Part shown: one piece after another, positions 1 through 64,000 of the stretch | Position numbering within the stretch: the stretch's first letter is position 1 | Layout: each line of letters starts with the position of its first letter | Assembly (NCBI RefSeq): GCF_963676485.1 | Contig: NZ_OY781114.1 | Coordinates: forward strand, 2,327,001-2,391,000 | Origin: an uncultured Cohaesibacter sp. | Lineage (GTDB): Bacteria; Pseudomonadota; Alphaproteobacteria; Rhizobiales; Cohaesibacteraceae | Length of the DNA stretch: 64,000 nt | Direction of reading: 5' to 3' | Position numbers and translations under genes: made by a program | The notes under the pieces: generated by a model | Told to the model about the DNA's origin: nothing | Database searches by the model: none | The model's input: the letters and a program-made list of their open reading frames with translations, nothing else

Positions 1-2
1 AT

Positions 3-368
3 GATGTGGCCTATGTGGCACCGGCAGTGCTGACCTTTGCTGTTACCCTGTTTGTGGCGATGGTGGGCGTGTGTCTGTTTGCGCTCATGAGCAAGCAAGA
101 TCTGTCAGCAGGACGTCTGCTAAAGGCTGCTTTTTATTCCGCGCTTGCGCGCCCCTTTTCCATTGTGGCCGGGATCGGCTTTGCGATGACCTTGTGGCTG
201 CTCCATGTGTTTTTCTATCCGGCATCGATTTTTCTGCCGGTCGTTCTCAATTTTTCCCTTGGTACGCTTGCCATGATGTTTGGAGCGTATAGGGCCACTG
301 ATTTCGCACTTGAGCTGCAGAAATCTGCCAGCTCCAGAAAGAGTGCGGAGAAGTCTGCATCATTGTGA
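3..368 (+). CDS. C-terminal part of a YesL-like (DUF624) membrane protein, cut by window start
   Basis: The reading frame is open from the first base and ends at a TGA, so the 121 visible residues are the tail of a longer protein. They form about three hydrophobic helices (roughly residues 2-28, 46-67 and 68-93) followed by a Lys/Ser-rich cytoplasmic tail. Size and helix pattern, and the position directly before a sugar-binding protein with a 25-base gap, fit the YesL (DUF624) family, small membrane proteins often encoded with carbohydrate ABC importers. The family call rests mainly on context and hydropathy; an ABC permease is less likely because no EAA loop is visible in this tail. The role of YesL proteins is not established. 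Confidence 0.5.
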   Translation, partial: DVAYVAPAVLTFAVTLFVAMVGVCLFALMSKQDLSAGRLLKAAFYSALARPFSIVAGIGFAMTLWLLHVFFYPASIFLPVVLNFSLGTLAMMFGAYRATDFALELQKSASSRKSAEKSASL

Positions 369-393
369 TGCGCGTTTGATTGGAGGAACAAAC

Positions 394-1659
394 ATGAATA
401 GAATTGCCAAAGCTGCACTTATGATTACAGCTGGCCTGATGCCATTTGCCGCGACGATTGCCAGCGCAGAAACCATTAACTGGGCCTTGTGGGATTGGGA
501 CAAGACCGCCTATTACAAACCGCTTATCAAGGCTTTCGAAGCCAAATATCCGGATATTAAAGTCACCTATACCGATCTTGGTTCCGCTGACTATAACACC
601 ATGTTGATGACGCAGCTGTCCGGTGGCGGCTCGGACCTTGACGTTGTTCAGGTCAAGGATATTCCCGGATACGCCATCCTGATGAAATCCAATGCGATCA
701 TCAGCTTGAATGACGATATCAAAAAAGCCGGAATCGATGCGTCTGCTTATGGTGGTCTCATTGAGGAGCTGACCGTTGAGGGCAATACCTATGCCCTGCC
801 TTTCCGGTCTGACAGCTGGATCCTTTATTACAACAAGGATCTGTTTGACAAAGCCGGAATTGCCTATCCTTCCAACGACATGACATGGGATCAGTTTGCT
901 GATACGGCCCGCAAGGTGACCAGTGGGTTTGGTGCCAACAAAAATTATGGTGCCCTGTTCCACACCTGGCGATCAACCGTTGAGCTGCCTTGCATCTTGG
1001 ATGGCAAGCATTCCCTGGATGGCGGCCACTATGCTTTCCTGAAACCGTGTTATGAGCGCGTTCTTAAACTGCAGGAAGAAAAAGTTGTTCCGTCCTATGC
1101 CTCATTGAAAACTTCCGGCACCCATTACTCCGGCCCGTTCTTTAATGGTCAGGTTGCCATGTTGCCTATGGGCAGTTGGTTCATTGGTACCCAGATCGCC
1201 AAGGTTGCTTCTGGTGAATCTCTTTCCAAGAATTGGGGGCTTGCCAAATATCCGCATCCAGAAGGCGTGAAAGCTGGCACAACGGCTGCTACCATCACCT
1301 CTCTGGCTGTTAGCGCCAACTCCAAGCATCAGGATGCTGCTTTGAAGTTCGTCAACTTCGTCGCAGGGTCTGAAGGCGCAAAAATCATCGCTGGCACAGG
1401 CACCCTGCCTGCCATCAGGGACGATGAAGTGCTTGGCGTGATCACTTCAAAGGAAGGCTATCCGCAGGACGAAAATTCCAAGAAAGCCCTGCAGACGGTC
1501 AAAGGGTATCTTGAAATGCCGGTCAACCTGTTGGCGGCAAAGATGGAAGTTGTTTTGAACCGGGCGCATGATTCCATCATGACAGACAATATCTCCATCG
1601 ATGAAGGCCTCAAAGAAATGGATGAAGGCGTTCAGCAGATCATCAAAGAAAATCAATAA
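394..1659 (+). CDS. ABC sugar importer, periplasmic substrate-binding protein (family 1)
   Basis: A 421-residue extracellular solute-binding protein of the MalE/UgpB type. The start at 394 has a GGAGG ribosome site 8 bases upstream and gives a clear Sec signal peptide with cleavage after about residue 25 (ASA). Typical features follow: an early W-rich strand, a 'DVVQVKD' segment and a C-terminal lobe with repeated FVNF-type helices. It would capture a sugar in the periplasm and deliver it to permeases, which must lie upstream of the window because none follow. The next genes are a beta-galactosidase and a DUF2264 protein, so a galactose-containing oligosaccharide is a reasonable guess for the ligand. 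A strong hairpin follows the stop codon. Confidence 0.9.
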   Translation: MNRIAKAALMITAGLMPFAATIASAETINWALWDWDKTAYYKPLIKAFEAKYPDIKVTYTDLGSADYNTMLMTQLSGGGSDLDVVQVKDIPGYAILMKSNAIISLNDDIKKAGIDASAYGGLIEELTVEGNTYALPFRSDSWILYYNKDLFDKAGIAYPSNDMTWDQFADTARKVTSGFGANKNYGALFHTWRSTVELPCILDGKHSLDGGHYAFLKPCYERVLKLQEEKVVPSYASLKTSGTHYSGPFFNGQVAMLPMGSWFIGTQIAKVASGESLSKNWGLAKYPHPEGVKAGTTAATITSLAVSANSKHQDAALKFVNFVAGSEGAKIIAGTGTLPAIRDDEVLGVITSKEGYPQDENSKKALQTVKGYLEMPVNLLAAKMEVVLNRAHDSIMTDNISIDEGLKEMDEGVQQIIKENQ

Positions 1660-4899
<3,240 letters not shown>

Positions 4900-4927
4900 C
4901 AGAGGACTTGTTGACTGGATCAAACTG

Positions 4928-6811
4928 ATGATGAAAAGCACGAGCGCCTGGGATCGACTGCCGGCGACCCGACAGATGGCAGCCAAGAATCCGATGAATG
5001 GCAATCCGCTCAAAACGCGCGCAGATCTCTACGAGGCCATCAAGGGCTTCTATGCGCCCTTGAAACCCTATTTTTCTGAGGGCAATGGTCGTCTGCGGTT
5101 GGGCGTGTCGGCTACCCATTATGATCAGACCGCCGCCGAGATGGAAGCATTCGTGCGCCCGCTCTGGGGGCTTGTGCCCATGGTGGCTGGTGGCTTTGCC
5201 TTTGAGGATGCGTCCCGCTATGTCGAAGGGCTTGCCCATGGTATGGATCCGGAGCATGAAGACTACTGGGGGGATGTTGGCCCTTGCGACCAGAGGATGG
5301 TGGAAATGGCCGGTATTGCGACGGCAATTCTGCTGGCGCCCGAAACCTTCTGGGAGCCAATGAGTGAGGCGGCAAAAGACAAGGCGGAAGCCTGGCTTCT
5401 GACCGTCAATGCCCATCCGATGCCGGACAATAACTGGCTGTTCTTCCGCATTTTGACCAATCTTGCCATGCGTAAGGTGGGCAGGCAATGGTCGGAAGAA
5501 ATCGTGCGTCAGGGCTTGGACCGGATCGAAACCTTCTATCTGGGAGACGGATATTACAAGGATGGTGAGTGGGCGCAGCGGGACTATTATCTGCCCATGG
5601 CGCTTCATTTCTACGGGCTGATGGTTGCCGGGCTGGCCAGTGATCTGTTTCCCGACTATGCCGAACGCTACCGGCAACGGGCCCGGCTTTTTGCGAAGGA
5701 TTTCCAGCATTGGTTTGCCGAGGATGGCGCAGCCATTCCTTTTGGCCGGTCCCTGACCTATCGCTTTGCGCAAGGGGCCTTCTGGGCGGGTTGCGCCTTT
5801 GCTGGCGAAGAAGTACTGCCATGGGGGCAGATGAAGGGGCAACTGCTGCGCCATTTGCGCTGGTGGTCCGAGCAGCCGTTTACCGATCGGGATGGCGTCA
5901 TGAGTATCGGCTATGTCTATCCGAACCTCTTCATGAGCGAAGCCTATAATGCGCCGGGCTCTCCCTATTGGGCGCTGAAGACATTTCTTGTTCTGGCCTT
6001 GCCTGAAGATCATCCTTTCTGGGCCGCAGAAGAAGAGGCCCTCCCACCAGCAACCGGCGAAACGATCCTTGCGCCTGCTGCCGGGTTTGCCATTCGACGG
6101 TCTGAAGGGGATGCCGTTTTGCTGATGGGCGGGCAGGACGGGCATGAACATCGGGTCTATGATGCAAAATATGGCCGGTTTGCCTATTCATCCGCCTTTG
6201 CCTTTTCCGTCAAGAGCGACGCGACAACACCGGATTATGCAGACCGCTCCGCAGTGGACAGCGGCATGATGGCCTCCTTTGACGGGACGTGCTGGATGTC
6301 TCGAGGGCATATCCTTGAATCCGGCATCAAGGAAGCCATGGTCTATGGTGTCTGGCAGCCTTGCGATCGGTTGCGGGTGGAAAGCTGGCTGGATTTCGCC
6401 TCCGACGGATGGCATGTAAGGGTGCACCGGATCTCAAGTCAGGCTGAGATTTTCATCGGTGAAAGCGGTTTCTCGGTTGATCGGACCGCAGAAAAGATGC
6501 CGGGCTTTGCAGACGGGCTACTTGAAGAGGCCGGTCGTGTGATCATTCGGACACCGGATGCAACATCGGCTATTGTCGATTTGCTGAACAAGCGGTCCGG
6601 CTCGATCCTTCGGGCATCCCCCAACACCAATATTCGCTATCCCCGGACGCTTTTCCCGCGTCTTGATGGCATGTTGGCGGCTGGTGATCATTGGCTTGCC
6701 ACCGCGGTTTATGGAAAACCGATCCAAACCGAGAATCTACCCGCATTGCGTCTTTCCAGCGCAATGAGCGCGTTTTGCAAAAAACACGGGATCGCATTGT
6801 CGGTAGAGTGA
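4928..6811 (+). CDS. DUF2264 family protein, putative glycan-processing enzyme
   Basis: About 627 residues. The N-terminal part ('NPLKTRADLYEAI', then Trp/Tyr-rich helical repeats such as 'DGYYKDGEWAQRDYYLPMALHFYG') is typical of DUF2264, a predicted alpha/alpha-barrel followed by a beta-rich C-terminal half. No signal peptide is visible, so the protein is probably cytoplasmic. I recall that DUF2264-type proteins have been linked to beta-glucuronidase family GH154, but I cannot verify that here. The gene is translated right after lacZ, suggesting the two act on the same imported oligosaccharide. The start is uncertain: the ATG at 4928 has no strong ribosome site, and a TTG at 4889 (overlapping lacZ) or an ATG at 4976 are alternatives. 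Confidence 0.8.
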   Translation: MMKSTSAWDRLPATRQMAAKNPMNGNPLKTRADLYEAIKGFYAPLKPYFSEGNGRLRLGVSATHYDQTAAEMEAFVRPLWGLVPMVAGGFAFEDASRYVEGLAHGMDPEHEDYWGDVGPCDQRMVEMAGIATAILLAPETFWEPMSEAAKDKAEAWLLTVNAHPMPDNNWLFFRILTNLAMRKVGRQWSEEIVRQGLDRIETFYLGDGYYKDGEWAQRDYYLPMALHFYGLMVAGLASDLFPDYAERYRQRARLFAKDFQHWFAEDGAAIPFGRSLTYRFAQGAFWAGCAFAGEEVLPWGQMKGQLLRHLRWWSEQPFTDRDGVMSIGYVYPNLFMSEAYNAPGSPYWALKTFLVLALPEDHPFWAAEEEALPPATGETILAPAAGFAIRRSEGDAVLLMGGQDGHEHRVYDAKYGRFAYSSAFAFSVKSDATTPDYADRSAVDSGMMASFDGTCWMSRGHILESGIKEAMVYGVWQPCDRLRVESWLDFASDGWHVRVHRISSQAEIFIGESGFSVDRTAEKMPGFADGLLEEAGRVIIRTPDATSAIVDLLNKRSGSILRASPNTNIRYPRTLFPRLDGMLAAGDHWLATAVYGKPIQTENLPALRLSSAMSAFCKKHGIALSVE

Positions 6812-7150
6812 GGAGGGGCGGCGGGCTTGTTGTCCACCCGTGGAACTTCTCAAGGCTCCTAAAGCAAGAAAGCCAGAGACTATGGCTTCCACATAGGTTT
6901 CAAATTCAAGGTTTTGCAAGAACAAAAAGCAGCTTGGGGCGCGCCAAAAGCACGGTCCCAAGCCTTGAGACTACGGGCTAGAGATGGAATGCATCATGTG
7001 CCAGTCAGATCATCGGTGGAGACAAAACCAATTTTGCCTCCGACCGATGTGGTCCATATGCCTGATCAAGATCGCTGCATCTGTTGCGAACACAGGATTT
7101 GCGCATCACGATGTTCTAAATCGTTTTTCTTTTCTTGAAGATCTTTCAAG
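6812..7150. other. Gene-free stretch between convergent operons
   Basis: 339 bases between two converging operons with no convincing reading frame. The only structure seen is the inverted repeat at 7011-7049, annotated separately, and a short 6-bp stem (CTTGAA/TTCAAG) near 7135-7151 at the end of the SDR gene. Neither has a T-run placed as in a classical terminator. Confidence 0.5.
7011..7049. repeat. Imperfect inverted repeat, possible bidirectional terminator
   Basis: Outer arms CATCGGT and ACCGATG are perfectly complementary, continuing inward through GGAG/CTCC and CAAAA/TTTTG with one bulge and one mismatch around a CCAA loop. It lies between two convergent operons (lacZ side and idn side), the usual place for a shared terminator, but no T-run follows on either strand. 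Confidence 0.4.
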
Positions 7151-7912
7151 TTAAAGAACAGCCAACATGCCGCCGTCGACATAGATGATCTGGCCGTTGA
7201 CATAATCTGAAGCAGCTGAGGCGAGATAGACGGCTGTGCCGACCAGCTCTTCCGGGCGGCCCCAACGCGCTGACGGGGTTCTTCCCTTGACCCAGCTGTC
7301 AAAGGCCTCATTTTCCAGAAGGGCCTTGTTCATCTCGGTGATCATGTAGCCCGGCCCGATCGCATTGGCCTGAATGCCAGAGGCGGCCCATTCGGCGGCC
7401 ATGGAACGGGTCAGCAATTTGATCCCGCCTTTTGCTGCGGTGTAAGGCGCAACGGTGGCGCGGGCGACTTCACTGGTCAGCGAGCCGATATTGATCACCT
7501 TGCCATAGCCACGCGGGATCATGCGTTTGGCTGCTTCCCGACCGGTCACAAAAGCGCTGGTCAGGTTGGTGTCGATGACTTTGTTCCACTCGTCCGTGCT
7601 CATTTCCACCATGGGCTTGCGCAGCTGGATACCGGCATTGTTGATCAGAATATCGACATCAATCCCTTCAGCATCAAACTGGTTAAAGGCCGCGACAACC
7701 GAAGCGTCGTCGGTCACGTCAAAAGCGGCTTCATGCACCTTATGGCCTTTGGCGCGCAGCTCGGCCGCGGTTGTAGACACGCGTTCCTTGTTGACACCAT
7801 TGACAATGACTGTGGCGCCGGCTTCTGCGAGCCCTTCCAGCATGGCGCGTCCAAGGCCTCGGGAAGAACCTGTGACAAGAGCGGTACGCCCGGTAAGATC
7901 AAAAAGGGACAT
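7151..7912 (-). CDS. idnO: Gluconate 5-dehydrogenase-like SDR (IdnO type)
   Basis: 253-residue classical short-chain dehydrogenase. The cofactor motif 'TGSSRGLG' is at residues 14-21, 'NNAG' at 91-94, and the catalytic Ser144, Tyr157 and Lys161 are all present. The 'MSLFDLTGRTALVTGSSRGLG' style of N-terminus and the 'GPGYMITEM' segment are typical of gluconate 5-dehydrogenase, which interconverts 5-keto-D-gluconate and D-gluconate with NAD(P)H. It is the last gene of the TRAP/idonate operon, 2 bases after the preceding gene. With the upstream L-idonate dehydrogenase it would complete the step L-idonate to 5-ketogluconate to gluconate. Exact substrate is inferred from family and context. Confidence 0.8.
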   Translation of the reverse strand: MSLFDLTGRTALVTGSSRGLGRAMLEGLAEAGATVIVNGVNKERVSTTAAELRAKGHKVHEAAFDVTDDASVVAAFNQFDAEGIDVDILINNAGIQLRKPMVEMSTDEWNKVIDTNLTSAFVTGREAAKRMIPRGYGKVINIGSLTSEVARATVAPYTAAKGGIKLLTRSMAAEWAASGIQANAIGPGYMITEMNKALLENEAFDSWVKGRTPSARWGRPEELVGTAVYLASAASDYVNGQIIYVDGGMLAVL

Positions 7913-7914
7913 TA

Positions 7915-9123
7915 TTAAACCTCGCTACGTTTTACGGTCAGATCAGAGCGTTCGAAAACAGCTGGCAGCAATTCCGTGCCGAGCCCGGGGCCTTCCATGG
8001 GGTAGACATAGCCATTTTCGATGCGCGGAACCTCGGTGACCAGTTCCTTGTACCATCCGGTATAGAAGGCGCGCACGGATTCCTGAATGAGTGTGTTGGG
8101 CTGGCTGAAGGAGGCATGAATTGCTGCCGCGAAGGCAACCGGCCCTGTGCAGTCATGAGCAGCAAAGGGCTTGTGATAGATCTCTGCCAGAGATGCAATC
8201 TTGCGTCCTTCGGTCAGGCCCCCTGTCCAACAAAGATCGACCATGGCCAGATCTGTGGCGCCTTGATCGAACATATCCTTGTAGGGCCAGCGGGAGCCGA
8301 GCGTTTCACTGGCACAGACCCAGACGTCTGTCGCATCGGCATATTCGGCCAACGCCTGCGGCGAGTTCATGCGGATCGGATCTTCAAACCAGGTCGGATT
8401 GTAAGGGGCCAGCGCTTTGGCAATATTCTTGGCGGTGGGGAGATTCCAAAGAGAATGGAATTCCACCAGAATATCCATCTTGTCGCCAACGGCTTTGCGG
8501 ATTTTCTCAAAAGGATCCAAAGCCGTTTTCAACTGGTCCTTGGTGATAAACAGGCCTCTGTTTTCAATCGCAGGTGGATCAAATGGCCAGATTTTCATGG
8601 TGGAAATGCCTTGCTCGAGCAGGCTTTCGGCAAGCGCGCCCGCATCAGTCATGAAGGCGGTCAAATCCTCATATGGTCCTTCGTCCTCATCAGCGGCTGC
8701 CCGGTTCCAGGTGTCCACCGGCTTGATGTTGCGGGTCCGAACATAATGATATCCGGCACAGGTGTTGTAAACCCGAAGGCGGTCCGCGCAAAGGCCCCCC
8801 AGCATCTGATGAACCGGCTGGTCGCAAACCTTACCCAGAATATCCCATAGCGCGAAGTCTACCGCTGATGCCGCTCTGTATTCGGCGCCGGTGCTAGACT
8901 GAGCCAGTGGCAGGTTCAGCATCTCCTGATTCAACGCCTCAATGCGCAGTGGGTCCTTACCCAGCAAGCGCCCGGCAAGGGTATCGTGGATATGCGCCGC
9001 TACGGCATCGGCTCCATAGAAGGTTTCACCCAATCCGATGATGCCGGCGTCTGTATGAACGCGGACCCATAGAACGTTTGAGAATTCTTCCGCTTTGAGC
9101 GTTTCTATCGCTGTGATTTTCAT
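7915..9123 (-). CDS. Mandelate racemase/muconate lactonizing enzyme family sugar-acid dehydratase
   Basis: 402-residue member of the enolase superfamily. Visible active-site set: Lys177 in 'TMKIW', metal ligands Glu221, Glu247 ('WFEDP') and Glu273 ('ASETLG'), His223 in 'VEFHS' and a His323/Asp296 dyad ('AAHDCTGPV', 'MVDLCWTGG'). This arrangement resembles acid-sugar dehydratases of the mandelate racemase subgroup, such as galactonate dehydratase, which remove water to give a 2-keto-3-deoxy acid. In this operon gluconate is the expected product of the two dehydrogenases, so dehydration of gluconate to 2-keto-3-deoxygluconate is a reasonable hypothesis. The frame runs 26 codons further upstream; the ATG at 9123 after GAGGCGAAC matches the family N-terminus. 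Confidence 0.85.
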   Translation of the reverse strand: MKITAIETLKAEEFSNVLWVRVHTDAGIIGLGETFYGADAVAAHIHDTLAGRLLGKDPLRIEALNQEMLNLPLAQSSTGAEYRAASAVDFALWDILGKVCDQPVHQMLGGLCADRLRVYNTCAGYHYVRTRNIKPVDTWNRAAADEDEGPYEDLTAFMTDAGALAESLLEQGISTMKIWPFDPPAIENRGLFITKDQLKTALDPFEKIRKAVGDKMDILVEFHSLWNLPTAKNIAKALAPYNPTWFEDPIRMNSPQALAEYADATDVWVCASETLGSRWPYKDMFDQGATDLAMVDLCWTGGLTEGRKIASLAEIYHKPFAAHDCTGPVAFAAAIHASFSQPNTLIQESVRAFYTGWYKELVTEVPRIENGYVYPMEGPGLGTELLPAVFERSDLTVKRSEV

Positions 9124-9215
9124 GTTCGCCTCAATTTGAAATAGAGCAGGGCGTAAAGACGGCCTGGAAAAGGGAGGATGATGCGGGGAGGGACGCATCA
9201 TCCTTGTGACCGGGA

Positions 9216-10250
9216 CTAGTCAAAAGTGAGCTGCACCTTCATGGCGCGCGCCCGATCACTCGCAAGATCAAAGGCTTCCACTGCTTTTTGGAAAGGCAGT
9301 GCTGTTGTGATGACCGGTGAAATGTCGATCAGCTTTTTACTCATGAGATCAATTGCATAGCCGAATTCCTCACCAAATCGGAAAGAGCCCACCAATTGCA
9401 GCTCTTTGGACACGATCGTGTTCATGACGATGGACATCTCGCCACCAAGGCCCAGCTGGATGACGCGCCCGTGCGGACGAATGGTCTCAACGGCAGACCG
9501 GAAGGCTGACTGATTTCCCGATGCCTCAAACAGCACATCGAAATAGCCCTTATCTGCCGAATAAGCGGTGAGCTGTTCAGGATTGTCGGCAACGTTGATT
9601 GTTGCACTGGCTCCTGCTTTGCGCGCGATGCCAAGGGGGAAGTCGCTGACATCCGTCACAACGATTTCCGACGCTCCGGCATAGCGAGCGGCAATGACAA
9701 TGAGTGCCCCAATCGGACCGCAGCCCGTAATCAACACTTTCTGGCCGACGAGCGATCCGGCTTGCCGAATGGCGTGCAGGGCGACACTTAGAGGCTCTGC
9801 TGTGGCCGCTTCTGACATGCTCATACTGTCGGGGATAGGGAAGACCTGACTTTCGTTGACCGACAATATCTGCCGGAACATGCCCTGTGCATGGGGGAAG
9901 CGCATGGCGCTGCCGAAATAGTGCATATTGAGGCAATGGGTCTGTTGACCTGCGCGGCAGAACTTGCATTCGCCACAGGGCAGGCTGGGATTGAGCGCAA
10001 CGCGCATTCCTGTTTTGAGATGCGTTACCTCTGAGCCGACGGCGTCAATTGTCCCTGCCGTTTCATGGCCAAGAGCCATGGGCTCCTTGATGCGCACGGT
10101 TCCAAACCCGCCATCGTGATAATAATGCAGATCCGAGCCGCAAATGCCCCCATACTCGATCCGGACGCGCACGTCATGTGGGCCGGGTTCTTTGACCTCA
10201 ACGGGTTCGATCCGAAGGTCTTTGGGCGCGTGTATGATGACACCATGCAT
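9216..10250 (-). CDS. idnD: L-idonate 5-dehydrogenase-like zinc alcohol dehydrogenase
   Basis: 344-residue medium-chain zinc dehydrogenase. Catalytic zinc ligands Cys37 ('GGICGSD'), His62 and Glu63 ('GHETAG') are present, as is the structural zinc site Cys92, Cys95, Cys98 and Cys106. A Rossmann motif 'GCGPIGAL' follows. The 'GICGSDLHYYHDGGFG' segment and overall length are characteristic of L-idonate 5-dehydrogenase, which oxidises L-idonate to 5-keto-D-gluconate with NAD(P)+. The downstream SDR is of the matching gluconate 5-dehydrogenase type, which strengthens the call. Sorbitol or other polyol dehydrogenase is the alternative. It is cytoplasmic and co-transcribed with the TRAP genes upstream. 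Confidence 0.85.
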   Translation of the reverse strand: MHGVIIHAPKDLRIEPVEVKEPGPHDVRVRIEYGGICGSDLHYYHDGGFGTVRIKEPMALGHETAGTIDAVGSEVTHLKTGMRVALNPSLPCGECKFCRAGQQTHCLNMHYFGSAMRFPHAQGMFRQILSVNESQVFPIPDSMSMSEAATAEPLSVALHAIRQAGSLVGQKVLITGCGPIGALIVIAARYAGASEIVVTDVSDFPLGIARKAGASATINVADNPEQLTAYSADKGYFDVLFEASGNQSAFRSAVETIRPHGRVIQLGLGGEMSIVMNTIVSKELQLVGSFRFGEEFGYAIDLMSKKLIDISPVITTALPFQKAVEAFDLASDRARAMKVQLTFD

Positions 10251-10288
10251 GGTAGATGTCCTTTCATGGGAGAATGTGTTTTCTGATA

Positions 10289-10317
10289 AGATCGCTCTTG
10301 ATCTTGAAGAGCGATCT
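10289..10317 (-). repeat. Perfect 11-bp stem hairpin between dctM and idnD
   Basis: Arms AGATCGCTCTT and AAGAGCGATCT with a 7-base loop lie in the 79-base gap between the TRAP large subunit and idnD. There is no T-run downstream on the minus strand, so it probably acts as an RNA processing or stability element that separates expression of transporter and enzymes. Confidence 0.65.
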
Positions 10318-10329
10318 ATTCCAATTGCT

Positions 10330-11643
10330 TTAGTTCATCAGCACCCCTGGCAGCCAAAGCGCGATATTGGGGAACAGGATCAGCATGGTGATTGCAAAGA
10401 TCTGTAAGAGGATGAACGGCCACACGGAGTTGTAGATATGCATCAGGGAGATATCCGGCGGAGCAACCGACTTCAGGTAGAAGCCTGCAGGCCCAAAGGG
10501 CGGTGACAGGAAGGCGACCTGCATGTTCATGCAGAACAGCACACCAAACCAAACCGGATCAAAACCAAGCTGCGTAATGATTGGCACGAAGATTGGCATG
10601 GTCAGCAAGAGAATGCCGATCCAGTCCATGATCGTACCAAGCACAAGAAACAGCAGCATCATCATGATGATGGTCATCAGAGGGGGCAGGTTGGCGTCAA
10701 GAATGAGATCGGACATGAAGTCGCGACCGCCAGACAGGTTGTAGACGCTCACAAGAACGCTCACACCGAACGTTACCCAGAGAAGAACCCCACATGCGCG
10801 CAAGGTTTGAACAAGACCATCATTGAGCAAGCCGAAGCTCATTTCGCCCCTGATGGTGATCAGGATAAGAGCCCCTGTTACGCCGATAACCGCCGCTTCA
10901 GTGATGGATGTGATGCCTCCATAGATGCAGTACATGATCAGAAAAATCAGCAGAATTGGCGGAACCAGAGCCTTCAGCGCCTCTTTCACCGACATTTTTG
11001 CCCTATCTTCAGGGCCAACCGGTGGTGCCAGTTTCGGATTTTTCCAGCAGCGGATGAGAATATAGCTCAAATAGAGGCTGCCCATCATCAGTCCGGGGAC
11101 TGTTGTTGCGATGAAGAGCTTCTGGATGCTCACGCCGCTGACCAGACCATATATGATCAGAACGATGGAGGGTGGGATCATGGTGCCCAGTGAGCCACCT
11201 GCCAGAATGGTGCCGATCGCCAGATTGCGATCATATTTGAGGCGAAGCATCTGCGGTAGGGCGATGAGGCCAAGCAGAACGATCTCTCCTCCGATGATGC
11301 CGCTCATGGCTGCCAGAATGACCGCTATGAGAAGCGTCACGATGGCAACGCCACCTGTAATTTGACCCGCCAGACGCTGCAATCCAGAATACATGTCTCT
11401 GGCGAGCGTGCTGTGTTCAAGCAGAGAGGCCATCAGGATGAACATCGGTACGGCCGCGAAGGAATAATCCGACGCCATGCCGTAAACCTGCTTCAATGGC
11501 AGACCCAACGCTCCTGGCCCAAACTGGAAATAGATGAGAGCGGTTGCCAGGGCACCTGCTGCGAAGCCGAGCGGGACGGCGCAGATCATCAGGCCAACCA
11601 ATCCCAGAATAAGGATCAGTGATACGATTTCAGGCGTCAGCAT
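10330..11643 (-). CDS. dctM: TRAP transporter large permease subunit (DctM type)
   Basis: 437 residues and about a dozen hydrophobic helices, the normal size for DctM. The segment 'GGSLGTMIPPSIVLIIYG' and the 'PPFGPAGFYLKSVAPP' stretch are family hallmarks. DctM carries the transport path of sodium-driven TRAP importers and works with the small subunit DctQ and a periplasmic DctP protein, both encoded just upstream. It starts 14 bases inside the end of dctQ, indicating translational coupling. From the enzymes that follow, the substrate is probably a sugar acid such as L-idonate, gluconate or a related aldonate. Confidence 0.93.
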   Translation of the reverse strand: MLTPEIVSLILILGLVGLMICAVPLGFAAGALATALIYFQFGPGALGLPLKQVYGMASDYSFAAVPMFILMASLLEHSTLARDMYSGLQRLAGQITGGVAIVTLLIAVILAAMSGIIGGEIVLLGLIALPQMLRLKYDRNLAIGTILAGGSLGTMIPPSIVLIIYGLVSGVSIQKLFIATTVPGLMMGSLYLSYILIRCWKNPKLAPPVGPEDRAKMSVKEALKALVPPILLIFLIMYCIYGGITSITEAAVIGVTGALILITIRGEMSFGLLNDGLVQTLRACGVLLWVTFGVSVLVSVYNLSGGRDFMSDLILDANLPPLMTIIMMMLLFLVLGTIMDWIGILLLTMPIFVPIITQLGFDPVWFGVLFCMNMQVAFLSPPFGPAGFYLKSVAPPDISLMHIYNSVWPFILLQIFAITMLILFPNIALWLPGVLMN

Positions 11644-12178
11644 TCTTGCCTCCTGCTGTTATGGCGGCTTTGAATGCGGCTAGTTTCAAGATGAAATTGC
11701 GGGTTGCATACAAGGCCATCACCGCACCACAAACCACGATAAATGGCTTGATGGTTGCCGGAATGGGCGCGTTAAAGGCTGTTCCGTACCGTTCCCAAGT
11801 GGTCAATGCTTCCCATGCTTCATCAAAGCCATAGATGCTCAAGGCGGCACAAAAGATGATGATGGAGACAAATTGTACGATGTCGAAGAACAGGCGCAAT
11901 TTCGGTCCTGCCAGATCGTAGGCAATCGTGATGCGCAAATGGCGGTCATGCTTCATGGAGTAGATGCCCGCATAGACATACCCAATGGCGCAGACATAGA
12001 GCGAAAGCTCGTTGGCCCACACAGTTGGAGCCATGAACACATAACGTGCAATGACTTCATAGGTGGTCGCAATCACGACAAACGCAAAGAGCCAGGCCGG
12101 AGCTGTTTCCAGCGTCAGTCTGGTATGTCGCTTGTGCTCTTCATCGCTATCGGTGATGTTTGGAATTTTGGTAGACAA
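11630..12178 (-). CDS. dctQ: TRAP transporter small permease subunit (DctQ type)
   Basis: 182 residues with four predicted helices, matching the DctQ layout; a 'WANELSLYVCAIGYVYAG' segment resembles the conserved helix-2 region. The gene starts with TTG, supported by a strong GGGAGG ribosome site 6-7 bases upstream; no ATG near this position would keep the first helix. It forms the membrane complex with DctM, whose gene it overlaps by 14 bases. It is preceded by a strong hairpin that separates it from the binding-protein gene. Confidence 0.9.
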   Translation of the reverse strand: MSTKIPNITDSDEEHKRHTRLTLETAPAWLFAFVVIATTYEVIARYVFMAPTVWANELSLYVCAIGYVYAGIYSMKHDRHLRITIAYDLAGPKLRLFFDIVQFVSIIIFCAALSIYGFDEAWEALTTWERYGTAFNAPIPATIKPFIVVCGAVMALYATRNFILKLAAFKAAITAGGKNADA

Positions 12179-12235
12179 GGAATCCTCCCGGGCATCCGGA
12201 AAGCCGAGTGGCTAACCAGTGGTGACAATCGGAGA

Positions 12236-12267
12236 GATCCCGGCGATCTTTGAGAACCGCCGGGATC
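12236..12267 (-). repeat. Perfect 10-bp stem hairpin between dctP and dctQ
   Basis: Arms GATCCCGGCG and CGCCGGGATC enclose a 12-base loop, beginning about 20 bases after the dctP stop on the minus strand. No T-run follows. Its position after a binding-protein gene fits a role in keeping dctP mRNA more abundant than the permease message. Confidence 0.65.
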
Positions 12268-12287
12268 GTTGCGAATGCAGGGAGATA

Positions 12288-13328
12288 TCAGGTCAGAAGA
12301 CCAAGGTTCGTCATGAAGCTGATATGGCTGTCATAAATCTTTTTGCAGAGTTCGCTGCGTTTTGACCAATCTTTCCAGACTTCCTGAGCTGTTTCACGGA
12401 ATTTCATACGATCTTCCTTGCTCCAGTTGGATGCCTTGATGCCTTTGGCTTCGAGTTCCGTTACGATCTTGTGATCTTCCGTATCGATCTCTTGATAGAG
12501 CTTGGAGGCAATCGCGGTCTGGGCGACCTGCATGACCTCTTTGAGATCATCAGGAAGAGCATTCCATTTCTTCAGATTGATGGCGACATGGTCGGCAGGC
12601 ATGGAATGGAAGCCAGGATAGGTGAAGTTGGTGGCAACGTCATAGACACCGAGATTCTTGTTGAGCGTAACGGTGCCCGCGTCACATCCATCGACCACGC
12701 CTGTGGTCATAGCCGTGAAGACCTCGCCAAATGGCATGACAACCGGAGCCGCGCCGAGTTTGGCAAAAATCTCAGACTCCATCCCTGGAGGCGAGCGGAA
12801 TTTCCAATCCTTGAGGGATGCGATGCCATCCAGCGGCTTGGTGGAGCTGAGTGATTCAACACCAGGGCAGAAAAGGCCGATGAGATACATGCCGTGATCG
12901 GCATAGATCTCATCGACGACTTCTCGCCCGCCACCATAGTTGAGCCATGCATGCAGCTGCATCGGGTTTTCATATCCACCCATGACGTCGCCGATAAACT
13001 GGAAAGCAGGCTCTTTACCGGTTTGATAGCTGGCACCGGTCATGTCGATGTCAAGGATACCCGTAGCGGCAGCGCTGAAGGTTTCGAAGTCTTTGACGAT
13101 GGCAGATGAAAAGTGCAGGTCGATTTTCAGGCGTCCTCCGGACAGCGTTTCGCAAAGCTCTGCCCAGTCTCCATACATCTTGCCTTGCGGGGAACTTTCG
13201 CTCATATGCGTTTGTGCGCGAAAGCGGTATTTCTTGTCGCTTGCATTTGCTGTGCTGCTCAGGCCAACCAATGTGGTCGCAGCTGCAGCCCCTCCAACAA
13301 GCTTAAATGCATCTCTCCGTGAAACCAT
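12288..13328 (-). CDS. dctP: TRAP transporter substrate-binding protein (DctP family)
   Basis: 346 residues with a twin-arginine type leader ('VSRRDAFKLVGG', Arg4-Arg5) and probable cleavage after about residue 29 (ANA), so a folded precursor may be exported by Tat. The mature part has the DctP fold, including 'FRSPPGMESEIFAKLGAAPVVMPFGEVFTAM', where a conserved Arg normally binds the ligand carboxylate. It is the first gene of the TRAP/idonate operon. The start at 13328 has an excellent AAGGAGGAG site; the frame extends 11 codons further without one. The substrate is probably an acid sugar, judged from the downstream dehydrogenases and dehydratase. Confidence 0.92.
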   Translation of the reverse strand: MVSRRDAFKLVGGAAAATTLVGLSSTANASDKKYRFRAQTHMSESSPQGKMYGDWAELCETLSGGRLKIDLHFSSAIVKDFETFSAAATGILDIDMTGASYQTGKEPAFQFIGDVMGGYENPMQLHAWLNYGGGREVVDEIYADHGMYLIGLFCPGVESLSSTKPLDGIASLKDWKFRSPPGMESEIFAKLGAAPVVMPFGEVFTAMTTGVVDGCDAGTVTLNKNLGVYDVATNFTYPGFHSMPADHVAINLKKWNALPDDLKEVMQVAQTAIASKLYQEIDTEDHKIVTELEAKGIKASNWSKEDRMKFRETAQEVWKDWSKRSELCKKIYDSHISFMTNLGLLT

Positions 13329-13390
13329 TTTCTCCTCCTTGGTTCGTGGACGATAAAGCAAGAATTTCGCTTCATCTTTGCATTGATATT

Positions 13391-13416
13391 TCGTGATATA
13401 TCAGATAATATCATGA
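13391..13416. promoter_or_regulatory. Palindromic operator candidate for the GntR regulator
   Basis: A 26-bp imperfect palindrome with half-sites TCGTGATAT and ATATCATGA lies in the divergent intergenic region, 63 bases upstream of dctP and 88 bases upstream of the GntR gene. FadR-subfamily GntR proteins bind short palindromes of this type. The symmetry is seen directly; which protein binds it is inferred. Confidence 0.55.
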
Positions 13417-13503
13417 AGGGCCAGAAAAAAATTCTGATATTGATACGGTTGAAATCGGATTTCTCAATTCAAAGTTGAACAGCGAAAGCAGGTATGGGGC
13501 AGT

Positions 13504-14253
13504 ATGACGGAAGCAAAGAGCGTTGCGGATAGACAGAGAACGGCCGACCAATCGACGCAAGGGCGAAATCTGAGTGATATTGCCTATGACCGGATAGAAG
13601 AGGCCATTGTTCACCTGAAAATCCGCCCCGGAGAATTTACGACCGTCTCCGCCTTGCAGCAGGATATCGAGTTGGGGCGTACGCCTGTTCTGGATGCCGT
13701 GCGCCGTCTGGCCGATGATACGCTGGTGCTCGTGCAATCAAGACGCGGGTTGCAAATTGCTCCAATCCAGCTCGACCGGGAACGGAGCCTTCTGAAATTG
13801 CGCGCCGATATTGAGAAACATGCGGTAAGGTTGGCCGCCGAGCGCGCAAGTTCCACACACAGAAATCGCATGTATCAGCTTGTGCAAGCGTTGAAGAACG
13901 AATTGGAAACTCACAATATCCAGGCCTTCAATGAGCTCGATCGCATGCTGGACATGCTTATTCTGGATGCGGCTGATGAGCCTTTGATCCTGCGGTCACT
14001 GCGGCCTCTGCACAGTATCTTTCGACGCACGGGCTACATCTATCTTGCGCATCTGGATCCAAACGGGGAAGCGTTTGTGAGTACGATTGAGCGGCATGCG
14101 GTGTTGCTGGATGCCATTGCCAGAGGCAATCAGGAAGATGCCGTCAGCCATCTGGCAAATCTGATTGATCTGGCCGAAGGCATGTTCGATATCCTTGCCC
14201 GTAAGATCAATCCAACCTTGCTGGATATTAACATCAAGCCGCTTTCCCTTTAA
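13504..14253 (+). CDS. GntR family transcriptional regulator (FCD domain type)
   Basis: 249 residues: an N-terminal winged helix-turn-helix (about residues 25-90, with 'RTPVLDAVRRLADDTLVLVQSRRGLQI') and a helical C-terminal FCD-like domain that in relatives binds an acidic metabolite, often through a metal held by Asp/His residues. It is divergent from the TRAP/idonate operon and followed by a 2-hydroxyacid dehydrogenase gene, so it most likely controls both, in response to an imported sugar acid or pathway intermediate. A TGATAT palindrome between the divergent genes is the likely binding site. Whether it represses or activates cannot be told. Confidence 0.88.
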   Translation: MTEAKSVADRQRTADQSTQGRNLSDIAYDRIEEAIVHLKIRPGEFTTVSALQQDIELGRTPVLDAVRRLADDTLVLVQSRRGLQIAPIQLDRERSLLKLRADIEKHAVRLAAERASSTHRNRMYQLVQALKNELETHNIQAFNELDRMLDMLILDAADEPLILRSLRPLHSIFRRTGYIYLAHLDPNGEAFVSTIERHAVLLDAIARGNQEDAVSHLANLIDLAEGMFDILARKINPTLLDINIKPLSL

Positions 14254-14286
14254 TCGATTTGTCAGTTCTTGAGTGAGGATTCCATT

Positions 14287-15264
14287 ATGGCAAAACTGAA
14301 TATCGTATTTCACGGTCTCAATGCTTCAACCTTTCATGAGGGGTTTGCAGATCTCCTAAAGGAGGATCACACGATCACGGTTCTTCCTGATCTTCTGTCG
14401 TCTGAGGACATGAAAACTGCCTACCAGAATGCCGATGTGATCATCGGCACCGCGAGCAGCGCTGATTTGCCTTTCCCGAGCAAAGTGCGTCTGTTTCAGG
14501 TGGCCGGAGCCGGGACTGATGGCGTGGATACGGCGCTGTTGCCAAAGGGAGCTACGGTTTGCAATTGCTATGGACATGATCAGCCGATTTCGGAATATGT
14601 CATGGCGACAATCCTGAATACGCGGATCCCGATCGCGGATGCCAACGTGCGCCTGCGTAAAGGAGACTGGTTCTACCAATCTGGCCGAAGCCTGCATGGT
14701 GAAATTGCTGGATCTGTTATCGGTTTGATTGGGTATGGCCATATTTCCAAAACCATTGCCAAGTGCGCCAAGGCATTTGGAATGCAGGTTCACGTTTGCA
14801 ACCGCAGCCCTGTGGCTTGTGATGATCTGGTGGACCGGTATGTTCCGATTGATGCCTTGACGAGCTTTTTGCCGGACGTCGATTTCGTCGTTTCCGCATT
14901 GCCCCTGACAGAGCAAACCGCCGGACTGATCGACAAAACGGCCTTTCAGGCGATGAAGCGGACTGCGTTTCTTTGCAATGTCGGTCGCGGTCCTGTGATT
15001 TCCGAGAAGGCTCTCTATGATGCGTTGAAAGAGGGAGAGATTGCTGGCGCTGCAATCGATACCTGGTATGTCTATCCCTCCGCTGGGAATGACACCCCGC
15101 AACCTTCCCAATATGCGTTTAACGAATTGCCAAACCTGATTATGACACCGCATATGTCTGGCTGGACAAAAGGGACGATCGATCGGCGCCGGCAGGCGAT
15201 GGCAGAAAATGTCAACCGTTTGGCATCCAGTACGCAATTGGAAAATATTGTAGCTGAGCTTTAA
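14287..15264 (+). CDS. D-isomer specific 2-hydroxyacid dehydrogenase family protein
   Basis: 325 residues with the two-domain fold of this family. The NAD(P)-binding turn is 'GLIGYG' (146-151), Arg234 lies in 'NVGRG' and the catalytic His289 in 'TPHMSGW'. The usual third catalytic residue, a Glu in a 'D-x4-EP' motif, is replaced: here the segment reads 'DTWYVYPS', with Tyr263 at that place, somewhat like formate dehydrogenases that carry Gln. The protein therefore belongs to a divergent subgroup whose substrate I cannot name; glyoxylate/hydroxypyruvate or 2-ketogluconate reduction would be the standard guess. It follows the GntR gene by 33 bases and probably shares its transcript. The start at 14287 agrees with the family N-terminus. 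Confidence 0.8.
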   Translation: MAKLNIVFHGLNASTFHEGFADLLKEDHTITVLPDLLSSEDMKTAYQNADVIIGTASSADLPFPSKVRLFQVAGAGTDGVDTALLPKGATVCNCYGHDQPISEYVMATILNTRIPIADANVRLRKGDWFYQSGRSLHGEIAGSVIGLIGYGHISKTIAKCAKAFGMQVHVCNRSPVACDDLVDRYVPIDALTSFLPDVDFVVSALPLTEQTAGLIDKTAFQAMKRTAFLCNVGRGPVISEKALYDALKEGEIAGAAIDTWYVYPSAGNDTPQPSQYAFNELPNLIMTPHMSGWTKGTIDRRRQAMAENVNRLASSTQLENIVAEL

Positions 15265-15674
15265 GGTGTTAAGGGCCCCGTGGCCTTCGGGCTACCTTGG
15301 CAGGGCCCCATAGGGCAGTCCGCATAAAGGGCAAGAAAAGCAAAGGAAGTCAGATACAGACGCTGGCTTCCAACCTTTTAGCCGTGCTGCTGGCTGATCC
15401 CTATTTCAAGTCTCTTGTCTATTCCAAGATGTATGATCTGCGTTTAAAGGAAGCTTGTATGCATGCCAATTGCGGTGTGTTGTGACGTCAGAACAGTCGC
15501 ATTTCTAGGCTTGACATACGAATGATTGCAGTGAGCTGTGAAAAGCCATCGTGCAATATGGGGGAAGTCTATTTCCTTGGAAAGATTACAAATAGAGCCG
15601 TCAATTTTAAACAAAATTAACCAGAAAAATCGGACTGTTCCTAATAGTTTCTTCGCTCTAGGAAAAAAATCACG
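15265..15674. other. Gene-free stretch before chemoreceptor gene
   Basis: 410 bases without a convincing gene; a 62-codon frame at 15297-15485 has no ribosome site and no recognisable features. The hairpin at 15273-15308 lies at its left end. The right end is AT-rich (from about 15590) and probably holds the promoter of the chemoreceptor gene; a TTGACA at 15511 lacks a good -10 box at normal spacing. Confidence 0.5.
15273..15308 (+). terminator. Hairpin after the 2-hydroxyacid dehydrogenase gene
   Basis: GGGCCC arms enclose an inner stem GTGGCC/GGCTAC closed by a TTCG tetraloop, starting 8 bases after the stop codon. The fold is stable but lacks a T-run, so it may terminate poorly or act with Rho. 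Confidence 0.4.
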
Positions 15675-17354
15675 ATGCGAATCTCCATTCGACTACTTTT
15701 GGTTTCACTCTCGTTTGCACTGCTCGTTTCAATCTTTGCCTTTTCATGGCTATCCTATGATAGTGCGGGCTCTCTGAATGACAATACAGTTGAAATCGCC
15801 ACTAACTGGTTGCCGAGCACCAGGGCTGTCAACTCCATCAACACAGCCTCATCCGATTTTCGCATTGCGGAAGGATCGCATATCCTCTCTACCGATCCGG
15901 CAGAAATGTCGCGGGCAGAGAAAGACATTCGCGCCGTAGACGACCACATCAAAGCCATTCGAAAAGAATATGAAGGGTTGATTAGCGCGGCTAGCGAACG
16001 GACCGCGTATGAAAGCTTCTCCACGAAGTGGTCTCTTTATAAAGACCTGCATAAAACGATGCTTGGTCTTTCACGCGCCAACAAAAACAAGGAAGCCTCT
16101 GTTCTCTTCAAAAACGATATGAGAAAGACCTTCGACGAAGCATCGGGATTCCTTGAAGAGCTTTCCAAGATCAATCAGCAGGGGTCTTTGGCAGCATTTA
16201 ATTCCAGCAGCCAGACTTATAGTACTGTAATCACGGCGATTATTGTTGCTATGGCCATCTCGACTCTTATTGGTGCAACCTTGATGGTGTATGCAATTGT
16301 GGGGGTGACCAATCCAATCGCAAAAATTACCGCAGCGATGCAACGCGTCTCTGGTGGGAAATTGGACACAGAGATTCCCTTCGCTGGCAAACGCAACGAA
16401 CTTGGCGACATGGCTGGAGCGCTGGCCACATTCCGCGATAATCTCGCAGAAACAGAGCGGATGCGCGCGGATCAGGTCAAGGCCGAAGAGCGAAATGCAG
16501 AGAAGATGAAGGCGGAACGCTTTGCAATTGCCGACCAGTTTGATTCCACGATGGGAGCCCTTGCCAACTCATTTGTCCAGGCTTCCGGCGAAATTGCTGA
16601 GTCCGCTCGCAATCTCTCTGCGACTGCCGAGGAAACGTCCCGGCAGGCACAGTCCGTTGCTAGCGCGGCTGAAGAAGCCTCCACGAATGTTCAGACTGTG
16701 GCCTCAGGGACTGAGGAACTCTCTGCCTCTATCCGCGAAATTTCTTCTCAAGTTAGCCACTCCGCAAAAGTCGCCAGTGATGCAGCAAATGAAGCAGAGG
16801 TCAGTAGCAAAAAGGTCAGCGATCTGGCAACCGCAGCAGATCAGATCGGCGAGGTTGTTGAACTGATCACCAATATTGCCGAGCAAACCAACTTGCTCGC
16901 TCTTAACGCAACCATTGAAGCCGCCCGTGCAGGTGAATCCGGAAAAGGCTTTGCCGTTGTGGCCGCAGAGGTGAAAGGTCTGGCAACGCAGACCGCCCGC
17001 GCGACAGAAGAAATTGGCCAGAAGATTTCAGAGATTCAGTCCGCAACCACCGGAACTGTTGAATCCATTGCGCTTATCGTCAAAACGATCGATGATATTC
17101 GCGAAGCGTCCCAAGCCATTTCTGCGGCTGTTGAGCAACAAGATGCCGCAACCAATGAGATCGCAGCGAACACGCAACAGGCTGCGTCCGGAACGGGTGA
17201 GGTGACCAGAAATATCGAAGGCGTTGGATCCGCAGCCGAGATGACAGGGGCTGCTTCAACCCAGATGATGAATCTGTCTAGTCAGTTGAATGAACAATCC
17301 AATATTCTTCAGCAAGAAGTCTCGGATTTCGTCAAGACACTGCGAACGGCATAG
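15675..17354 (+). CDS. Methyl-accepting chemotaxis protein with four-helix-bundle sensor
   Basis: 559 residues. Order: membrane helix (about 5-28), periplasmic helical domain of about 155 residues resembling the 4HB_MCP ligand-binding domain, second membrane helix (about 186-212), HAMP linker starting near '[19 protein letters not shown]', then the long coiled-coil signalling domain. The hairpin tip '[31 protein letters not shown]' region is nearly invariant in the family and binds CheA/CheW. The C-terminus ('VKTLRTA') lacks the pentapeptide used to tether CheR/CheB. The signal sensed is unknown. The gene is monocistronic and converges on a YtfG-like gene. Confidence 0.93.
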
Positions 17355-17469
17355 GTTTCGGTTTCTCTCAGTCATATATGGTAAGTTGCCAACCAATATT
17401 GACTTGATGCTGAGGAAAGACAAAAAGGCATTTATTGCTCCGCTTGCCTTGTCCATCAGCGCTAATGAA

Positions 17470-17497
17470 AAGGGTAGAGGTTCGCGCCCCTACCCTT
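17470..17497 (-). terminator. Terminator for the YtfG-like gene
   Basis: Arms AAGGGTAG and CTACCCTT enclose a 12-base loop. On the minus strand the stem is followed by TTTTC, as in an intrinsic terminator, and it lies 63 bases beyond the stop of the minus-strand gene. It could also stop readthrough from the chemoreceptor gene on the other strand. Confidence 0.55.
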
Positions 17498-17559
17498 GTT
17501 ATGCTGCACTATCGACCGGCTTTGGCAGCTCATTTGCAACTGCTTGCCTGGTTGCAAAG

Positions 17560-18363
17560 TCAAGCAGTCTGGAGTTGTTCGGCGGTCGCCGTGGCGACAG
17601 CCAGCGCGTCCCGAGGCGTAGGGACCAAGTCTGTCAAATCGCTAGATTTTACCTTAAGGAATCCAGCCGCAGAGGCGGATGAAATCGACATCAGCATAGG
17701 AGGTTGGAACGGCAATAACGGTAGTTTGTTAAGGTGCGCGCGTGCCTGCTCAAAGGGCATCGGATCATACTGGACACCGAGCTTTCCGGCCATCTCTTCG
17801 ACAGTGAATGAAGACACTCCACCCAACTCATATACGCGCATTTGATGCGCCTCAGGGTCTTTCAAGACAGTCACAGCAGCTTCAGCCAGATCAGCCCGGG
17901 CGACCGCTGAAAGCCTTTCCCTGCCAAAGGGCGCCGTGATCTTTCCATCATTTGGCGCAGCCAACATGCCAATGAGTTCGGCATAAAGACCATTGCGCAG
18001 GATCGTCCACTTCATTCCACTATTCTGGATAGCCCGCTCTGTCCAACGGTGGGCAAGAGCAAATCCCAAATGATCACTGGCGCTGCTAAGGCTGGTATAG
18101 ATGATATGCTCCACGCCATACGTCTTTGCTGCCTCAATGGCCGCCCCATGCCTTTGTATGACAACGTCATCCTCTGCATATCCAGCAGACGTGAGAAAGA
18201 GCGTTTTCACCCCGGAAAAATCCAGTGTCTCAGGCCGGTCAAAGTCAATTATTCGGTCCGCATCTGAGGATCGGCTCCCTGCGACAACATCCAGACCAGC
18301 CGATTTTGCTTGCTTTACAATGAGTGCGCCAAGTTGCCCGGACGCTCCGGTCAATAATATCAT
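17560..18363 (-). CDS. NmrA-like NAD(P)H:quinone oxidoreductase (YtfG/QOR2 type)
   Basis: 267-residue atypical short-chain dehydrogenase. It begins with the nucleotide-binding motif 'TGASGQLG' (5-12), followed by 'LTSAG' and 'HIIYTSLSSA', and ends with a 'SSFTVEEMAGKLG' helix region, the pattern of YtfG-like quinone oxidoreductases that reduce quinones with NADPH. The neighbour is a divergent HxlR regulator 79 bases away, the same arrangement as ytfG and ytfH in E. coli, which supports the call. The ATG at 18363 puts the Rossmann strand at the N-terminus; an in-frame ATG at 18378 is an alternative. Likely cytoplasmic and induced by quinones or electrophiles. Confidence 0.85.
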   Translation of the reverse strand: MILLTGASGQLGALIVKQAKSAGLDVVAGSRSSDADRIIDFDRPETLDFSGVKTLFLTSAGYAEDDVVIQRHGAAIEAAKTYGVEHIIYTSLSSASDHLGFALAHRWTERAIQNSGMKWTILRNGLYAELIGMLAAPNDGKITAPFGRERLSAVARADLAEAAVTVLKDPEAHQMRVYELGGVSSFTVEEMAGKLGVQYDPMPFEQARAHLNKLPLLPFQPPMLMSISSASAAGFLKVKSSDLTDLVPTPRDALAVATATAEQLQTA

Positions 18364-18442
18364 TTTGTGTCCTTTCATGTCGAATTTGGAAATTATTTGG
18401 AGATATAAGACAGTCAGACCCGAAGCATAAGGAGGCACAATT

Positions 18443-18844
18443 ATGTCTGAAACGAACATGGATGTCGGTGAGCATGCCGCCCTATTCCCTTGCGGTTCAT
18501 CTGATCATGAAGATTGCGGTCTCCGGCTGATCCTTGACCGTCTGGGGGAAAAATGGACCGTTATGACCCTGGCTGAACTCACCTCTGGACCGCGTCGTTA
18601 CAGAGAGTTGGAGCGCGCGCTTGAGGGAATTTCCCAACGTATGATGACATTGACACTGCGCAGATTGGAACGGGATGGGCTCGTAGTGCGGCATGTTGAG
18701 GCCACAGTGCCGCCAAGTGTGAGCTATGAACTCTCCGAGCTTGGGCATTCATTGGCCACACGGTTGTCGGAACTGGTCACCTGGAGCCGGAAGAACAAAA
18801 GCCTGATCGAGGCATCCCAGGCAGAATTTGATGCCAGAGGATAG
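18443..18844 (+). CDS. HxlR family winged-helix regulator (YtfH type)
   Basis: 133 residues with the HxlR signature: an N-terminal 'CGLRLILDRLGEKWTVMTLAELTSGPRRYRELERALEGISQRMMT' block containing the recognition helix, then 'LRRLERDGLVVR' and a 'VSYELSELGHSL' wing. The Cys near residue 25 before 'GLRLILDRLGEKW' is the residue that in several HxlR regulators senses quinones, aldehydes or oxidants. It is divergent from the YtfG-like oxidoreductase gene and most likely represses it until an electrophile is present. The extra His/Asp-rich N-terminus ('SSDHEDCG') is short and of unknown meaning. Confidence 0.88.
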   Translation: MSETNMDVGEHAALFPCGSSDHEDCGLRLILDRLGEKWTVMTLAELTSGPRRYRELERALEGISQRMMTLTLRRLERDGLVVRHVEATVPPSVSYELSELGHSLATRLSELVTWSRKNKSLIEASQAEFDARG

Positions 18845-18936
18845 AAGCATGCCAGCATCCAGATGAGCAAGACCGCAACCTCGACGATATGAAAAAGCCG
18901 CGCATAGGCTGAAGAACCAGACAAATTGGGCTTAGC

Positions 18937-19599
18937 TCAGCTTCGCCGCGCCAACGTTGCCGCAGCTTGGCCCAAGATCAGCATTCCCGTTGCCCCGATG
19001 ATGCTCGACGCAACACGGTTTAGCCGGTTCAGCGCGCCGGATTTTGTCATCATCCCGCGCGCACGTGCGGCAAGAACCGCATAGGGAACCAGCGTTGCGG
19101 TTAGCACGCAAACGGTTACTCCTACCAAAAGCGTCCATTGCATCAGGTCCACCCCCTTCAAATCCAACACAGTGGGCAGCAGGGCGAGGTAGAAAACAAT
19201 TGTCTTGGGGTTACCCATCGTGACCGAGAAACCCGTCAAGAGTGCGCCGAGATTCGTTCGACCTTCTGGCGCCGCGAGGCGGGTTGCCCCCGATGAACTT
19301 TTCCAAAGCTTGACGGCTAGATAAATAAGGTAGGCGCCGCCCAGCATCTTCACGATAAGGAACAGGCTCGCGAATGTCTGCGCGATGGCTGCAAGCCCGG
19401 CGATGGCAACGGTCAGATAGACAACGTCGCCCAAGGCGATACCCGCGAGCAAGAACAGTGCGGCCTTCAAACCGCTGCCCATGGACTGCCCTACGATGGC
19501 AGCCACGCCCGGTCCGGGAATGGCGGCTGCCAAGCCAAGAGCGGCGGCATAGGGAAGAAGCGATGCGATCAAATTAGTCCCCTCACTCACCGAAAACAC
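18937..19599 (-). CDS. LysE/RhtB family amino-acid exporter
   Basis: 220 residues and six predicted membrane helices. The family motif 'AIPGPGVAAIVGQSMGSG' lies after the first helix and 'TMGNPKTIVFYLALLP' in the middle. Members of this family export amino acids or related metabolites using the proton gradient; the substrate here is unknown. The gene starts with GTG, with an AAGG site 8 bases upstream. It stands alone, converging on the HxlR gene and 128 bases downstream of the GH3 gene, and shows no link to either neighbour. Confidence 0.85.
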   Translation of the reverse strand: MFSVSEGTNLIASLLPYAAALGLAAAIPGPGVAAIVGQSMGSGLKAALFLLAGIALGDVVYLTVAIAGLAAIAQTFASLFLIVKMLGGAYLIYLAVKLWKSSSGATRLAAPEGRTNLGALLTGFSVTMGNPKTIVFYLALLPTVLDLKGVDLMQWTLLVGVTVCVLTATLVPYAVLAARARGMMTKSGALNRLNRVASSIIGATGMLILGQAAATLARRS

Positions 19600-19727
19600 G
19601 GAGATTACCTTATGGTTAGCAGCAGCTTGATGCAGCGATGTGGATTTCCGCAGCCCTGTCCTTCAACAAGGCAGAATGCAAAGTGCAACACAATGCATTC
19701 CCAGACAAGGAGGAATATCTCTGATCT

Positions 19728-22157
19728 TCACAATCGGGTGTCCAGATCACCCCGTTCAATTGTGTGATGAAAGCAGAGTTTTTCGCTTGATGTTCCGATG
19801 CTTAGCGAGAAGCGATCATTGTTGAGGTGCCATTGCCCATTCTGCTCGGACCATCGCTGGAAAGCACGCAGAGGGACTGTGATGGAGACAGTCTTCGTCT
19901 CGCCAGGCTCAAGGTGAACCTTCGCATAGGCGGCGAGGCCACTCACTGTTTCTGTCTCACCCTTAAGATAGAGCTGAACGACTTCGCTGCCCCCAAGATC
20001 ACCATGATTGACCAGAGTGACAAGAGCGCTGAGCGCTGACTGACCGTCGGGAGAGTCGGCAATTTCGGACCCGACCAGCTCGATTTGACCATATCCCAAG
20101 CCATGGCCAAACGGGAATTGCGGCCGGGTTCCGCGTGCCTGAAATCCGCGATACCCGATATGGGCCCTTTCCGAATATACGATGGCGTCGTGGGGTTTGG
20201 GACGATCTGTCATGGGAGAAAGGTCTTCTCCAACAGCGGGAAAGCTTTGTGGCAGACGGCCAGCTGGCTCCGCCTTGCCGCTGAGGATATCACCAAGAGC
20301 ATTGCCGCATTCCTGACCCGGATACCACAGCTGCAAGATGGCAGGGACCTTGTCTGCCCAAGGCATGGTAACGGGTGAGCCAGATTGCATGACCACAAGT
20401 GTTCTGGCATTTTCCCGTGCAACCGCCTCGATCAGGTCATTCTGGGCTGCGGGCAAGTCCAGACTGGCACGATCCTCAGCCTCGGTTTCCCAATCATCAT
20501 TCAAACCGGCAACCAGCACAACCAGATCCGCTTCGCGTGCCATCGCCACCGCTTGCGCAAGGGAGCCACAATCGGACGGCGCACGCAGCCCGAACCGGAC
20601 GGCCTTCAGGGTGGTGGTTAGGCCATCGCCGCAGGCATAGTCTACCTCAATCTCATAGGAGCAACCTGCTTCAAGGCGCACATTGGCCCGGCGTTCAGCG
20701 CAGCCATGGCCGAAATAGCTGTAGCCACGCTCCCAGCTTTCCCATGCTTCAAGCACCGGCTTGCCATCGATGGAAAGGCGGCTGGTGCCCGCACTCATCA
20801 GGCCGACTTCATAGTTTCCTGTTTCTTGCGGCACATACACACAGCGCAAGCGGGCGGAGAAGGCCTGATGGTCCACTTGGGGTGCGACCGGACCGAACCA
20901 TTTGAACTCGCTCCGCTCTCCTTCTTGCTCCAGAACAGGATCGCCCGACAAATCGGTATTCTGGAAAAAGCGGATCTGCACAGGTTGCTTGATCAGCGGG
21001 ACATAGCGATCGCCCGGACAGCCAAGTGCATAGTCGATCCGCGCAAGAGGAAAGGCCGCTCTGATACCCTCAAGGGGCGTAACGGCATAATGGGCATTGA
21101 TCTGGGCAGAGCCCCCACCAAACATGGTGGCGCGGGCCGCGTTCGGCCCGATCACCGCGATCCGGAGGGCACTCTTTGAGGCGACTGGCAACAGGTTCTC
21201 ATTCTTGAGAAGAACAGCGCTTTCAGCGCCAGCCCTACGGATGAGTGCGCGTGTGTGGGGCCGGTCCTCTGCGCGTTCCTGCGTCTGCTCGTCTTCCAGC
21301 TTTGCACCAACGCGCGCACCAAGCGCTAATATGCGTCGGGCTGCCTTTCGAACCAGATCGGGGTCGAGCAAACCATCCCGCACCGCTTGCACAAGCTTTT
21401 CGCCGCGATGCTTGGCCGGGCCGGGCATCTCAAGATCAAGCCCGGCTTCAAGAGCCTCAACAGTGGAGTGTGTCGCCGTCCAATCAGACATGACCACCCC
21501 GTCAAAGCCCCAATCCTTGCGCAAGATTTCATCGAGGAGCCAGCGATTTTGCGATGTGTGCGTGCCATTGAGCGCGTTATAGGCGGTCATGACGCAGGCG
21601 ACATCGGCTTCCTTCACTGCGGCTTCAAAGGGCGGAAAGTAAATCTCCCGAAGGGTCTTTTCATCAATTTGTGAGCTTGTGGTACGCCGCTCATATTCGC
21701 ATTCATTGCCGATAAAATGCTTGATCGTCGCAGCAACACCCTCGGACTGCACGCCCTTGATATAGGCAACCGCCATTGTTGAGGCGAGCAGGGGATCTTC
21801 CGAGAAACACTCGAAATTCCGTCCGTTCAAAGGATTGCGGTGCATATTGACCGTTGGGGCGAGCAACACGCGCGCGCCCTTGGAGCGGGCCTCATGCGCA
21901 AGATCCTGCCCGATCTCTTCAACCAGATCAGGATTCCAGCTTGCTGCAAGCGCGATGGCAACAGGATAGGCGGCGGACCGGACCCCTCCGCTGAAGTCTT
22001 CCCCGCGCGCCCCGTTTGGACCATCGGTGACCTTGATGGCAGGAACACCGAGACGTTCGATGGAAGCCGTGCGCCAAAAGCTGGCGCCAGAAAGCAGACT
22101 GACCTGCTCCTCGAGCGTCATCGCGTCGAGCAAGGCATCAAGATTGGGCTGTGTCAT
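19728..22157 (-). CDS. GH3 family beta-glycosidase with PA14 insert
   Basis: 809 residues. Order: GH3 N-terminal barrel (about 1-300) with nucleophile Asp225 in 'GVVMSDWTATH' and substrate residues 'KHFIGNECEYER'; GH3 C-terminal domain interrupted by a PA14-like beta-sandwich (about 390-530, 'ETGNYEVGLMSAGTSRLSIDG'); a fibronectin-III-like end domain. This layout is typical of beta-glucosidases. There is no signal peptide, so it cleaves a glycoside after import. It is the last gene of an operon with a polyamine-type ABC importer, 11 bases after a permease gene. The preferred sugar cannot be told; beta-glucoside or beta-xyloside are the usual substrates. Confidence 0.9.
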   Translation of the reverse strand: MTQPNLDALLDAMTLEEQVSLLSGASFWRTASIERLGVPAIKVTDGPNGARGEDFSGGVRSAAYPVAIALAASWNPDLVEEIGQDLAHEARSKGARVLLAPTVNMHRNPLNGRNFECFSEDPLLASTMAVAYIKGVQSEGVAATIKHFIGNECEYERRTTSSQIDEKTLREIYFPPFEAAVKEADVACVMTAYNALNGTHTSQNRWLLDEILRKDWGFDGVVMSDWTATHSTVEALEAGLDLEMPGPAKHRGEKLVQAVRDGLLDPDLVRKAARRILALGARVGAKLEDEQTQERAEDRPHTRALIRRAGAESAVLLKNENLLPVASKSALRIAVIGPNAARATMFGGGSAQINAHYAVTPLEGIRAAFPLARIDYALGCPGDRYVPLIKQPVQIRFFQNTDLSGDPVLEQEGERSEFKWFGPVAPQVDHQAFSARLRCVYVPQETGNYEVGLMSAGTSRLSIDGKPVLEAWESWERGYSYFGHGCAERRANVRLEAGCSYEIEVDYACGDGLTTTLKAVRFGLRAPSDCGSLAQAVAMAREADLVVLVAGLNDDWETEAEDRASLDLPAAQNDLIEAVARENARTLVVMQSGSPVTMPWADKVPAILQLWYPGQECGNALGDILSGKAEPAGRLPQSFPAVGEDLSPMTDRPKPHDAIVYSERAHIGYRGFQARGTRPQFPFGHGLGYGQIELVGSEIADSPDGQSALSALVTLVNHGDLGGSEVVQLYLKGETETVSGLAAYAKVHLEPGETKTVSITVPLRAFQRWSEQNGQWHLNNDRFSLSIGTSSEKLCFHHTIERGDLDTRL

Positions 22158-22168
22158 TATTTGTCTTT

Positions 22169-23002
22169 TTATTGGGTCTTTTTGCGAGTCAGGGAACGCA
22201 TGAGGCCATAGCTGACAATCATGGTCAGGATTAACGTACTGGTGAGCAAGACAAAGGCCAGAGCCGCACCAAAAGGCCAGTTCCCCGCCCGGATGAACTG
22301 CTCATAGACAGCCGGTGCCAGCATGGTAAAGCCCGGCCCGCCAAGCAGAACCGGTGTCGCATAGGCATTCATCGAGAGGATGAACACCAGAACACAGCCG
22401 GCCAAAACGCCCGGAGCGGCTTGGGGAAGAAGAACCCGGAAAAAGACCGTGAGAGGCTTTGCGCCCAGACTGGCGGCAGCCTCTTCGGTTTGCCGGGGCA
22501 CGGCTTCCACGACAGACGACAGCGTCAGGATCATGTAGGGCAGAATGACGGCGGTCGTGCCAAGAACAACGGCAAACGGGGTATACATCAGCTTGAACGG
22601 ACCGACGCCAAACGCCCCCAGGGCAGCATTGATGGCGCCGTCCGTGCCGAGCAGGGCCATCCAACCGGCGGAGCGGACCACGTTGCCCACCAGCAGCGGA
22701 AAAAGCGTAAAAATCGTGAGCAGAGATTTCCACCGGCTCTGCATCCGCGCCAGCCAATAGGCTGGCGCGAGCGATAGCAAAAGGCTGAGCACCATACATA
22801 GCAAGGCAACCCCGACCGTTGTCAGCAGGATTTCCTGATAGTAGGGATCGGACAGCGCCGCAATATAGTTCTCCCCGCTGAATGCGGTCACCATCAGTTC
22901 AGTCGGGCTATAGTGGTTGAGCGACATCCTGAACAGGCCTGCCATGGGCAGAACCAGCAAGACAAAAACCAACAAAGAAGCGGGAAAAACCAGAAACGGC
23001 AT
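22169..23002 (-). CDS. ABC importer permease (PotB type)
   Basis: 277 residues, six membrane helices, with the permease EAA loop 'EEAAASLGAKPLTVFFRVLLPQAAPG' that contacts the ATPase. Sequence style places it in the spermidine/putrescine/opine group of importers. It pairs with the second permease encoded at the head of the operon. The start follows the binding-protein stop by 1 base, so translation is probably coupled. In this operon the gene order is permease C, ATPase, binding protein, permease B and a beta-glycosidase, so the transported compound is probably a glycoside and not a polyamine. Confidence 0.9.
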   Translation of the reverse strand: MPFLVFPASLLVFVLLVLPMAGLFRMSLNHYSPTELMVTAFSGENYIAALSDPYYQEILLTTVGVALLCMVLSLLLSLAPAYWLARMQSRWKSLLTIFTLFPLLVGNVVRSAGWMALLGTDGAINAALGAFGVGPFKLMYTPFAVVLGTTAVILPYMILTLSSVVEAVPRQTEEAAASLGAKPLTVFFRVLLPQAAPGVLAGCVLVFILSMNAYATPVLLGGPGFTMLAPAVYEQFIRAGNWPFGAALAFVLLTSTLILTMIVSYGLMRSLTRKKTQ

Positions 23003-23003
23003 A

Positions 23004-24059
23004 TCAACCCTTAAAGTTACGATTCCAGAAATTGAGAATGTCGACCTGATGCTCCATCAGATAGTCCTGATCGAGCCGCAGAAGCCGGTCCTGATCTTCA
23101 GCCGGTAGGCCGATGGCTTCTTCAAGTTCCTTTGGCAGATTTGCATCGGTGACGGTGGGCAGATATCCCATCTGTTCGGCAAATCCTGTCTGGGCACTGG
23201 GGTCAAGCGCAGCATTGAGATAGGCCAGTCCACCGTCCTTGTTAGGCGCGTTCTTGGGCACGGCCATTTCGAAAGCGATGGGGATTGCGCCTTCCTTGGC
23301 AACGGCACGCTTGATGTTAAGGCCTGCCTTGGACCATGAATAGGCGCGGGAAACATAGTTCAACGTGATCCAGATATCGCCGGATTTGAAGGCTGCGGCA
23401 ATCGCTTCGTTTGACGGCAAAATCCGAACATCCTGCTTTTCGCGCAATTCCATAAGCTTGTCATGACCGGGCTCGAAATCGCTCATTGAGCCACCGCCAA
23501 CAAGAGCGGCTACGGCAGAGGTTGCAACATGAAGCTTGTCAGATACACCGACATGTCCCTTATAGTCCGGTTTCCACAAATCCGCGTAGGAGGTTGGCGG
23601 CGTCTTGATCTTATCGGGATTGTAGAGAATGGCGATGTAGGAATAGATCTGAGGCACTGAATAAGGTTTGCGCAACGCGGGGATAACCGCAGAAATGCGC
23701 GGTACATTGGTTTCACTCAGCTCGGTCAGCGTGCCGATCTTTGCCATTGGATACATATCCAGATCCGCAAGAACAGCCACGTCGAAGCTGGATTTGGAGC
23801 GCATCTTCTCGGTGCGCAGCTTGGTCTGGCGTGCCTCGGTCGAAGAGATGTCCTGAATGACCTCATACCCCTTCGGCGCCATGAGGGCTTCATCAACGGT
23901 GCGATGCAGGATGTCGCCATAGTCGCCGCCAAAGACAGACGCAATGACTTCGCCCTTGTCCGCAGCAAAAGCAACGGAGGGCAGAGCTGCGGCGAACACC
24001 GAGGCCATAAGCGTTGAAGCAAGGAAATGTCTTCTGGAAAGACTGAATTTTTCTGACAT
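23004..24059 (-). CDS. ABC importer periplasmic binding protein (PotD-like)
   Basis: 351 residues with a Tat-like leader ('LSRRHFLAS', Arg9-Arg10) and likely cleavage near residue 33. The mature N-terminus 'VIASVFGGDYGDILHRTV' and the central 'YSVPQIYSYIAILYNPDKIKTPPTSYADLWKPDYKGHVG' are typical of the PotD/iron-opine branch of binding proteins. It would bring its ligand to the two permeases of this operon. Polyamine-binding acidic residues cannot be assigned by eye, and the GH3 enzyme downstream suggests a glycoside-type ligand. A short 24-base gap separates it from the ATPase gene. Confidence 0.88.
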   Translation of the reverse strand: MSEKFSLSRRHFLASTLMASVFAAALPSVAFAADKGEVIASVFGGDYGDILHRTVDEALMAPKGYEVIQDISSTEARQTKLRTEKMRSKSSFDVAVLADLDMYPMAKIGTLTELSETNVPRISAVIPALRKPYSVPQIYSYIAILYNPDKIKTPPTSYADLWKPDYKGHVGVSDKLHVATSAVAALVGGGSMSDFEPGHDKLMELREKQDVRILPSNEAIAAAFKSGDIWITLNYVSRAYSWSKAGLNIKRAVAKEGAIPIAFEMAVPKNAPNKDGGLAYLNAALDPSAQTGFAEQMGYLPTVTDANLPKELEEAIGLPAEDQDRLLRLDQDYLMEHQVDILNFWNRNFKG

Positions 24060-24083
24060 GGTCGTTCTCTTTCTGGTGATTGG

Positions 24084-25142
24084 TTAGGTGGTTTGCGGAA
24101 GAAGATGGGCGTCTTCAGCAGCCCAATCTACTGATGTCGTCATGCCTGCCGTTAATCCGGAAAGGTCTGTTTGTTCTGCGGGGGTTGAAACAAGAGCGAC
24201 AAGGTCCGTGCCGCCTAGATCGAGTTTATATTCGGTCTGCGCACCCAGATAGGTGACCTCCACCACGCTGGCTTGGCGGGGAGACTTGAGCTGCGGATCA
24301 AGGGAAATCTTTTCTGGACGCAATGCGAGAATGGCGGTGCCTGTAAGGGTCTCGTTCGGACGGCAGGGGAGCTCCACTCCCGAGGCGGAGGTGAAGGCCC
24401 CAGCGCCGCTGACCTTGCCTTCAATCAGATTACACCGCCCGACAAAGCCTGCGACAAAGACATTTTCCGGCCTCTCGTAGAGGCTGCGTGGGCTGCCGAT
24501 CTGGCGCAAAACGCCCCCTTCCATAACCGCCATGCGGTCGGCCATGGTCAAGGCCTCTTCCTGATCATGGGTCACAATCACCGTTGTCAGGCCAAGGCGC
24601 TGTTGTAGCTCTCTGATTTCATGCTGGACTTCACCGCGCAACTTGGCATCCAGATTGGAGAGCGGCTCATCCAGCAACAGAAGGGCCGGATTGACGGCAA
24701 GGGCACGGGCCAGCGCCACACGTTGCTGCTGGCCGCCAGATAGCTGCCGTGGCATGCGGTCGGCCAAATGCTCCAACCGGACCATTTCCAGCGCATTCCG
24801 GATGCGTTTGTCGCGATCCGCCCGGCCAAATTTGCGCATTTCCAGCCCGAACCCGACGTTGGACGCCACGCTCATATGCGGAAACAGGGCATAGGACTGA
24901 AAGACCATTCCCACATCGCGCCGATAGGGCGGCAGCGATGTAACGTCGGTCTCTCCAAATCGGATGCGCCCACTGGAGGGTGTCTCAAATCCGGCAATCA
25001 TGCGCAAGGTCGTAGACTTGCCACAGCCCGAAGGCCCCAATAGCGCAACCATTTCTCCCTGTTCCACAGTGAAGTTGAGATCGCGAACGACGGGGGTATT
25101 GCCGAAACTCTTTGCCAAATGCTCAATGGTCAGTTTGCTCAA
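24084..25142 (-). CDS. ABC importer ATPase (PotA type)
   Basis: 352 residues. Walker A 'GPSGCGKST' (36-44), Q-loop 'MVFQSYALFPHM', signature 'LSGGQQQRVALARAL', Walker B 'LLLLDEPLSNLD' and the switch His in 'VIVTHDQEEA' are all present; the last 110 residues form a TOBE-type domain. It powers import of the ligand bound by the adjacent PotD-like protein. The gene starts with TTG, supported by a GGAG site 9 bases upstream; the preceding permease stop is 24 bases away. Intact by every visible motif. Confidence 0.92.
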   Translation of the reverse strand: MSKLTIEHLAKSFGNTPVVRDLNFTVEQGEMVALLGPSGCGKSTTLRMIAGFETPSSGRIRFGETDVTSLPPYRRDVGMVFQSYALFPHMSVASNVGFGLEMRKFGRADRDKRIRNALEMVRLEHLADRMPRQLSGGQQQRVALARALAVNPALLLLDEPLSNLDAKLRGEVQHEIRELQQRLGLTTVIVTHDQEEALTMADRMAVMEGGVLRQIGSPRSLYERPENVFVAGFVGRCNLIEGKVSGAGAFTSASGVELPCRPNETLTGTAILALRPEKISLDPQLKSPRQASVVEVTYLGAQTEYKLDLGGTDLVALVSTPAEQTDLSGLTAGMTTSVDWAAEDAHLLPQTT

Positions 25143-25166
25143 GGAAAAATCTCCGGGCGTAGCGCA

Positions 25167-25979
25167 TCAAAAGACACGGGAAAGTTTGACATAGCGATCG
25201 GTCAGAACCATCAGGAATCCGATCAGCAGGATTTGCACGGTACCAACGGCCGCAAGGGTCGGATCAATCCGAAATTCAAGGTAGTTGAGCATGGCAACAG
25301 GCAAGGTAATCTTGCCTGGTCCTGTCAGCAGAAGCGACAATTCGAGATTCTCGAAACTCTGAATGAAGGAAAACATGCAGGCGGCAACTATACCCGAGCG
25401 CAGCATCGGAATGGTGATGCGCCAGGTGACGACACGCGGCGAGGCACCAAGGCTGGCTGCGGCCTCTTCGACCCGCATGTCGAGGCCTTCCATACCGGCA
25501 GATACCAGCTTTACCGTCCAGGGGATGGTCAACAAGACATGAGCGGCAACAAGGCCTGCGGTCGAACCGACAATGGTCTGGTCAATCACGAACTCAGCCT
25601 GAATATAAAAGATGTAAAGCGCTGTCCCTGCGATAATGGCAGGCACAGCCAGCGGCCCGAGCAGCAACGCGGAAAGGGCGCCCTTGCCTTTAAACCGTCC
25701 CCGGTTGATCCCGTATGCCGCCATGGCCCCCAGAGGCACGCCAATTGCGGTGGCGATCAGAGCGAGCTGGAGACTGGTGACCAGCCCTTCGGCAAATTCC
25801 CGATGGGCCCATGCATTTGCAAACCACCGCAAGGTCCAGCCCTCCGGCGGGAAACTGACAATCTGGCCGCTAAAGAAGCTGACCAGAATGACGGCCAGCA
25901 CCGGGGCCATAATCAAGGCATAGGCCAGAAAAACAAGCAGGAAGAATGCAAATTTGGGAAAGGTGCGGTTCAAGGTCAT
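25167..25979 (-). CDS. ABC importer permease (PotC type), first gene of the GH3 operon
   Basis: 270 residues, six helices, EAA loop 'VEEAAASLGASPRVVTWRITIPMLRSG'. It is the second transmembrane subunit of the PotABCD-like importer and lies at the promoter-proximal end of the operon. Its start is 62 bases from the nearer of two identical palindromes in the divergent region shared with the LacI gene, so the whole operon (permease, ATPase, binding protein, permease, GH3) is probably under that repressor. Confidence 0.9.
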   Translation of the reverse strand: MTLNRTFPKFAFFLLVFLAYALIMAPVLAVILVSFFSGQIVSFPPEGWTLRWFANAWAHREFAEGLVTSLQLALIATAIGVPLGAMAAYGINRGRFKGKGALSALLLGPLAVPAIIAGTALYIFYIQAEFVIDQTIVGSTAGLVAAHVLLTIPWTVKLVSAGMEGLDMRVEEAAASLGASPRVVTWRITIPMLRSGIVAACMFSFIQSFENLELSLLLTGPGKITLPVAMLNYLEFRIDPTLAAVGTVQILLIGFLMVLTDRYVKLSRVF

Positions 25980-26041
25980 GGGAGCCTAAAATGCGATTTT
26001 CCAGACAATCAAACGGGCTGGAATTATGTCGTGAATTTGAT

Positions 26042-26057
26042 ATGATGACGTCATCAT
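26042..26057. promoter_or_regulatory. LacI operator, copy 1
   Basis: A perfect 16-bp palindrome, ATGATGACGTCATCAT, in the divergent intergenic region between the ABC/GH3 operon and the LacI gene. An identical copy follows 21 bases downstream (centre to centre). LacI-family proteins bind even-length palindromes with a central CG, and the centre here is ACGT, so this is very probably the operator of the adjacent regulator. Confidence 0.8.
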
Positions 26058-26062
26058 TGCGA

Positions 26063-26078
26063 ATGATGACGTCATCAT
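26063..26078. promoter_or_regulatory. LacI operator, copy 2
   Basis: Second perfect copy of ATGATGACGTCATCAT, centred 21 bp (two helical turns) from the first and 22 bases before the LacI start codon. The two copies and the 5-bp spacer together form an almost perfect larger palindrome, broken only at the central GCG. Two dimers could bind on the same face of the DNA, which would give cooperative and autogenous control. Confidence 0.8.
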
Positions 26079-26099
26079 CAATAGAAAATTCGGATTTTT

Positions 26100-27170
26100 A
26101 TGAAAAAATATTCTCCTCTACCCACCATGGGAGATGTCGCAAGACATGCCGGAGTTTCCCCGGCCACCGTCGCGCGCGTCCTTTACGAGCCCGAAAAGGT
26201 CAGCCTTGAAAAGCGCACCATTGTGCAAGAAGCCCTGAAAGCCACGGGCTACAGACCGAACGCAGCAGCGCGCGGCCTGAGAACACAAAGGAGCGGGACC
26301 ATTGGTCTGGTGGTGGTAGACGGAACGCTCAATCCATTTTTCAGCCAGCTCAGCCAGGCAATCCGGAATGAGGCCCTTGAGCGGGGGTATAATGTCTTGA
26401 TGTTTCAACATGGCATGAAGCCGGAACGGGAGGCCAAGGCCGTCACCCAGCTTCTGCAACAGCGTGCAGATGCGGTCATATTCGCCTATGGGGTGAATGC
26501 AGAAGGCATGGCCCCCTTGCTACAGGCAGGCATTCCAGTTGTACAGATCGAGCAGGAAGTGTGCGCGGGAACCGATGCGGTATTGATTGATCCCGTTGTC
26601 GGCATCAATGCCGCAGTCGAGCATCTGTGCACACTCGGACATGAGCGCATTGCGTTCATTGGTGGTGACCCGGCCCTCTATGATCGCCCGCGTGTGCATG
26701 GCACATCCATGGATGAGGACCGTCTGGATGCTTTTCGTGCCGCCGTGCGCAAACACGGTGCCAGCGAGGATGGCGGGCTCATCCGTCTGGGGCTTTACTT
26801 CACGACCACGGGCGATGATCCCGCCCAAGCCGGGCGTGAAATGATGCATGCCTTGTTGCAAGCGCCAAGACGCCCGACCGCCGTGCTTGCATCCGGCGAC
26901 ATTCTGGCGGCCGGTGCCCTTCAGGCTTTGGGGGAAGCCGGTCTCTCCGTTCCCGGCGATATGTCTGTCATCGGGTTTGACAATTCCATTGCCAACCTGC
27001 TCAATCCGCCTCTTTCCTCCATTGGTCGCCCACTTGTCGATATCGGCCGCTGTGCGTTGGATCTGGTCGTTAACGCCATCAATGGGCAAGACAATAATAG
27101 TGAGCCCAATCGCATCACCTTCCCGACAGAGTTGGTCCTGCGCCACTCCACCCGCAAGAGACGCGCCTAA
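26100..27170 (+). CDS. LacI family transcriptional regulator
   Basis: 356 residues. The helix-turn-helix is near the N-terminus ('TMGDVARHAGVSPATVARVLYEPEKVS', about 9-35), followed by the hinge helix 'YRPNAAARGLRTQRS' and a periplasmic-binding-protein-like effector domain ending in 'DMSVIGFDNS'. It is divergent from the ABC/GH3 operon, with two identical 16-bp palindromes between the genes, and probably represses that operon and itself until a sugar released from the imported glycoside binds. No strong ribosome site precedes the ATG, but the start fits the family exactly. Confidence 0.93.
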   Translation: MKKYSPLPTMGDVARHAGVSPATVARVLYEPEKVSLEKRTIVQEALKATGYRPNAAARGLRTQRSGTIGLVVVDGTLNPFFSQLSQAIRNEALERGYNVLMFQHGMKPEREAKAVTQLLQQRADAVIFAYGVNAEGMAPLLQAGIPVVQIEQEVCAGTDAVLIDPVVGINAAVEHLCTLGHERIAFIGGDPALYDRPRVHGTSMDEDRLDAFRAAVRKHGASEDGGLIRLGLYFTTTGDDPAQAGREMMHALLQAPRRPTAVLASGDILAAGALQALGEAGLSVPGDMSVIGFDNSIANLLNPPLSSIGRPLVDIGRCALDLVVNAINGQDNNSEPNRITFPTELVLRHSTRKRRA

Positions 27171-27409
27171 ATCGCAAGGCATAAGAGAGAATGCATTGCA
27201 GGACATCAATGCAAACAGAGGCAAACCCGTTTGTTGCTGTCCGTATGGGTTGCTATCCCCCTAAACTGGTGTCGCATGATGTATTGCACTTGCAGTATGT
27301 GGTCGCTTCGCGTTTGCGGCATTCACATATAGGTCACTTTCGACAACCGGGCGGACGACAGTGTTTCTCTATGAAGGCCAACTCATGAAGTAATTTCAAT
27401 TCTGTGCGG

Positions 27410-28816
27410 CTATTCGATTGGCCGGACATCGCTTAGCAGGTCTTCCTGGTCCCCTCTGGCCCGCTCTTCGGCCACCTGGCGACGGACATCGTCGTCTTGG
27501 GAAACATCAATCTGGTCAGAAGCGACAGGCCTTGGTGTCCGTGACGTTTTGGGCTGAGCGGCAGGTACTTCACGGACCGTTGGAGCGGGTAGCAGACCGC
27601 CGTCGCCACCTTCCAGTCTCAACCGGTAAATCGGTTCCGGCAAAGTGAAGCCTTGGTCTTCCAAAACCGTTTTCACTGCATTGATTGCCGCGCTTCTCGC
27701 TTTCAGGAAATCAGTCTTTGTCTGGTCTATCCAGGCAGCAAATGTGATGACGATGTTGGAGTCGCCGACCTCTTCGATAAAGGCAATCGGTTTTGGGTTA
27801 TCCAACAGAAAGCCCAGACTGTTCATGGTATCGAGCCCTGCGGAGATTGCTTCAATCGGGTCATCGTCAGCATCCACGCCAAGATTGAAGGTCATGCGTC
27901 GCTGAGGATTTCGGGTGTAGTTCAGGATGATGCCCTTAAAGACTTCGGAATTTGGTATTCGTAAATGGTTCCCATCAAGCGTCATGAGAATGGTGGCGCG
28001 AGACGTCAGACGCACCACAATGCCTTCCATGTCATTGATGACCACATGATCATCGGCGCGGAAGGGCTGACGCACACTGAGCATGAGGCTGGCGACATAG
28101 TTTTCGATTGTATCCTTGACCGCGAACCCCACAGCAAGGCCGATCAGACCGGCGCTGCCGGCCGCCGCGCCAAATAGAGCCATGGCATCCAAGATACTGA
28201 GAGCCAGAAGCAGGCCGGCAAGGATGCCGAAAAACCGAATAGACTGTGAGATCAAATCGCCGATAAACGGGTTCGGAGCGAAAAATCGCCAGACCCCACG
28301 CGCCGACGCGATCAAATGGGCGATCAAAGAAACACCAACGAATACAAGTGCCGCGATCGCATAAAGGGGCCAGGCGCGAATAACCGCATCGACTGTGTTT
28401 CCTGTTTTTTGCAGGAAAGGATCCAGATTGTCTTCGACGCTTAACGTGCGATCGATCCTGTCTTCAACGGCGACAGCGCCCTGGAGGCGCGTTGCAAGTT
28501 CGATAGCTCTTTCTGCTGCGCCGTCATTTGCAACGGCCCCGCTGAGACTGACGACGCCTTCGTTGACGTGGACCTGCACATCGCTGAGGGCGTCTATCTC
28601 ACGGTAGATCGCTTGCAGCCGTTCCTTAATCGAGCGATCGGCACCAACGTCGCGTTTCGTTTCGATGACGGCTGTCGGCTCGGCTGTTTTGTTAACGTCC
28701 GTTTGTCCCTGTGCGGAAACCGTAAAGACAGCGAACAAACAGACCAGGATCCCAATCGCTCCGGCAAAGGCTTTGAGGTGTCTGTAGAAGACCAGCATCA
28801 TGCGCCTTGCCGCCAT
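27410..28816 (-). CDS. MscS-type mechanosensitive channel with N-terminal BON domain
   Basis: About 468 residues. Order: signal-like hydrophobic segment (about 10-35, ending 'VSAQGQ'), a BON domain (about 55-120, 'INVH'-like 'VQVHVNEGVVSLSGAVANDGAAERA'), three membrane helices, the pore-lining helix 'AAAGSAGLIGLAVGFAVKDTIENYVAS', the MscS beta domain and a Pro/Arg/Asp-rich tail of about 60 residues. It would open on membrane stretch after osmotic down-shock. BON domains bind phospholipid, so here the domain may sense or tether the outer membrane or periplasm. The start is uncertain: ATGs at 28801 and 28798 also fit, and the frame continues upstream to 28999. A second MscS gene lies divergently upstream. 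Confidence 0.85.
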   Translation of the reverse strand: MAARRMMLVFYRHLKAFAGAIGILVCLFAVFTVSAQGQTDVNKTAEPTAVIETKRDVGADRSIKERLQAIYREIDALSDVQVHVNEGVVSLSGAVANDGAAERAIELATRLQGAVAVEDRIDRTLSVEDNLDPFLQKTGNTVDAVIRAWPLYAIAALVFVGVSLIAHLIASARGVWRFFAPNPFIGDLISQSIRFFGILAGLLLALSILDAMALFGAAAGSAGLIGLAVGFAVKDTIENYVASLMLSVRQPFRADDHVVINDMEGIVVRLTSRATILMTLDGNHLRIPNSEVFKGIILNYTRNPQRRMTFNLGVDADDDPIEAISAGLDTMNSLGFLLDNPKPIAFIEEVGDSNIVITFAAWIDQTKTDFLKARSAAINAVKTVLEDQGFTLPEPIYRLRLEGGDGGLLPAPTVREVPAAQPKTSRTPRPVASDQIDVSQDDDVRRQVAEERARGDQEDLLSDVRPIE

Positions 28817-29050
28817 CAACACGCATATCTCTTGGCTGCTTGAGAAGGGCTGAAGACTGCAGGGCATCAAGCGCCCGCGCAGCATCCCTCGGTTGGCGTG
28901 AGAACCAGCGCGCAAAGAGGCCTGAGATCCCGCATCACAGTGAGCTGTCTCATCCTGTTTACACAAATGGGGTGCGCGACTTTCAGAGGATTTATACACG
29001 GTATTTGCGGTCCTTTTTCTGCTCTCGGAAGAACTAATTTGCTCTTTTGG

Positions 29051-29075
29051 GGAACTTTTTTCCAGTGCAAAAGTT
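29051..29075 (+). promoter_or_regulatory. Candidate EcfG (general stress) promoter
   Basis: GGAAC at 29051-29055 followed, after 16 bases, by AGTT at 29072-29075. The consensus for the alphaproteobacterial general-stress sigma factor EcfG is GGAAC-N16/17-CGTT, so three of four -10 bases and all five -35 bases match. It is 42 bases upstream of the 24-residue membrane protein gene and upstream of an MscS channel, both plausible stress genes. Confidence 0.4.
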
Positions 29076-29116
29076 GTCTGTTAAAGGATAACAAGTCATC
29101 TGAAAAGGAAAAAGTC

Positions 29117-29191
29117 ATGAACAGCATCATTTACTTGGTCGGTCTTGTAGTCGTTGTCGGCGCAATTCTTTCATTTCTGGGTTTTATCTAA
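29117..29191 (+). CDS. 24-residue single-helix membrane microprotein
   Basis: An ATG with an AAGGAAA site 6 bases upstream opens a 24-codon frame encoding Met-Asn-Ser followed by one continuous hydrophobic helix ('IIYLVGLVVVVGAIL') and ending 'SFLGFI'. The composition, ideal ribosome site and end at a clean TAA are not expected by chance. Very similar tiny hydrophobic proteins are, as I recall, widespread but uncharacterised in proteobacteria. It lies between two divergent MscS channel genes, 112 bases upstream of the second, so it may be a channel partner or a stress-induced membrane peptide. Function unknown. Confidence 0.65.
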   Translation: MNSIIYLVGLVVVVGAILSFLGFI

Positions 29192-29302
29192 CCTTCATAG
29201 TAATAGAGTTTGAGCACTTTTTGCCGAAGCTCCCACAGGCGCACGAGCCGCTCTTTATAGAAGCGGCATCGCCATGTGTCTGACAGATCGACGAGGAAGC
29301 CG

Positions 29303-30211
29303 ATGGACGTAGATATTGAACCGCTTCGCATTCTTTCTGATCAAATAGCAGGAATAATGCGCACGGTGATTTCTCTGGCGCCAAACCTCTTGGCTGCAGT
29401 CATGGTGATCGCTCTCACCTGGACATTTGCATTTTTAGTGGGGCGGCTCTCGTCTTCGTTGCTGCGCCGCTCCTCTCTCAGACGATCCCTTGTGGAAGCT
29501 ATTACCAAGATAAGCAGGCTTTCTGTTTGGCTTGTTGGAGCGCTTGTGGCGGCAACCCTTGTGTTTCCGAACCTGACCCCGACCAAGTTGCTCGCTGGGC
29601 TCGGGCTTGGTTCCATTGCGGTCGGATTGGCATTCAAAGATATCTTTGAAAATTTTCTGGCCGGTTTTCTCATCCTGCTGCGCAAGCCGATGCGGATTGG
29701 CGATGACATTGAGTGCGGGGATTTGAACGGGCAAGTGGAACATATTTCGATCCGCGATACCTTTTTACGGCAGAGGTCGGGGGAACTGATCCTCGTTCCA
29801 AACAGCTATCTCTACAAAAAACCGGTTAAAATCCTCACCGATCGTCCGAAACGACGCATTTCGCTCGAAGTTGGCATTGCCTATGGGGAAGACGTTGAAA
29901 CAGCTAGCAAGGTTATCTCAGATACCATCGAGGCCCTTTCAACACGGGAAACTTCCAAATCATTCGACATTTTCACAACCTCCTTTGGATCATCCTCAAT
30001 AGACTTTATTGTGCGTTGGTGGACCGGAAGCACTCCAAAAGAGGAGCATTTGTCCAGAAGCGAGGCGGTGTCGAAAATCAAGACAGCTCTGGATGATGCA
30101 GGTATCGAGATTCCGTTCCCTTACCGTACATTGACCTTCAAAGAGCCGCTGAAACTATCCCCCGAAGGGGTGGATGGGCTCGGCGCACCGGTGCAGGAAA
30201 CCGAAAACTAA
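29303..30211 (+). CDS. MscS family small-conductance mechanosensitive channel
   Basis: 302 residues, close to canonical MscS (286). Three membrane helices, the last with the Gly/Ala-rich pore line 'LLAGLGLGSIAVGLAFKDIFENFLAGFLI', then the beta domain ('DDIECGDLNGQVEHISIRDTFLRQRSGELILVPNS') and the alpha/beta C-terminal domain. It would release solutes when membrane tension rises. The ATG at 29303 follows a GAGGAAG site; an upstream start at 29276 would add nine residues. It is downstream of the microprotein and divergent from a second, BON-containing MscS, making a local osmotic-stress cluster. Confidence 0.9.
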   Translation: MDVDIEPLRILSDQIAGIMRTVISLAPNLLAAVMVIALTWTFAFLVGRLSSSLLRRSSLRRSLVEAITKISRLSVWLVGALVAATLVFPNLTPTKLLAGLGLGSIAVGLAFKDIFENFLAGFLILLRKPMRIGDDIECGDLNGQVEHISIRDTFLRQRSGELILVPNSYLYKKPVKILTDRPKRRISLEVGIAYGEDVETASKVISDTIEALSTRETSKSFDIFTTSFGSSSIDFIVRWWTGSTPKEEHLSRSEAVSKIKTALDDAGIEIPFPYRTLTFKEPLKLSPEGVDGLGAPVQETEN

Positions 30212-30289
30212 CAACTGCGCCCAAGGGGCAATGCTCAAGCCGGCAGCCCCATATCGCCAGTCTTGGCGAGAGGGGCCTACCAGATTGGA

Positions 30290-32794
30290 TTATGCCTGCA
30301 CCAGTTGCTTCTGGCGGAACAGGGCCAGTTGTTCCCGGACCCGGCTTGCTGTCTCCAATTGCAAGACCGTTTCTGCCAGCGTTTTACACTCCTGGAGGCG
30401 CAGTTGGCAAAGCGCGAGCTTGAATTCGGCAATGCCGGAAGGCGGCATGCTGAATTCATCGAGCCCGAGGCCGGCAAGCAGTGGCAAAGCGTCCGTATCG
30501 CCAGCCAGCGTTCCGCACATTCCGACCCATTTTCCTTCATCGTGGGCCGCTCTGATCACCTTCGCGATCATATGCAGGACGGCCGGGTGAAGCGGATCAT
30601 AGAGCGACCGGACGTTCGGGTTCGCACGATCCGTTGCCAGCATATATTGCGTCAGGTCGTTCGTGCCGATGCTCAAGAAGTCAACCTCCCGCGCAAGCCG
30701 ACTTGCAAGATCTGCGGCGGCTGGAACCTCGATCATCAACCCGACTTCGAGATGTGCGTCAAAGGACTGATCCCGCGTGCGCAACTGCTCCATCACGTCC
30801 CGGACCATAGCTTTGCTCGCCATCACTTCCTCAAGTGTGCTGACAAGGGGGAACATGATCCGCACAGGGCCATGGGCACTGGCGCGCAGAATGGCGGCAA
30901 GTTGTGTTTTGAAGAAGTCCGGCATCGAGAGGCTATAGCGTATGCCGCGCCAGCCGAGATTGGGATTGTCCTCTGGCGGACGATCAAGATAGGGGACCGG
31001 CTTGTCACCCCCGATGTCCGCTGTGCGGATGGTCAGGGGCCGTCCGGCAAGTCCTGTCACGATCGAGCGATAGATATCATATTGCTCATCTTCCCCCGGT
31101 GCTGCGTCGCGTTGCATGAAGAGAAACTCGGTGCGCAGCAGCCCCACTTCCTCGGCGCCGCTAGCCGTGATCCCTTCAAGCTCACTGATGGACGCCATGT
31201 TTGCCGCAGCACGCACCTTGTGACCATCGAGCATCTCGGCAGGTAGATGCCTCACTTCTTCGGCTCGGGAGAGGCGGTCTTTCAGGATTTTGCGGTCCTG
31301 CTCCGCCTTGGCGAGGGTTTTCTCATCCGGGTCAATAACGATCCGTGCCTCACTCCCGTCAAGCAGGACACGTTGCCCTTCCGGCACGCCGGCAAGATCG
31401 GCTCCAAGGGCAAAAACGACAGGAATCTCAAGTGCGCTTGCGAGAATGGCCGCATGGGATGTCTCGCCGCCCAACATGGTGCAGATGCCAAGAACGGCAC
31501 CGTGGTCAAGAGACAGGATGTCAGAGGGGCGCAGCTCCTCGTAGGCGAGGATCGCGGGCTTGGTCATCTGCCCGTCATCGCTCTGATCGCCGGAAAGAAT
31601 GGCAAGGACCCGACGTCCAACATCGATGATGTCTCCGGCCCGCTCTCTCAGCAACCGGTCCTCAAGGGCGGAATAGATGCCGGAAAGCCGGATGATCTCT
31701 TCGCGCCAGACCGCTTCGGCGCAGATGTGTTCGCTGGAAATCCGGGTCTTGACGGCAGAGATGAGATCGGGGTCACGCAGACAGCTGATATGGGCATCAA
31801 AGATCTTGCGATCATGAGCGTTGATGTTGTCTCCGGCCTTCGAAATCGCAAGGCTGATCTGGTTTTCGGCCTCGGAGAGAGCCTTTGTGAACCGTTCAAT
31901 CTCGGCGTCCGGGTTCTCGATGGTAACAGGTTCGGCGCTTTGCAGCGCTCCACCGACATGATGGATCGGACCGATCGCAAAGCCGCGAGCAATCGACAGG
32001 CCAGACAATTCTCCTTGCGTGATTGTCCCAGAGGGCGCAGGGGCCTGATCTTGCGAAGGCACAGAAGTCGGTTCTGCCTTTGCGGGTGCGATGTCTTCCT
32101 CGCCGAAATTGTCCTTGATCAGGTCTTCAACCGCGGCAAAGACCGCCTCCGCCTGTTCCGGTCCGGTCGAGATCGAAATCTCGTCATTTGCGGCGACTTC
32201 CAAGAGCATAACGCTGTTGATGCTCTTGGCATTGGCGGTCTTGTGCCCCTTTGTGGTATTGGTAATGCGGATATCGCCCGCAAAGGCATTCATCTTTCTT
32301 ACCAATAGCGCCGCAGGGCGGGCATGCAGCCCCAGAAGGGTCCTGATCGTGAAACTGCGCGATATGCTATTTGATGGCGCAGGAGCAGGCTGCTCCTCAT
32401 CGGGCTCAAGCTGGACAGACTGACGCGCTTCTTTCATCGCCGCCTCCATCGATCCACCCGCCGCGATCTGGACCGTGGCAGCGAGAACACCCTCGACAAT
32501 CGGCGCGTCGCAGAAACGCACCATTGTCTGCTCATCGGGCTCAAGCAGATCGAGAGCCATTTCAGCATTGAGGCGGGCTGACCCCAGATCTGCAAAGATG
32601 AGCACTCCCTCGTCGGACATGACCTCGCGGATGGCATCAAGAATACGGATGCCATCGGTGCCCAACGGATTTTCGGGATCATCAATGCCGCCAGCAGACG
32701 CGATGGGCACAGGTGCCCCACTCATAGCGTCTGCGATTTCCTTAAGGCCGTCGGATAGTTTGCGACTATGCGAAACGATGACGATACCGATCAT
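30290..32794 (-). CDS. dhaM: Dihydroxyacetone kinase phosphoryl donor DhaM fused to HPr and PTS enzyme I
   Basis: 834 residues in three modules. First, an EIIA-Man-like DhaM domain (about 1-130) with active His9 in 'IVIVSHSRKL'. Second, an HPr domain (about 150-240) with its His in 'LLGLHARPAALL'. Third, a complete enzyme I (about 265-834) with the phospho-His segment 'GGETSHAAILASALEIP' and PEP-binding C-terminal barrel ('RTADIGGDKP', 'GTNDLTQYMLATDR'). The chain passes phosphate from PEP to DhaL-ADP, so no separate general PTS proteins are needed. It is the last gene of dhaKLM, overlapping dhaL by one base (TGATG). Full-length and intact. Confidence 0.93.
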   Translation of the reverse strand: MIGIVIVSHSRKLSDGLKEIADAMSGAPVPIASAGGIDDPENPLGTDGIRILDAIREVMSDEGVLIFADLGSARLNAEMALDLLEPDEQTMVRFCDAPIVEGVLAATVQIAAGGSMEAAMKEARQSVQLEPDEEQPAPAPSNSISRSFTIRTLLGLHARPAALLVRKMNAFAGDIRITNTTKGHKTANAKSINSVMLLEVAANDEISISTGPEQAEAVFAAVEDLIKDNFGEEDIAPAKAEPTSVPSQDQAPAPSGTITQGELSGLSIARGFAIGPIHHVGGALQSAEPVTIENPDAEIERFTKALSEAENQISLAISKAGDNINAHDRKIFDAHISCLRDPDLISAVKTRISSEHICAEAVWREEIIRLSGIYSALEDRLLRERAGDIIDVGRRVLAILSGDQSDDGQMTKPAILAYEELRPSDILSLDHGAVLGICTMLGGETSHAAILASALEIPVVFALGADLAGVPEGQRVLLDGSEARIVIDPDEKTLAKAEQDRKILKDRLSRAEEVRHLPAEMLDGHKVRAAANMASISELEGITASGAEEVGLLRTEFLFMQRDAAPGEDEQYDIYRSIVTGLAGRPLTIRTADIGGDKPVPYLDRPPEDNPNLGWRGIRYSLSMPDFFKTQLAAILRASAHGPVRIMFPLVSTLEEVMASKAMVRDVMEQLRTRDQSFDAHLEVGLMIEVPAAADLASRLAREVDFLSIGTNDLTQYMLATDRANPNVRSLYDPLHPAVLHMIAKVIRAAHDEGKWVGMCGTLAGDTDALPLLAGLGLDEFSMPPSGIAEFKLALCQLRLQECKTLAETVLQLETASRVREQLALFRQKQLVQA

Positions 32795-33462
32795 CAGGAT
32801 GCCTCGGCAACTGTATCGGCGAAAGCCTGCAGGATCAGATACCACGAAGTGGCGCCGGGATCCTGATGTCCGATACTGCGTTCGCCGAGATAGCTGGCAC
32901 GCCCTCTCTGGGCGAGCATCGGAATGGTTGCCTCCATGCCTTCTCGCGCCCCATTGGCGGCAGCCGCAAGCGCTGATGTGATGTCATTGCCCTTGGAAAG
33001 CGCCGCCTTGAAGGCTTCTCCTGATGGGACCAACGCATCCAGCATGGTTTTCATGCCGACCTCTGCTCTACCTCGTTTGATAACACCAGCGATAGCGTCA
33101 TCGAAGAAGCGGGCGAGCTCCTCGGCAGTCAGTTCAGACTTGCCAGAGAGCGGTTTTCCCCCTTCAAGAAACAGCGTTCCATAGAGGGGACCAGAGGCCC
33201 CCCCAACTTTGGAAATCAGGGTCATCGCCACGAGCTTGAAGATCGCACCGATGTCTCCGCCCCCATCCTCTCCCCGGGGAAGCTTTTCGAGAATTGCCTT
33301 ATAGCCACGATCCATGTTGTTGCCATGGTCGGAATCGCCGATCGGCGCATCAAGTTCGGTGAGATGGGCACGATTGTTGGCTATGACTTCAGCCGATTTC
33401 TCGAACCAGTTGCAGATCGTCGCGGCCGTGATAACCCCGGTTCCGGAGGAAGCATCATTCAT
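32794..33462 (-). CDS. dhaL: Dihydroxyacetone kinase ADP-binding subunit DhaL
   Basis: 222 residues from the ATG at 33462, which has a GGGGGAT site and sits 2 bases after the dhaK stop. The three Mg/ADP-binding aspartates lie in 'DAPIGDSDHGNNM' (Asp38, Asp43, Asp45). DhaL holds ADP as a permanent cofactor that is rephosphorylated by DhaM and then donates phosphate to dihydroxyacetone on DhaK. An upstream in-frame start at 33477 would overlap dhaK and looks less likely. Confidence 0.93.
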   Translation of the reverse strand: MNDASSGTGVITAATICNWFEKSAEVIANNRAHLTELDAPIGDSDHGNNMDRGYKAILEKLPRGEDGGGDIGAIFKLVAMTLISKVGGASGPLYGTLFLEGGKPLSGKSELTAEELARFFDDAIAGVIKRGRAEVGMKTMLDALVPSGEAFKAALSKGNDITSALAAAANGAREGMEATIPMLAQRGRASYLGERSIGHQDPGATSWYLILQAFADTVAEAS

Positions 33463-33464
33463 GT

Positions 33465-34532
33465 TCAGATCCCCCAACGCAGTGCAGGTGTTTTGACCGG
33501 AGCATCGAACAGCCGGAGGATTTCCTCATCGACTTTTACCAGCGTGATCGACATGCCAGCCATTTCGAGCGAAGTGATATAGTTTCCGACCAGATTGCGT
33601 ACGATCTTGATGCCATGGCGTTCCGTCACCTCGGCCAGTTTGCCATAGACGGTGTAGAGTTCGGACAGTGGCGTTCCGCCCATGCCGTTGACCATCGCGA
33701 TAACCTCGTCGCCGGACTCGAAGCGGATATCGGTCACCTCGACATCGACCCAGGATTCGCTCTCAGGGTCCCACTCGCTGAGGGAGCGGACATAGGCCTC
33801 ATCCTCGAGAATGCGGGTGGCCAAAATCTCTGTCACCTCATCGGCGCTCTTGATCTTTGAGCGCTCGGTGCCGGGTTCGCCATGGATGCCGATGCCGATT
33901 TCCATTTCGTCTTCTGGCAACTCGAAACTCGGAGTGCCGTTCTGCGGCGTCATGCAGGAGGTCAGGGCCATGCCCATGCTCTTGCCGAAGGTGTTGACCT
34001 TGCGGCAAAGGGCTGCAAGCTGGTCCAGATCATAGCCTTCGAGCGCGGCGGCCCCGCAAACCTTCTCTGCGATCACTGTGGTTCCAAGACCGCGCCGTCC
34101 TGCGGTGTAGAGCGAGTCTTTCAAGGCGACATCGTCGTCGATGACGATATTGCGCACCTCGATGCCCTCGTCACGCAGCAGATCTGCGGCCATCTGGAAA
34201 TTCATCACGTCGCCGGTATAGTTCTTAACGATCTGAAGAATGCCCTTGCCGCCATTCACTGCCTTGCAGGCTTCGACCATCTGGTCGGGCGTAGGCGAGG
34301 TGAAGACTTGTCCCGGGCAGGCCGCGTCCAGCATGCCCATGCCGACATATCCCGCATGCAGAGGTTCATGGCCGGCTCCTCCACCGGACACGACTGCGAC
34401 GCGATCCTTCACGCCATCTGCCACACAGACAAATTTCGGATCAAAATGCACATCAAGCTCACTGTGGGCGCTCGCAAGTCCCTTCAGTTGCTCGTCGATG
34501 ACATCTTCGGCGTTGTTGATTAGCTTTTTCAT
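33465..34532 (-). CDS. dhaK: Dihydroxyacetone kinase substrate-binding subunit DhaK
   Basis: 355 residues. '[16 protein letters not shown]' (49-64) is the glycine-rich substrate loop with catalytic His55; Asp108 in 'NYTGDVMNF' is the expected base and His217 in 'GIHGEPG' the residue that covalently holds dihydroxyacetone as a hemiaminal. Product is dihydroxyacetone phosphate, entering glycolysis. First gene of the dhaKLM operon, with a GGGGGAAATC site before the ATG at 34532. No DhaR or DhaS-type regulator is adjacent, so control is unclear. Confidence 0.94.
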
Positions 34533-35376
34533 GATTTCCCCCAATCGGATGTTTCCGAGGCTCAGGCACGAAGGTGGCCTAGCCGTCTCTTCCCGGATCA
34601 GACAGTCCTGTCCAGATCATCCAATTGTACCGAAACAGAGTCAACGCGCCAAACGGGCAAAGTGAATATCTTTCCCCAACGACAAGGCCTCTGCCCACTC
34701 GGTCTCCGAACTTGTCACGAAATTCCGTCGACGATAATTAGGAAGGACAAAGCCAACAGTATCCTGCCCCGTAAGTGAAGACTGGAGCATGAGGAATAGC
34801 GCAGATAGACTGGCCGCCTGATAAGATATGCCTATCAACCTTATACAGGCTGCTAAATAATCTGGTTCGAATGCCTTTTGGGGCCTTTTTTGAATAATAC
34901 ATCTCGCCCAATTTGTCTGGTCTGCCGGAAATTAGGCTTTTGGAGTGCGTAAAGTCCTTTTACCGTCTGCATGCAAGCCGCATCATCTGTCACAAAGCAG
35001 TTTCACGCAGACTGATGCTGCGTATTACCGAATGAAAACGGTCATCGAGACTGTTGATTTGCAATAGCGGCACCATCCAGGCTTTCATGAGTTTTGAAGC
35101 AACAGCTCCGCATCAATAAAGTGGTAAATTAAAAACTGCATTTTTTTGACCTAAGTAACAATAAAAATTGGGTTATAGGAAGTCTTCTTTTGAATGAAGC
35201 AATTGCGGTTTCTTGGGTATGCTTTTTTCGCTTATACACAAAACTGATCACATCTTTATCAAATTAAATATTCATTAAAATGATTATGTTATTGTTCTAG
35301 CACGTACAATTCAACAGGCGCTTCATTTTGCGTGGGTTATTTTACAGAACCGTGAGCGCAAGAATAGAACAAATCG
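34533..35376. other. Long gene-free stretch upstream of dhaK
   Basis: About 840 bases with no gene I can support. A 65-codon minus frame at 34641-34838 lacks a ribosome site and any recognisable motif. From about 35110 to 35310 the DNA is clearly richer in A and T than the coding DNA around it and may hold promoters for the rightward genes. The dhaK promoter should lie near the left edge. No tRNA-like cloverleaf, operator or IS end was recognised. Confidence 0.5.
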
Positions 35377-35739
35377 ATGATGAAAAAGTCTCAAGACTTA
35401 CCAGAATATTCAATCTCTACCTATATACCAGTTGCGCTAATTGGTCTTGCGGGATTTCTGGTTGTTGGGTATCTGACCTTGTTTAGCTTCGCTGAAGATG
35501 CCCCGGTTATTGTCATTTCATCTCCCTGGGACGGCGAACGATTGGCGATTACCAGAGCGCTGACTCCTGCATCAAGGCTTATACGATCCGACTTTGACGG
35601 GACATTCGTGATGGTTCTGCCTGAGCAAGCGGATTACACCGCAAAGGTGCGGGCGCTTGGGGCTTGGGCGGTCATCAGCTCCTTTGGTATTGGAGGCTGC
35701 AATCCGAGACCATCAACGAAATACGGCAGCAACATTTAA
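35377..35739 (+). CDS. Small membrane-anchored protein of unknown function
   Basis: 120 residues, not recognised. One membrane helix near the N-terminus (about 15-38, 'VALIGLAGFLVVGYLTLF') is followed by a soluble region of about 80 residues ('APVIVISSPWDGERLAI...', 'RSDFDGTFVMVLPEQADYTAKVRALGAW') and a Cys at residue 108 in 'GIGGCNPRP'. The topology suggests an inner-membrane anchor with a small domain outside or inside the membrane. It precedes a chemoreceptor gene by 51 bases on the same strand and could be an accessory of that receptor. Two ATG codons occur in a row at the start; the ribosome site is weak. Confidence 0.6.
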   Translation: MMKKSQDLPEYSISTYIPVALIGLAGFLVVGYLTLFSFAEDAPVIVISSPWDGERLAITRALTPASRLIRSDFDGTFVMVLPEQADYTAKVRALGAWAVISSFGIGGCNPRPSTKYGSNI

Positions 35740-35790
35740 TAAAAGCAACAAACCAGCTTACTCCTGACCCAACTTAGCCGGAGGCCAGAA

Positions 35791-37290
35791 ATGAATGCCA
35801 CTTCTCCATCTTTAGTCGTTGAAACCGCCCCTGAACTTGTAAAACTTCGCCAGATAGCGAGTAAGGCGTTCATTGCTGGCCTATGGCTCATGGTCTTGGT
35901 CGTAGGAGGCGTTGCGTCTTATACGCCGGCACCGCAGCTCACGATATCTTTGATCGCGGCAGCCCTTGCCGGTGTCTCGACGATCATGTTTCTTAAAGAT
36001 CCGATTGGCCCCGCGACGCGATTTGCCATTGGGGCTGCCCTGACCACAGACTGGGCGTTGCTGGTGTTTAGCGCAAGCGGATTGCCGGATGGACTGGTTC
36101 TTGATGCCCACATGCTGTTCTTTGTTTTGAATGCAGTGCTGGTCATTTATTGCTGCTGGCGGACAATCCTCATAGTCAATGCACTGGCGACCGTGCACCA
36201 TGTGGTCTTTTCTCTGCTCTTGCCGCTCTATATCTGGCCAACGGCTGAATATGTTCTGCATCATTTCCTCATCCATGCCACATATGTTGTGTTGGTGGGG
36301 GGGCCGATGCTTTGGCTGGCCTATCGCATCAATCGTCAGTTCACTGACAATTATCAGGCGATGAAGGATCTGAACTTGGCTCAGGCTGAGGCGAGCAAAC
36401 TGGTGGAGGAAACCAAAATCCGCGCCCAGCAGGAAGAAACCAAGCGGACAGCCATGTTTGCATTGGCTGAGAAGCTTGATACGAGCGTGGCAGAGGTTGT
36501 CGGCTCTTTGTCCTCCGCATCGTCCAATCTGCGGGCATCCGCACAGGACATGGCAGCAGGAGCGACACAGACCAATCAGCAAAGCCAGACCATGTCTCAA
36601 GCGGCCAATGAGACATCAACCAATCTGGAAACATTGGCATCAGCGACCGAAGAGCTGTCAGCGTCGATCTCCGAGATCAGCGGGCAGATCAGCCAGTCGA
36701 CCAATATTGCCAATGGGGCTGCGAGGGAAGCAGACGAAACCAACCAGAAAATTCAGGGCCTGGCCAAGGCTTCCTTCAAAGTTGGTGAGGTCGTTCAGAT
36801 GATCACCGCGATTGCAGAACAAACCAATCTTCTGGCCCTTAATGCCACCATTGAAGCAGCCAGAGCCGGGGATGCCGGTAAGGGCTTTGCCATTGTGGCT
36901 TCGGAAGTCAAGGAACTGGCAAATCAGACCTCGAGCGCGACGGAGAGCATCGGAAACCAGATTTCTCAAATTCAGAATGCGACACAAGAAGCCGTTGATG
37001 CCATTGATAGTATCGGTAAAACCATCGACAAGGTGAAGGAAATCTCGGTTTCCATTGCTAGCGCCATTGAAGAACAAGACAGTGCCACCCGTGAAATCGC
37101 ACGCAATGTTGAACAAGCTGCGAACGGGGTGAAAGACGTTGCCAACAACATCTCTGATGTTGCGGGTGCCTCTGAAAGCAATCTCAAAACGGTTGGCAAT
37201 TTTGTCGAAACAGCCGAGGAGCTTTCCAAGCAATCCCAGGCTTTGAGGACAGAAGTCGATGACTATCTGAACGAAACGAGAGCCATCTGA
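35791..37290 (+). CDS. Chemotaxis receptor with six-helix, His-rich membrane sensor
   Basis: 499 residues. In place of a periplasmic domain the N-terminal part has about six membrane helices (about 26-43, 50-68, 77-95, 104-124, 130-149, 157-178) carrying six histidines (107, 136, 137, 157, 158, 162). After a short coiled linker comes the methyl-accepting signalling domain with the conserved tip around '[31 protein letters not shown]'. No HAMP domain is apparent. Sensing is therefore probably inside the membrane, perhaps of a lipophilic compound, redox state or a His-bound cofactor. A GGAGG site precedes the ATG. It may be co-transcribed with the small membrane protein upstream. Confidence 0.9.
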   Translation: MNATSPSLVVETAPELVKLRQIASKAFIAGLWLMVLVVGGVASYTPAPQLTISLIAAALAGVSTIMFLKDPIGPATRFAIGAALTTDWALLVFSASGLPDGLVLDAHMLFFVLNAVLVIYCCWRTILIVNALATVHHVVFSLLLPLYIWPTAEYVLHHFLIHATYVVLVGGPMLWLAYRINRQFTDNYQAMKDLNLAQAEASKLVEETKIRAQQEETKRTAMFALAEKLDTSVAEVVGSLSSASSNLRASAQDMAAGATQTNQQSQTMSQAANETSTNLETLASATEELSASISEISGQISQSTNIANGAAREADETNQKIQGLAKASFKVGEVVQMITAIAEQTNLLALNATIEAARAGDAGKGFAIVASEVKELANQTSSATESIGNQISQIQNATQEAVDAIDSIGKTIDKVKEISVSIASAIEEQDSATREIARNVEQAANGVKDVANNISDVAGASESNLKTVGNFVETAEELSKQSQALRTEVDDYLNETRAI

Positions 37291-37311
37291 TTAGTACTAT
37301 CTCCAACAATG

Positions 37312-37351
37312 CGGCAAATATTTTTTCATATTTCAGAAAGAATATTTGCCG
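37312..37351. terminator. Inverted repeat between convergent genes
   Basis: Arms CGGCAAATATT and AATATTTGCCG (11 bp, perfect) enclose an 18-base loop, 22 bases after the chemoreceptor stop and well beyond the stop of the convergent ACT gene. A CCCTTTT tract follows on the plus strand about 15 bases later. Probably a bidirectional terminator. Confidence 0.5.
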
Positions 37352-37500
37352 TAGCATTCGGCCCTTTTAGGGAGCGCCATCGCAAGACAGAACAGCAGAT
37401 ATTGTGGCAAGAAAGCAGCCCCTGCATTCCGGCAATTTGAGTGAGAAGCTGTATTATCAGTAGCCAAGCGACATCTATCATCCTGCGTTCGCTTGAACTT

Positions 37501-37890
37501 TTAGCTGGTGGAAACTGAATGCCCTGCGGCTTCAAGATATTCTATTGCCGCGTCAAGCTTTTTGTGTGGGACGAGAACATGCTCACCATCGAAGGTGCAA
37601 ACCACGAAAACACCAATCGCATTGTTTGATAGGGGGGCAATCAGGGATGCGACGACCCCTGCTGCGTCAAATGGAAAAGGGCCAATGGTGCGTAGGCAAG
37701 CCCATCCTCTTTCCGAGGTGATATCAGGAGGCACGCGCGTCTCAAGGCAGACCAAGGAAATCTCGTCTTCGGAGTAGACAACGGCTTTAAAGCCGATACC
37801 TTGCAGCCAGTCTGGAAGGGACACATCAGCGTCCAAACGCGAAACGGCATAACGCCCGGGAACAATGCGGATTTTTAGAGAGAAGCTCAT
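37501..37890 (-). CDS. ACT domain protein
   Basis: 129 residues built as two ACT-like halves, the second with 'AGVVASLIAPLSNNAIGVFVVCTFDGEHVLVPHKKLDAAIEYLEAAGH', a pattern seen in stand-alone ACT proteins related to the regulatory region of aspartokinase and in the CASTOR-like group. Such proteins bind amino acids, but no catalytic partner is encoded nearby, so its target is unknown. It has no signal peptide. The gene is monocistronic, converging on the chemoreceptor gene. Confidence 0.75.
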   Translation of the reverse strand: MSFSLKIRIVPGRYAVSRLDADVSLPDWLQGIGFKAVVYSEDEISLVCLETRVPPDITSERGWACLRTIGPFPFDAAGVVASLIAPLSNNAIGVFVVCTFDGEHVLVPHKKLDAAIEYLEAAGHSVSTS

Positions 37891-38331
37891 TTTTGTTCGC
37901 CTTCAGGGTAACTGAAGAAGGACATTCTCATGCCGGAAATAGAGCCGGCCCCGAGAGCTTCATCTTCTGATGATATTTTCGCGAATAGAAATAGCTTATC
38001 ACAGGGCTTTGCTCAAGTGCGAAAATAGAGCTTCGATCCGCCCAATTGTATCCACCAGCGCTAGAGCTTAAGCATGTTCGGGTGAGCTAAATGATCAACC
38101 TTCGCTCGAAACGGGCTGGTTCAGCACCCCCTTGTTTGCAGACGTTGATGCAGAACGGTGCAGTTTCAAAAGTTTGATGGCGGGTGGTGGGCGATCCGGT
38201 CTTTGACTGCACAATTGGAATCAAATTGCCTTCGGCAATCCGCTGCGGTTCATTTCAACTCTGCTGAAAGCGAAACCCAAGGTTTCTTGGGCTCGTTTCC
38301 AACTGACGTCTATCCTTTGCCTGTCGTTTGA
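37891..38331. other. Gene-free stretch downstream of efeB
   Basis: About 440 bases with no supported gene. It contains two small inverted repeats: ATTGCC/GGCAAT at 38225-38239 with a 3-base loop, and the probable efeB terminator at 38272-38298. The part nearest the ACT gene should contain its promoter, but no box was recognised with confidence. Confidence 0.5.
38272..38298 (-). terminator. Probable terminator of the efeUOB operon
   Basis: Stem CCCAAG/CTTGGG with a 4-base loop, 34-60 bases past the efeB stop on the minus strand, followed there by TTTCGCTTTC. An outer GAAA/TTTC pairing extends it with a bulge. Plausible intrinsic terminator. Confidence 0.5.
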
Positions 38332-39585
38332 TCAGGCGAACATGTAGGCTCCTATATAGGAGCCTTTCTGTGGGGCCGGAGGGGCGAAAAAGATCGCTGA
38401 CCCGATGTGTGATATATATTCGTTGAGGCGGTCCAGTGATCCCAGTCGGCTCTGAATTGCCTCGAAAATGGCCGGGTCATTCTGATAGCTGACAAAATGC
38501 AGCCCGGCATCCAGCATCCCGACCTGGTTGATACCGTCCGTATAATTGTAGGACCGGCGCAAAAGCTTGAGCCCTCCCATATTTTCATGGGCGGCAAGGC
38601 TCATGTGCGAGGTTTTCGGGATGACCGTGTCGCCATTTTTCTTCAGGGCCTCAAAATCGGGCTCGTCAAATTCATGCTCTCCGGAAAGAGGGGCGCCTGA
38701 TACCTTGAAGCGTCCAAACACGTCATTCTGGTCATCAACCCGGTCCGTGTCCCAGCTTTCGATAAACATGCGGATCTTGCGGGAGACCATATAGGAACCG
38801 TTATGCTGCCATTCCGGGCCATCCTTGATCCAGACAAAACGGTCGTAATCTTCCTGTGTGGTGATGTTGCGCGTGCCGTCCCGGAAGCCGAGCAGATTGC
38901 GCGGGGTTGTCTGTCCCGGTCCTGCGGATGCCCGGCCAAAACCCATGATTGCCCAACGGGTGGAGGCCACACCGGCTGCCTTGGCGATGCGCGCCAGAAT
39001 GCGAACGGCATGATAAGTAACCTGCGGATCATCGGCACAGGCTTGGACGGCCAGATCGCCGCCGGAAAGCTCGGCCTTCAGGGCATCTCCGGGCAGAGCA
39101 TGGAGTGAGCGCATAAGGGGCGGCTTGTAGTCTTCCAGCCCCTTGACGTCAGAAAAGACTTTCGGGCCGAGCCCGACTGTGACGGTGAGCGATGCCGGGC
39201 CCAGATCAAGGGCCTCGCCGGTCTCCAGAACCACAGCATTGTCCCGTTCCGGATCCACAAGTCCGACCGGTTTGCCCGCCATCATCTGAGCGATTGCCGC
39301 GGACCATCGGGCGAGCAGGATCTGGATATCTCGCGGGTTCAGTGACGTGAGATTGAACGCCATGAACTGGGAATAGCGTTGTGGAGCGGTTTGAATGCCC
39401 GCCTGAGGCCCTTGGCCATAAAAGGGGTAGGACTTGCTCAGGTCGATGTGATCTTGAGGTGACGCTGCCGACGCTGGGGTCGTTTGGGCGACAACGGCTC
39501 CCAAGGGTGCGGCTGCCGCAACTCCGAGCAGATTGCGCCGCGACAAACCCGTCTTCGGGGTTGAAACTGGTTTCTTGTTCGTCAT
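38332..39585 (-). CDS. efeB: EfeB, Tat-exported DyP-type haem peroxidase/deferrochelatase
   Basis: 417 residues. Twin-arginine leader ('LSRRNLLGVAAAAP', Arg16-Arg17) with cleavage near residue 40 (ASA). The DyP motif 'GFRDGTRN', with the catalytic Asp, and the downstream 'SHMSLAAHENMGG' region are present. EfeB works in the periplasm with EfeU and EfeO in ferrous iron uptake, where it is thought to oxidise Fe2+ or to release iron from haem. Last gene of efeUOB, separated from efeO by a strong hairpin. The ATG at 39585 is preceded by AGGAAC. Confidence 0.92.
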   Translation of the reverse strand: MTNKKPVSTPKTGLSRRNLLGVAAAAPLGAVVAQTTPASAASPQDHIDLSKSYPFYGQGPQAGIQTAPQRYSQFMAFNLTSLNPRDIQILLARWSAAIAQMMAGKPVGLVDPERDNAVVLETGEALDLGPASLTVTVGLGPKVFSDVKGLEDYKPPLMRSLHALPGDALKAELSGGDLAVQACADDPQVTYHAVRILARIAKAAGVASTRWAIMGFGRASAGPGQTTPRNLLGFRDGTRNITTQEDYDRFVWIKDGPEWQHNGSYMVSRKIRMFIESWDTDRVDDQNDVFGRFKVSGAPLSGEHEFDEPDFEALKKNGDTVIPKTSHMSLAAHENMGGLKLLRRSYNYTDGINQVGMLDAGLHFVSYQNDPAIFEAIQSRLGSLDRLNEYISHIGSAIFFAPPAPQKGSYIGAYMFA

Positions 39586-39628
39586 GGTCTGATGTTCCTT
39601 CTGGGGCTGGTCTCGCAAGGCCCGAAAG

Positions 39629-39653
39629 AGGCTGCCGGACTTTCCGGCAGCCT
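39629..39653 (-). repeat. Perfect 11-bp stem hairpin between efeO and efeB
   Basis: Arms AGGCTGCCGGA and TCCGGCAGCCT with a 3-base loop start 12 bases after the efeO stop on the minus strand. The following CTCTTTCG is too short a T-tract for a strong terminator; partial termination or mRNA protection is more likely. Confidence 0.65.
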
Positions 39654-39664
39654 TGGGCGCGCAA

Positions 39665-40861
39665 TCAGTCAGCGGTTGCGACTTTTTCCGCGATACGGGA
39701 AAGAGGCTCTTGCAGGGACTGGATTGCCTGGCTCAGTTTGACGGTGTCTTCGGCCTTCAACTGTTCAGAATAGAGCTTGTAGCCACCCGGAACAGAGGCA
39801 TCCCGATATCCGTCCAGAAGGGTCCGGACATTTTCAAATTCTGCGCTGACCCGCTCGGACAGATCGGCGTCGATTTTCTCCATGCCCGGCTGCAGATAGG
39901 CGAAGGCCTGCTGGGCGCCTTCCACATTGCCCGCAAAATCGAGCATATCGAAGTGGCTGTAGGCTTCTTCTTCGCCGGTGATCTTGGTGTTCTGAACCTC
40001 TTCGAGCAGGTCCGCTGCACCATTGGCCAGATCTTCGGGCAAATACTCAAGGGTCGGCGACACGTCGTCGAGCAGCTTCACATTCTTGAGCAACTCGGCC
40101 GCATAGGCCTTGGTCTGATCCGTGATCTGGCCCGCCTCGAACAGATCCCGTTCGATGGCGTGGTACCCGTGCCAGCCAACGTCGGGGTCGATATTGGACG
40201 CACGCATATCGATCAGATAGTCGAGGTTGCCGTGATTGTCTGTCGCGTCAAAGCCATCGAGCACGAAGCCGTCTACATCGGATTCAATGCGTTCATAGAA
40301 TGGGCGTGCCAGCGGATAGTCATGTCTGGCTTTCTCAAGATCGCCAGCATCGATGTCGTCCTTGAGGCGCGATACGGCAACAACCATGGCGTCGATCGTT
40401 TCATTGACATATTGGGCGTAGCCGTCGGTGCCTTCTTCAAGGATCTTGGAAATTGTGCCGGTGGGCCGTGGGGCTGCTTCGCCGGTTACGCTGAAGGCAA
40501 CCTTATCCTCTTTCGCGCCCGGGCAATAGATTTCATAAGTGCCGCCCCCAAGGGTCACCGTGAAGGATACGGTCGGCAGGCCCGGAGCAAGGTTTTCCTT
40601 CTCCCCGATGATGCGGTTGCCGTTGAGCAACTCGACCTCGGTGAGGGCAGTGGCTGTCTTGTTGGTAACGGAGAAGGTGACGGGACCTGCCTCGACGCTG
40701 GATTTGTCGAGCACGCAGGCGCCGCCATTGTCGTCTGTCAGGGTGATGGCAACCTGTTCGACTTCCGCAGCTGCAAACGAGCTGCTTAAGCCGCCGAGGA
40801 TCACAAACGTGGATAGGGCAGTGGTGGCAAGAATGGTTTTGGATAGAGAATTACGCTGCAT
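39665..40861 (-). CDS. efeO: EfeO, periplasmic iron-binding protein (cupredoxin plus imelysin/M75)
   Basis: 398 residues. A Sec signal peptide (cleavage near residue 31) is followed by a cupredoxin-like domain (about 35-140, with 'GTYEIYCPGAKED' holding a Cys) and an imelysin-like M75 domain with the metal motif HxxE in 'GWHGYHAIERDLFEAG'. This is the full-length EfeO layout. It passes iron to EfeU at the inner membrane. The ATG at 40861, after AAAAGGAC, overlaps the end of efeU by 11 bases, implying coupled translation. Confidence 0.93.
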   Translation of the reverse strand: MQRNSLSKTILATTALSTFVILGGLSSSFAAAEVEQVAITLTDDNGGACVLDKSSVEAGPVTFSVTNKTATALTEVELLNGNRIIGEKENLAPGLPTVSFTVTLGGGTYEIYCPGAKEDKVAFSVTGEAAPRPTGTISKILEEGTDGYAQYVNETIDAMVVAVSRLKDDIDAGDLEKARHDYPLARPFYERIESDVDGFVLDGFDATDNHGNLDYLIDMRASNIDPDVGWHGYHAIERDLFEAGQITDQTKAYAAELLKNVKLLDDVSPTLEYLPEDLANGAADLLEEVQNTKITGEEEAYSHFDMLDFAGNVEGAQQAFAYLQPGMEKIDADLSERVSAEFENVRTLLDGYRDASVPGGYKLYSEQLKAEDTVKLSQAIQSLQEPLSRIAEKVATAD

Positions 40862-42485
40862 GATGATGTCCTTTTGCTGCAGTGTCTTCGGCGTCTTGGC
40901 CAATGTTGGAATGGAAACGCTCCGGAGCGAGGCGTCGGGCTTGAACGAGATTCCGGGCGCCAAACAGCGCCAGAAAGAGAGAAATGAAGGCTAGAATGGA
41001 GGGCAGAATACGGGCCCAGAACGTCCATTCATCCTGAGCGATCTTGAAATTGACCAGAGCCGTCTGGACGCGTGAGATGTGGTCGTCGCTGACATGCCAA
41101 CGCCCCACAGGCAGCACCAGATCGGTTTTCAGATCCTGTGGTATCGAGCGCACGCTCAGGGTTCTGGGGGATAGCAATCCGCCATCGGAGAGGGTCATCG
41201 TCAGGGAATTTCGGCCAGTGGCATCAAGCAGGATGCCATTGGTGGTCCAAACGCTTGCCTTGAGCGTGTGCAGCCACTTGACGTGATAGGGGCCGGGATA
41301 GCGCGTTGGATTGAGGCCGATGGGCTTACGCCCACCTGACAATTTGACGATCTCAGAATAGGTCAATTCTTCAGGCAAACCGGAGGGCTCGCTTTTGCGG
41401 ATGATGTCCCACAACCGGGATGGCAGCCCGTCATGCTCACCGCGGGTTGCCTCAGGCTGGGGGAGGGGCAGCGTCAGTTTGCCGGTGGTGTCGGTTCGAG
41501 CCAGAACCAGTGCGCCTTGATCCGATAGACTGACGCTGGCAACATCGGCCTTGCGAACCATCACCCTTGCTGCGGTATTCGGACGACGAATTGCTGGGGA
41601 TGTCGAGAGAAGGAAAAGAATTGCGGAAACAGCAAGGCACAGCAGAGCAACAATGATCTTGATCCTGCCAGCGCCAACAAGACCCGGTCTTTGGGAGTGC
41701 GGCCAATAGATGATGAGCGTAACAGGCACCAGATAGAGACTCCAGCCAAGTCCCTCGATCAGTCTAGGATCGGCAGGTATGCCCAGCATTCCCGTTATCA
41801 GAGCCGAGCGCATGGTCCCGGCTGCTACAAGCCAAGAAAGATCAAGTATCTGTTGCTGGCCCGCGTTGAGCCAACCAGCCTCATGGGCCGTTCGCAAGGT
41901 GGAAACACAAAGGCCCGCGGCCACCAGAATAAGAAAGGCACCTGTTATGCGGAAAAATCGGGAGAGATTGATTTTTACTCCGCCGATATAGATGCCCCAA
42001 CCAATCAGAACCGACAGTAACAGCCCTAGGGTCGCGCCAACAGCGGCCCAAGCCGCGGATTGCGCCACGGAAAAGGTTGCCAGAAGAAATACGCTGGTTT
42101 CAAAGCCTTCTTTGAGAACGGCGAGGAAGGCCATGCTGGCCAGTGCGTAGGAGCCCGGTTTGGAAATGGACGTGGCGGCCCTTGCTTCAAGCTCGCCTCT
42201 CATCGCGCCGCCGTGGCTGTTCATCCAAGCGATCATGCCGGTCACGAAGAAGATTGCGACCACGCCGATCAGCGTTTCCAGCGCCTCCTGCTGTGCCTGA
42301 GGCAGGGCCTTTTCGACCATGTGCAGGCCAATGCCGACCATAAGGGAAATCAAGATAGCCAACAGGACGCCGATCCACATCGGGCGCATGCTTTGATGAT
42401 TTCGATTGAGGAAAGCCGCGATGATGCCAACGATAAGAGAGGCTTCCAACCCTTCACGCAGGCCAATGACCAGAGTTGCCAGCAT
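40851..42485 (-). CDS. efeU: EfeU, FTR1-family iron permease with long C-terminal extension
   Basis: 544 residues, nearly twice the usual 270-280 of EfeU. The first 275 residues are the permease: the REGLE motif lies at 10-14 and a second motif reads KEGFE (125-129), with Lys where Arg is normal. After the seventh helix (about 285-305) comes a segment of about 200 residues outside the membrane ('YSEIVKLSGGRKPIGLNPTRYPGPYHVKW', 'RWHVSDDHISRVQTALVNFKIAQDEW'), then a final helix (about 505-525). It imports ferric iron formed by EfeO/EfeB. First gene of efeUOB; start preceded by AAAGGA. A TGA-N9-TCA iron operator lies about 155 bases upstream. Confidence 0.9.
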   Translation of the reverse strand: MLATLVIGLREGLEASLIVGIIAAFLNRNHQSMRPMWIGVLLAILISLMVGIGLHMVEKALPQAQQEALETLIGVVAIFFVTGMIAWMNSHGGAMRGELEARAATSISKPGSYALASMAFLAVLKEGFETSVFLLATFSVAQSAAWAAVGATLGLLLSVLIGWGIYIGGVKINLSRFFRITGAFLILVAAGLCVSTLRTAHEAGWLNAGQQQILDLSWLVAAGTMRSALITGMLGIPADPRLIEGLGWSLYLVPVTLIIYWPHSQRPGLVGAGRIKIIVALLCLAVSAILFLLSTSPAIRRPNTAARVMVRKADVASVSLSDQGALVLARTDTTGKLTLPLPQPEATRGEHDGLPSRLWDIIRKSEPSGLPEELTYSEIVKLSGGRKPIGLNPTRYPGPYHVKWLHTLKASVWTTNGILLDATGRNSLTMTLSDGGLLSPRTLSVRSIPQDLKTDLVLPVGRWHVSDDHISRVQTALVNFKIAQDEWTFWARILPSILAFISLFLALFGARNLVQARRLAPERFHSNIGQDAEDTAAKGHHHAA

Positions 42486-42939
42486 TTTGCGTCCTTTGTG
42501 ACCAGACAAGTCGCTGACAGAAACTGCAGCTCTCCTGATCAGCGGTTGTCATGCCAACCAACAGGACAAAGTCTCACTGTTCCGCCTTTCAGGATGGGAG
42601 GCAGTTGGGCAAGATCTGGCAGTGTTGTTGGTTGCAAGCTATTTATGAGTTATGCACTCATAAATTAGTGAAGGGCGCAGCGCTGTCAATCTGTATGATT
42701 TAGAACGTTTCTACGAACAAGCGCAAACGGCATGTTTCTGCGAAAAATTGACTGTTGAAACATGAGTAAAATATTCATATTTATCATCCGGAATTGCCGT
42801 CGATGGCTTTCTTTTCCGGATTTTTCTGTGCTGCGATAGCATTTTCATCCCACCGCACCAACTCGCCATCATCAAACAATAGCCTCTCATGGTCAGCGTG
42901 AACTGAAGACCGTCTTCGCTTTGTCCGTACAATCGTTCA
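42486..42939. other. Intergenic region upstream of efeU with iron operator
   Basis: About 450 bases. The palindrome at 42641-42665 is the only clear element. A 73-codon minus frame at 42711-42932 and a shorter frame beside it have no ribosome site and were not accepted as genes, although the encoded Arg/Lys-rich peptide could be decayed coding DNA. The rest shows nothing recognisable. Confidence 0.5.
42641..42665. promoter_or_regulatory. Iron-responsive operator (TGA-N9-TCA, RirA/IRO type) for efeUOB
   Basis: A perfect 10-bp inverted repeat, ATTTATGAGT and ACTCATAAAT, separated by 5 bases. Its core is TGA-N9-TCA, the IRO box recognised by RirA, the iron-sulfur iron regulator of rhizobia and relatives. 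It lies upstream of efeU, the first gene of an iron-uptake operon. Fur and Irr boxes have different consensus sequences and fit less well. Confidence 0.65.
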
Positions 42940-43344
42940 TCAGGCTGTTGCAGCTCCCGTATGCTCCGACAACAATCTTCCGGCGATCTCCATGGCTTCC
43001 TCGCGAGACGCGGTGAGCTTCATGGGGTAGCCCCAGAATTTCGCAAAGGCCACACCGAAAGGTTTCATTGCTGCGCGCTTGGCGGTGCTTGGCTCGATCA
43101 CGATCATCGCCAGCACTAGGGTCCGCAGTTTGGCCTTGTGTTTCTTCATCCAGAGCACGGTACGCTTCTTTTCGTCTTGGCTGTGCTCATGCTCCTCGGT
43201 CGGCGCGTTATCGGTCAAGATCACGAATGGCGCGCCGCGTTTAAAATTCGCCTCCAGCGCCTCGAAGTCCTCATCGTGGTCGTGATCTGGCTCTTCGTCA
43301 TAACGCATCCAGACTAGCGGGAAGTTTGTGTTGTCTAAAGGCAT
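42940..43344 (-). CDS. Conserved-looking cytoplasmic protein of unknown function
   Basis: 134 residues, not assigned to a named family. It is acidic in the first third ('DEEPDHDHDEDFEALE', with several His), then has 'GAPFVILTDNAPTEEHEHSQDEKKRTVLWMKKHKAKLRTL', a hydrophobic strand 'LVLAMIVIEPSTAKRAAMKPFGVAFAKFWGYPM' and a C-terminal helix 'SREEAMEIAGRLL'. The alpha/beta pattern suggests a small SpoIIAA-like fold, an inference from hydrophobic spacing only. It is divergent from an AraC regulator 163 bases away and is the obvious candidate target of that regulator. Confidence 0.7.
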   Translation of the reverse strand: MPLDNTNFPLVWMRYDEEPDHDHDEDFEALEANFKRGAPFVILTDNAPTEEHEHSQDEKKRTVLWMKKHKAKLRTLVLAMIVIEPSTAKRAAMKPFGVAFAKFWGYPMKLTASREEAMEIAGRLLSEHTGAATA

Positions 43345-43507
43345 GGTTTGACTCCTTGGCCGAGATGGATGATTTCAATGCGCGCGGATGTGCCGCCACG
43401 TGTCTCTTTTGCCTCAAGACAATAAGTCAGCCAGTAAATGGCGTCATTGCGCAACCCTGCCATTATATGTTTTAATCTGGCCATAATGGAAAATACTGAG
43501 GCTTTTG

Positions 43508-44326
43508 ATGTATCTGGATGTTCGAAGTGACTGGCTTGCCTATGTCGATGAGATTCCGCGCGCGCTGGTCGCGGCCAACGCCGTCGCCAGTCTTGAGGCG
43601 CTGGAACAGTTGCCGCGGCACCAGCATCAGAAAGCGCAACTGCTTTTTACGGTTCGTGGCGTCATCAATTGCGAAGTGGAAGACGCGGTCTGGATTGTGC
43701 CGCCGCAATGCGCTGTGTGGATTCCCGGCGGGCTGCCCCATACCGCTTACGGATCGGGCGAGGTGGAGTGCATTTCCCTCTTCATAGATCCTTCCGAGGC
43801 TCCGAACCTGCCAATCGAATGCTGTACGATCACGGTGTCGAGTTTCTTGCGTCATTTGCTCATGCGGGCTAACGCGCTACCGGAGCTTTATGACGTCGCC
43901 GGTCCTGATGGTCGGATCGTGTCCGTTATCTTCGATGAGCTGGCCGCGGCTCCGGTCGAAGACCTGCGCCTCCCTATTCCCAGCGATCCGCGCCTGAAGA
44001 AGCTCACCGACCTGTTGATCGCCGCACCCGCAGATCATGCGACCGTTGCAGAATGGGCCTCCCGCATTGCGCTCAGCGAGCGCAGCCTGAGCCGTTTGCT
44101 GGCCCAAGAAGTGGGCATGAGTTTTGGCCGCTGGCGCCGGCAGCTGCATATTGTCCTTGCCTTGCGCCACTTAAGTGCCGGTCAGTCGGTCCAGTCCGTC
44201 GCGATGGATCTTGGCTATGAAAGCGCCAGCAGTTTCGTGACCATGTTCCGCAAGATGGTTGGCAAGCCGCCAAGCCGCTATCTGCACGAGCGGCTTAAGT
44301 CTGCGTCTCACGATCAAAAGCCCTAG
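43508..44326 (+). CDS. AraC family transcriptional regulator with cupin sensor domain
   Basis: 272 residues. An N-terminal cupin-like domain (about 30-110, 'RHQHQKAQLLFTVRG', 'WIVPPQCAVWIPGGLPHTA') precedes two C-terminal AraC helix-turn-helix motifs ('TVAEWASRIALSERSLSRLLAQEVGMSFGRW' and 'SVQSVAMDLGYESASSFVTMFRKMVGKPPSRYL'). The ATG at 43508 is preferred over the adjoining TTG. It is divergent from the 134-residue unknown gene. The effector is unknown; the His-rich cupin could bind a metal or a small aromatic. Confidence 0.9.
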   Translation: MYLDVRSDWLAYVDEIPRALVAANAVASLEALEQLPRHQHQKAQLLFTVRGVINCEVEDAVWIVPPQCAVWIPGGLPHTAYGSGEVECISLFIDPSEAPNLPIECCTITVSSFLRHLLMRANALPELYDVAGPDGRIVSVIFDELAAAPVEDLRLPIPSDPRLKKLTDLLIAAPADHATVAEWASRIALSERSLSRLLAQEVGMSFGRWRRQLHIVLALRHLSAGQSVQSVAMDLGYESASSFVTMFRKMVGKPPSRYLHERLKSASHDQKP

Positions 44327-44534
44327 GTGTTCCTGAGCCCAGCGATGTGGCTAACCATTTGCTTTGAGAAGCCCGAATAAATCGCGGCTTTCAACTAGTG
44401 GAAGGTGTTGATTGAGGTCGGATTGCAGCAACCTGATACACGTGGTCTTGAGGTGCTGAACCGGCTTTTGCGAAGACCGCAGAGGGTTGATCTGGATCGA
44501 TCAGGTGCTGTTCGGGCCGCATCATCAGAGCGCT

Positions 44535-45668
44535 TTAACGATCAAGTATCGTTTCACCCACCTCATCAAGCCCACGCAGGCCGACAAGACCAAGATCTTG
44601 ATGCAACTCCTTTTTCAGGATTTGGATCGCCTGTTCAACCATCGACTGCCCACCAACTGCTGCAGCATACAGCATAGGTCTTCCTACAAAGACAAAATCA
44701 GCACCAAGCGCCACAGCTTTCAAGATATCGGTACCACGGCGGATGCCACCATCCACACCGAGCATCATTTCACCAGTTTCCTGTCGCGCGGTCTGCAACG
44801 CGCGCACGCCGCTGATGGCGAAATCGAGCTGCCGCCCGCCATGATTGGACAGGATCACGCCATCGCACCCATATGCGCGGGCACGCGCCACATCCGTATG
44901 TGCAAGAAGACCTTTCAAGACCAACTTGCCTTTCCAGATATCGCGGATCAGGCGCACATGCTCCCAATTCAGATGATCTTTACGACCAAAATCACGGACC
45001 ACATTTTTGGAGACGATCGGCACACCGCGTTCGGCAAAAGAATTCTCGAAATGCGGCATCCCGCGCTCTACGAGACTTCTTAGAAAGGTTCCGAAAACCC
45101 ATCGTGGTTTGAGCGCAAAATCGAAGATCAAACGCGGAGTAATCCTCAGCGGCGTTGAAAAACCGGCGCGCAGATTATTCTCGCGGTTCGCAAGAACGGC
45201 AGTGTCGGCGGTCAAAACGAGTGTTTTGTAGCCTGCACGGTCAACGCGCTGCACCAAGGCGCGAATACGGTCTTCCTCACCCGGCAAATAGGCTTGAAAC
45301 CAGGTATCTGGATTGCTTTCCAGCACACGCTCCAAAGGGGTGAGCGAGGAGCCGCTCAAAATAAACGGTATGCCAGCGTCTTTCGCAGCACGTGCCAGCA
45401 CGACATCACCATCCAGTGCCATGAGCGAAGAAATGCCCATGGGGGCGATGCCGAATGGAGCATCATATAGTTTATCGAAAAGGGGACGTGTGATCGTGCG
45501 GCCTTCTACGCCTCGCAAAACATTGGGGATCAGTCGCATTTGAGAGAAAACAGCGCGGTTATCCGCATAGGCAGAAGAGGTTTCCGCAGCGCCCGCAATA
45601 TATCCAAAGAGCGGGCGCGGAAGCCTCCGACGTGCAGCAATTTCGAAGTCATCCAGATTCAAAATCAT
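44535..45668 (-). CDS. FMN-dependent alpha-hydroxy-acid oxidase/dehydrogenase (LldD-like)
   Basis: 377 residues, the normal length. Active-site landmarks: 'FGYIAGAAET' near the N-terminus (substrate Tyr), 'PFGIAPMG' FMN contact, 'LTADTAV', Lys in 'LVLKGLL' and the catalytic His and Arg in 'ILSNHGGRQLD', then 'GVDGGIRRGTDILKAVALGADFVFVGRPML' for the FMN phosphate. The enzyme oxidises a 2-hydroxy acid (lactate, glycolate or mandelate type) to a 2-keto acid. As last gene of the tctCBA operon it probably oxidises the imported acid or its lactonase product. Substrate unknown. Confidence 0.88.
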   Translation of the reverse strand: MILNLDDFEIAARRRLPRPLFGYIAGAAETSSAYADNRAVFSQMRLIPNVLRGVEGRTITRPLFDKLYDAPFGIAPMGISSLMALDGDVVLARAAKDAGIPFILSGSSLTPLERVLESNPDTWFQAYLPGEEDRIRALVQRVDRAGYKTLVLTADTAVLANRENNLRAGFSTPLRITPRLIFDFALKPRWVFGTFLRSLVERGMPHFENSFAERGVPIVSKNVVRDFGRKDHLNWEHVRLIRDIWKGKLVLKGLLAHTDVARARAYGCDGVILSNHGGRQLDFAISGVRALQTARQETGEMMLGVDGGIRRGTDILKAVALGADFVFVGRPMLYAAAVGGQSMVEQAIQILKKELHQDLGLVGLRGLDEVGETILDR

Positions 45669-45680
45669 ACTGCCGGTTCC

Positions 45681-46484
45681 CTAGAAGCTATAAAGTTTTT
45701 CGGGGTTTTTCCATGTGCAGGCCAAATATTGCTCGGTAGACAGAACCCTTTCCAGCAGCTTCAGCATCGGTGGGATTTGTGGAAGCGGTGGCTTCGTCAT
45801 CACATGCGGCCAGTCGCTGCCCCAAATGCATTGGTCCGGGTAACCTTGCGCAATCTCCGCAACCAAAGTGTCCAGATCGTCATACTGTCCGATCTGACGG
45901 CTGACACGGGTGGGGGAAAGCTTGACCCAGACGCGGCCCGTATCCATCAGACGGCGCAGTTTTTGCAAATCTCCCGGCACGTCAGGGTCGACATGGGCAA
46001 TATGGTCTAGAACCAGTGAAACCTCTTTCGGAAGCTTGGGCATAAGCGCCGCTATGTCGTCGAAACTCCGTGGCTCGGTGTTCAACTCGATGTGCCAGCC
46101 GAGGCCAGCTGCGACTTCACCAAGAGCAGGCAATGTGTGAAGATCGCTGTCACCCAACCGTGCTCGATCCTGAATTCTGATGGCCCTGACGCCAGCTGCA
46201 TGCAGCGCTTGCAGATCAGCTGTTTCCGGGTTGATCGCAGCAACGCCGCGCAAGGAGAGCACCACTGATTGCGAGAGTGTTTCAACCAGCCGCGAATTGT
46301 CGGTTCCATCGACTGACGCCTGAATGATAACAGCGCGTTTGATGCCCAAAGGAGCCACCTCCTGAGCATAATCGGCAATGTCCACAAGCGGGGGCGCATA
46401 GGCCCCACTGGTCTTTGCTGGTCGTTTGGAGAAGGAATGGATGTGGCAATCACAGACCATGCCGGAATTGGAAAAATCAGCCAT
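45681..46484 (-). CDS. Amidohydrolase family lactonase (2-pyrone-4,6-dicarboxylate lactonase-like)
   Basis: 267 residues of the COG3618 amidohydrolase group. The first metal motif 'DCHIH' has His14 and His16; 'HIELNTE' and 'SLVLDHIAHVD' supply the middle of the site and 'WGSDWPHV' the final catalytic Asp. Relatives hydrolyse lactones such as 2-pyrone-4,6-dicarboxylate or sugar lactones, often without needing a metal. It overlaps the tctA gene by 8 bases and precedes the hydroxyacid oxidase by 12, so import, ring opening and oxidation could follow each other. The true substrate is not decidable from sequence. Confidence 0.82.
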   Translation of the reverse strand: MADFSNSGMVCDCHIHSFSKRPAKTSGAYAPPLVDIADYAQEVAPLGIKRAVIIQASVDGTDNSRLVETLSQSVVLSLRGVAAINPETADLQALHAAGVRAIRIQDRARLGDSDLHTLPALGEVAAGLGWHIELNTEPRSFDDIAALMPKLPKEVSLVLDHIAHVDPDVPGDLQKLRRLMDTGRVWVKLSPTRVSRQIGQYDDLDTLVAEIAQGYPDQCIWGSDWPHVMTKPPLPQIPPMLKLLERVLSTEQYLACTWKNPEKLYSF

Positions 46485-47964
46485 CGCGACCGGACCTCTT
46501 GCTTCTGTAATAGACGAAGATGCTGGTTGTGATCGACATCACAATAAGCACCAGCAAAATGAGCGTTATGGGAGAATCTGCAAAAATTCCAAACTTTCCG
46601 CCACTTGTCAGCAAGGCCTGACGCACGCTTTGCTCAAAGGGATGCCCGAGAATGAGGCCGATGAGCAGTGGCGGAAGCGGAAAGCCGCTGCGCCGGAAGA
46701 GAAAGCCGAAAAAGCCAGCTCCCAACATGACCCAAACATCAAACAGGTTGTTGTTCACTGAGAAAGCGCCGAACAGTGCCAAAATAGCAATCGCGGGTAG
46801 CAGGTGCCGTGGCTGAATGCGCGTGACATGAATGGCTGCACGGAAAAGAAGAAGGCCAAGGACAACAGTCGGTATGGACGAAAACAGCAGCGCTTCAAAA
46901 ATGGCGTAAACTTCAAGCCCGTTCTTTTCAAAGAGAAACGGACCGGGCGCCAAACCATGCAGCATGAAGGCGCCAAGAATGACAGCCGTGACCGCATCGC
47001 CGGGAATACCAAGCGCCAGCGTGGGAACCAGCGCTCCGCCCGTCACGGCATTGTTGGCAGCCTCGGGTGCGGCGATGCCTTCAGCTGCGCCCTTGCCGAA
47101 GGTTTCCTGTTCTTTGGAGCGTGAGCGCGCAAGACTGTAGCTCATGAAGGCAGGAACGGTGGAGCCGATGCCCGGCAGAATACCAACAAAGGTGCCGATC
47201 ATCGAGGAATAGAGAAGTGTCAGGCGCATGCGCCACATTTCAGCAAAGGACACATGGGAGGAACGCAATTCCGGCATGTCATCGGCACTGACCTCCGGCG
47301 CTCGGTTAAATACCTGCAGAAACACCTCCGACATTGCAAAAAGGCCAATCAGGACCGGAATGAGCTGGAAGCCGGATTCCATGGCGAAGGAATTGAACGT
47401 GAAACGCGGTGTACCACTGATCGGGTCAAGGCCGACAATGCCTGCGCAAACACCAACCAACACCATGATCAAAGCATCAAGCCGGGAACCGCCGCCAAAA
47501 AGCACGATCACCAAAAGTGCAAACAGCATCAACACCGCCATTTCGGCAGGGCCAAAATCAAGCGCCAGCCGCGCCAAAGGTTCGGCAAGTGCCATGAGCA
47601 CAAGGCAACTGAAGATATTGCCGAAGACACTGGCAAAAAGCGCCAGCCGCAGAGCGCGTCCACCTTCGCCGCGCCGCGCCATGGGAAATCCATCCATCGC
47701 CGTCGCCGCCGACGATGGCGTGCCGGGTACATTAAGAAGGACTGCGGAAATCGATCCGCCAAAAATTGCCCCCTGATAGACACCGAGAAGCAATATCATG
47801 GCTGGAACGGGCTGCATTGCAAATGTCACCGGGATAAGCAACGCGATGGCCATAGTCGGGCCCAGCCCAGGAATGGCGCCGATAATTACGCCGGTTGTAA
47901 TGCCGATCAGGGCCGCAGCCACAATCCAGAGATCCAGCAATTGAAGAAATGCATCCCAAAGCAC
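46477..47964 (-). CDS. tctA: Tripartite tricarboxylate transporter large permease (TctA)
   Basis: About 495 residues and 10-12 helices. Two family motifs are visible: 'GAIPGLGPTMAIALLIPVTF' and 'LLNVPGTPSSAATAMDGFPMA'. A GTG at 47964 with a GAGGA site 8 bases upstream gives the usual TctA N-terminus; the frame opens 5 codons earlier at another GTG without a good site. With TctB and the binding protein TctC it forms a sodium- or proton-driven importer for a carboxylate. The enzymes downstream suggest a lactone-forming or hydroxylated acid. Confidence 0.92.
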   Translation of the reverse strand: MLWDAFLQLLDLWIVAAALIGITTGVIIGAIPGLGPTMAIALLIPVTFAMQPVPAMILLLGVYQGAIFGGSISAVLLNVPGTPSSAATAMDGFPMARRGEGGRALRLALFASVFGNIFSCLVLMALAEPLARLALDFGPAEMAVLMLFALLVIVLFGGGSRLDALIMVLVGVCAGIVGLDPISGTPRFTFNSFAMESGFQLIPVLIGLFAMSEVFLQVFNRAPEVSADDMPELRSSHVSFAEMWRMRLTLLYSSMIGTFVGILPGIGSTVPAFMSYSLARSRSKEQETFGKGAAEGIAAPEAANNAVTGGALVPTLALGIPGDAVTAVILGAFMLHGLAPGPFLFEKNGLEVYAIFEALLFSSIPTVVLGLLLFRAAIHVTRIQPRHLLPAIAILALFGAFSVNNNLFDVWVMLGAGFFGFLFRRSGFPLPPLLIGLILGHPFEQSVRQALLTSGGKFGIFADSPITLILLVLIVMSITTSIFVYYRSKRSGRDG

Positions 47965-47999
47965 TGCGGAAGTCCTCACACTAAAATTATGTTAATTCA

Positions 48000-48464
48000 T
48001 CAAGGAAGGGGAACGCCAATTCCGTAACGCCCGCCATAATAGACGGTAATGGCGATAACCAAAGGCAGCCCCAAGACGAGCAGCGCTCGCCGCTCACCCA
48101 GCGCCAGCGTGGCAACAATGCCCAAGAAGATAGCGCCGGGAAGAAAACCAAAATGCGGCATTGACCAAAGCGCCATAACCGCAGCCAGCAGCACGATAAA
48201 CACCTGACCATAGCGACGGGCAGGGCCGATCGGGGTTTCCTGTTCTCCGAAATTCAGGATCAGCCTCAAGGCAGAGATTGCCGCCAGCAACCAGAGCACG
48301 ACCACGGGAACGGTGCGTGCATCCGGCCACTGATCGCCAAAGCTAAAAATCTGAATTTCAGAATCCGCGATCCAGATTCCGACAAGCGAACTGACCAGCA
48401 ATAGAATGCTGGTCAGAGCTGGCATAGTCAGTTGAAAATGCTTTGTTTTCGAGGTCATTGCCAT
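48000..48464 (-). CDS. tctB: Tripartite tricarboxylate transporter small permease (TctB)
   Basis: 154 residues with four predicted helices, the size and layout of TctB, a poorly conserved family; the call depends partly on position between tctC and tctA. It starts 4 bases after the tctC stop. An in-frame ATG two codons later is an alternative start. It stabilises the TctA complex in the inner membrane. Confidence 0.85.
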   Translation of the reverse strand: MAMTSKTKHFQLTMPALTSILLLVSSLVGIWIADSEIQIFSFGDQWPDARTVPVVVLWLLAAISALRLILNFGEQETPIGPARRYGQVFIVLLAAVMALWSMPHFGFLPGAIFLGIVATLALGERRALLVLGLPLVIAITVYYGGRYGIGVPLP

Positions 48465-48468
48465 TCAC

Positions 48469-49422
48469 TTACTTGCTGATTTCTTTGGCAATTTCCTGAT
48501 AGGCGTGGAAATTCTCCGAGATCGTCTTTTTCAGCTCTGCGCCCGACATGATACGGACCGGTTGGCCGAGCTTGGTCATGAATTTTTTGAATTCATCGGA
48601 GCTTGCAGCTTTCGTGAACGCCGTTTCCAGCTTGCTGATGATCGCAGGGTCGGTTCCAGCAGGAGCCAGAATGCCGACAATCGAGGGGAACTCGGCTTTA
48701 TAGCCAAGGTCTTTCAAGGTCGGTGCATCGGGGAATTCGGGATCTCGTGAGCCATCGAGCACGCCAAGCAGGCGAAGCTGCCCGTCCTGGACGAGATCAC
48801 GATAGGCTGGAACAAGCGCGATGTCGACATGACCGCCAAGAACTGCCGCAGTGGCTGCCGAGGCCCCATTGAAAGGCACATGTTGCAAAGCGCCACCCGA
48901 CTGTTTGGCAACGGAGGTGAAGGCCAGATGAGCACCACCAAGCGCACCTGCCGTGCCGAAGCTGAGGCTTGTGCCGGATTTTGCCGCCTCAATCATGTCT
49001 TCAAATGTCTTGTAGGGCGAATCCGCCTTCACAAGCACACCATGATAGGGGCCGGAATAGTTGAGAACAGGCTCAAAATCTTTGAGTGGATCATAACCGA
49101 CCGGGCGCAGAGCTGGTGTTACAAAAGAGGGCGATGAAGTCGCAGCGATCAATGTGTACCCATCAGCATCAGCCGCCGCGACGGCGCGCATGGCGTTTGC
49201 ACCGCTGCCACCTGGCATATTTTCAACAACGATCGGCTGGCCAAGAAGCTTTTCTGTTTGCGAGGCAAGCTGCCGCGCCGATGTGTCGGTCGTACCACCA
49301 GCGCCATAGGGAATGATGATTTTAACTGCATGGTCTGGATAATTATCCGCAGCCTGAGCGACAAACGGTGTGAGCAGCATACCTGCAGCAAGCACAAGAC
49401 CAAAACGACGTGTGATTTTCAT
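48469..49422 (-). CDS. tctC: Tripartite tricarboxylate transporter binding protein (TctC/Bug family)
   Basis: 317 residues. Sec signal peptide with cleavage near residue 24 (AQA). The Bug fingerprint is complete: 'YPDHAVKIIIPYGAGGTTD', 'VVENMPGGSGANAMRAVAAADADGYTLI' and 'VPFNGASAATAAVLGGHVD'. It binds a carboxylate in the periplasm and is the first gene of the operon. A 9-bp inverted repeat 120-142 bases upstream could be an operator. IS6 debris separates it from the divergent LysR gene that would be its natural regulator. Confidence 0.93.
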   Translation of the reverse strand: MKITRRFGLVLAAGMLLTPFVAQAADNYPDHAVKIIIPYGAGGTTDTSARQLASQTEKLLGQPIVVENMPGGSGANAMRAVAAADADGYTLIAATSSPSFVTPALRPVGYDPLKDFEPVLNYSGPYHGVLVKADSPYKTFEDMIEAAKSGTSLSFGTAGALGGAHLAFTSVAKQSGGALQHVPFNGASAATAAVLGGHVDIALVPAYRDLVQDGQLRLLGVLDGSRDPEFPDAPTLKDLGYKAEFPSIVGILAPAGTDPAIISKLETAFTKAASSDEFKKFMTKLGQPVRIMSGAELKKTISENFHAYQEIAKEISK

Positions 49423-49541
49423 ATTTTTCCTCCACTAGGGAACTGCTCTGGAAAAAGTCCGACACCCTTATCAAGTATCAGACAACAGAACAGTCAAAAC
49501 CCAAAATTGACACATCGGAACGGGCAGTTTGCATAGCCGTT

Positions 49542-49564
49542 GGTTCAACTCAAAAAGTTGAACC
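49542..49564. promoter_or_regulatory. Palindromic operator candidate upstream of tctC
   Basis: Perfect inverted repeat GGTTCAACT and AGTTGAACC with a 5-base spacer (CAAAA). TTCA-N7-TGAA-like dyads are common LysR-family targets. It lies 120-142 bases upstream of tctC with no T-run, so an operator is more likely than a terminator. The LysR gene at 50388 is the candidate binder. Confidence 0.5.
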
Positions 49565-49739
49565 GCTATGACCGACCATTCCATGATGTCATCCTCCAGT
49601 GCCGATATTACCTACAGCTACATTCAACAAAAAAGCGCGTATTTCTTAACATTAGAATTAGAATAACTGCATCAGCGAAGGCCAGCTTCGTCCGTACGAA
49701 ACAAAGAAGGGTAAGGCAGAAGGCATTTTGGCGGGTTTA

Positions 49740-50205
49740 TAGTAGAGCTCCCGCAATCGGCTCTGGGCAAATCCCAAAGGCCTGTTCGTCAATCCGAGCT
49801 TCATCTAGCGGTGGACCGTGTCCTTCTTCACCTCAGCGAGAGCAACCCCGTAAGGTGCGGTTCTGTCAGCGTTGAGGATCGCGGGTTTCTGCCATTTTTA
49901 ACGCGTTTCAGTGTCTTGGTGAGAAACGCTTCGCTGCTTTCACATTTCTCGTTATCGAGAGGAAGTCTGTATTCCGATGTATGGTTCGTCGACCCGCCAA
50001 CTGGACGATCGAGGTGAGTGCCATTGTCAGCGCAGCCGCCGTTCGATTTCAGGGGCATATTTCTGAACACGGTGGTAGATCGCTGAGTGATCCTTGGGCA
50101 CGCCGCGTTCTGTCATCAGTTGCTCAAGATCCCAATAGCTTATGCCGTACCGGCAATAACTCCAGATTGCCCACAAGACCACATTACCCTGAAAATGGCG
50201 CTACT
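49740..50205 (-). pseudogene. Degenerate IS6-family transposase
   Basis: Reading the minus strand from about 50205, one frame gives 'FQGNVVLWAIWSYCRYGISY' and 'DLEQLMTERGVPKDHSAIYHRVQKYAPEIERRLR' before a stop; this is the N-terminal helix-turn-helix part of IS6 transposases. After the stop, 'SWRVDEPYI' (start of the DDE catalytic domain), then in another frame 'AFLTKTLKRVKNGRNPRSSTLT', and near 49745-49795 'QAFGICPEPIAGALL', matching the C-terminal end. Several frameshifts, stops and an internal deletion make it non-functional. An IS6-type terminal repeat lies just upstream at 50272-50287. Confidence 0.75.
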
Positions 50206-50271
50206 TTACTTGAAGTCACTATGCATTCTCCTGTCTTACTGAAAATGTCAGCCTGAAGCAGATGCTATAAC

Positions 50272-50287
50272 TTTTTGCAACAGAGCC
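50272..50287 (-). mobile_element. IS6-type terminal inverted repeat, copy 1
   Basis: TTTTTGCAACAGAGCC on the plus strand, read as GGCTCTGTTGCAAAAA on the minus strand, the terminal sequence of IS6100-like elements. The transposase debris lies on its left side in the expected orientation. The identical 16-mer recurs at 61828-61843 in the same orientation. Confidence 0.75.
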
Positions 50288-50387
50288 ACTCTTGTTGCAT
50301 TCTTAAGGCAATTGGATTGATCCTTGTGGTCAAACCGGCTGTAAGGCTTGGCGTGTTTCTTGTTGACCGCGGATTGGAGCGAACTTT

Positions 50388-51308
50388 GTGGCGAGCAAAA
50401 TAATTGATCTTCGTTTGATAACCTACTTTCTTCGAACGGCTGAGCTGGGCAACATCACCAAAGCAGCAAGTTCGCTCAATGTTGCTCAACCCACCTTGTC
50501 AAAGGCCATTCAGCAGCTTGAATATCAGTTGCGAGCGCCGCTGTTCAATCGAACGGCACAAGGCGTTGAAGTTACTCCGGTTGGCGAACGCTTGCTCCGC
50601 CACGCAAGATTGGTGTCGGCGCAAGTGACTGATGCGATCGAAGAGGTCGAGGCCATGCGGGATGGATCCGCCGGGCAGGTGCGTGTCGGTGCCGGGCCTT
50701 CCTGGGTGCGTCGCAAGTTGCCTCTTGCCGTGTCGATAGCGCTTAAGGAACGGCCCGGTATTCATATTTCTATTACCAGTGGTTTTGACGAGGGCTTGCT
50801 AGCAGGGTTGGAGGATGGCGCCCTTGATTTTGTTGTGGCCGAGAAACCGCTCTCGGGAGGAGAGCAGAAACATGCCTTCGAGTTTCTGACCGATGATGCG
50901 TTGATTGTTATGGGGCGACCGGATCACCCTTTGGCGAAACGAAGCAGTATTTCTCCCTGCGAGGCGTTGGCGGCAGACTGGGCGCTACCACCCCAGCATT
51001 CGCTTGCTCGCCGAAAGCTGGATGGCCGCATCATCAGTTTGGGGGAAACGCCTCCAGAGCCCATTCTGGTGACCAACTCCCAATCATTTTTGCTTAGCTT
51101 CGTCTTGAAACATGATGTGTTGCTCTACACGACCCGTTCGGTGACACGTATTCCTGAAGGCCGCGATCTGGTTGAGATCGACGTTCCTGAACTTGCGTCC
51201 TCGCGCGCGGCTGGATTGATTTATCGTCACCCGAAATTGTTGACACCTGCAGCACAGTTCCTCGCGGAGAAAATCAAGCAAGTCTGTCAGGACGATCCCA
51301 TTAATTGA
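50388..51308 (+). CDS. LysR family transcriptional regulator
   Basis: 306 residues. N-terminal winged helix-turn-helix ('RLITYFLRTAELGNITKAASSLNVAQPTLSKAIQQLEYQLRAPLFNR', about 8-55) and a two-lobed effector domain from about residue 90. It starts with GTG, with a TGGAG site about 10 bases upstream. It is divergent from the tctCBA operon, with IS6 debris between them, and is 248 bases before the sulfatase operon on the same strand; either could be its target. LysR genes usually sit next to and divergent from their targets, favouring tctCBA. Binds a small acid effector in most relatives. Confidence 0.9.
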   Translation: MASKIIDLRLITYFLRTAELGNITKAASSLNVAQPTLSKAIQQLEYQLRAPLFNRTAQGVEVTPVGERLLRHARLVSAQVTDAIEEVEAMRDGSAGQVRVGAGPSWVRRKLPLAVSIALKERPGIHISITSGFDEGLLAGLEDGALDFVVAEKPLSGGEQKHAFEFLTDDALIVMGRPDHPLAKRSSISPCEALAADWALPPQHSLARRKLDGRIISLGETPPEPILVTNSQSFLLSFVLKHDVLLYTTRSVTRIPEGRDLVEIDVPELASSRAAGLIYRHPKLLTPAAQFLAEKIKQVCQDDPIN

Positions 51309-51556
51309 TCACTTGGCAATTTGAGAATTTGTCCTGCGTTGATCGCAGTCGACATGTTCTGGACGGGCATGTCATTAAAATTATTGCCTTTTTGGTTTTG
51401 CGACCGGAAGTGGTAGCGCTGTGCGTGCTCGGGCATAGCTATTGGCTATGAAGAACATAATTTTTATCATTTCAGGAATGGCAAAGTGGGTGGCATAGTC
51501 GTTTTGTAGTCCGACGGGCGGAGGAGGCTTGATTTGGACGCAATGGGAGGAAATCT

Positions 51557-52891
51557 ATGATCAAGAGGCATCTGAATGCCGCCGGTCTGTTGACCGGCAC
51601 AGCGCTTTCGTTTGTTTTGGCGGGCTCAGCCATGGCAGCGGAAACACCAATCACGATTGTCATCAATCAGTCGCCGTGGTTCCCCGGATTCCAGTCGGTC
51701 GTCGAGCTGTATGAAGAGACCACAGGCAACACAGTTGATCTCGACGTTAACCCTTTCGCGGGATCTCTGGAGAAGCAGCGGACAGCAGTCAGAACGGACC
51801 AGAGTCCATTTGATTTGCTGATCATGAATGCAGGCTTTTTTGTCGAATTCTACAAGGGCGGGTTCCTCGATCCCCTGACCGATATCAATCCGGACTTCAA
51901 GCTTTCGGCGGACATCTATGACTTTGATGAGTCTGTTTGCTGGGATGCGACCTCTATGAGCGTGACTTGCGGCGGGGATGGCAAACTGTTGAGTGTTCCG
52001 GTAAACCCGAACATTCTGATTCTGCACTATCGATCCGATCTATATGAGGAAAAAGGCCTGAAAGTCCCCCAAAACTGGGATGAACTGATGGCCAATGCCA
52101 AGGTCCTCAACGACCCGCCAAGGATGTATGGGATTAGCCAGCGTGGCCAACGCGGCGCCTTTGACGTCACTTACGATGTCTTTCCCTATATTTGGTCCTT
52201 TGGTGGTGGCATCTTCAAGGATCAAAAAGCGGGTGACTTCACCATCACGATCAACAGCCCTGAAACCCTTGCGGGGATGGAAACCTATATCAAGTTGGCT
52301 CGAGAGGTCGGCCATCCTTCAACTGCAGGTCAGACTCAAACCAACGTCATACAGAATATGGCAACGGGAAAAGCCGGGCATATCATGTCGGTCCTGTCTC
52401 CGGGGCTGTTTGACGATCCGAACCAGTCGGCGGTCGTTAACAAGGTGAATTACGCGCCAACGCTTGCCTCCAAGGACCATGAAGCAGCGACGCCGCTGGG
52501 CCACTGGCTGGCAGGTGTGCCAAAGAATGTGCCGGATGACCATAAGAAAGCCGCTCTGGCATTCCTGAACTGGTTCCAGAGTCAGGAAGCACAAGAGGCT
52601 TATGCCCGTGCGGGCTCAGCTCCCGTCAGCCGAGCCGTGCTTGAAGGGCCAATGTCCGAAACACAGGAGTTCCGCTGGATGAAGGCTATGGCCAAGGCCA
52701 TTCCGACAGCCAAGCTGACTTTCCTTATTCCGGAATCGAGTCAGGTTCTGGCTGTTACGGAATTGCGGCTGAATGAAGCGATCGGTGGGCAAATGGAGCT
52801 CAAGGATGCGCTGAATACCGCAGCGAAGGAAATCGCCGAGATCATGTCCAATGCGGGCTATGACGCGCCAACCCTGACCGATCTCGAGTAG
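51557..52891 (+). CDS. ABC sugar importer binding protein of the sulfatase locus
   Basis: 444 residues. Sec signal peptide with cleavage after about residue 27-28 (AMA). The mature protein is a family 1 solute-binding protein ('VVELYEETTGNTVDLDVNPFAGSLEKQRTAV', 'PFDLLIMNAGFFVEFYKGGFLDPLTD', 'AALAFLNWFQSQEAQEAYA'). Two Cys residues about 11 apart ('ESVCWDATSMSVTCGG') could form a disulfide. First gene of an operon with two permeases, a sulfatase, a DUF4432 protein, an ATPase and a sulfatase maturase, so the ligand is probably a sulfated mono- or oligosaccharide. A hairpin follows the stop codon. The AGGAGGAAA-like site (GGGAGGAAATCT) before the ATG is strong. Confidence 0.9.
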   Translation: MIKRHLNAAGLLTGTALSFVLAGSAMAAETPITIVINQSPWFPGFQSVVELYEETTGNTVDLDVNPFAGSLEKQRTAVRTDQSPFDLLIMNAGFFVEFYKGGFLDPLTDINPDFKLSADIYDFDESVCWDATSMSVTCGGDGKLLSVPVNPNILILHYRSDLYEEKGLKVPQNWDELMANAKVLNDPPRMYGISQRGQRGAFDVTYDVFPYIWSFGGGIFKDQKAGDFTITINSPETLAGMETYIKLAREVGHPSTAGQTQTNVIQNMATGKAGHIMSVLSPGLFDDPNQSAVVNKVNYAPTLASKDHEAATPLGHWLAGVPKNVPDDHKKAALAFLNWFQSQEAQEAYARAGSAPVSRAVLEGPMSETQEFRWMKAMAKAIPTAKLTFLIPESSQVLAVTELRLNEAIGGQMELKDALNTAAKEIAEIMSNAGYDAPTLTDLE

Positions 52892-52901
52892 TTCTCCCAT
52901 G

Positions 52902-52927
52902 GCTGTCCCGCCTCTCTGCGGGGCAGC
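52902..52927 (+). repeat. 10-bp stem hairpin after the binding-protein gene
   Basis: Arms GCTGTCCCGC and GCGGGGCAGC pair fully if one G-U is allowed, with a 6-base loop, starting 10 bases after the binding-protein stop. No T-run. It separates the binding-protein message from the permease message, as at three other loci in the window. Confidence 0.6.
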
Positions 52928-52950
52928 TCTCAAAAGCATGGAAAATCTTC

Positions 52951-53826
52951 ATGAAAACGGATCGCTTTTGGCGCTACGCCACATTAGCACCCGCAGTTCT
53001 GCTCTTTCTCCTTCTGACGATCCTTCCGCTTTTCAATCTGTTGGCTTTGAGTTTCAACGATATTGAATGGGTGAATCGTGAGGCCGTCTGGGAATGGGTC
53101 GGTTTGCGCAACTATGTTCGACTCTTCTCCGATACGTTATTCCGTGCGGGGATCATCAACACCATTCTGTTTGCTGTGGTTGCTGTTGCCTTCCAGATGG
53201 TGCTCGGCTTCTGGCTGGCGTTGCTGACCAGCCGTGTCACAAGACTGAAAATCTTCTATCGAACCGTCTTCATCTTGCCCATTCTGGTGCCCGGCATCAT
53301 CATCGGGGCAATCTGGAAGCTGATGTATTCCTACGATTTTGGCGTCCTCAATCAGGCTATCCTGTGGTTTGGCGGCAATCCGGTCGACTGGCTTGGCAAC
53401 CCCAATCTTGCCTTGATGAGTGTCATCATTGTCGACGTTTGGCACTGGACACCCTTCTGCTTCCTTTTGATGCTCGCCAGCCTTGAAAGCCTGCCGCAGG
53501 ACATTTTTGAAGCCGCCGAGGTTGATGGTGCCCGCAACTGGCAGGTTCTGCGCTTTCTCATTCTGCCGCTCATGATGCCCGCGATTATCGTCACCTTCAT
53601 CTTCCGAATGATCCTTGCCTTCAAGGTTTTCGATGAGGTCTACCTGCTGACGGGTGGCGGCCCCGGCACCTCGACAGAGGTCATTTCCTTCACGATCTAT
53701 CGACGTTTCTTTACGGAAGATCAGGCCGGGTATGGATCTGCCATGTCGCTTGCGACCATCATCGTTATTGCGTCCATGATCATCGCGGCCTCTCGTTTTG
53801 CTGCCCGAAAGGAGCCTAACGCATGA
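52951..53826 (+). CDS. ABC sugar importer permease, MalF/UgpA type
   Basis: 291 residues, six helices, EAA loop 'FEAAEVDGARNWQVLRFLILPLMMPA'. The N-terminus 'FWRYATLAPAVLLFLLLTILPLFNLLALSF' is typical of UgpA-like carbohydrate permeases. It pairs with the next gene, which overlaps it by 4 bases (ATGA), to form the channel through which the sugar reaches the cytoplasm. Confidence 0.92.
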   Translation: MKTDRFWRYATLAPAVLLFLLLTILPLFNLLALSFNDIEWVNREAVWEWVGLRNYVRLFSDTLFRAGIINTILFAVVAVAFQMVLGFWLALLTSRVTRLKIFYRTVFILPILVPGIIIGAIWKLMYSYDFGVLNQAILWFGGNPVDWLGNPNLALMSVIIVDVWHWTPFCFLLMLASLESLPQDIFEAAEVDGARNWQVLRFLILPLMMPAIIVTFIFRMILAFKVFDEVYLLTGGGPGTSTEVISFTIYRRFFTEDQAGYGSAMSLATIIVIASMIIAASRFAARKEPNA

Positions 53827-54653
53827 TCAATCTCACCAAATTCGGGCCCTTGGCGCGCCATGTGATGCTGTTTGGCTTTGCCATGATCGTGCTGTTTCCA
53901 TTCGCATGGATCATCATGGCCAGCTTCAAGACCCAGATTGCCTTGTTGATGGGGCAATGGAGCTTTTCGCCGACCCTTTACTCGTATGACTCGGTGATGA
54001 ATGGCAAGACATCCGACTTTCTCACCAATTTCAAGAATTCCTCGATTATCGCCATCAGCTCGACAATCATCGTGCTGACGGTCGCCACGTTGGCGGCCTT
54101 TTCCCTCTATCGGTTGCGATGGGCAGGCTGGGTCTTGCGCTTGCTTCTGGCTTGGTCCGTCATCTTTCATATGGTGCCGCCCATCACACTTGCCGGAGCC
54201 TGGTACACGATGTTCCGTTTTATCGGTCTCGATAATACCTACACCGGCATCATCCTCGCTCACACGACCATCAATCTGCCGATGGCTCTGTGGATGATGG
54301 GTGTTTTCATTCGGGACGTACCGAAAGAGCTGGTCGAAGCGGCCAAGATTGACGGCGCCAGAACGCCTCAGATCCTTCGTTCCGTCGTTGTGCCTATCGT
54401 CCGGCCCGGATTGGCTGCCACTGGTATCCTGTGCTTCATCTTCTCGTGGAACGAGTTCCCAGTCACTCTGACCTTGTCGCAACGGGCAACGGCGACAGTG
54501 CCGCTTGGCATCGGCAAATATGCGCAGGAAAACACCATCGCCTTCACTGAAATGGCAGCAGCCTCGGCGCTGTCCATCATACCAGCCTTCATACTGCTGA
54601 TCTTTGCCCAGCGCTTCATCGTGCGTGGGTTAACATCCGGCGCAGTCAAATAG
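53823..54653 (+). CDS. ABC sugar importer permease, MalG/UgpE type
   Basis: 276 residues, six helices, EAA loop 'VEAAKIDGARTPQILRSVVVPIVRPG', with the conserved 'FKT' after the first helix and 'INLPMALWMM' in the middle. Second transmembrane subunit of the importer. The stop is 9 bases before the sulfatase gene, so the transporter and the enzyme are made from one transcript. Confidence 0.92.
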   Translation: MINLTKFGPLARHVMLFGFAMIVLFPFAWIIMASFKTQIALLMGQWSFSPTLYSYDSVMNGKTSDFLTNFKNSSIIAISSTIIVLTVATLAAFSLYRLRWAGWVLRLLLAWSVIFHMVPPITLAGAWYTMFRFIGLDNTYTGIILAHTTINLPMALWMMGVFIRDVPKELVEAAKIDGARTPQILRSVVVPIVRPGLAATGILCFIFSWNEFPVTLTLSQRATATVPLGIGKYAQENTIAFTEMAAASALSIIPAFILLIFAQRFIVRGLTSGAVK

Positions 54654-54662
54654 GAGTCCCGC

Positions 54663-56189
54663 ATGCGTACCGTTTTTCTTCTATTTGACAGCCTCAACCG
54701 GCATATGCTCGAGCCTTATGGGGGCTCGAGGGTTCCAACGCCCAACTTTAACCGGCTGGCAGCCCGCTGTGCCACGTTCGAGAAACATTATGTCGGCTCC
54801 ATGCCTTGCATGCCTGCCCGGCGTGACATACTAACCGGGCGGCTCGGGTTCCTGCATCGCAGTTGGGGGCCTGTGGAACCGTTTGACGTCTGCTTCACCG
54901 AAGAGCTGATGGAGCAGAAAGGAACCTATTCCCACCTCGCGACGGATCATTTCCACTATTGGGAAGACGGTGGTGCCACCTATCACAATCGCTACGACAG
55001 CTATGATTTGATCCGTGGACAGGAAGGCGACCCTTGGGTGCCAGCTGCCTGTCCCGATTGGGGGGCCCTTCGGGAGCTGGTCCACGAGAAACAATATTCT
55101 GAAAAACAGCGCAGTTATCCGCGCAAGAATATGGTCAATCGTGAGCGCATTCGCTCGGAGGAAGATTTCCCCAGTCACAAGACGGTTGAAGCTGGTCTTC
55201 AGTTCATTGATCGCAACAAGGCTTGCGACAACTGGTTCCTGCAGATCGAGTGTTTCGACCCGCATGAACCCTTTCAGGCCCCGGATCGGTTCAAGGAGCC
55301 TTTCCAAACAGACTGGAACGGTCCGGTGCGTGACTGGCCACCCTATGATCGGGTCGGAGAATCCGAGCTTGAAAGCGAGGAATTGCGCGCCAATTATCGG
55401 GCTACTCTGTCCCACTGCGATCATTTGCTTGGCCGGGTTCTTGATGTCTTTGACGATCAGGATTTGTGGGAAGATACAGCACTGATTGTCACCACCGATC
55501 ACGGCTTCCTTCTTGGCGAGCATGACTTCTGGGCCAAGAACCGGATGAATCTCTACGAAGAACTGGCTCATATCCCGCTCTTCCTGCATGACCCTCGTCA
55601 TCCCTGTCCGGGAGAGCGGGTTGATGCACTGACCCAAACACCTGATTTGTGCGCGACCTTCATGGACTTGTATGAGGCATCGATGGCGCCGGAAATGCAA
55701 GGGCTGTCGCTTTTGCCGATGCTGAAGGGCGCGCCGGGGCATGAGGCGGTCATGTTTGGCTTTTTCGGCGGTGCGGTGAATGTCACCGACGGGCATCATA
55801 CCTATTTCCGATATCCTTTCGATCTCGCCGAGCAGGACATTTATCAGTACACCCTGATGCCGACCCACATCTTTGATTTCTTTGCAGACGTCGAGCTGGA
55901 AAAGGCAACATTGGTTCCGCCCTTTTCGTTCAGCCGGAACATGCCGTTGTTGCGGGTGCCTGTCCATGAAACAAGCGCGATGTATAAGACCTATGGTCCG
56001 GGCTGTCTGATGGAAAACACGACGGTTCTTTACGATCTTGATGCGGATCCCGGTCAGACGACCCCGCTTGATGATCCGGAATGCGAAGCCCGGATGGAAA
56101 GCCTCCTATCGCAGCTGATGAAGCAGGTTGATGCCCCGGCTGAAGCATGGTCGCGCCTGCGACTGGAACTCTCTGGAGAGGCGTCATGA
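54663..56189 (+). CDS. Formylglycine-type sulfatase, cytoplasmic
   Basis: 508 residues of the alkaline-phosphatase-like sulfatase superfamily. The activation motif C-x-P-x-R is 'CMPAR' (Cys49 to Arg53), so Cys49 must be oxidised to formylglycine. Metal-site residues include Asp9 in 'LLFDSLNR' and 'TTDHGFLLGEHDFWAKNRMNLYEE', with the usual Asp-His and Lys/His positions. It has no signal peptide: the sulfatase fold starts at residue 2. It would therefore remove sulfate from a sugar after ABC import. It is encoded between the permeases and a DUF4432 gene, with a radical-SAM maturase further down. Phosphonate monoester hydrolase is a related alternative, but the maturase argues for sulfatase. Confidence 0.9.
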   Translation: MRTVFLLFDSLNRHMLEPYGGSRVPTPNFNRLAARCATFEKHYVGSMPCMPARRDILTGRLGFLHRSWGPVEPFDVCFTEELMEQKGTYSHLATDHFHYWEDGGATYHNRYDSYDLIRGQEGDPWVPAACPDWGALRELVHEKQYSEKQRSYPRKNMVNRERIRSEEDFPSHKTVEAGLQFIDRNKACDNWFLQIECFDPHEPFQAPDRFKEPFQTDWNGPVRDWPPYDRVGESELESEELRANYRATLSHCDHLLGRVLDVFDDQDLWEDTALIVTTDHGFLLGEHDFWAKNRMNLYEELAHIPLFLHDPRHPCPGERVDALTQTPDLCATFMDLYEASMAPEMQGLSLLPMLKGAPGHEAVMFGFFGGAVNVTDGHHTYFRYPFDLAEQDIYQYTLMPTHIFDFFADVELEKATLVPPFSFSRNMPLLRVPVHETSAMYKTYGPGCLMENTTVLYDLDADPGQTTPLDDPECEARMESLLSQLMKQVDAPAEAWSRLRLELSGEAS

Positions 56190-57202
56190 CAGACAAACGC
56201 AAAGCCACCCCGAAGGCACAGCTCAAACATCTGACCGGCAATTTGCAGCAGTTGGCAGCCGTGCGCAGCATTATTCTGGATGAGGGGCCCGCGCTGGGCC
56301 AACGCGCCCTTGCTTTCTCAACCGGTGGCGGTCTTGATTTTTGGATCTTCTCGGACCGCACAATGGATATCGGACCGCTTTGGTTCCATGGTATGCCGGT
56401 TGCGTGGCATCATCCCGCTGGCATGCTCTCGCCCGCTCTTCACGACGCGCACAGAGACCGGGAAACCGGCATTGAAAGGGCCTTGACTGGCTTTATGATG
56501 ACCTGCGGTCTTGATAATGTGCGCCAACCTCAGGATGGTCTGCCGCTGCACGGAACGTTGCCCTTTACGCCAGCACGGGTCACCGCTTATGGCGAAGACT
56601 GGAACGCGGCCACTCCGGTCCTGTTTGCTGAAGGCACCATTGTCAGTGCGCATTTGGGAGGGGCCAGTTTTTCACTGCTGCGCCGGATTGAGGCCCCCAT
56701 TGGCGGCACCAGCCTGGAGGTGACAGACACGATTGAGAATATCGGGCCAGAACCCGGCCTCTTCCGCATCCTTTATCACACCAACTTCGGCTTTCCTGCC
56801 GTTGGTGCGGGAACGCGGGTTTTGCTGAACGGCCGTGAGCTGATGCAGCATGAGCCGCCCGGTGAAGACACGCAACACCGCAGCGCTCAAGCCGAATGCC
56901 ATCCGTCGGGTACTGGCGGTTTCCTCGCCTCGCTTGAGCGTCCAGCCTCGGGACAATGGCAGGGTATCAGGGTCAACCTGGAAGGGGACGCTCGGAATTT
57001 GCCCTATGTCCAGCTGTGGTCGGATCCGCGCCCCTATCGCAATATTGTCTCCATTGAACCGGTAAACTGCGACCGCCGGAGTGATGGCACCAGCACGGAC
57101 GGCATGAAACTGATGCCCGGAGAGGCATGGACGTCCACCCTCAAATATTCATTCAACTATCTCGATGCGTTCAAGAAAGGAGCCCCAAATGGCAACAGTT
57201 GA
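56186..57202 (+). CDS. DUF4432 (aldose 1-epimerase-like) protein
   Basis: 338 residues. The beta-sandwich pattern ('DFWIFSDRTMDIG', 'HGTLPFTPARVTAYGEDW', 'FRILYHTNFGFPAVGAGTRVLL', 'YRNIVSIEPVNCDR') matches DUF4432 proteins, relatives of galactose mutarotase; the His in 'LHGTLPF' and the Glu in 'SIEPVN' correspond to mutarotase active-site positions. It may speed up anomer exchange of the desulfated sugar or isomerise it. The start overlaps the sulfatase stop (ATGA) and the end overlaps the ATPase gene by 14 bases, so it is tightly embedded in the operon. An upstream in-frame start is not needed. Confidence 0.85.
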   Translation: MTDKRKATPKAQLKHLTGNLQQLAAVRSIILDEGPALGQRALAFSTGGGLDFWIFSDRTMDIGPLWFHGMPVAWHHPAGMLSPALHDAHRDRETGIERALTGFMMTCGLDNVRQPQDGLPLHGTLPFTPARVTAYGEDWNAATPVLFAEGTIVSAHLGGASFSLLRRIEAPIGGTSLEVTDTIENIGPEPGLFRILYHTNFGFPAVGAGTRVLLNGRELMQHEPPGEDTQHRSAQAECHPSGTGGFLASLERPASGQWQGIRVNLEGDARNLPYVQLWSDPRPYRNIVSIEPVNCDRRSDGTSTDGMKLMPGEAWTSTLKYSFNYLDAFKKGAPNGNS

Positions 57203-58283
57203 ACTGAAGGAGGTCAGCAAGAGTTTTGGCAAGCTCGAAGTCATCAAACCACTCAACCTGTCGATTCACGAGGGTGAGTTTCTGGTGCTGGTTGGACCAT
57301 CGGGGTGTGGCAAGTCAACCTTGCTGCGGATGATTTCCGGACTGGAAACCATTTCCAGCGGCGACCTTTTCATAGGGGAACGTCGTGTCAATGATGTGCC
57401 GGCGCGTGATCGCGGCATTTCCATGGTGTTTCAGTCCTATGCGCTTTATCCGCATATGACGAGTGCCGAGAATATGAGCTTTTCACTCCGTCTGGCGGGA
57501 CTGAGCGCAGACGATCAGGCAAAACAAATTGCCCCGGCAGCCAACGTGCTCGGTCTTGATTCCTATCTGGACAGACTTCCCAAAGAGCTGTCGGGTGGCC
57601 AGCGGCAAAGGGTGGCAATGGGCCGCGCCATCGTGCGTGAACCGGATGTTTTCCTGTTCGATGAACCGCTCAGCAACCTTGATGCCAAGCTGCGTGTCCG
57701 CATGCGTGCCGAGCTCAAAGAACTGCATCAGAAGCTTGGCACGACGACCGTCTATGTGACCCATGATCAGATCGAAGCCATGACGTTGGCAGACAGGATT
57801 GTCGTTCTCAGAGACGGAGAGATCGAACAGATCGGTGAGCCTTTGGACCTCTATGATCATCCGGCCAATCGCTTTGTTGCATCCTTTCTTGGCTCGCCGT
57901 CCATGAATTTCTTCGATTTGCCGGTCGCGCAAGACGGCCTTTGTCGAGCCGTTTTTGAAGATGGGGACAGTCTGATGTTGCCCCAGTCCTTCCCTGCTAC
58001 CGACAAAATCACCGTGGGCATACGCCCCGAAGCCCTCCGGCTGGTTTCTGAAGCCGAGGAAGGGAGCATTTCTGCTCAGGTGGTGGTGGTCGAAGCGACA
58101 GGGGCCGAAACCGAGCTCGTGCTGCGCAAGGGAACGCACGAGCTTATCGTCAGTTTCCGCGATCGCATCAGCATTCGCCCCGGAGAGACCGTCCATCTCG
58201 CCATGGATCCAAACACTTTCCATCTGTTCAACCCTCAAACAGGGGCCGCCCTGGTCCGCACCCAATCTGGTGACAGCCGATAA
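57189..58283 (+). CDS. ABC sugar importer ATPase (UgpC/MalK type)
   Basis: 364 residues. Walker A 'GPSGCGKST' (36-44), Q-loop 'MVFQSYALYPHM', signature 'LSGGQRQRVAMGRAI', Walker B 'VFLFDEPLSNLD', switch 'VYVTHDQIEAM', and a C-terminal OB-fold regulatory domain ('SPSMNFFDLPV', 'GIRPEALRL'), the standard layout of carbohydrate importers. It energises the permeases encoded two to three genes earlier. The ATG at 57189 lies inside the end of the DUF4432 gene, preceded by AAAGGAGCC. Confidence 0.93.
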   Translation: MATVELKEVSKSFGKLEVIKPLNLSIHEGEFLVLVGPSGCGKSTLLRMISGLETISSGDLFIGERRVNDVPARDRGISMVFQSYALYPHMTSAENMSFSLRLAGLSADDQAKQIAPAANVLGLDSYLDRLPKELSGGQRQRVAMGRAIVREPDVFLFDEPLSNLDAKLRVRMRAELKELHQKLGTTTVYVTHDQIEAMTLADRIVVLRDGEIEQIGEPLDLYDHPANRFVASFLGSPSMNFFDLPVAQDGLCRAVFEDGDSLMLPQSFPATDKITVGIRPEALRLVSEAEEGSISAQVVVVEATGAETELVLRKGTHELIVSFRDRISIRPGETVHLAMDPNTFHLFNPQTGAALVRTQSGDSR

Positions 58284-58320
58284 ACTGGAAAGACATCCAG
58301 AGCAAAGGAGCGTGCGCGGT

Positions 58321-59652
58321 ATGGAGGCGATGAAGGACCAACCCTTTCAGGTGATGGCAAAGCCCATCGGGCCGCGGTGTAACCTTGACTGCAAATATTG
58401 CTACTATCTGGAAAAGGAAAAGCTGTATCCCGAAACAAAGAAATTCGAGATGCAGCCCGATGTTCTGGAGACCTATATCCGCGACTTCATCGCCTCGCAG
58501 GTTCGGCTCAAGGTGCCGGAGATCTGGTTCAACTGGCAAGGTGGTGAGCCGACCATCTTGGGGCTCGATTATTTCCGCCAGATCGTCGCGTTGCAAAAGC
58601 GGTATGCGCCCGAAACTGCCGCCATCCGCAATGCATTGCAGACCAACGGCATGTTGCTGGATGAGGAATGGGCCGAGTTCCTGAAGGAAAACGGATTTCT
58701 CGTGGGGATCAGCATCGATGGGCCGCAAGAGATCCATGATGCCTTTCGCTACGACAAGGCAGGGCGGGCCAGCTTCACGAGCGTGATGCGCGGCTATGAG
58801 CTGCTCAAGACCCATGGGGTTGAGCACAATATCCTTACCGTGGTGCATCGGGAGAATGCCAAGCGCCCTTTGGAGGTCTACCGCTTCCTCAAGGAAATTG
58901 GGGCAGAGTTCATCCAGTTCATCCCCATCGTGGAGCGCAGTGCGGACGGCAAGACACTTGCCAGCGCACCACAGATCGACGAGGACGGCGTGCCGTATGA
59001 GGTGACGCCCTGGAGCGTGTTGCCGCGCAACTACGGCTCCTTTCTGACAACCGTCTTTGATGAATGGGTGACCCGTGATGTCGGCTCTGTCTTCGTCCAG
59101 TTTTTCGACATGCAGCTGGGGCTGTTCATGGGGCAGCCAGCTTCCCTCTGTGTCTTTGCCGAGACATGCGGGCAGGGGCTGGCGATGGAACATAATGGTG
59201 ATCTTTATGCCTGCGACCATTATGTCTATCCGCAGTTCAAGCTTGGCAACATCACCGAGACACCGGTTGATAGTCTTGCCAATTCCGCTCAGCAAAAGCA
59301 ATTTGGCGATGCCAAGCGCGACACTCTGACAGAGCAATGCCGGAGCTGCGATATCCGCTTTGCCTGCAATGGGGGCTGCCCCAAACACCGGTTCCTCAAG
59401 ACAAAGAGCGGCGAGCCCGGGCTCAACTATTTCTGCCGCTCAACCACTCAGTTCGTGAAGCACGCCCGGCCTTATCTCGAGACCATGGTCAAACTGTTGC
59501 AGGCGGGTCGCCCGGCGAGCGATATCATGCGTCTCATCAACAGTGGTCAGATATGCGGCGGCAACAGGTTGAAACCCGCCAGCGCCCCAAGCCGCAATGC
59601 ACCCTGCCCATGCGGCAGTGGCCGCAAATTCAAGCATTGTTGTGGGGCTTGA
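58321..59652 (+). CDS. Anaerobic sulfatase-maturating enzyme (radical SAM) with C-terminal SEC-C motif
   Basis: 443 residues. The radical-SAM cluster motif 'CNLDCKYCYY' (Cys20, Cys24, Cys27) comes first; the SPASM region has the cysteines expected for two more clusters ('CVFAETCGQG', 'YACDHYVYP', 'CRSCDIRFACNGGCPKHRF', 'NYFCRS'). Such anSMEs turn the active-site Cys or Ser of a sulfatase into formylglycine without oxygen. The end, 'RNAPCPCGSGRKFKHCCG', is a SEC-C zinc motif, unusual in this family and perhaps a docking module. It is the last gene of the sulfatase operon. The ATG at 58321 follows AAAGGAG; an earlier in-frame start at 58270 would overlap the ATPase gene. Confidence 0.92.
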   Translation: MEAMKDQPFQVMAKPIGPRCNLDCKYCYYLEKEKLYPETKKFEMQPDVLETYIRDFIASQVRLKVPEIWFNWQGGEPTILGLDYFRQIVALQKRYAPETAAIRNALQTNGMLLDEEWAEFLKENGFLVGISIDGPQEIHDAFRYDKAGRASFTSVMRGYELLKTHGVEHNILTVVHRENAKRPLEVYRFLKEIGAEFIQFIPIVERSADGKTLASAPQIDEDGVPYEVTPWSVLPRNYGSFLTTVFDEWVTRDVGSVFVQFFDMQLGLFMGQPASLCVFAETCGQGLAMEHNGDLYACDHYVYPQFKLGNITETPVDSLANSAQQKQFGDAKRDTLTEQCRSCDIRFACNGGCPKHRFLKTKSGEPGLNYFCRSTTQFVKHARPYLETMVKLLQAGRPASDIMRLINSGQICGGNRLKPASAPSRNAPCPCGSGRKFKHCCGA

Positions 59653-59708
59653 GAAGTGTGCTGGAGGTGCAAAGCTGCTGCAACGCGGACGAGGATGATT
59701 TCAACCCT

Positions 59709-59831
59709 ATGTCACAAGGGCAAACGAGGTTTTTCGATTCAGCACTTGAACATTGGCAAAAACTCGGCTACATGCCACCCATGATTAAAAACGCACCCAT
59801 CGCTGCCAACTATTATGCGACCCTCCCATAA
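59709..59831 (+). CDS. Possible 40-residue protein after the maturase gene
   Basis: A 40-codon frame ('MSQGQTRFFDSALEHWQKLG', then a Pro/Met and Ala-rich end) between the maturase stop and the operon terminator. The composition is protein-like, with an amphipathic helix in the first half, but the only ribosome-like GAGG is 14 bases away. It could be a small gene, or the decayed end of an earlier longer gene. Not recognised. Confidence 0.3.
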   Translation: MSQGQTRFFDSALEHWQKLGYMPPMIKNAPIAANYYATLP

Positions 59832-59863
59832 GGAGCGGCGCGTTTTCATCATGCCTTGAAACA

Positions 59864-59886
59864 AGCCGCCGTCAGGCGGCTTTTTC
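59864..59886 (+). terminator. Intrinsic terminator of the sulfatase operon
   Basis: Perfect 7-bp G+C-rich stem AGCCGCC/GGCGGCT with a GTCA tetraloop followed by TTTTT. Ideal form for an intrinsic terminator on the plus strand. It ends the sulfatase/maturase transcript about 40 bases before the tyrS start, so tyrS needs its own promoter or depends on readthrough. Confidence 0.88.
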
Positions 59887-59926
59887 ATGTTCGGAGCACC
59901 CTGGCGGTAGCAACAGGAAAGTTCCG

Positions 59927-61189
59927 ATGACACAATCCCAAATACCAAATGATGATTTTGTACCCCGTTCCGCTGTTATGAAGACATTGACGGAGCGCGG
60001 CTATATCAACCAGACCACAGCTTCGAGCGAACTCGATGCAAGCTTTGAAGCCGGTATCGTTCCCGCATATGTCGGGTTTGACGCAACTGCCGACAGCCTG
60101 CATGTGGGGCACCTGCTGCCCATCATGTCGCTGCGCAGGCTCCAGCAGGCGGGCCACAAGCCGATTGTTCTGATTGGAGGGGGCACAACACGGATCGGAG
60201 ATCCGAGCTTTCGCTCCGAGGCTCGCCCGATGCTTTCAGAAGAGCAAATCGCCAGCAACATTGAGGGGATCAGGAAGGTGTTTGATCGCCTCCTCGTCTT
60301 CGGTGACGGCCCGACCGACGCGATAATGGTGAACAATGCCGAATGGCTCGATGATGTCCACTGGGTGGACATGCTCAGGGATGTTGGCAGTCACTTCTCG
60401 ATCAATCGGATGCTGTCTTTCGACAGCGTAAAAGCCAGACTCGAGAAGCAGGAAAATCTAAGCTTTCTGGAGTTCAACTACATGATATTGCAGGCCTATG
60501 ATTTTCTGGAGCTGTCTCGCCGCACCGGTTGCAAATTGCAAATGGGTGGGGCCGACCAATGGGGCAACATCATCAACGGCATTGATCTTGTGCGCAGAGT
60601 TGACAGGCAAGAGGTTTTTGGGATGACCGCGCCTCTGCTGTCAACGTCATCGGGTGTGAAGATGGGCAAGACGGCAGCTGGAGCCGTCTGGTTGAATGCA
60701 GATCGCCTGTCGCCATACGACTATTGGCAGTTCTGGCGCAATACCGAAGATGCCGACGTCTCGCGCTTCCTCAAACTGTTTACAGATCTGCCGATGGAAG
60801 AGATCGCCCGACTTGGTGAAGCAGAGGGCGCGGAACTCAATGGTGTTAAGGAACGCTTGGCCAATGAGGCCACAGCGCTTGTCCACGGCAAGGAGGCTGC
60901 CGAGCAAGCATGCAAAACCGCCAAGCAAACTTTCGAGGATGGCAGCGCAGCACATGGTCTACCAACCCTTGAGCTTGGTGATGAAGAACGGGTCCATGGG
61001 GTTTCGATTGTCGACCTTTTGGTCCGGTCCGGCTTGACATCTTCCAAAGGGGAGGCGCGACGAGCCATCGCCGGTCGTGGTATACGCATCGATGACGCCT
61101 GTATCGAAGATGCTGATGCGACCATTGTTTCCAAAGGTCAGCCAATGCGGCTTTCTCATGGGCGCAAACGCCACGTCGTCATAAAATAA
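59927..61189 (+). CDS. tyrS: Tyrosyl-tRNA synthetase
   Basis: 420 residues, class I. The first signature is HVGH (59-62) and the KMSKS-type loop reads 'GVKMGKT'. 'NYMILQAYDFLEL' and 'LQMGGADQWGNIINGIDL' line the tyrosine pocket, and an S4 RNA-binding domain occupies the last 60 residues ('SSKGEARRAIAGRGIRIDD'). It charges tRNA-Tyr with tyrosine in the cytoplasm. The KMGKT ending, in place of the KMGKS I recall for alphaproteobacterial homologues, and its place between a sulfatase operon and IS debris leave open that it is a second copy. The terminator just upstream separates it from that operon. Confidence 0.93.
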   Translation: MTQSQIPNDDFVPRSAVMKTLTERGYINQTTASSELDASFEAGIVPAYVGFDATADSLHVGHLLPIMSLRRLQQAGHKPIVLIGGGTTRIGDPSFRSEARPMLSEEQIASNIEGIRKVFDRLLVFGDGPTDAIMVNNAEWLDDVHWVDMLRDVGSHFSINRMLSFDSVKARLEKQENLSFLEFNYMILQAYDFLELSRRTGCKLQMGGADQWGNIINGIDLVRRVDRQEVFGMTAPLLSTSSGVKMGKTAAGAVWLNADRLSPYDYWQFWRNTEDADVSRFLKLFTDLPMEEIARLGEAEGAELNGVKERLANEATALVHGKEAAEQACKTAKQTFEDGSAAHGLPTLELGDEERVHGVSIVDLLVRSGLTSSKGEARRAIAGRGIRIDDACIEDADATIVSKGQPMRLSHGRKRHVVIK

Positions 61190-61191
61190 AC

Positions 61192-61227
61192 GAAGAGGGC
61201 GCCGAATTTCCAAATCGGCGCCTCTTC
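61192..61227. terminator. Strong hairpin after tyrS
   Basis: A 13-bp stem, GAAGAG-GCGCCGA with TCGGCGCCTCTTC and one bulged G, starts 3 bases after the tyrS stop. On the plus strand it is followed by AAAAAA and on the minus strand by GTTTATTTT, so the T-tract favours leftward termination, but the stem is strong enough to act both ways. Confidence 0.55.
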
Positions 61228-61345
61228 AAAAAATGAGCTCAGAGAGCGGATGTGGGCCTGTTACAAGACACAGATTAGAAGCAAGTTTGTGGGCTCATAT
61301 GTATCCGGCCTTTTGATCGACACGTGGGTCGTGGCCTTGTTGGGG

Positions 61346-61654
61346 TTACGCTCGCACAGTGATCTCATTACCTGCAAGGTCAAAATTGACCGTTAGGGTC
61401 GTCAGATGCTTGGGGACGGAATGTTTTCGTTCCATGCAGTCTGTCTATCGATTGGTCCTCATCGGGATGACCTGTGCTGCCTGAACAAAAAGCATGCGCA
61501 AGTAGCGACTGCCCCGCTTTGATATGCGCCCGAGAACCGTTCGACCTCCGGTACTATATTGCCTAGGCACCAGACCAACTCATGCAGCAAAGTCACGGCC
61601 GCGACCAAAAGTTTCATCCGTCCCTATCGCCGCAACCCTCGCCGTCGAGATCAT
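61346..61654 (-). pseudogene. C-terminal fragment of an IS110-family transposase
   Basis: The minus strand encodes, in one frame with an internal stop, 'VAAIGTDETFGRGRDFAA' then, after the stop, 'VGLVPRQYSTGGRTVLGRIS' and 'KRGSRYLRMLFVQAAQVIPM'. This is the conserved C-terminal region (Transposase_20) of IS110-family transposases. The match fades after about 61460, where the original end ('wrapped' tail of the family) is lost. Two in-frame stops and loss of the N-terminal catalytic part show that it is dead. Confidence 0.75.
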
Positions 61655-61827
61655 CAGAAAGATCCGACGGAGTTCGGAGATTGGCTTGGCGACCAGATAA
61701 TCTAGGCTTGGTTGCAGTGAATACTGCGGGAAGGTGCGATAACGTTGGTCGCTGAGTGAGATAACTCGATTGTCGGAGTTGGTATGGCGACTTTACACGG
61801 CAAAATCTGCCTCGACGACTCCTGAAT

Positions 61828-61843
61828 TTTTTGCAACAGAGCC
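61828..61843 (-). mobile_element. IS6-type terminal inverted repeat, copy 2
   Basis: The 16-mer TTTTTGCAACAGAGCC is identical to that at 50272-50287 and in the same orientation. No IS6 transposase frame was recognised on its left side, where IS110 debris lies, so this may be a solo end left by deletion or nested insertion. Confidence 0.6.
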
Positions 61844-62014
61844 CTTCAAGAGTATTGAACCGCAAAATCCGACCCTCATACTTTCACCAAGTACAATTTA
61901 GATTGAAGACTTTTGTTATAGGCTTGAAATCAATATTTAAGATTTTTTACGCAATCTATTGGTAAAAGCTGCAAGCCAATGTTTCCCGTTCACCGCTAGC
62001 TCGGATCTGTCTCG

Positions 62015-64000
62015 ATGTTTTCTAGATTGTCGATTACCGCCAAAATGCTGACCGTCAGCATCGCCACCATCATCGTGGTTCTGTCCGCAGGTATTGCCGT
62101 CATCGGATGGCAAAGCTCGGATATCACCCATAAGATCTCGGTGCGCGAGGCCAAGGCCGAGGCGAAAAAAGAAGCTGCGATCGTCAAGGCTGCCATGGAA
62201 TACGGGCTCGTATCCGCGCAAAATATGACCTATGCGCTGTCGGCACTGAAAGTCGGGGACCTGCAGGATCGGTCGATCTGGACGGGTATCCTGAAGCAGA
62301 CCATGGAAGAAAATAGCCGCCTTTCTGGCGCATGGGGTGCTGTAATCGGCGATGCTCTGGACGGCAAGGATAGTGACTATGTCAATGCCGAGTATCACGA
62401 TAAAAGCGGTGTCTGGCGTCCCTATTTCTTCCGCAATTCGGATGGCGCCATCGAATTTCGCACCATCTCGGACATGGATGAGCTATCTCCGGAAGAAATG
62501 GCCTGGTATTACGGCGCTTATAATAGTGGCAAGCCCTATGTGACCGAGCCCTACAGCTGGGATATGGGTGGACGTACCGTTGTCGGCGTTTCTCTCGCCA
62601 TTCCGATCAAGAATGCAAAGGGCCAAACCATCGGCGTTGCTGGTACGGACCTCACCCTGTCGGAGTTGTCCGAGGCGCTTGGCAAGGCCAAGCCGCTTGA
62701 GACCGGGTCGGTGCATCTGATCTCCCACGAAGGCAAGTGGGTCGCGCATCCCGATGCAGCCCTTCTCGGCAAGGATTGGTCCGAGGGGCGCTCGGGTGAG
62801 GATCTCAGCCATGAGGCGGCCATGATGGCTGCGGTCAAGAATGCTGAGGAATTGACCTACACCGGTTATTCCAACAGTCTGCAGTCGGAGGTGATCCGTA
62901 TTGTCGAGCCCGTGCTTGTCGGTGACACCGGCTACAGCATGAGCCTTGTTGTCAACGTGCCGGTCGACACCCTCTCCACTGCCAGTTCGCAAATTCTGAT
63001 GACCGTTCTCATGGTGGGTGCTGCGCTGCTGATTGCTCTTGCTGCTGCCCTTGTGGTCGTTGGTATCGCAGTCATCCGCAAGCCGCTTCAGACAACGATT
63101 TCCAGTATCATGGAGCTTGTCAATCGCAACTATGATGCGCCAATCCACTATCTGGATCGCAAGGATGAAGTCGGCCAGATCAATCAGGCGCTCGAGGTCT
63201 TCCGCGAAAGCTCGAAGCGGGCGGAAGTTCTGAGCCGGGAGCAGAAAGAAGAGCAGGCCGAGCAGCTACGCCGGGCTGATTTGATCAACCAGCTGGCGCA
63301 GGAATTCGACCAGCAGGTAACCGGGCTTCTCGATGTGATCTTTGGGTCGGTGAAGAATCTCAATGCGACCTCGGCGAGCCTGACCAATGGGGCGGACGAT
63401 ACCTCCAACCGCTCCAATGCCGTGGCGGCAGCGTCTGAGGAAGCGTCCACCAATGTGGAAACCGTCGCTGCTGCGGCTGAGGAGCTTTTCGCCTCGGTCA
63501 ATGAAATCGACCGTCAGGTCGAGCAGTCCAACAGGATCGCGGACAATGCCGTTGCACAGGCCCGGCGCACCAACGAGAAGATCGAAGGTCTGTCGACAGC
63601 TGCCAGCCGCATTGGTGAAGTGGTGAAACTGATCACCGATATTGCGGAGCAGACCAACCTTCTGGCCCTCAACGCCACCATCGAGGCGGCGCGTGCCGGA
63701 GAGGCTGGACGAGGCTTCGCCGTGGTTGCCTCCGAGGTAAAGGAACTGGCCAACCAGACCTCTAAGGCGACCGATGAAATTTCTGAGCAGATTTCTGCGG
63801 TGCAGGCCGAGACCGATGGCGCTGTTGAGGCGATTAAGGAGATTACCGATACCATTGAGCATATGAACCGTATTGCGTCGGCCATCTCCGAGGCTGTCGA
63901 ACAGCAGGGACATGCAACGCAGGAAATCGCACGCAACATTCAGGAAGCCTCTGCTGGCACGCGCGAAGTGTCGTCCAACATTCTCGGTGTGTCCTCTTCG
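62015..64000 (+). CDS. Methyl-accepting chemotaxis protein with dCache sensor, cut by window end
   Basis: 662 codons are visible and the frame is still open at the last base. Order: membrane helix (about 10-33), large periplasmic domain (about 35-320) with the Cache pattern ('YHDKSGVWRPYFFRNSDGAIEF', 'PEEMAWYYGAYNSGKPYVTEPYSWDMGGRTVVGVSLAIPI', 'GVAGTDLTLSELSEAL'), second helix (about 327-352), HAMP, and the signalling coiled coil with the conserved tip around '[31 protein letters not shown]'. dCache domains bind amino acids, amines, purines or carboxylates directly. Only the last methylation helix is missing. The third chemoreceptor in the window and the third sensor type. Confidence 0.92.
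   Translation, partial: MFSRLSITAKMLTVSIATIIVVLSAGIAVIGWQSSDITHKISVREAKAEAKKEAAIVKAAMEYGLVSAQNMTYALSALKVGDLQDRSIWTGILKQTMEENSRLSGAWGAVIGDALDGKDSDYVNAEYHDKSGVWRPYFFRNSDGAIEFRTISDMDELSPEEMAWYYGAYNSGKPYVTEPYSWDMGGRTVVGVSLAIPIKNAKGQTIGVAGTDLTLSELSEALGKAKPLETGSVHLISHEGKWVAHPDAALLGKDWSEGRSGEDLSHEAAMMAAVKNAEELTYTGYSNSLQSEVIRIVEPVLVGDTGYSMSLVVNVPVDTLSTASSQILMTVLMVGAALLIALAAALVVVGIAVIRKPLQTTISSIMELVNRNYDAPIHYLDRKDEVGQINQALEVFRESSKRAEVLSREQKEEQAEQLRRADLINQLAQEFDQQVTGLLDVIFGSVKNLNATSASLTNGADDTSNRSNAVAAASEEASTNVETVAAAAEELFASVNEIDRQVEQSNRIADNAVAQARRTNEKIEGLSTAASRIGEVVKLITDIAEQTNLLALNATIEAARAGEAGRGFAVVASEVKELANQTSKATDEISEQISAVQAETDGAVEAIKEITDTIEHMNRIASAISEAVEQQGHATQEIARNIQEASAGTREVSSNILGVSSS

Follow-up and report, generated by a model that had tools for sequence, protein, structure and literature searches.

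The window, meaning the whole stretch of 64,000 nucleotides of Cohaesibacter DNA that was analysed, carries a cassette at 50388-59652 whose genes all lie on the forward strand, in the order LysR, binding protein, two permeases, sulfatase-family enzyme, DUF4432, ATPase and radical-SAM maturase. The LysR-type regulator (50388..51308, +; PF03466 and PF00126) is the first gene of the conserved cassette. It is followed by the substrate-binding protein of a sugar-type ABC importer (51557..52891, +; SBP_bac_1, PF01547, E 2.8e-31) and by two permeases matching BPD_transp_1 (PF00528), the MalF-like permease 1 (52951..53826, +) and the MalG-like permease 2 (53823..54653, +). Next come a cytoplasmic sulfatase-family hydrolase, presumed to be a formylglycine enzyme (54663..56189, +; Sulfatase PF00884, E 4.7e-29), and a DUF4432 protein with a mutarotase fold (56186..57202, +; PF14486, E 4e-42), whose open reading frame opens at 56147. 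The cassette is completed by an ABC ATPase of the UgpC/MalK type (57165..58283, +; PF00005, TOBE_2 and NF008653) and an anaerobic sulfatase-maturating radical SAM/SPASM enzyme (anSME; 58270..59652, +; TIGR03942, PF04055, PF13186 and PF02810). The sequence-only reading had described an import-then-desulfate locus at 51557..59652. The genes that it named were all recovered at their positions and match the named families, but its interval leaves out the LysR gene, which lies upstream on the same strand.

The two permease genes share 4 nt, a gap of 9 nt separates permease 2 from the sulfatase gene, and the sulfatase and DUF4432 genes overlap in the sequence ATGA, provided that DUF4432 starts at 56186. 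With these overlaps and close spacings along the cassette, the tight coupling of the sulfatase gene to the importer genes, as proposed earlier, is confirmed. We infer that the likely starts are 56186 for DUF4432, near 57189 for the ATPase and 58321 for the anSME, the last because in the relative L104 the anSME begins at the equivalent methionine. No earlier literature on the cassette was found by title or abstract in open-licence PMC, and neither of two papers found there that name DUF4432 is about sulfatases by title.

Other candidates in the window were rejected as parts of the system. The TctABC, amidohydrolase and FMN dehydrogenase genes at 44535-49422 (minus strand) gave no tblastn match at E 1e-8 (TctA, TctC, amidohydrolase, FMN dehydrogenase) around the cassette in L103, L104 and L105; TctA or TctC homologues lie near some of the best 80 of 144 related loci (L010, L014, L023, L026, L045, L051, L055, L060, L073, L075 and L080). 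A second tyrosyl-tRNA synthetase is present in only two of 18 genus genomes. Viral carriage was also set aside, with one stretch matching a pattern and no relative.

The importer and the DUF4432 protein

A complete set for a CUT1-type ABC importer is present, consisting of the binding protein, two permeases and a MalK/UgpC-type ATPase. The N-terminus of the binding protein is Sec-like by eye, and its relatives in the PDB include the trehalose/maltose-binding protein 1eu8 and SmoF (7nbz, E 2.3e-11). The ATPase scores 470.7 bits against NF008653 (cut-off 432). In the DUF4432 protein, H122, H198 and E291 are invariant in 25 of 25 rows, and a Foldseek match to the aldose 1-epimerase 3ty1 (E 5.9e-19) supports the mutarotase fold. 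A weak match to 3k25 (E 1.1) pairs one His and the Glu with their counterparts there, and the second His presumably corresponds to the GalM residue, which we matched by its motif. The mutarotase fold and the invariant His, His and Glu favour a sugar substrate, which is plausible given the sugar-type importer and the mutarotase-like DUF4432 protein.

The hydrolase and the maturase

The sequence-only reading had described a sulfatase without a signal peptide and with an intact CMPAR motif, and both features were found. The codons preceding the ATG are TAG GAG TCC CGC, so that with an in-frame stop directly before its start the enzyme of the window cannot carry a signal peptide, and the CxPxR motif is kept in 81 of 81 sequences. 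In all of the best 80 of 144 relatives, the match begins with residue 1 of the query, opposite a start codon (76 ATG, 3 GTG and 1 TTG). No in-frame start lies 15 or more codons upstream in 61 of these best 80; among the remaining 19, 13 have an in-frame start 15-70 codons upstream, and no signal-like hydrophobic core was seen by eye in the 13 upstream extensions.

The hydrolase scores 102.1 bits against PF00884 (cut-off 25) and contains D9, C49 in CMPAR, R53, H201, D279, H280 and K292. C49, P51, R53, H201, D279, H280 and K292 are invariant across the aligned sets, and D9, D279, H280, H201 and K292 align with Asp14, Asp296, His297, His201 and Lys309 of choline sulfatase, indicating that the metal and general-acid residues are present. 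The sulfate site is different. The clade of the window hydrolase has (T/S)DHxH in place of the GKxH motif, and D95, H96, H98 and P70 are present in 44 of 44 aligned clade rows. None of the 44 clade rows in the MAFFT alignment has the Lys of GKxH or the Asn that normally belong to the sulfate site; the Asn position is Pro in each of them, and the position of the Gln that contacts the catalytic Lys in choline sulfatase is Ser in 43 of 44 rows, namely those that reach it. Of 18 comparators in the MAFFT alignment, several of them close to each other, 16 have GKxH and 17 the Asn, and GYTD stands in place of GKxH in the other two, which resemble phosphonate monoester hydrolases. Residue matching at the sulfate site is by sequence alignment with a gap, not by superposed coordinates, and the GKxH stretch is placed differently by hhalign (clade versus choline sulfatases) and by MAFFT, of which MAFFT, together with the strand end, was followed.

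In the part of the choline sulfatase study that treats these residues, the Lys and Asn are postulated to contact the sulfate oxygens (PMC5870055), and a review passage describes this site as invariant throughout the S1 sulfatases (PMC10154612). A His beside the nucleophile is given, in a passage of another paper, as a mark of arylsulfatases and not of phosphonate monoester hydrolases (PMC5488252). H96 and H98 are both invariant in the clade; the alignment needs a gap here, so the equivalent of the arylsulfatase His is unsure. Fold scores are tied and do not decide between sulfate and phosphonate chemistry. Judged by its sequence, the hydrolase clade appears to be a sulfatase branch with an altered active site, which makes the exact substrate less sure.

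The maturase exceeds the curated cut-off of TIGR03942 (493.9 versus 349.45 bits) and shares the radical SAM and SPASM domains (PF04055, PF13186) with known anSMEs; it carries in addition a C-terminal SEC-C motif (PF02810), which is also present in five of eight other anSMEs inspected. The genome has one PF00884 match and one anSME match, side by side, and in a TIGR03942 profile search at E 0.001 the cassette anSME is the only match in the genome. By eye, the two PF03781 (FGE-like) proteins of the genome, L111 and L112, are without the cysteine pair found in the FGE of L008; PF03781 matches also cover proteins other than FGE. The earlier idea of a dedicated maturase therefore stands for the genome of the window, but not for the family as a whole, since no anSME was found within the stretches around any of the best 80 of 144 related loci. 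An anSME adjoining the cassette was seen only in the window and in two own-genus genomes, L103, where it reads in two overlapping frames, and L104; L105, another close relative from the genus, is without it. An FGE-type gene lies within 216 nt of the enzyme in two of the best 80 of 144 loci (216 nt in L008 and 137 nt in L075).

Conservation of the cassette

Neighbours were counted in the best 80 of 144 related loci found, and the counts are lower bounds because several loci end at a contig edge. Among these best 80, at least 45 have a homologous permease gene immediately upstream of the sulfatase and at least 41 have DUF4432 immediately downstream, with both together in at least 38. A binding protein is found upstream in at least 50 of the 80 and a LysR gene upstream on the same strand in at least 34, while the ATPase is downstream in at least 19 and upstream in at least six. 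The recurring flanking permease and DUF4432 genes argue that the grouping is not due to chance, and the loci with both belong to Alphaproteobacteria and Granulosicoccus. In the gene clusters listed for at least four of the best 80 of 144 loci, inspection by eye of the N-terminal part of one member of each cluster, with Pfam on some clusters, recognised no glycoside hydrolase, in agreement with the earlier statement that the operon has none. Nor was any sugar-catabolic gene recognised as a regular cassette member among these best 80 loci.

The same enzyme clade is also found beside other ABC, TTT and PTS importers. In the same genus, related enzymes with 46-49% identity have TTT transporter genes as neighbours, one with 43-44% identity is encoded next to a PTS gene in a Klebsiella genome, and L045, L051 and L073 have TctC-like genes a short way upstream of the enzyme. 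Thus, importers change while the hydrolase stays, which supports import followed by hydrolysis. A glycerophosphodiesterase (GDPD) gene lies within 6 kb of the enzyme in 15 of the best 80 of 144 loci, six of which also have an inositol-phosphatase-type gene; there is none among the 43 loci with DUF4432 within 6 kb. The labels on the tree were set by hand: L030 was assigned to the GDPD group on account of its transporter genes alone, L055 has DUF4432 as well as TTT genes, and the label 'other' was given to L045, L051 and L073 despite their TctC-like genes. One plasmid record names an enzyme of this clade 'choline-sulfatase'.

Proposed function and alternatives

As a whole explanation, an import-then-desulfate cassette for a small sulfated sugar is put forward tentatively, at slightly under an even chance. 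In the periplasm, the binding protein would capture the sulfated sugar, which the ABC importer, with its two permeases and one ATPase, would then bring in whole. The adjacent anSME would convert Cys49 of the hydrolase to formylglycine, the hydrolase would remove the sulfate in the cytoplasm, and the DUF4432 protein may interconvert the anomers of the sulfated or freed sugar, presumably under control of the LysR gene. That the importer carries the hydrolase's own substrate, that formylglycine is formed, that sulfate is the group cleaved, that the substrate is a sugar and that LysR exerts control are steps that we infer. The earlier proposal of intact import and cytoplasmic desulfation is well supported in its first part, import and then cytoplasmic hydrolysis, by the missing signal peptide, the coupling to the importer and the other importer types. 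Its second part, that the substrate is sulfated, is less sure because two residues of the usual sulfate site, Lys and Asn, are missing from the clade; the label 'sulfated' rests on the family name, and H96 and H98 near the nucleophile would speak for sulfatase chemistry. Against the cassette for a small sulfated sugar stand the missing sulfate-site Lys, Asn and Gln, the GDPD neighbours, the occurrence of an anSME beside the cassette in own-genus genomes only and the lack of a constant sugar-catabolic gene.

A doubtful reading is that these formylglycine hydrolases form a widespread clade of their own, with a rebuilt sulfate site, which acts as a cytoplasmic module exchangeable behind different importers (several ABC types, TTT, PTS) and maturases (anSME or FGE) and has a natural reaction other than standard sulfate monoester hydrolysis. 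The same architecture could also serve other chemistry, with a formylglycine-dependent hydrolase of an imported sugar phosphodiester, phosphonate monoester or other ester or amide, which we hold to be on the unlikely side. Compared with the phosphonate monoester hydrolases and PehA (2vqr, 2w8s, 4uph), the enzyme scores 111 bits against NF045661 (cut-off 900) and has neither the Tyr/Thr or Tyr/Asp pair that marks them nor the Asn that they have in common with sulfatases, whereas the histidines near the nucleophile are kept in its clade and GDPD neighbours are absent from the 43 loci with DUF4432 nearby. Choline sulfatase is a precedent for cytoplasmic desulfation after import, and as this relative acts on a non-sugar, the cassette might import and desulfate a sulfated non-sugar, such as a sulfamate or a small alkyl or aryl sulfate, with its DUF4432 protein serving a purpose other than mutarotation. 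The related enzymes beside TTT genes and the TctC-like genes upstream in L045, L051 and L073 point the same way, as does a formylglycine-dependent sulfatase that, according to part of one report, acts on acesulfame in Shinella (PMC11500405). However, this is improbable in view of the sugar-type importer, the mutarotase residues kept in DUF4432 and a TIGR03417 score of 106.7 bits (cut-off 433.45), which places the hydrolase in another clade than BetC (6fny) of the choline-O-sulfate uptake systems of rhizobia. It differs from BetC further in having no equivalents of Lys102, Asn75 and Gln15 and in the sugar-type importer and DUF4432 beside it. That importer and hydrolase are mere neighbours without a common substrate is very improbable. 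In its favour, the counts among the best 80 of 144 loci, as lower bounds, are only 19 for an ATPase directly downstream and 41 for DUF4432, and the clade occurs beside several importer kinds; against it, the genes overlap or are closely spaced, and permease and DUF4432 flank the enzyme together across Alphaproteobacteria and Granulosicoccus.

Sulfoquinovose operons import a sulfur-bearing sugar by an ABC importer and use a sulfonate pathway without a sulfatase. Their binding protein SmoF is related by sequence to that of the window, whose cassette differs in holding a sulfatase-family hydrolase. The S1 carbohydrate sulfatases of Bacteroidetes (such as the S1_7 ulvan sulfatase 6hhm and S1_11 5g2v) have the same fold and nucleophile motif, but the window hydrolase is without a signal peptide and its sulfate-site residues are changed; carbohydrate sulfatases covered in part of a review are mostly periplasmic (PMC10154612). 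Import followed by desulfation in the cytoplasm already has a precedent, and the cassette would be a variant of a known strategy with a putative substrate chemistry. If the import-then-desulfate reading is true, many soil and marine Alphaproteobacteria would have small sulfated sugars to themselves as sources of carbon or sulfur, through a conserved operon that takes up its substrate whole, and the missing sulfate-site residues put the label 'sulfatase', or 'choline-sulfatase', to the test for a large group of genes.

Gene order and the probable site of hydrolysis

Gene calls and family profile matches place eight genes on a single strand at window positions 50388-59652, in the order LysR regulator, ABC binding protein, two permeases, sulfatase-family enzyme (PF00884; 54663-56189), DUF4432 protein, ABC ATPase and anaerobic sulfatase maturase (anSME; TIGR03942). 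A 4-nt overlap joins the two permease genes, and the sulfatase gene begins 9 nt beyond the second; the sulfatase and DUF4432 genes in turn share an ATGA overlap, provided that the DUF4432 start is 56186. The sequence-only reading gave a correct interval for this cassette but omitted the LysR gene. Of 80 related loci, 34 likewise have LysR upstream and in the same orientation. These 80 were taken as the best of 144 relatives, and several stop at contig edges. On the minus strand at 44535-49422, TctABC transporter genes are found with an FMN-dependent dehydrogenase gene and an amidohydrolase gene, the product of the latter weakly resembling 4-sulfomuconolactone hydrolase, with a score of 83 bits where the cut-off is 500. 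A second tyrosyl-tRNA synthetase gene (59927-61189) directly follows the anSME; its product shares 51% identity with the other copy in the genome, and it is present in 2 of 18 genus genomes.

The in-frame codons ahead of the sulfatase ATG are TAG GAG TCC CGC, and the first metal ligand is already residue 9, which leaves no room for a signal peptide, as had been read from the sequence alone. In all 80 relatives, the match opens with a start codon at the first query residue, and 61 have no in-frame start at least 15 codons upstream. Such a start lies 15-70 codons upstream in 13 of the other 19, and by eye no signal-like hydrophobic core was seen in these 13 N-terminal extensions. The eight more distant genus copies (L085-L092) all open on ATG at residue 1, three of them (L086, L088, L091) without a start at least 15 codons upstream, and the enzyme of L118, in the Klebsiella genome, has no start codon at the match beginning in the range used. 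Import followed by hydrolysis in the cytoplasm is therefore likely.

The cleaved group and the substrate

The metal and acid residues of choline sulfatase are Asp14, Asp296, His297, His201 and Lys309 (PMC5870055), and those of the enzyme clade fit, with D9, D279, H280, H201 and K292 as counterparts in sequence alignments of the window enzyme. In contrast, Lys102 and Asn75 of choline sulfatase, postulated to touch the sulfate oxygens (PMC5870055), have no counterpart in the clade, an equivalence resting on gapped alignments, in which hhalign and MAFFT place the stretch differently. In a 44-row alignment of the clade, D95, H96, H98 and P70 occur in every row, and the Gln15 position (choline sulfatase numbering) is Ser in all 43 rows reaching it. 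Among other sulfatase-family proteins in a comparison alignment, GKxH is found in 16/18 and the Asn in 17/18; the two without GKxH are phosphonate-monoester-hydrolase-like and have GYTD. At these positions, Lys and His are described for arylsulfatases and Tyr with Thr or Asp for phosphonate monoester hydrolases (PMC5488252). The clade keeps a His but lacks the Lys, and its pattern does not fit that of the phosphonate monoester hydrolases either. The S1 sulfate site is called invariant in PMC10154612, and fold scores gave no separation between sulfatase and phosphonate monoester hydrolase. Of the import and cytoplasmic desulfation proposed earlier, import and hydrolysis are likely, whereas sulfate as the putative cleaved group is plausible but unproven.

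Foldseek ranks the putative aldose 1-epimerase 3ty1 highest for the DUF4432 protein, with galactose mutarotases next. Residues H122, H198 and E291 of the DUF4432 protein are invariant in 25/25 rows, and a weak alignment (E 1.1) pairs H198 and E291 with a His and a Glu of 3k25. Family profiles and binding-protein relatives assign the importer to the sugar type. Together, the mutarotase-like fold and residues and this importer make a sugar substrate plausible, with no indication of which sugar. In agreement with the sequence-only reading, no glycoside hydrolase was recognised by eye among the recurring neighbours of the related loci.

Probable maturation of the enzyme

The CxPxR motif is intact in 81/81 sequences. 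In the window genome, PF00884 is matched once at E 0.001, by the cassette sulfatase, and TIGR03942 once, by the anSME of the same cassette; two proteins match PF03781, the family that includes the formylglycine-generating maturase type (FGE). The FGE of related locus L008 has two cysteines, at 285 and 290, and by eye this pair is missing from both PF03781 proteins of the window genome, L111 (at most one kept) and L112 (none). The cassette anSME is thus the only maturase recognised in this genome, and maturation by it is likely. The anSME was matched in 0/80 related loci within the stretch fetched around each; its adjacency is a local trait and not family-wide, so the proposed dedicated maturase holds for the window genome but not for the relatives.

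In 35 genomes carrying relatives of the enzyme, anSME was found at E 1e-60 or better in six and PF03781 in 30, below 1e-30 in 27 of those; four have both types. At these two limits, six of the 35 have neither, so these may be incomplete genomes or may make formylglycine by another route. An FGE-type gene, with a PF03781 match, lies near the enzyme in 2/80 loci (L008 at 216 nt, L075 at 137 nt) and 4.8-6.7 kb away in three more (L045, L068, L074). Among close own-genus relatives, anSME is beside the cassette in L103 and L104 and absent beside it in L105. The cassette-side anSME of L103 (L103:10191-11572) reads in two overlapping frames, and two more anSME genes of that genome lie in L106 and L107. 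A SEC-C motif is present at the C-terminus of the window anSME (58270-59652) and likewise in five of eight other anSMEs inspected (L104, L106, L107, L118, L120).

Neighbours and spread of the enzyme

Among the 80 loci, a permease gene is directly upstream of the enzyme in 45 and DUF4432 directly downstream in 41, both together in 38. The binding-protein gene is upstream in 50, and the ATPase gene is downstream in 19 and upstream in six. Other transporter types also occur. Same-genus related enzymes at 46-49% identity adjoin LysR and TTT transporter genes in six loci (L106-L110, L120), where Pfam confirms TctA in each of the six and anSME is present in four (L106, L107, L109, L120); a PTS gene and anSME are close to the related enzyme of L118 (43-44%). 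TctA homologues lie no more than 6 kb from the enzyme in L055, L060 and L075, and TctC homologues just upstream of it in L045, L051 and L073. A glycerophosphodiesterase gene is within 6 kb in 15/80 loci, six of which also have an inositol-phosphatase-type gene; none of the 15 has DUF4432 within that distance. Neighbour types cluster on a 90-row tree (13 changes versus a shuffled mean of 39), built by a quick method with long branches flagged and labels assigned by hand. A recurring protein (516 residues, L022:5201-6751), tentatively labelled DUF3604, matched neither Pfam nor NCBIfam families at the limits applied and is encoded within 6 kb in 11/80 loci, L022 included.

Among plasmids, 506 records match the enzyme, 115 of them over at least 80% of the query. 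Outside the genus, the nearest relatives come from a Rhodobacteraceae assembly and from Tropicimonas, at 78-80%. Within it, 4/18 genomes carry a close copy, at 87% or more, the window's own included, and the cassette enzyme is therefore an accessory trait in the genus.
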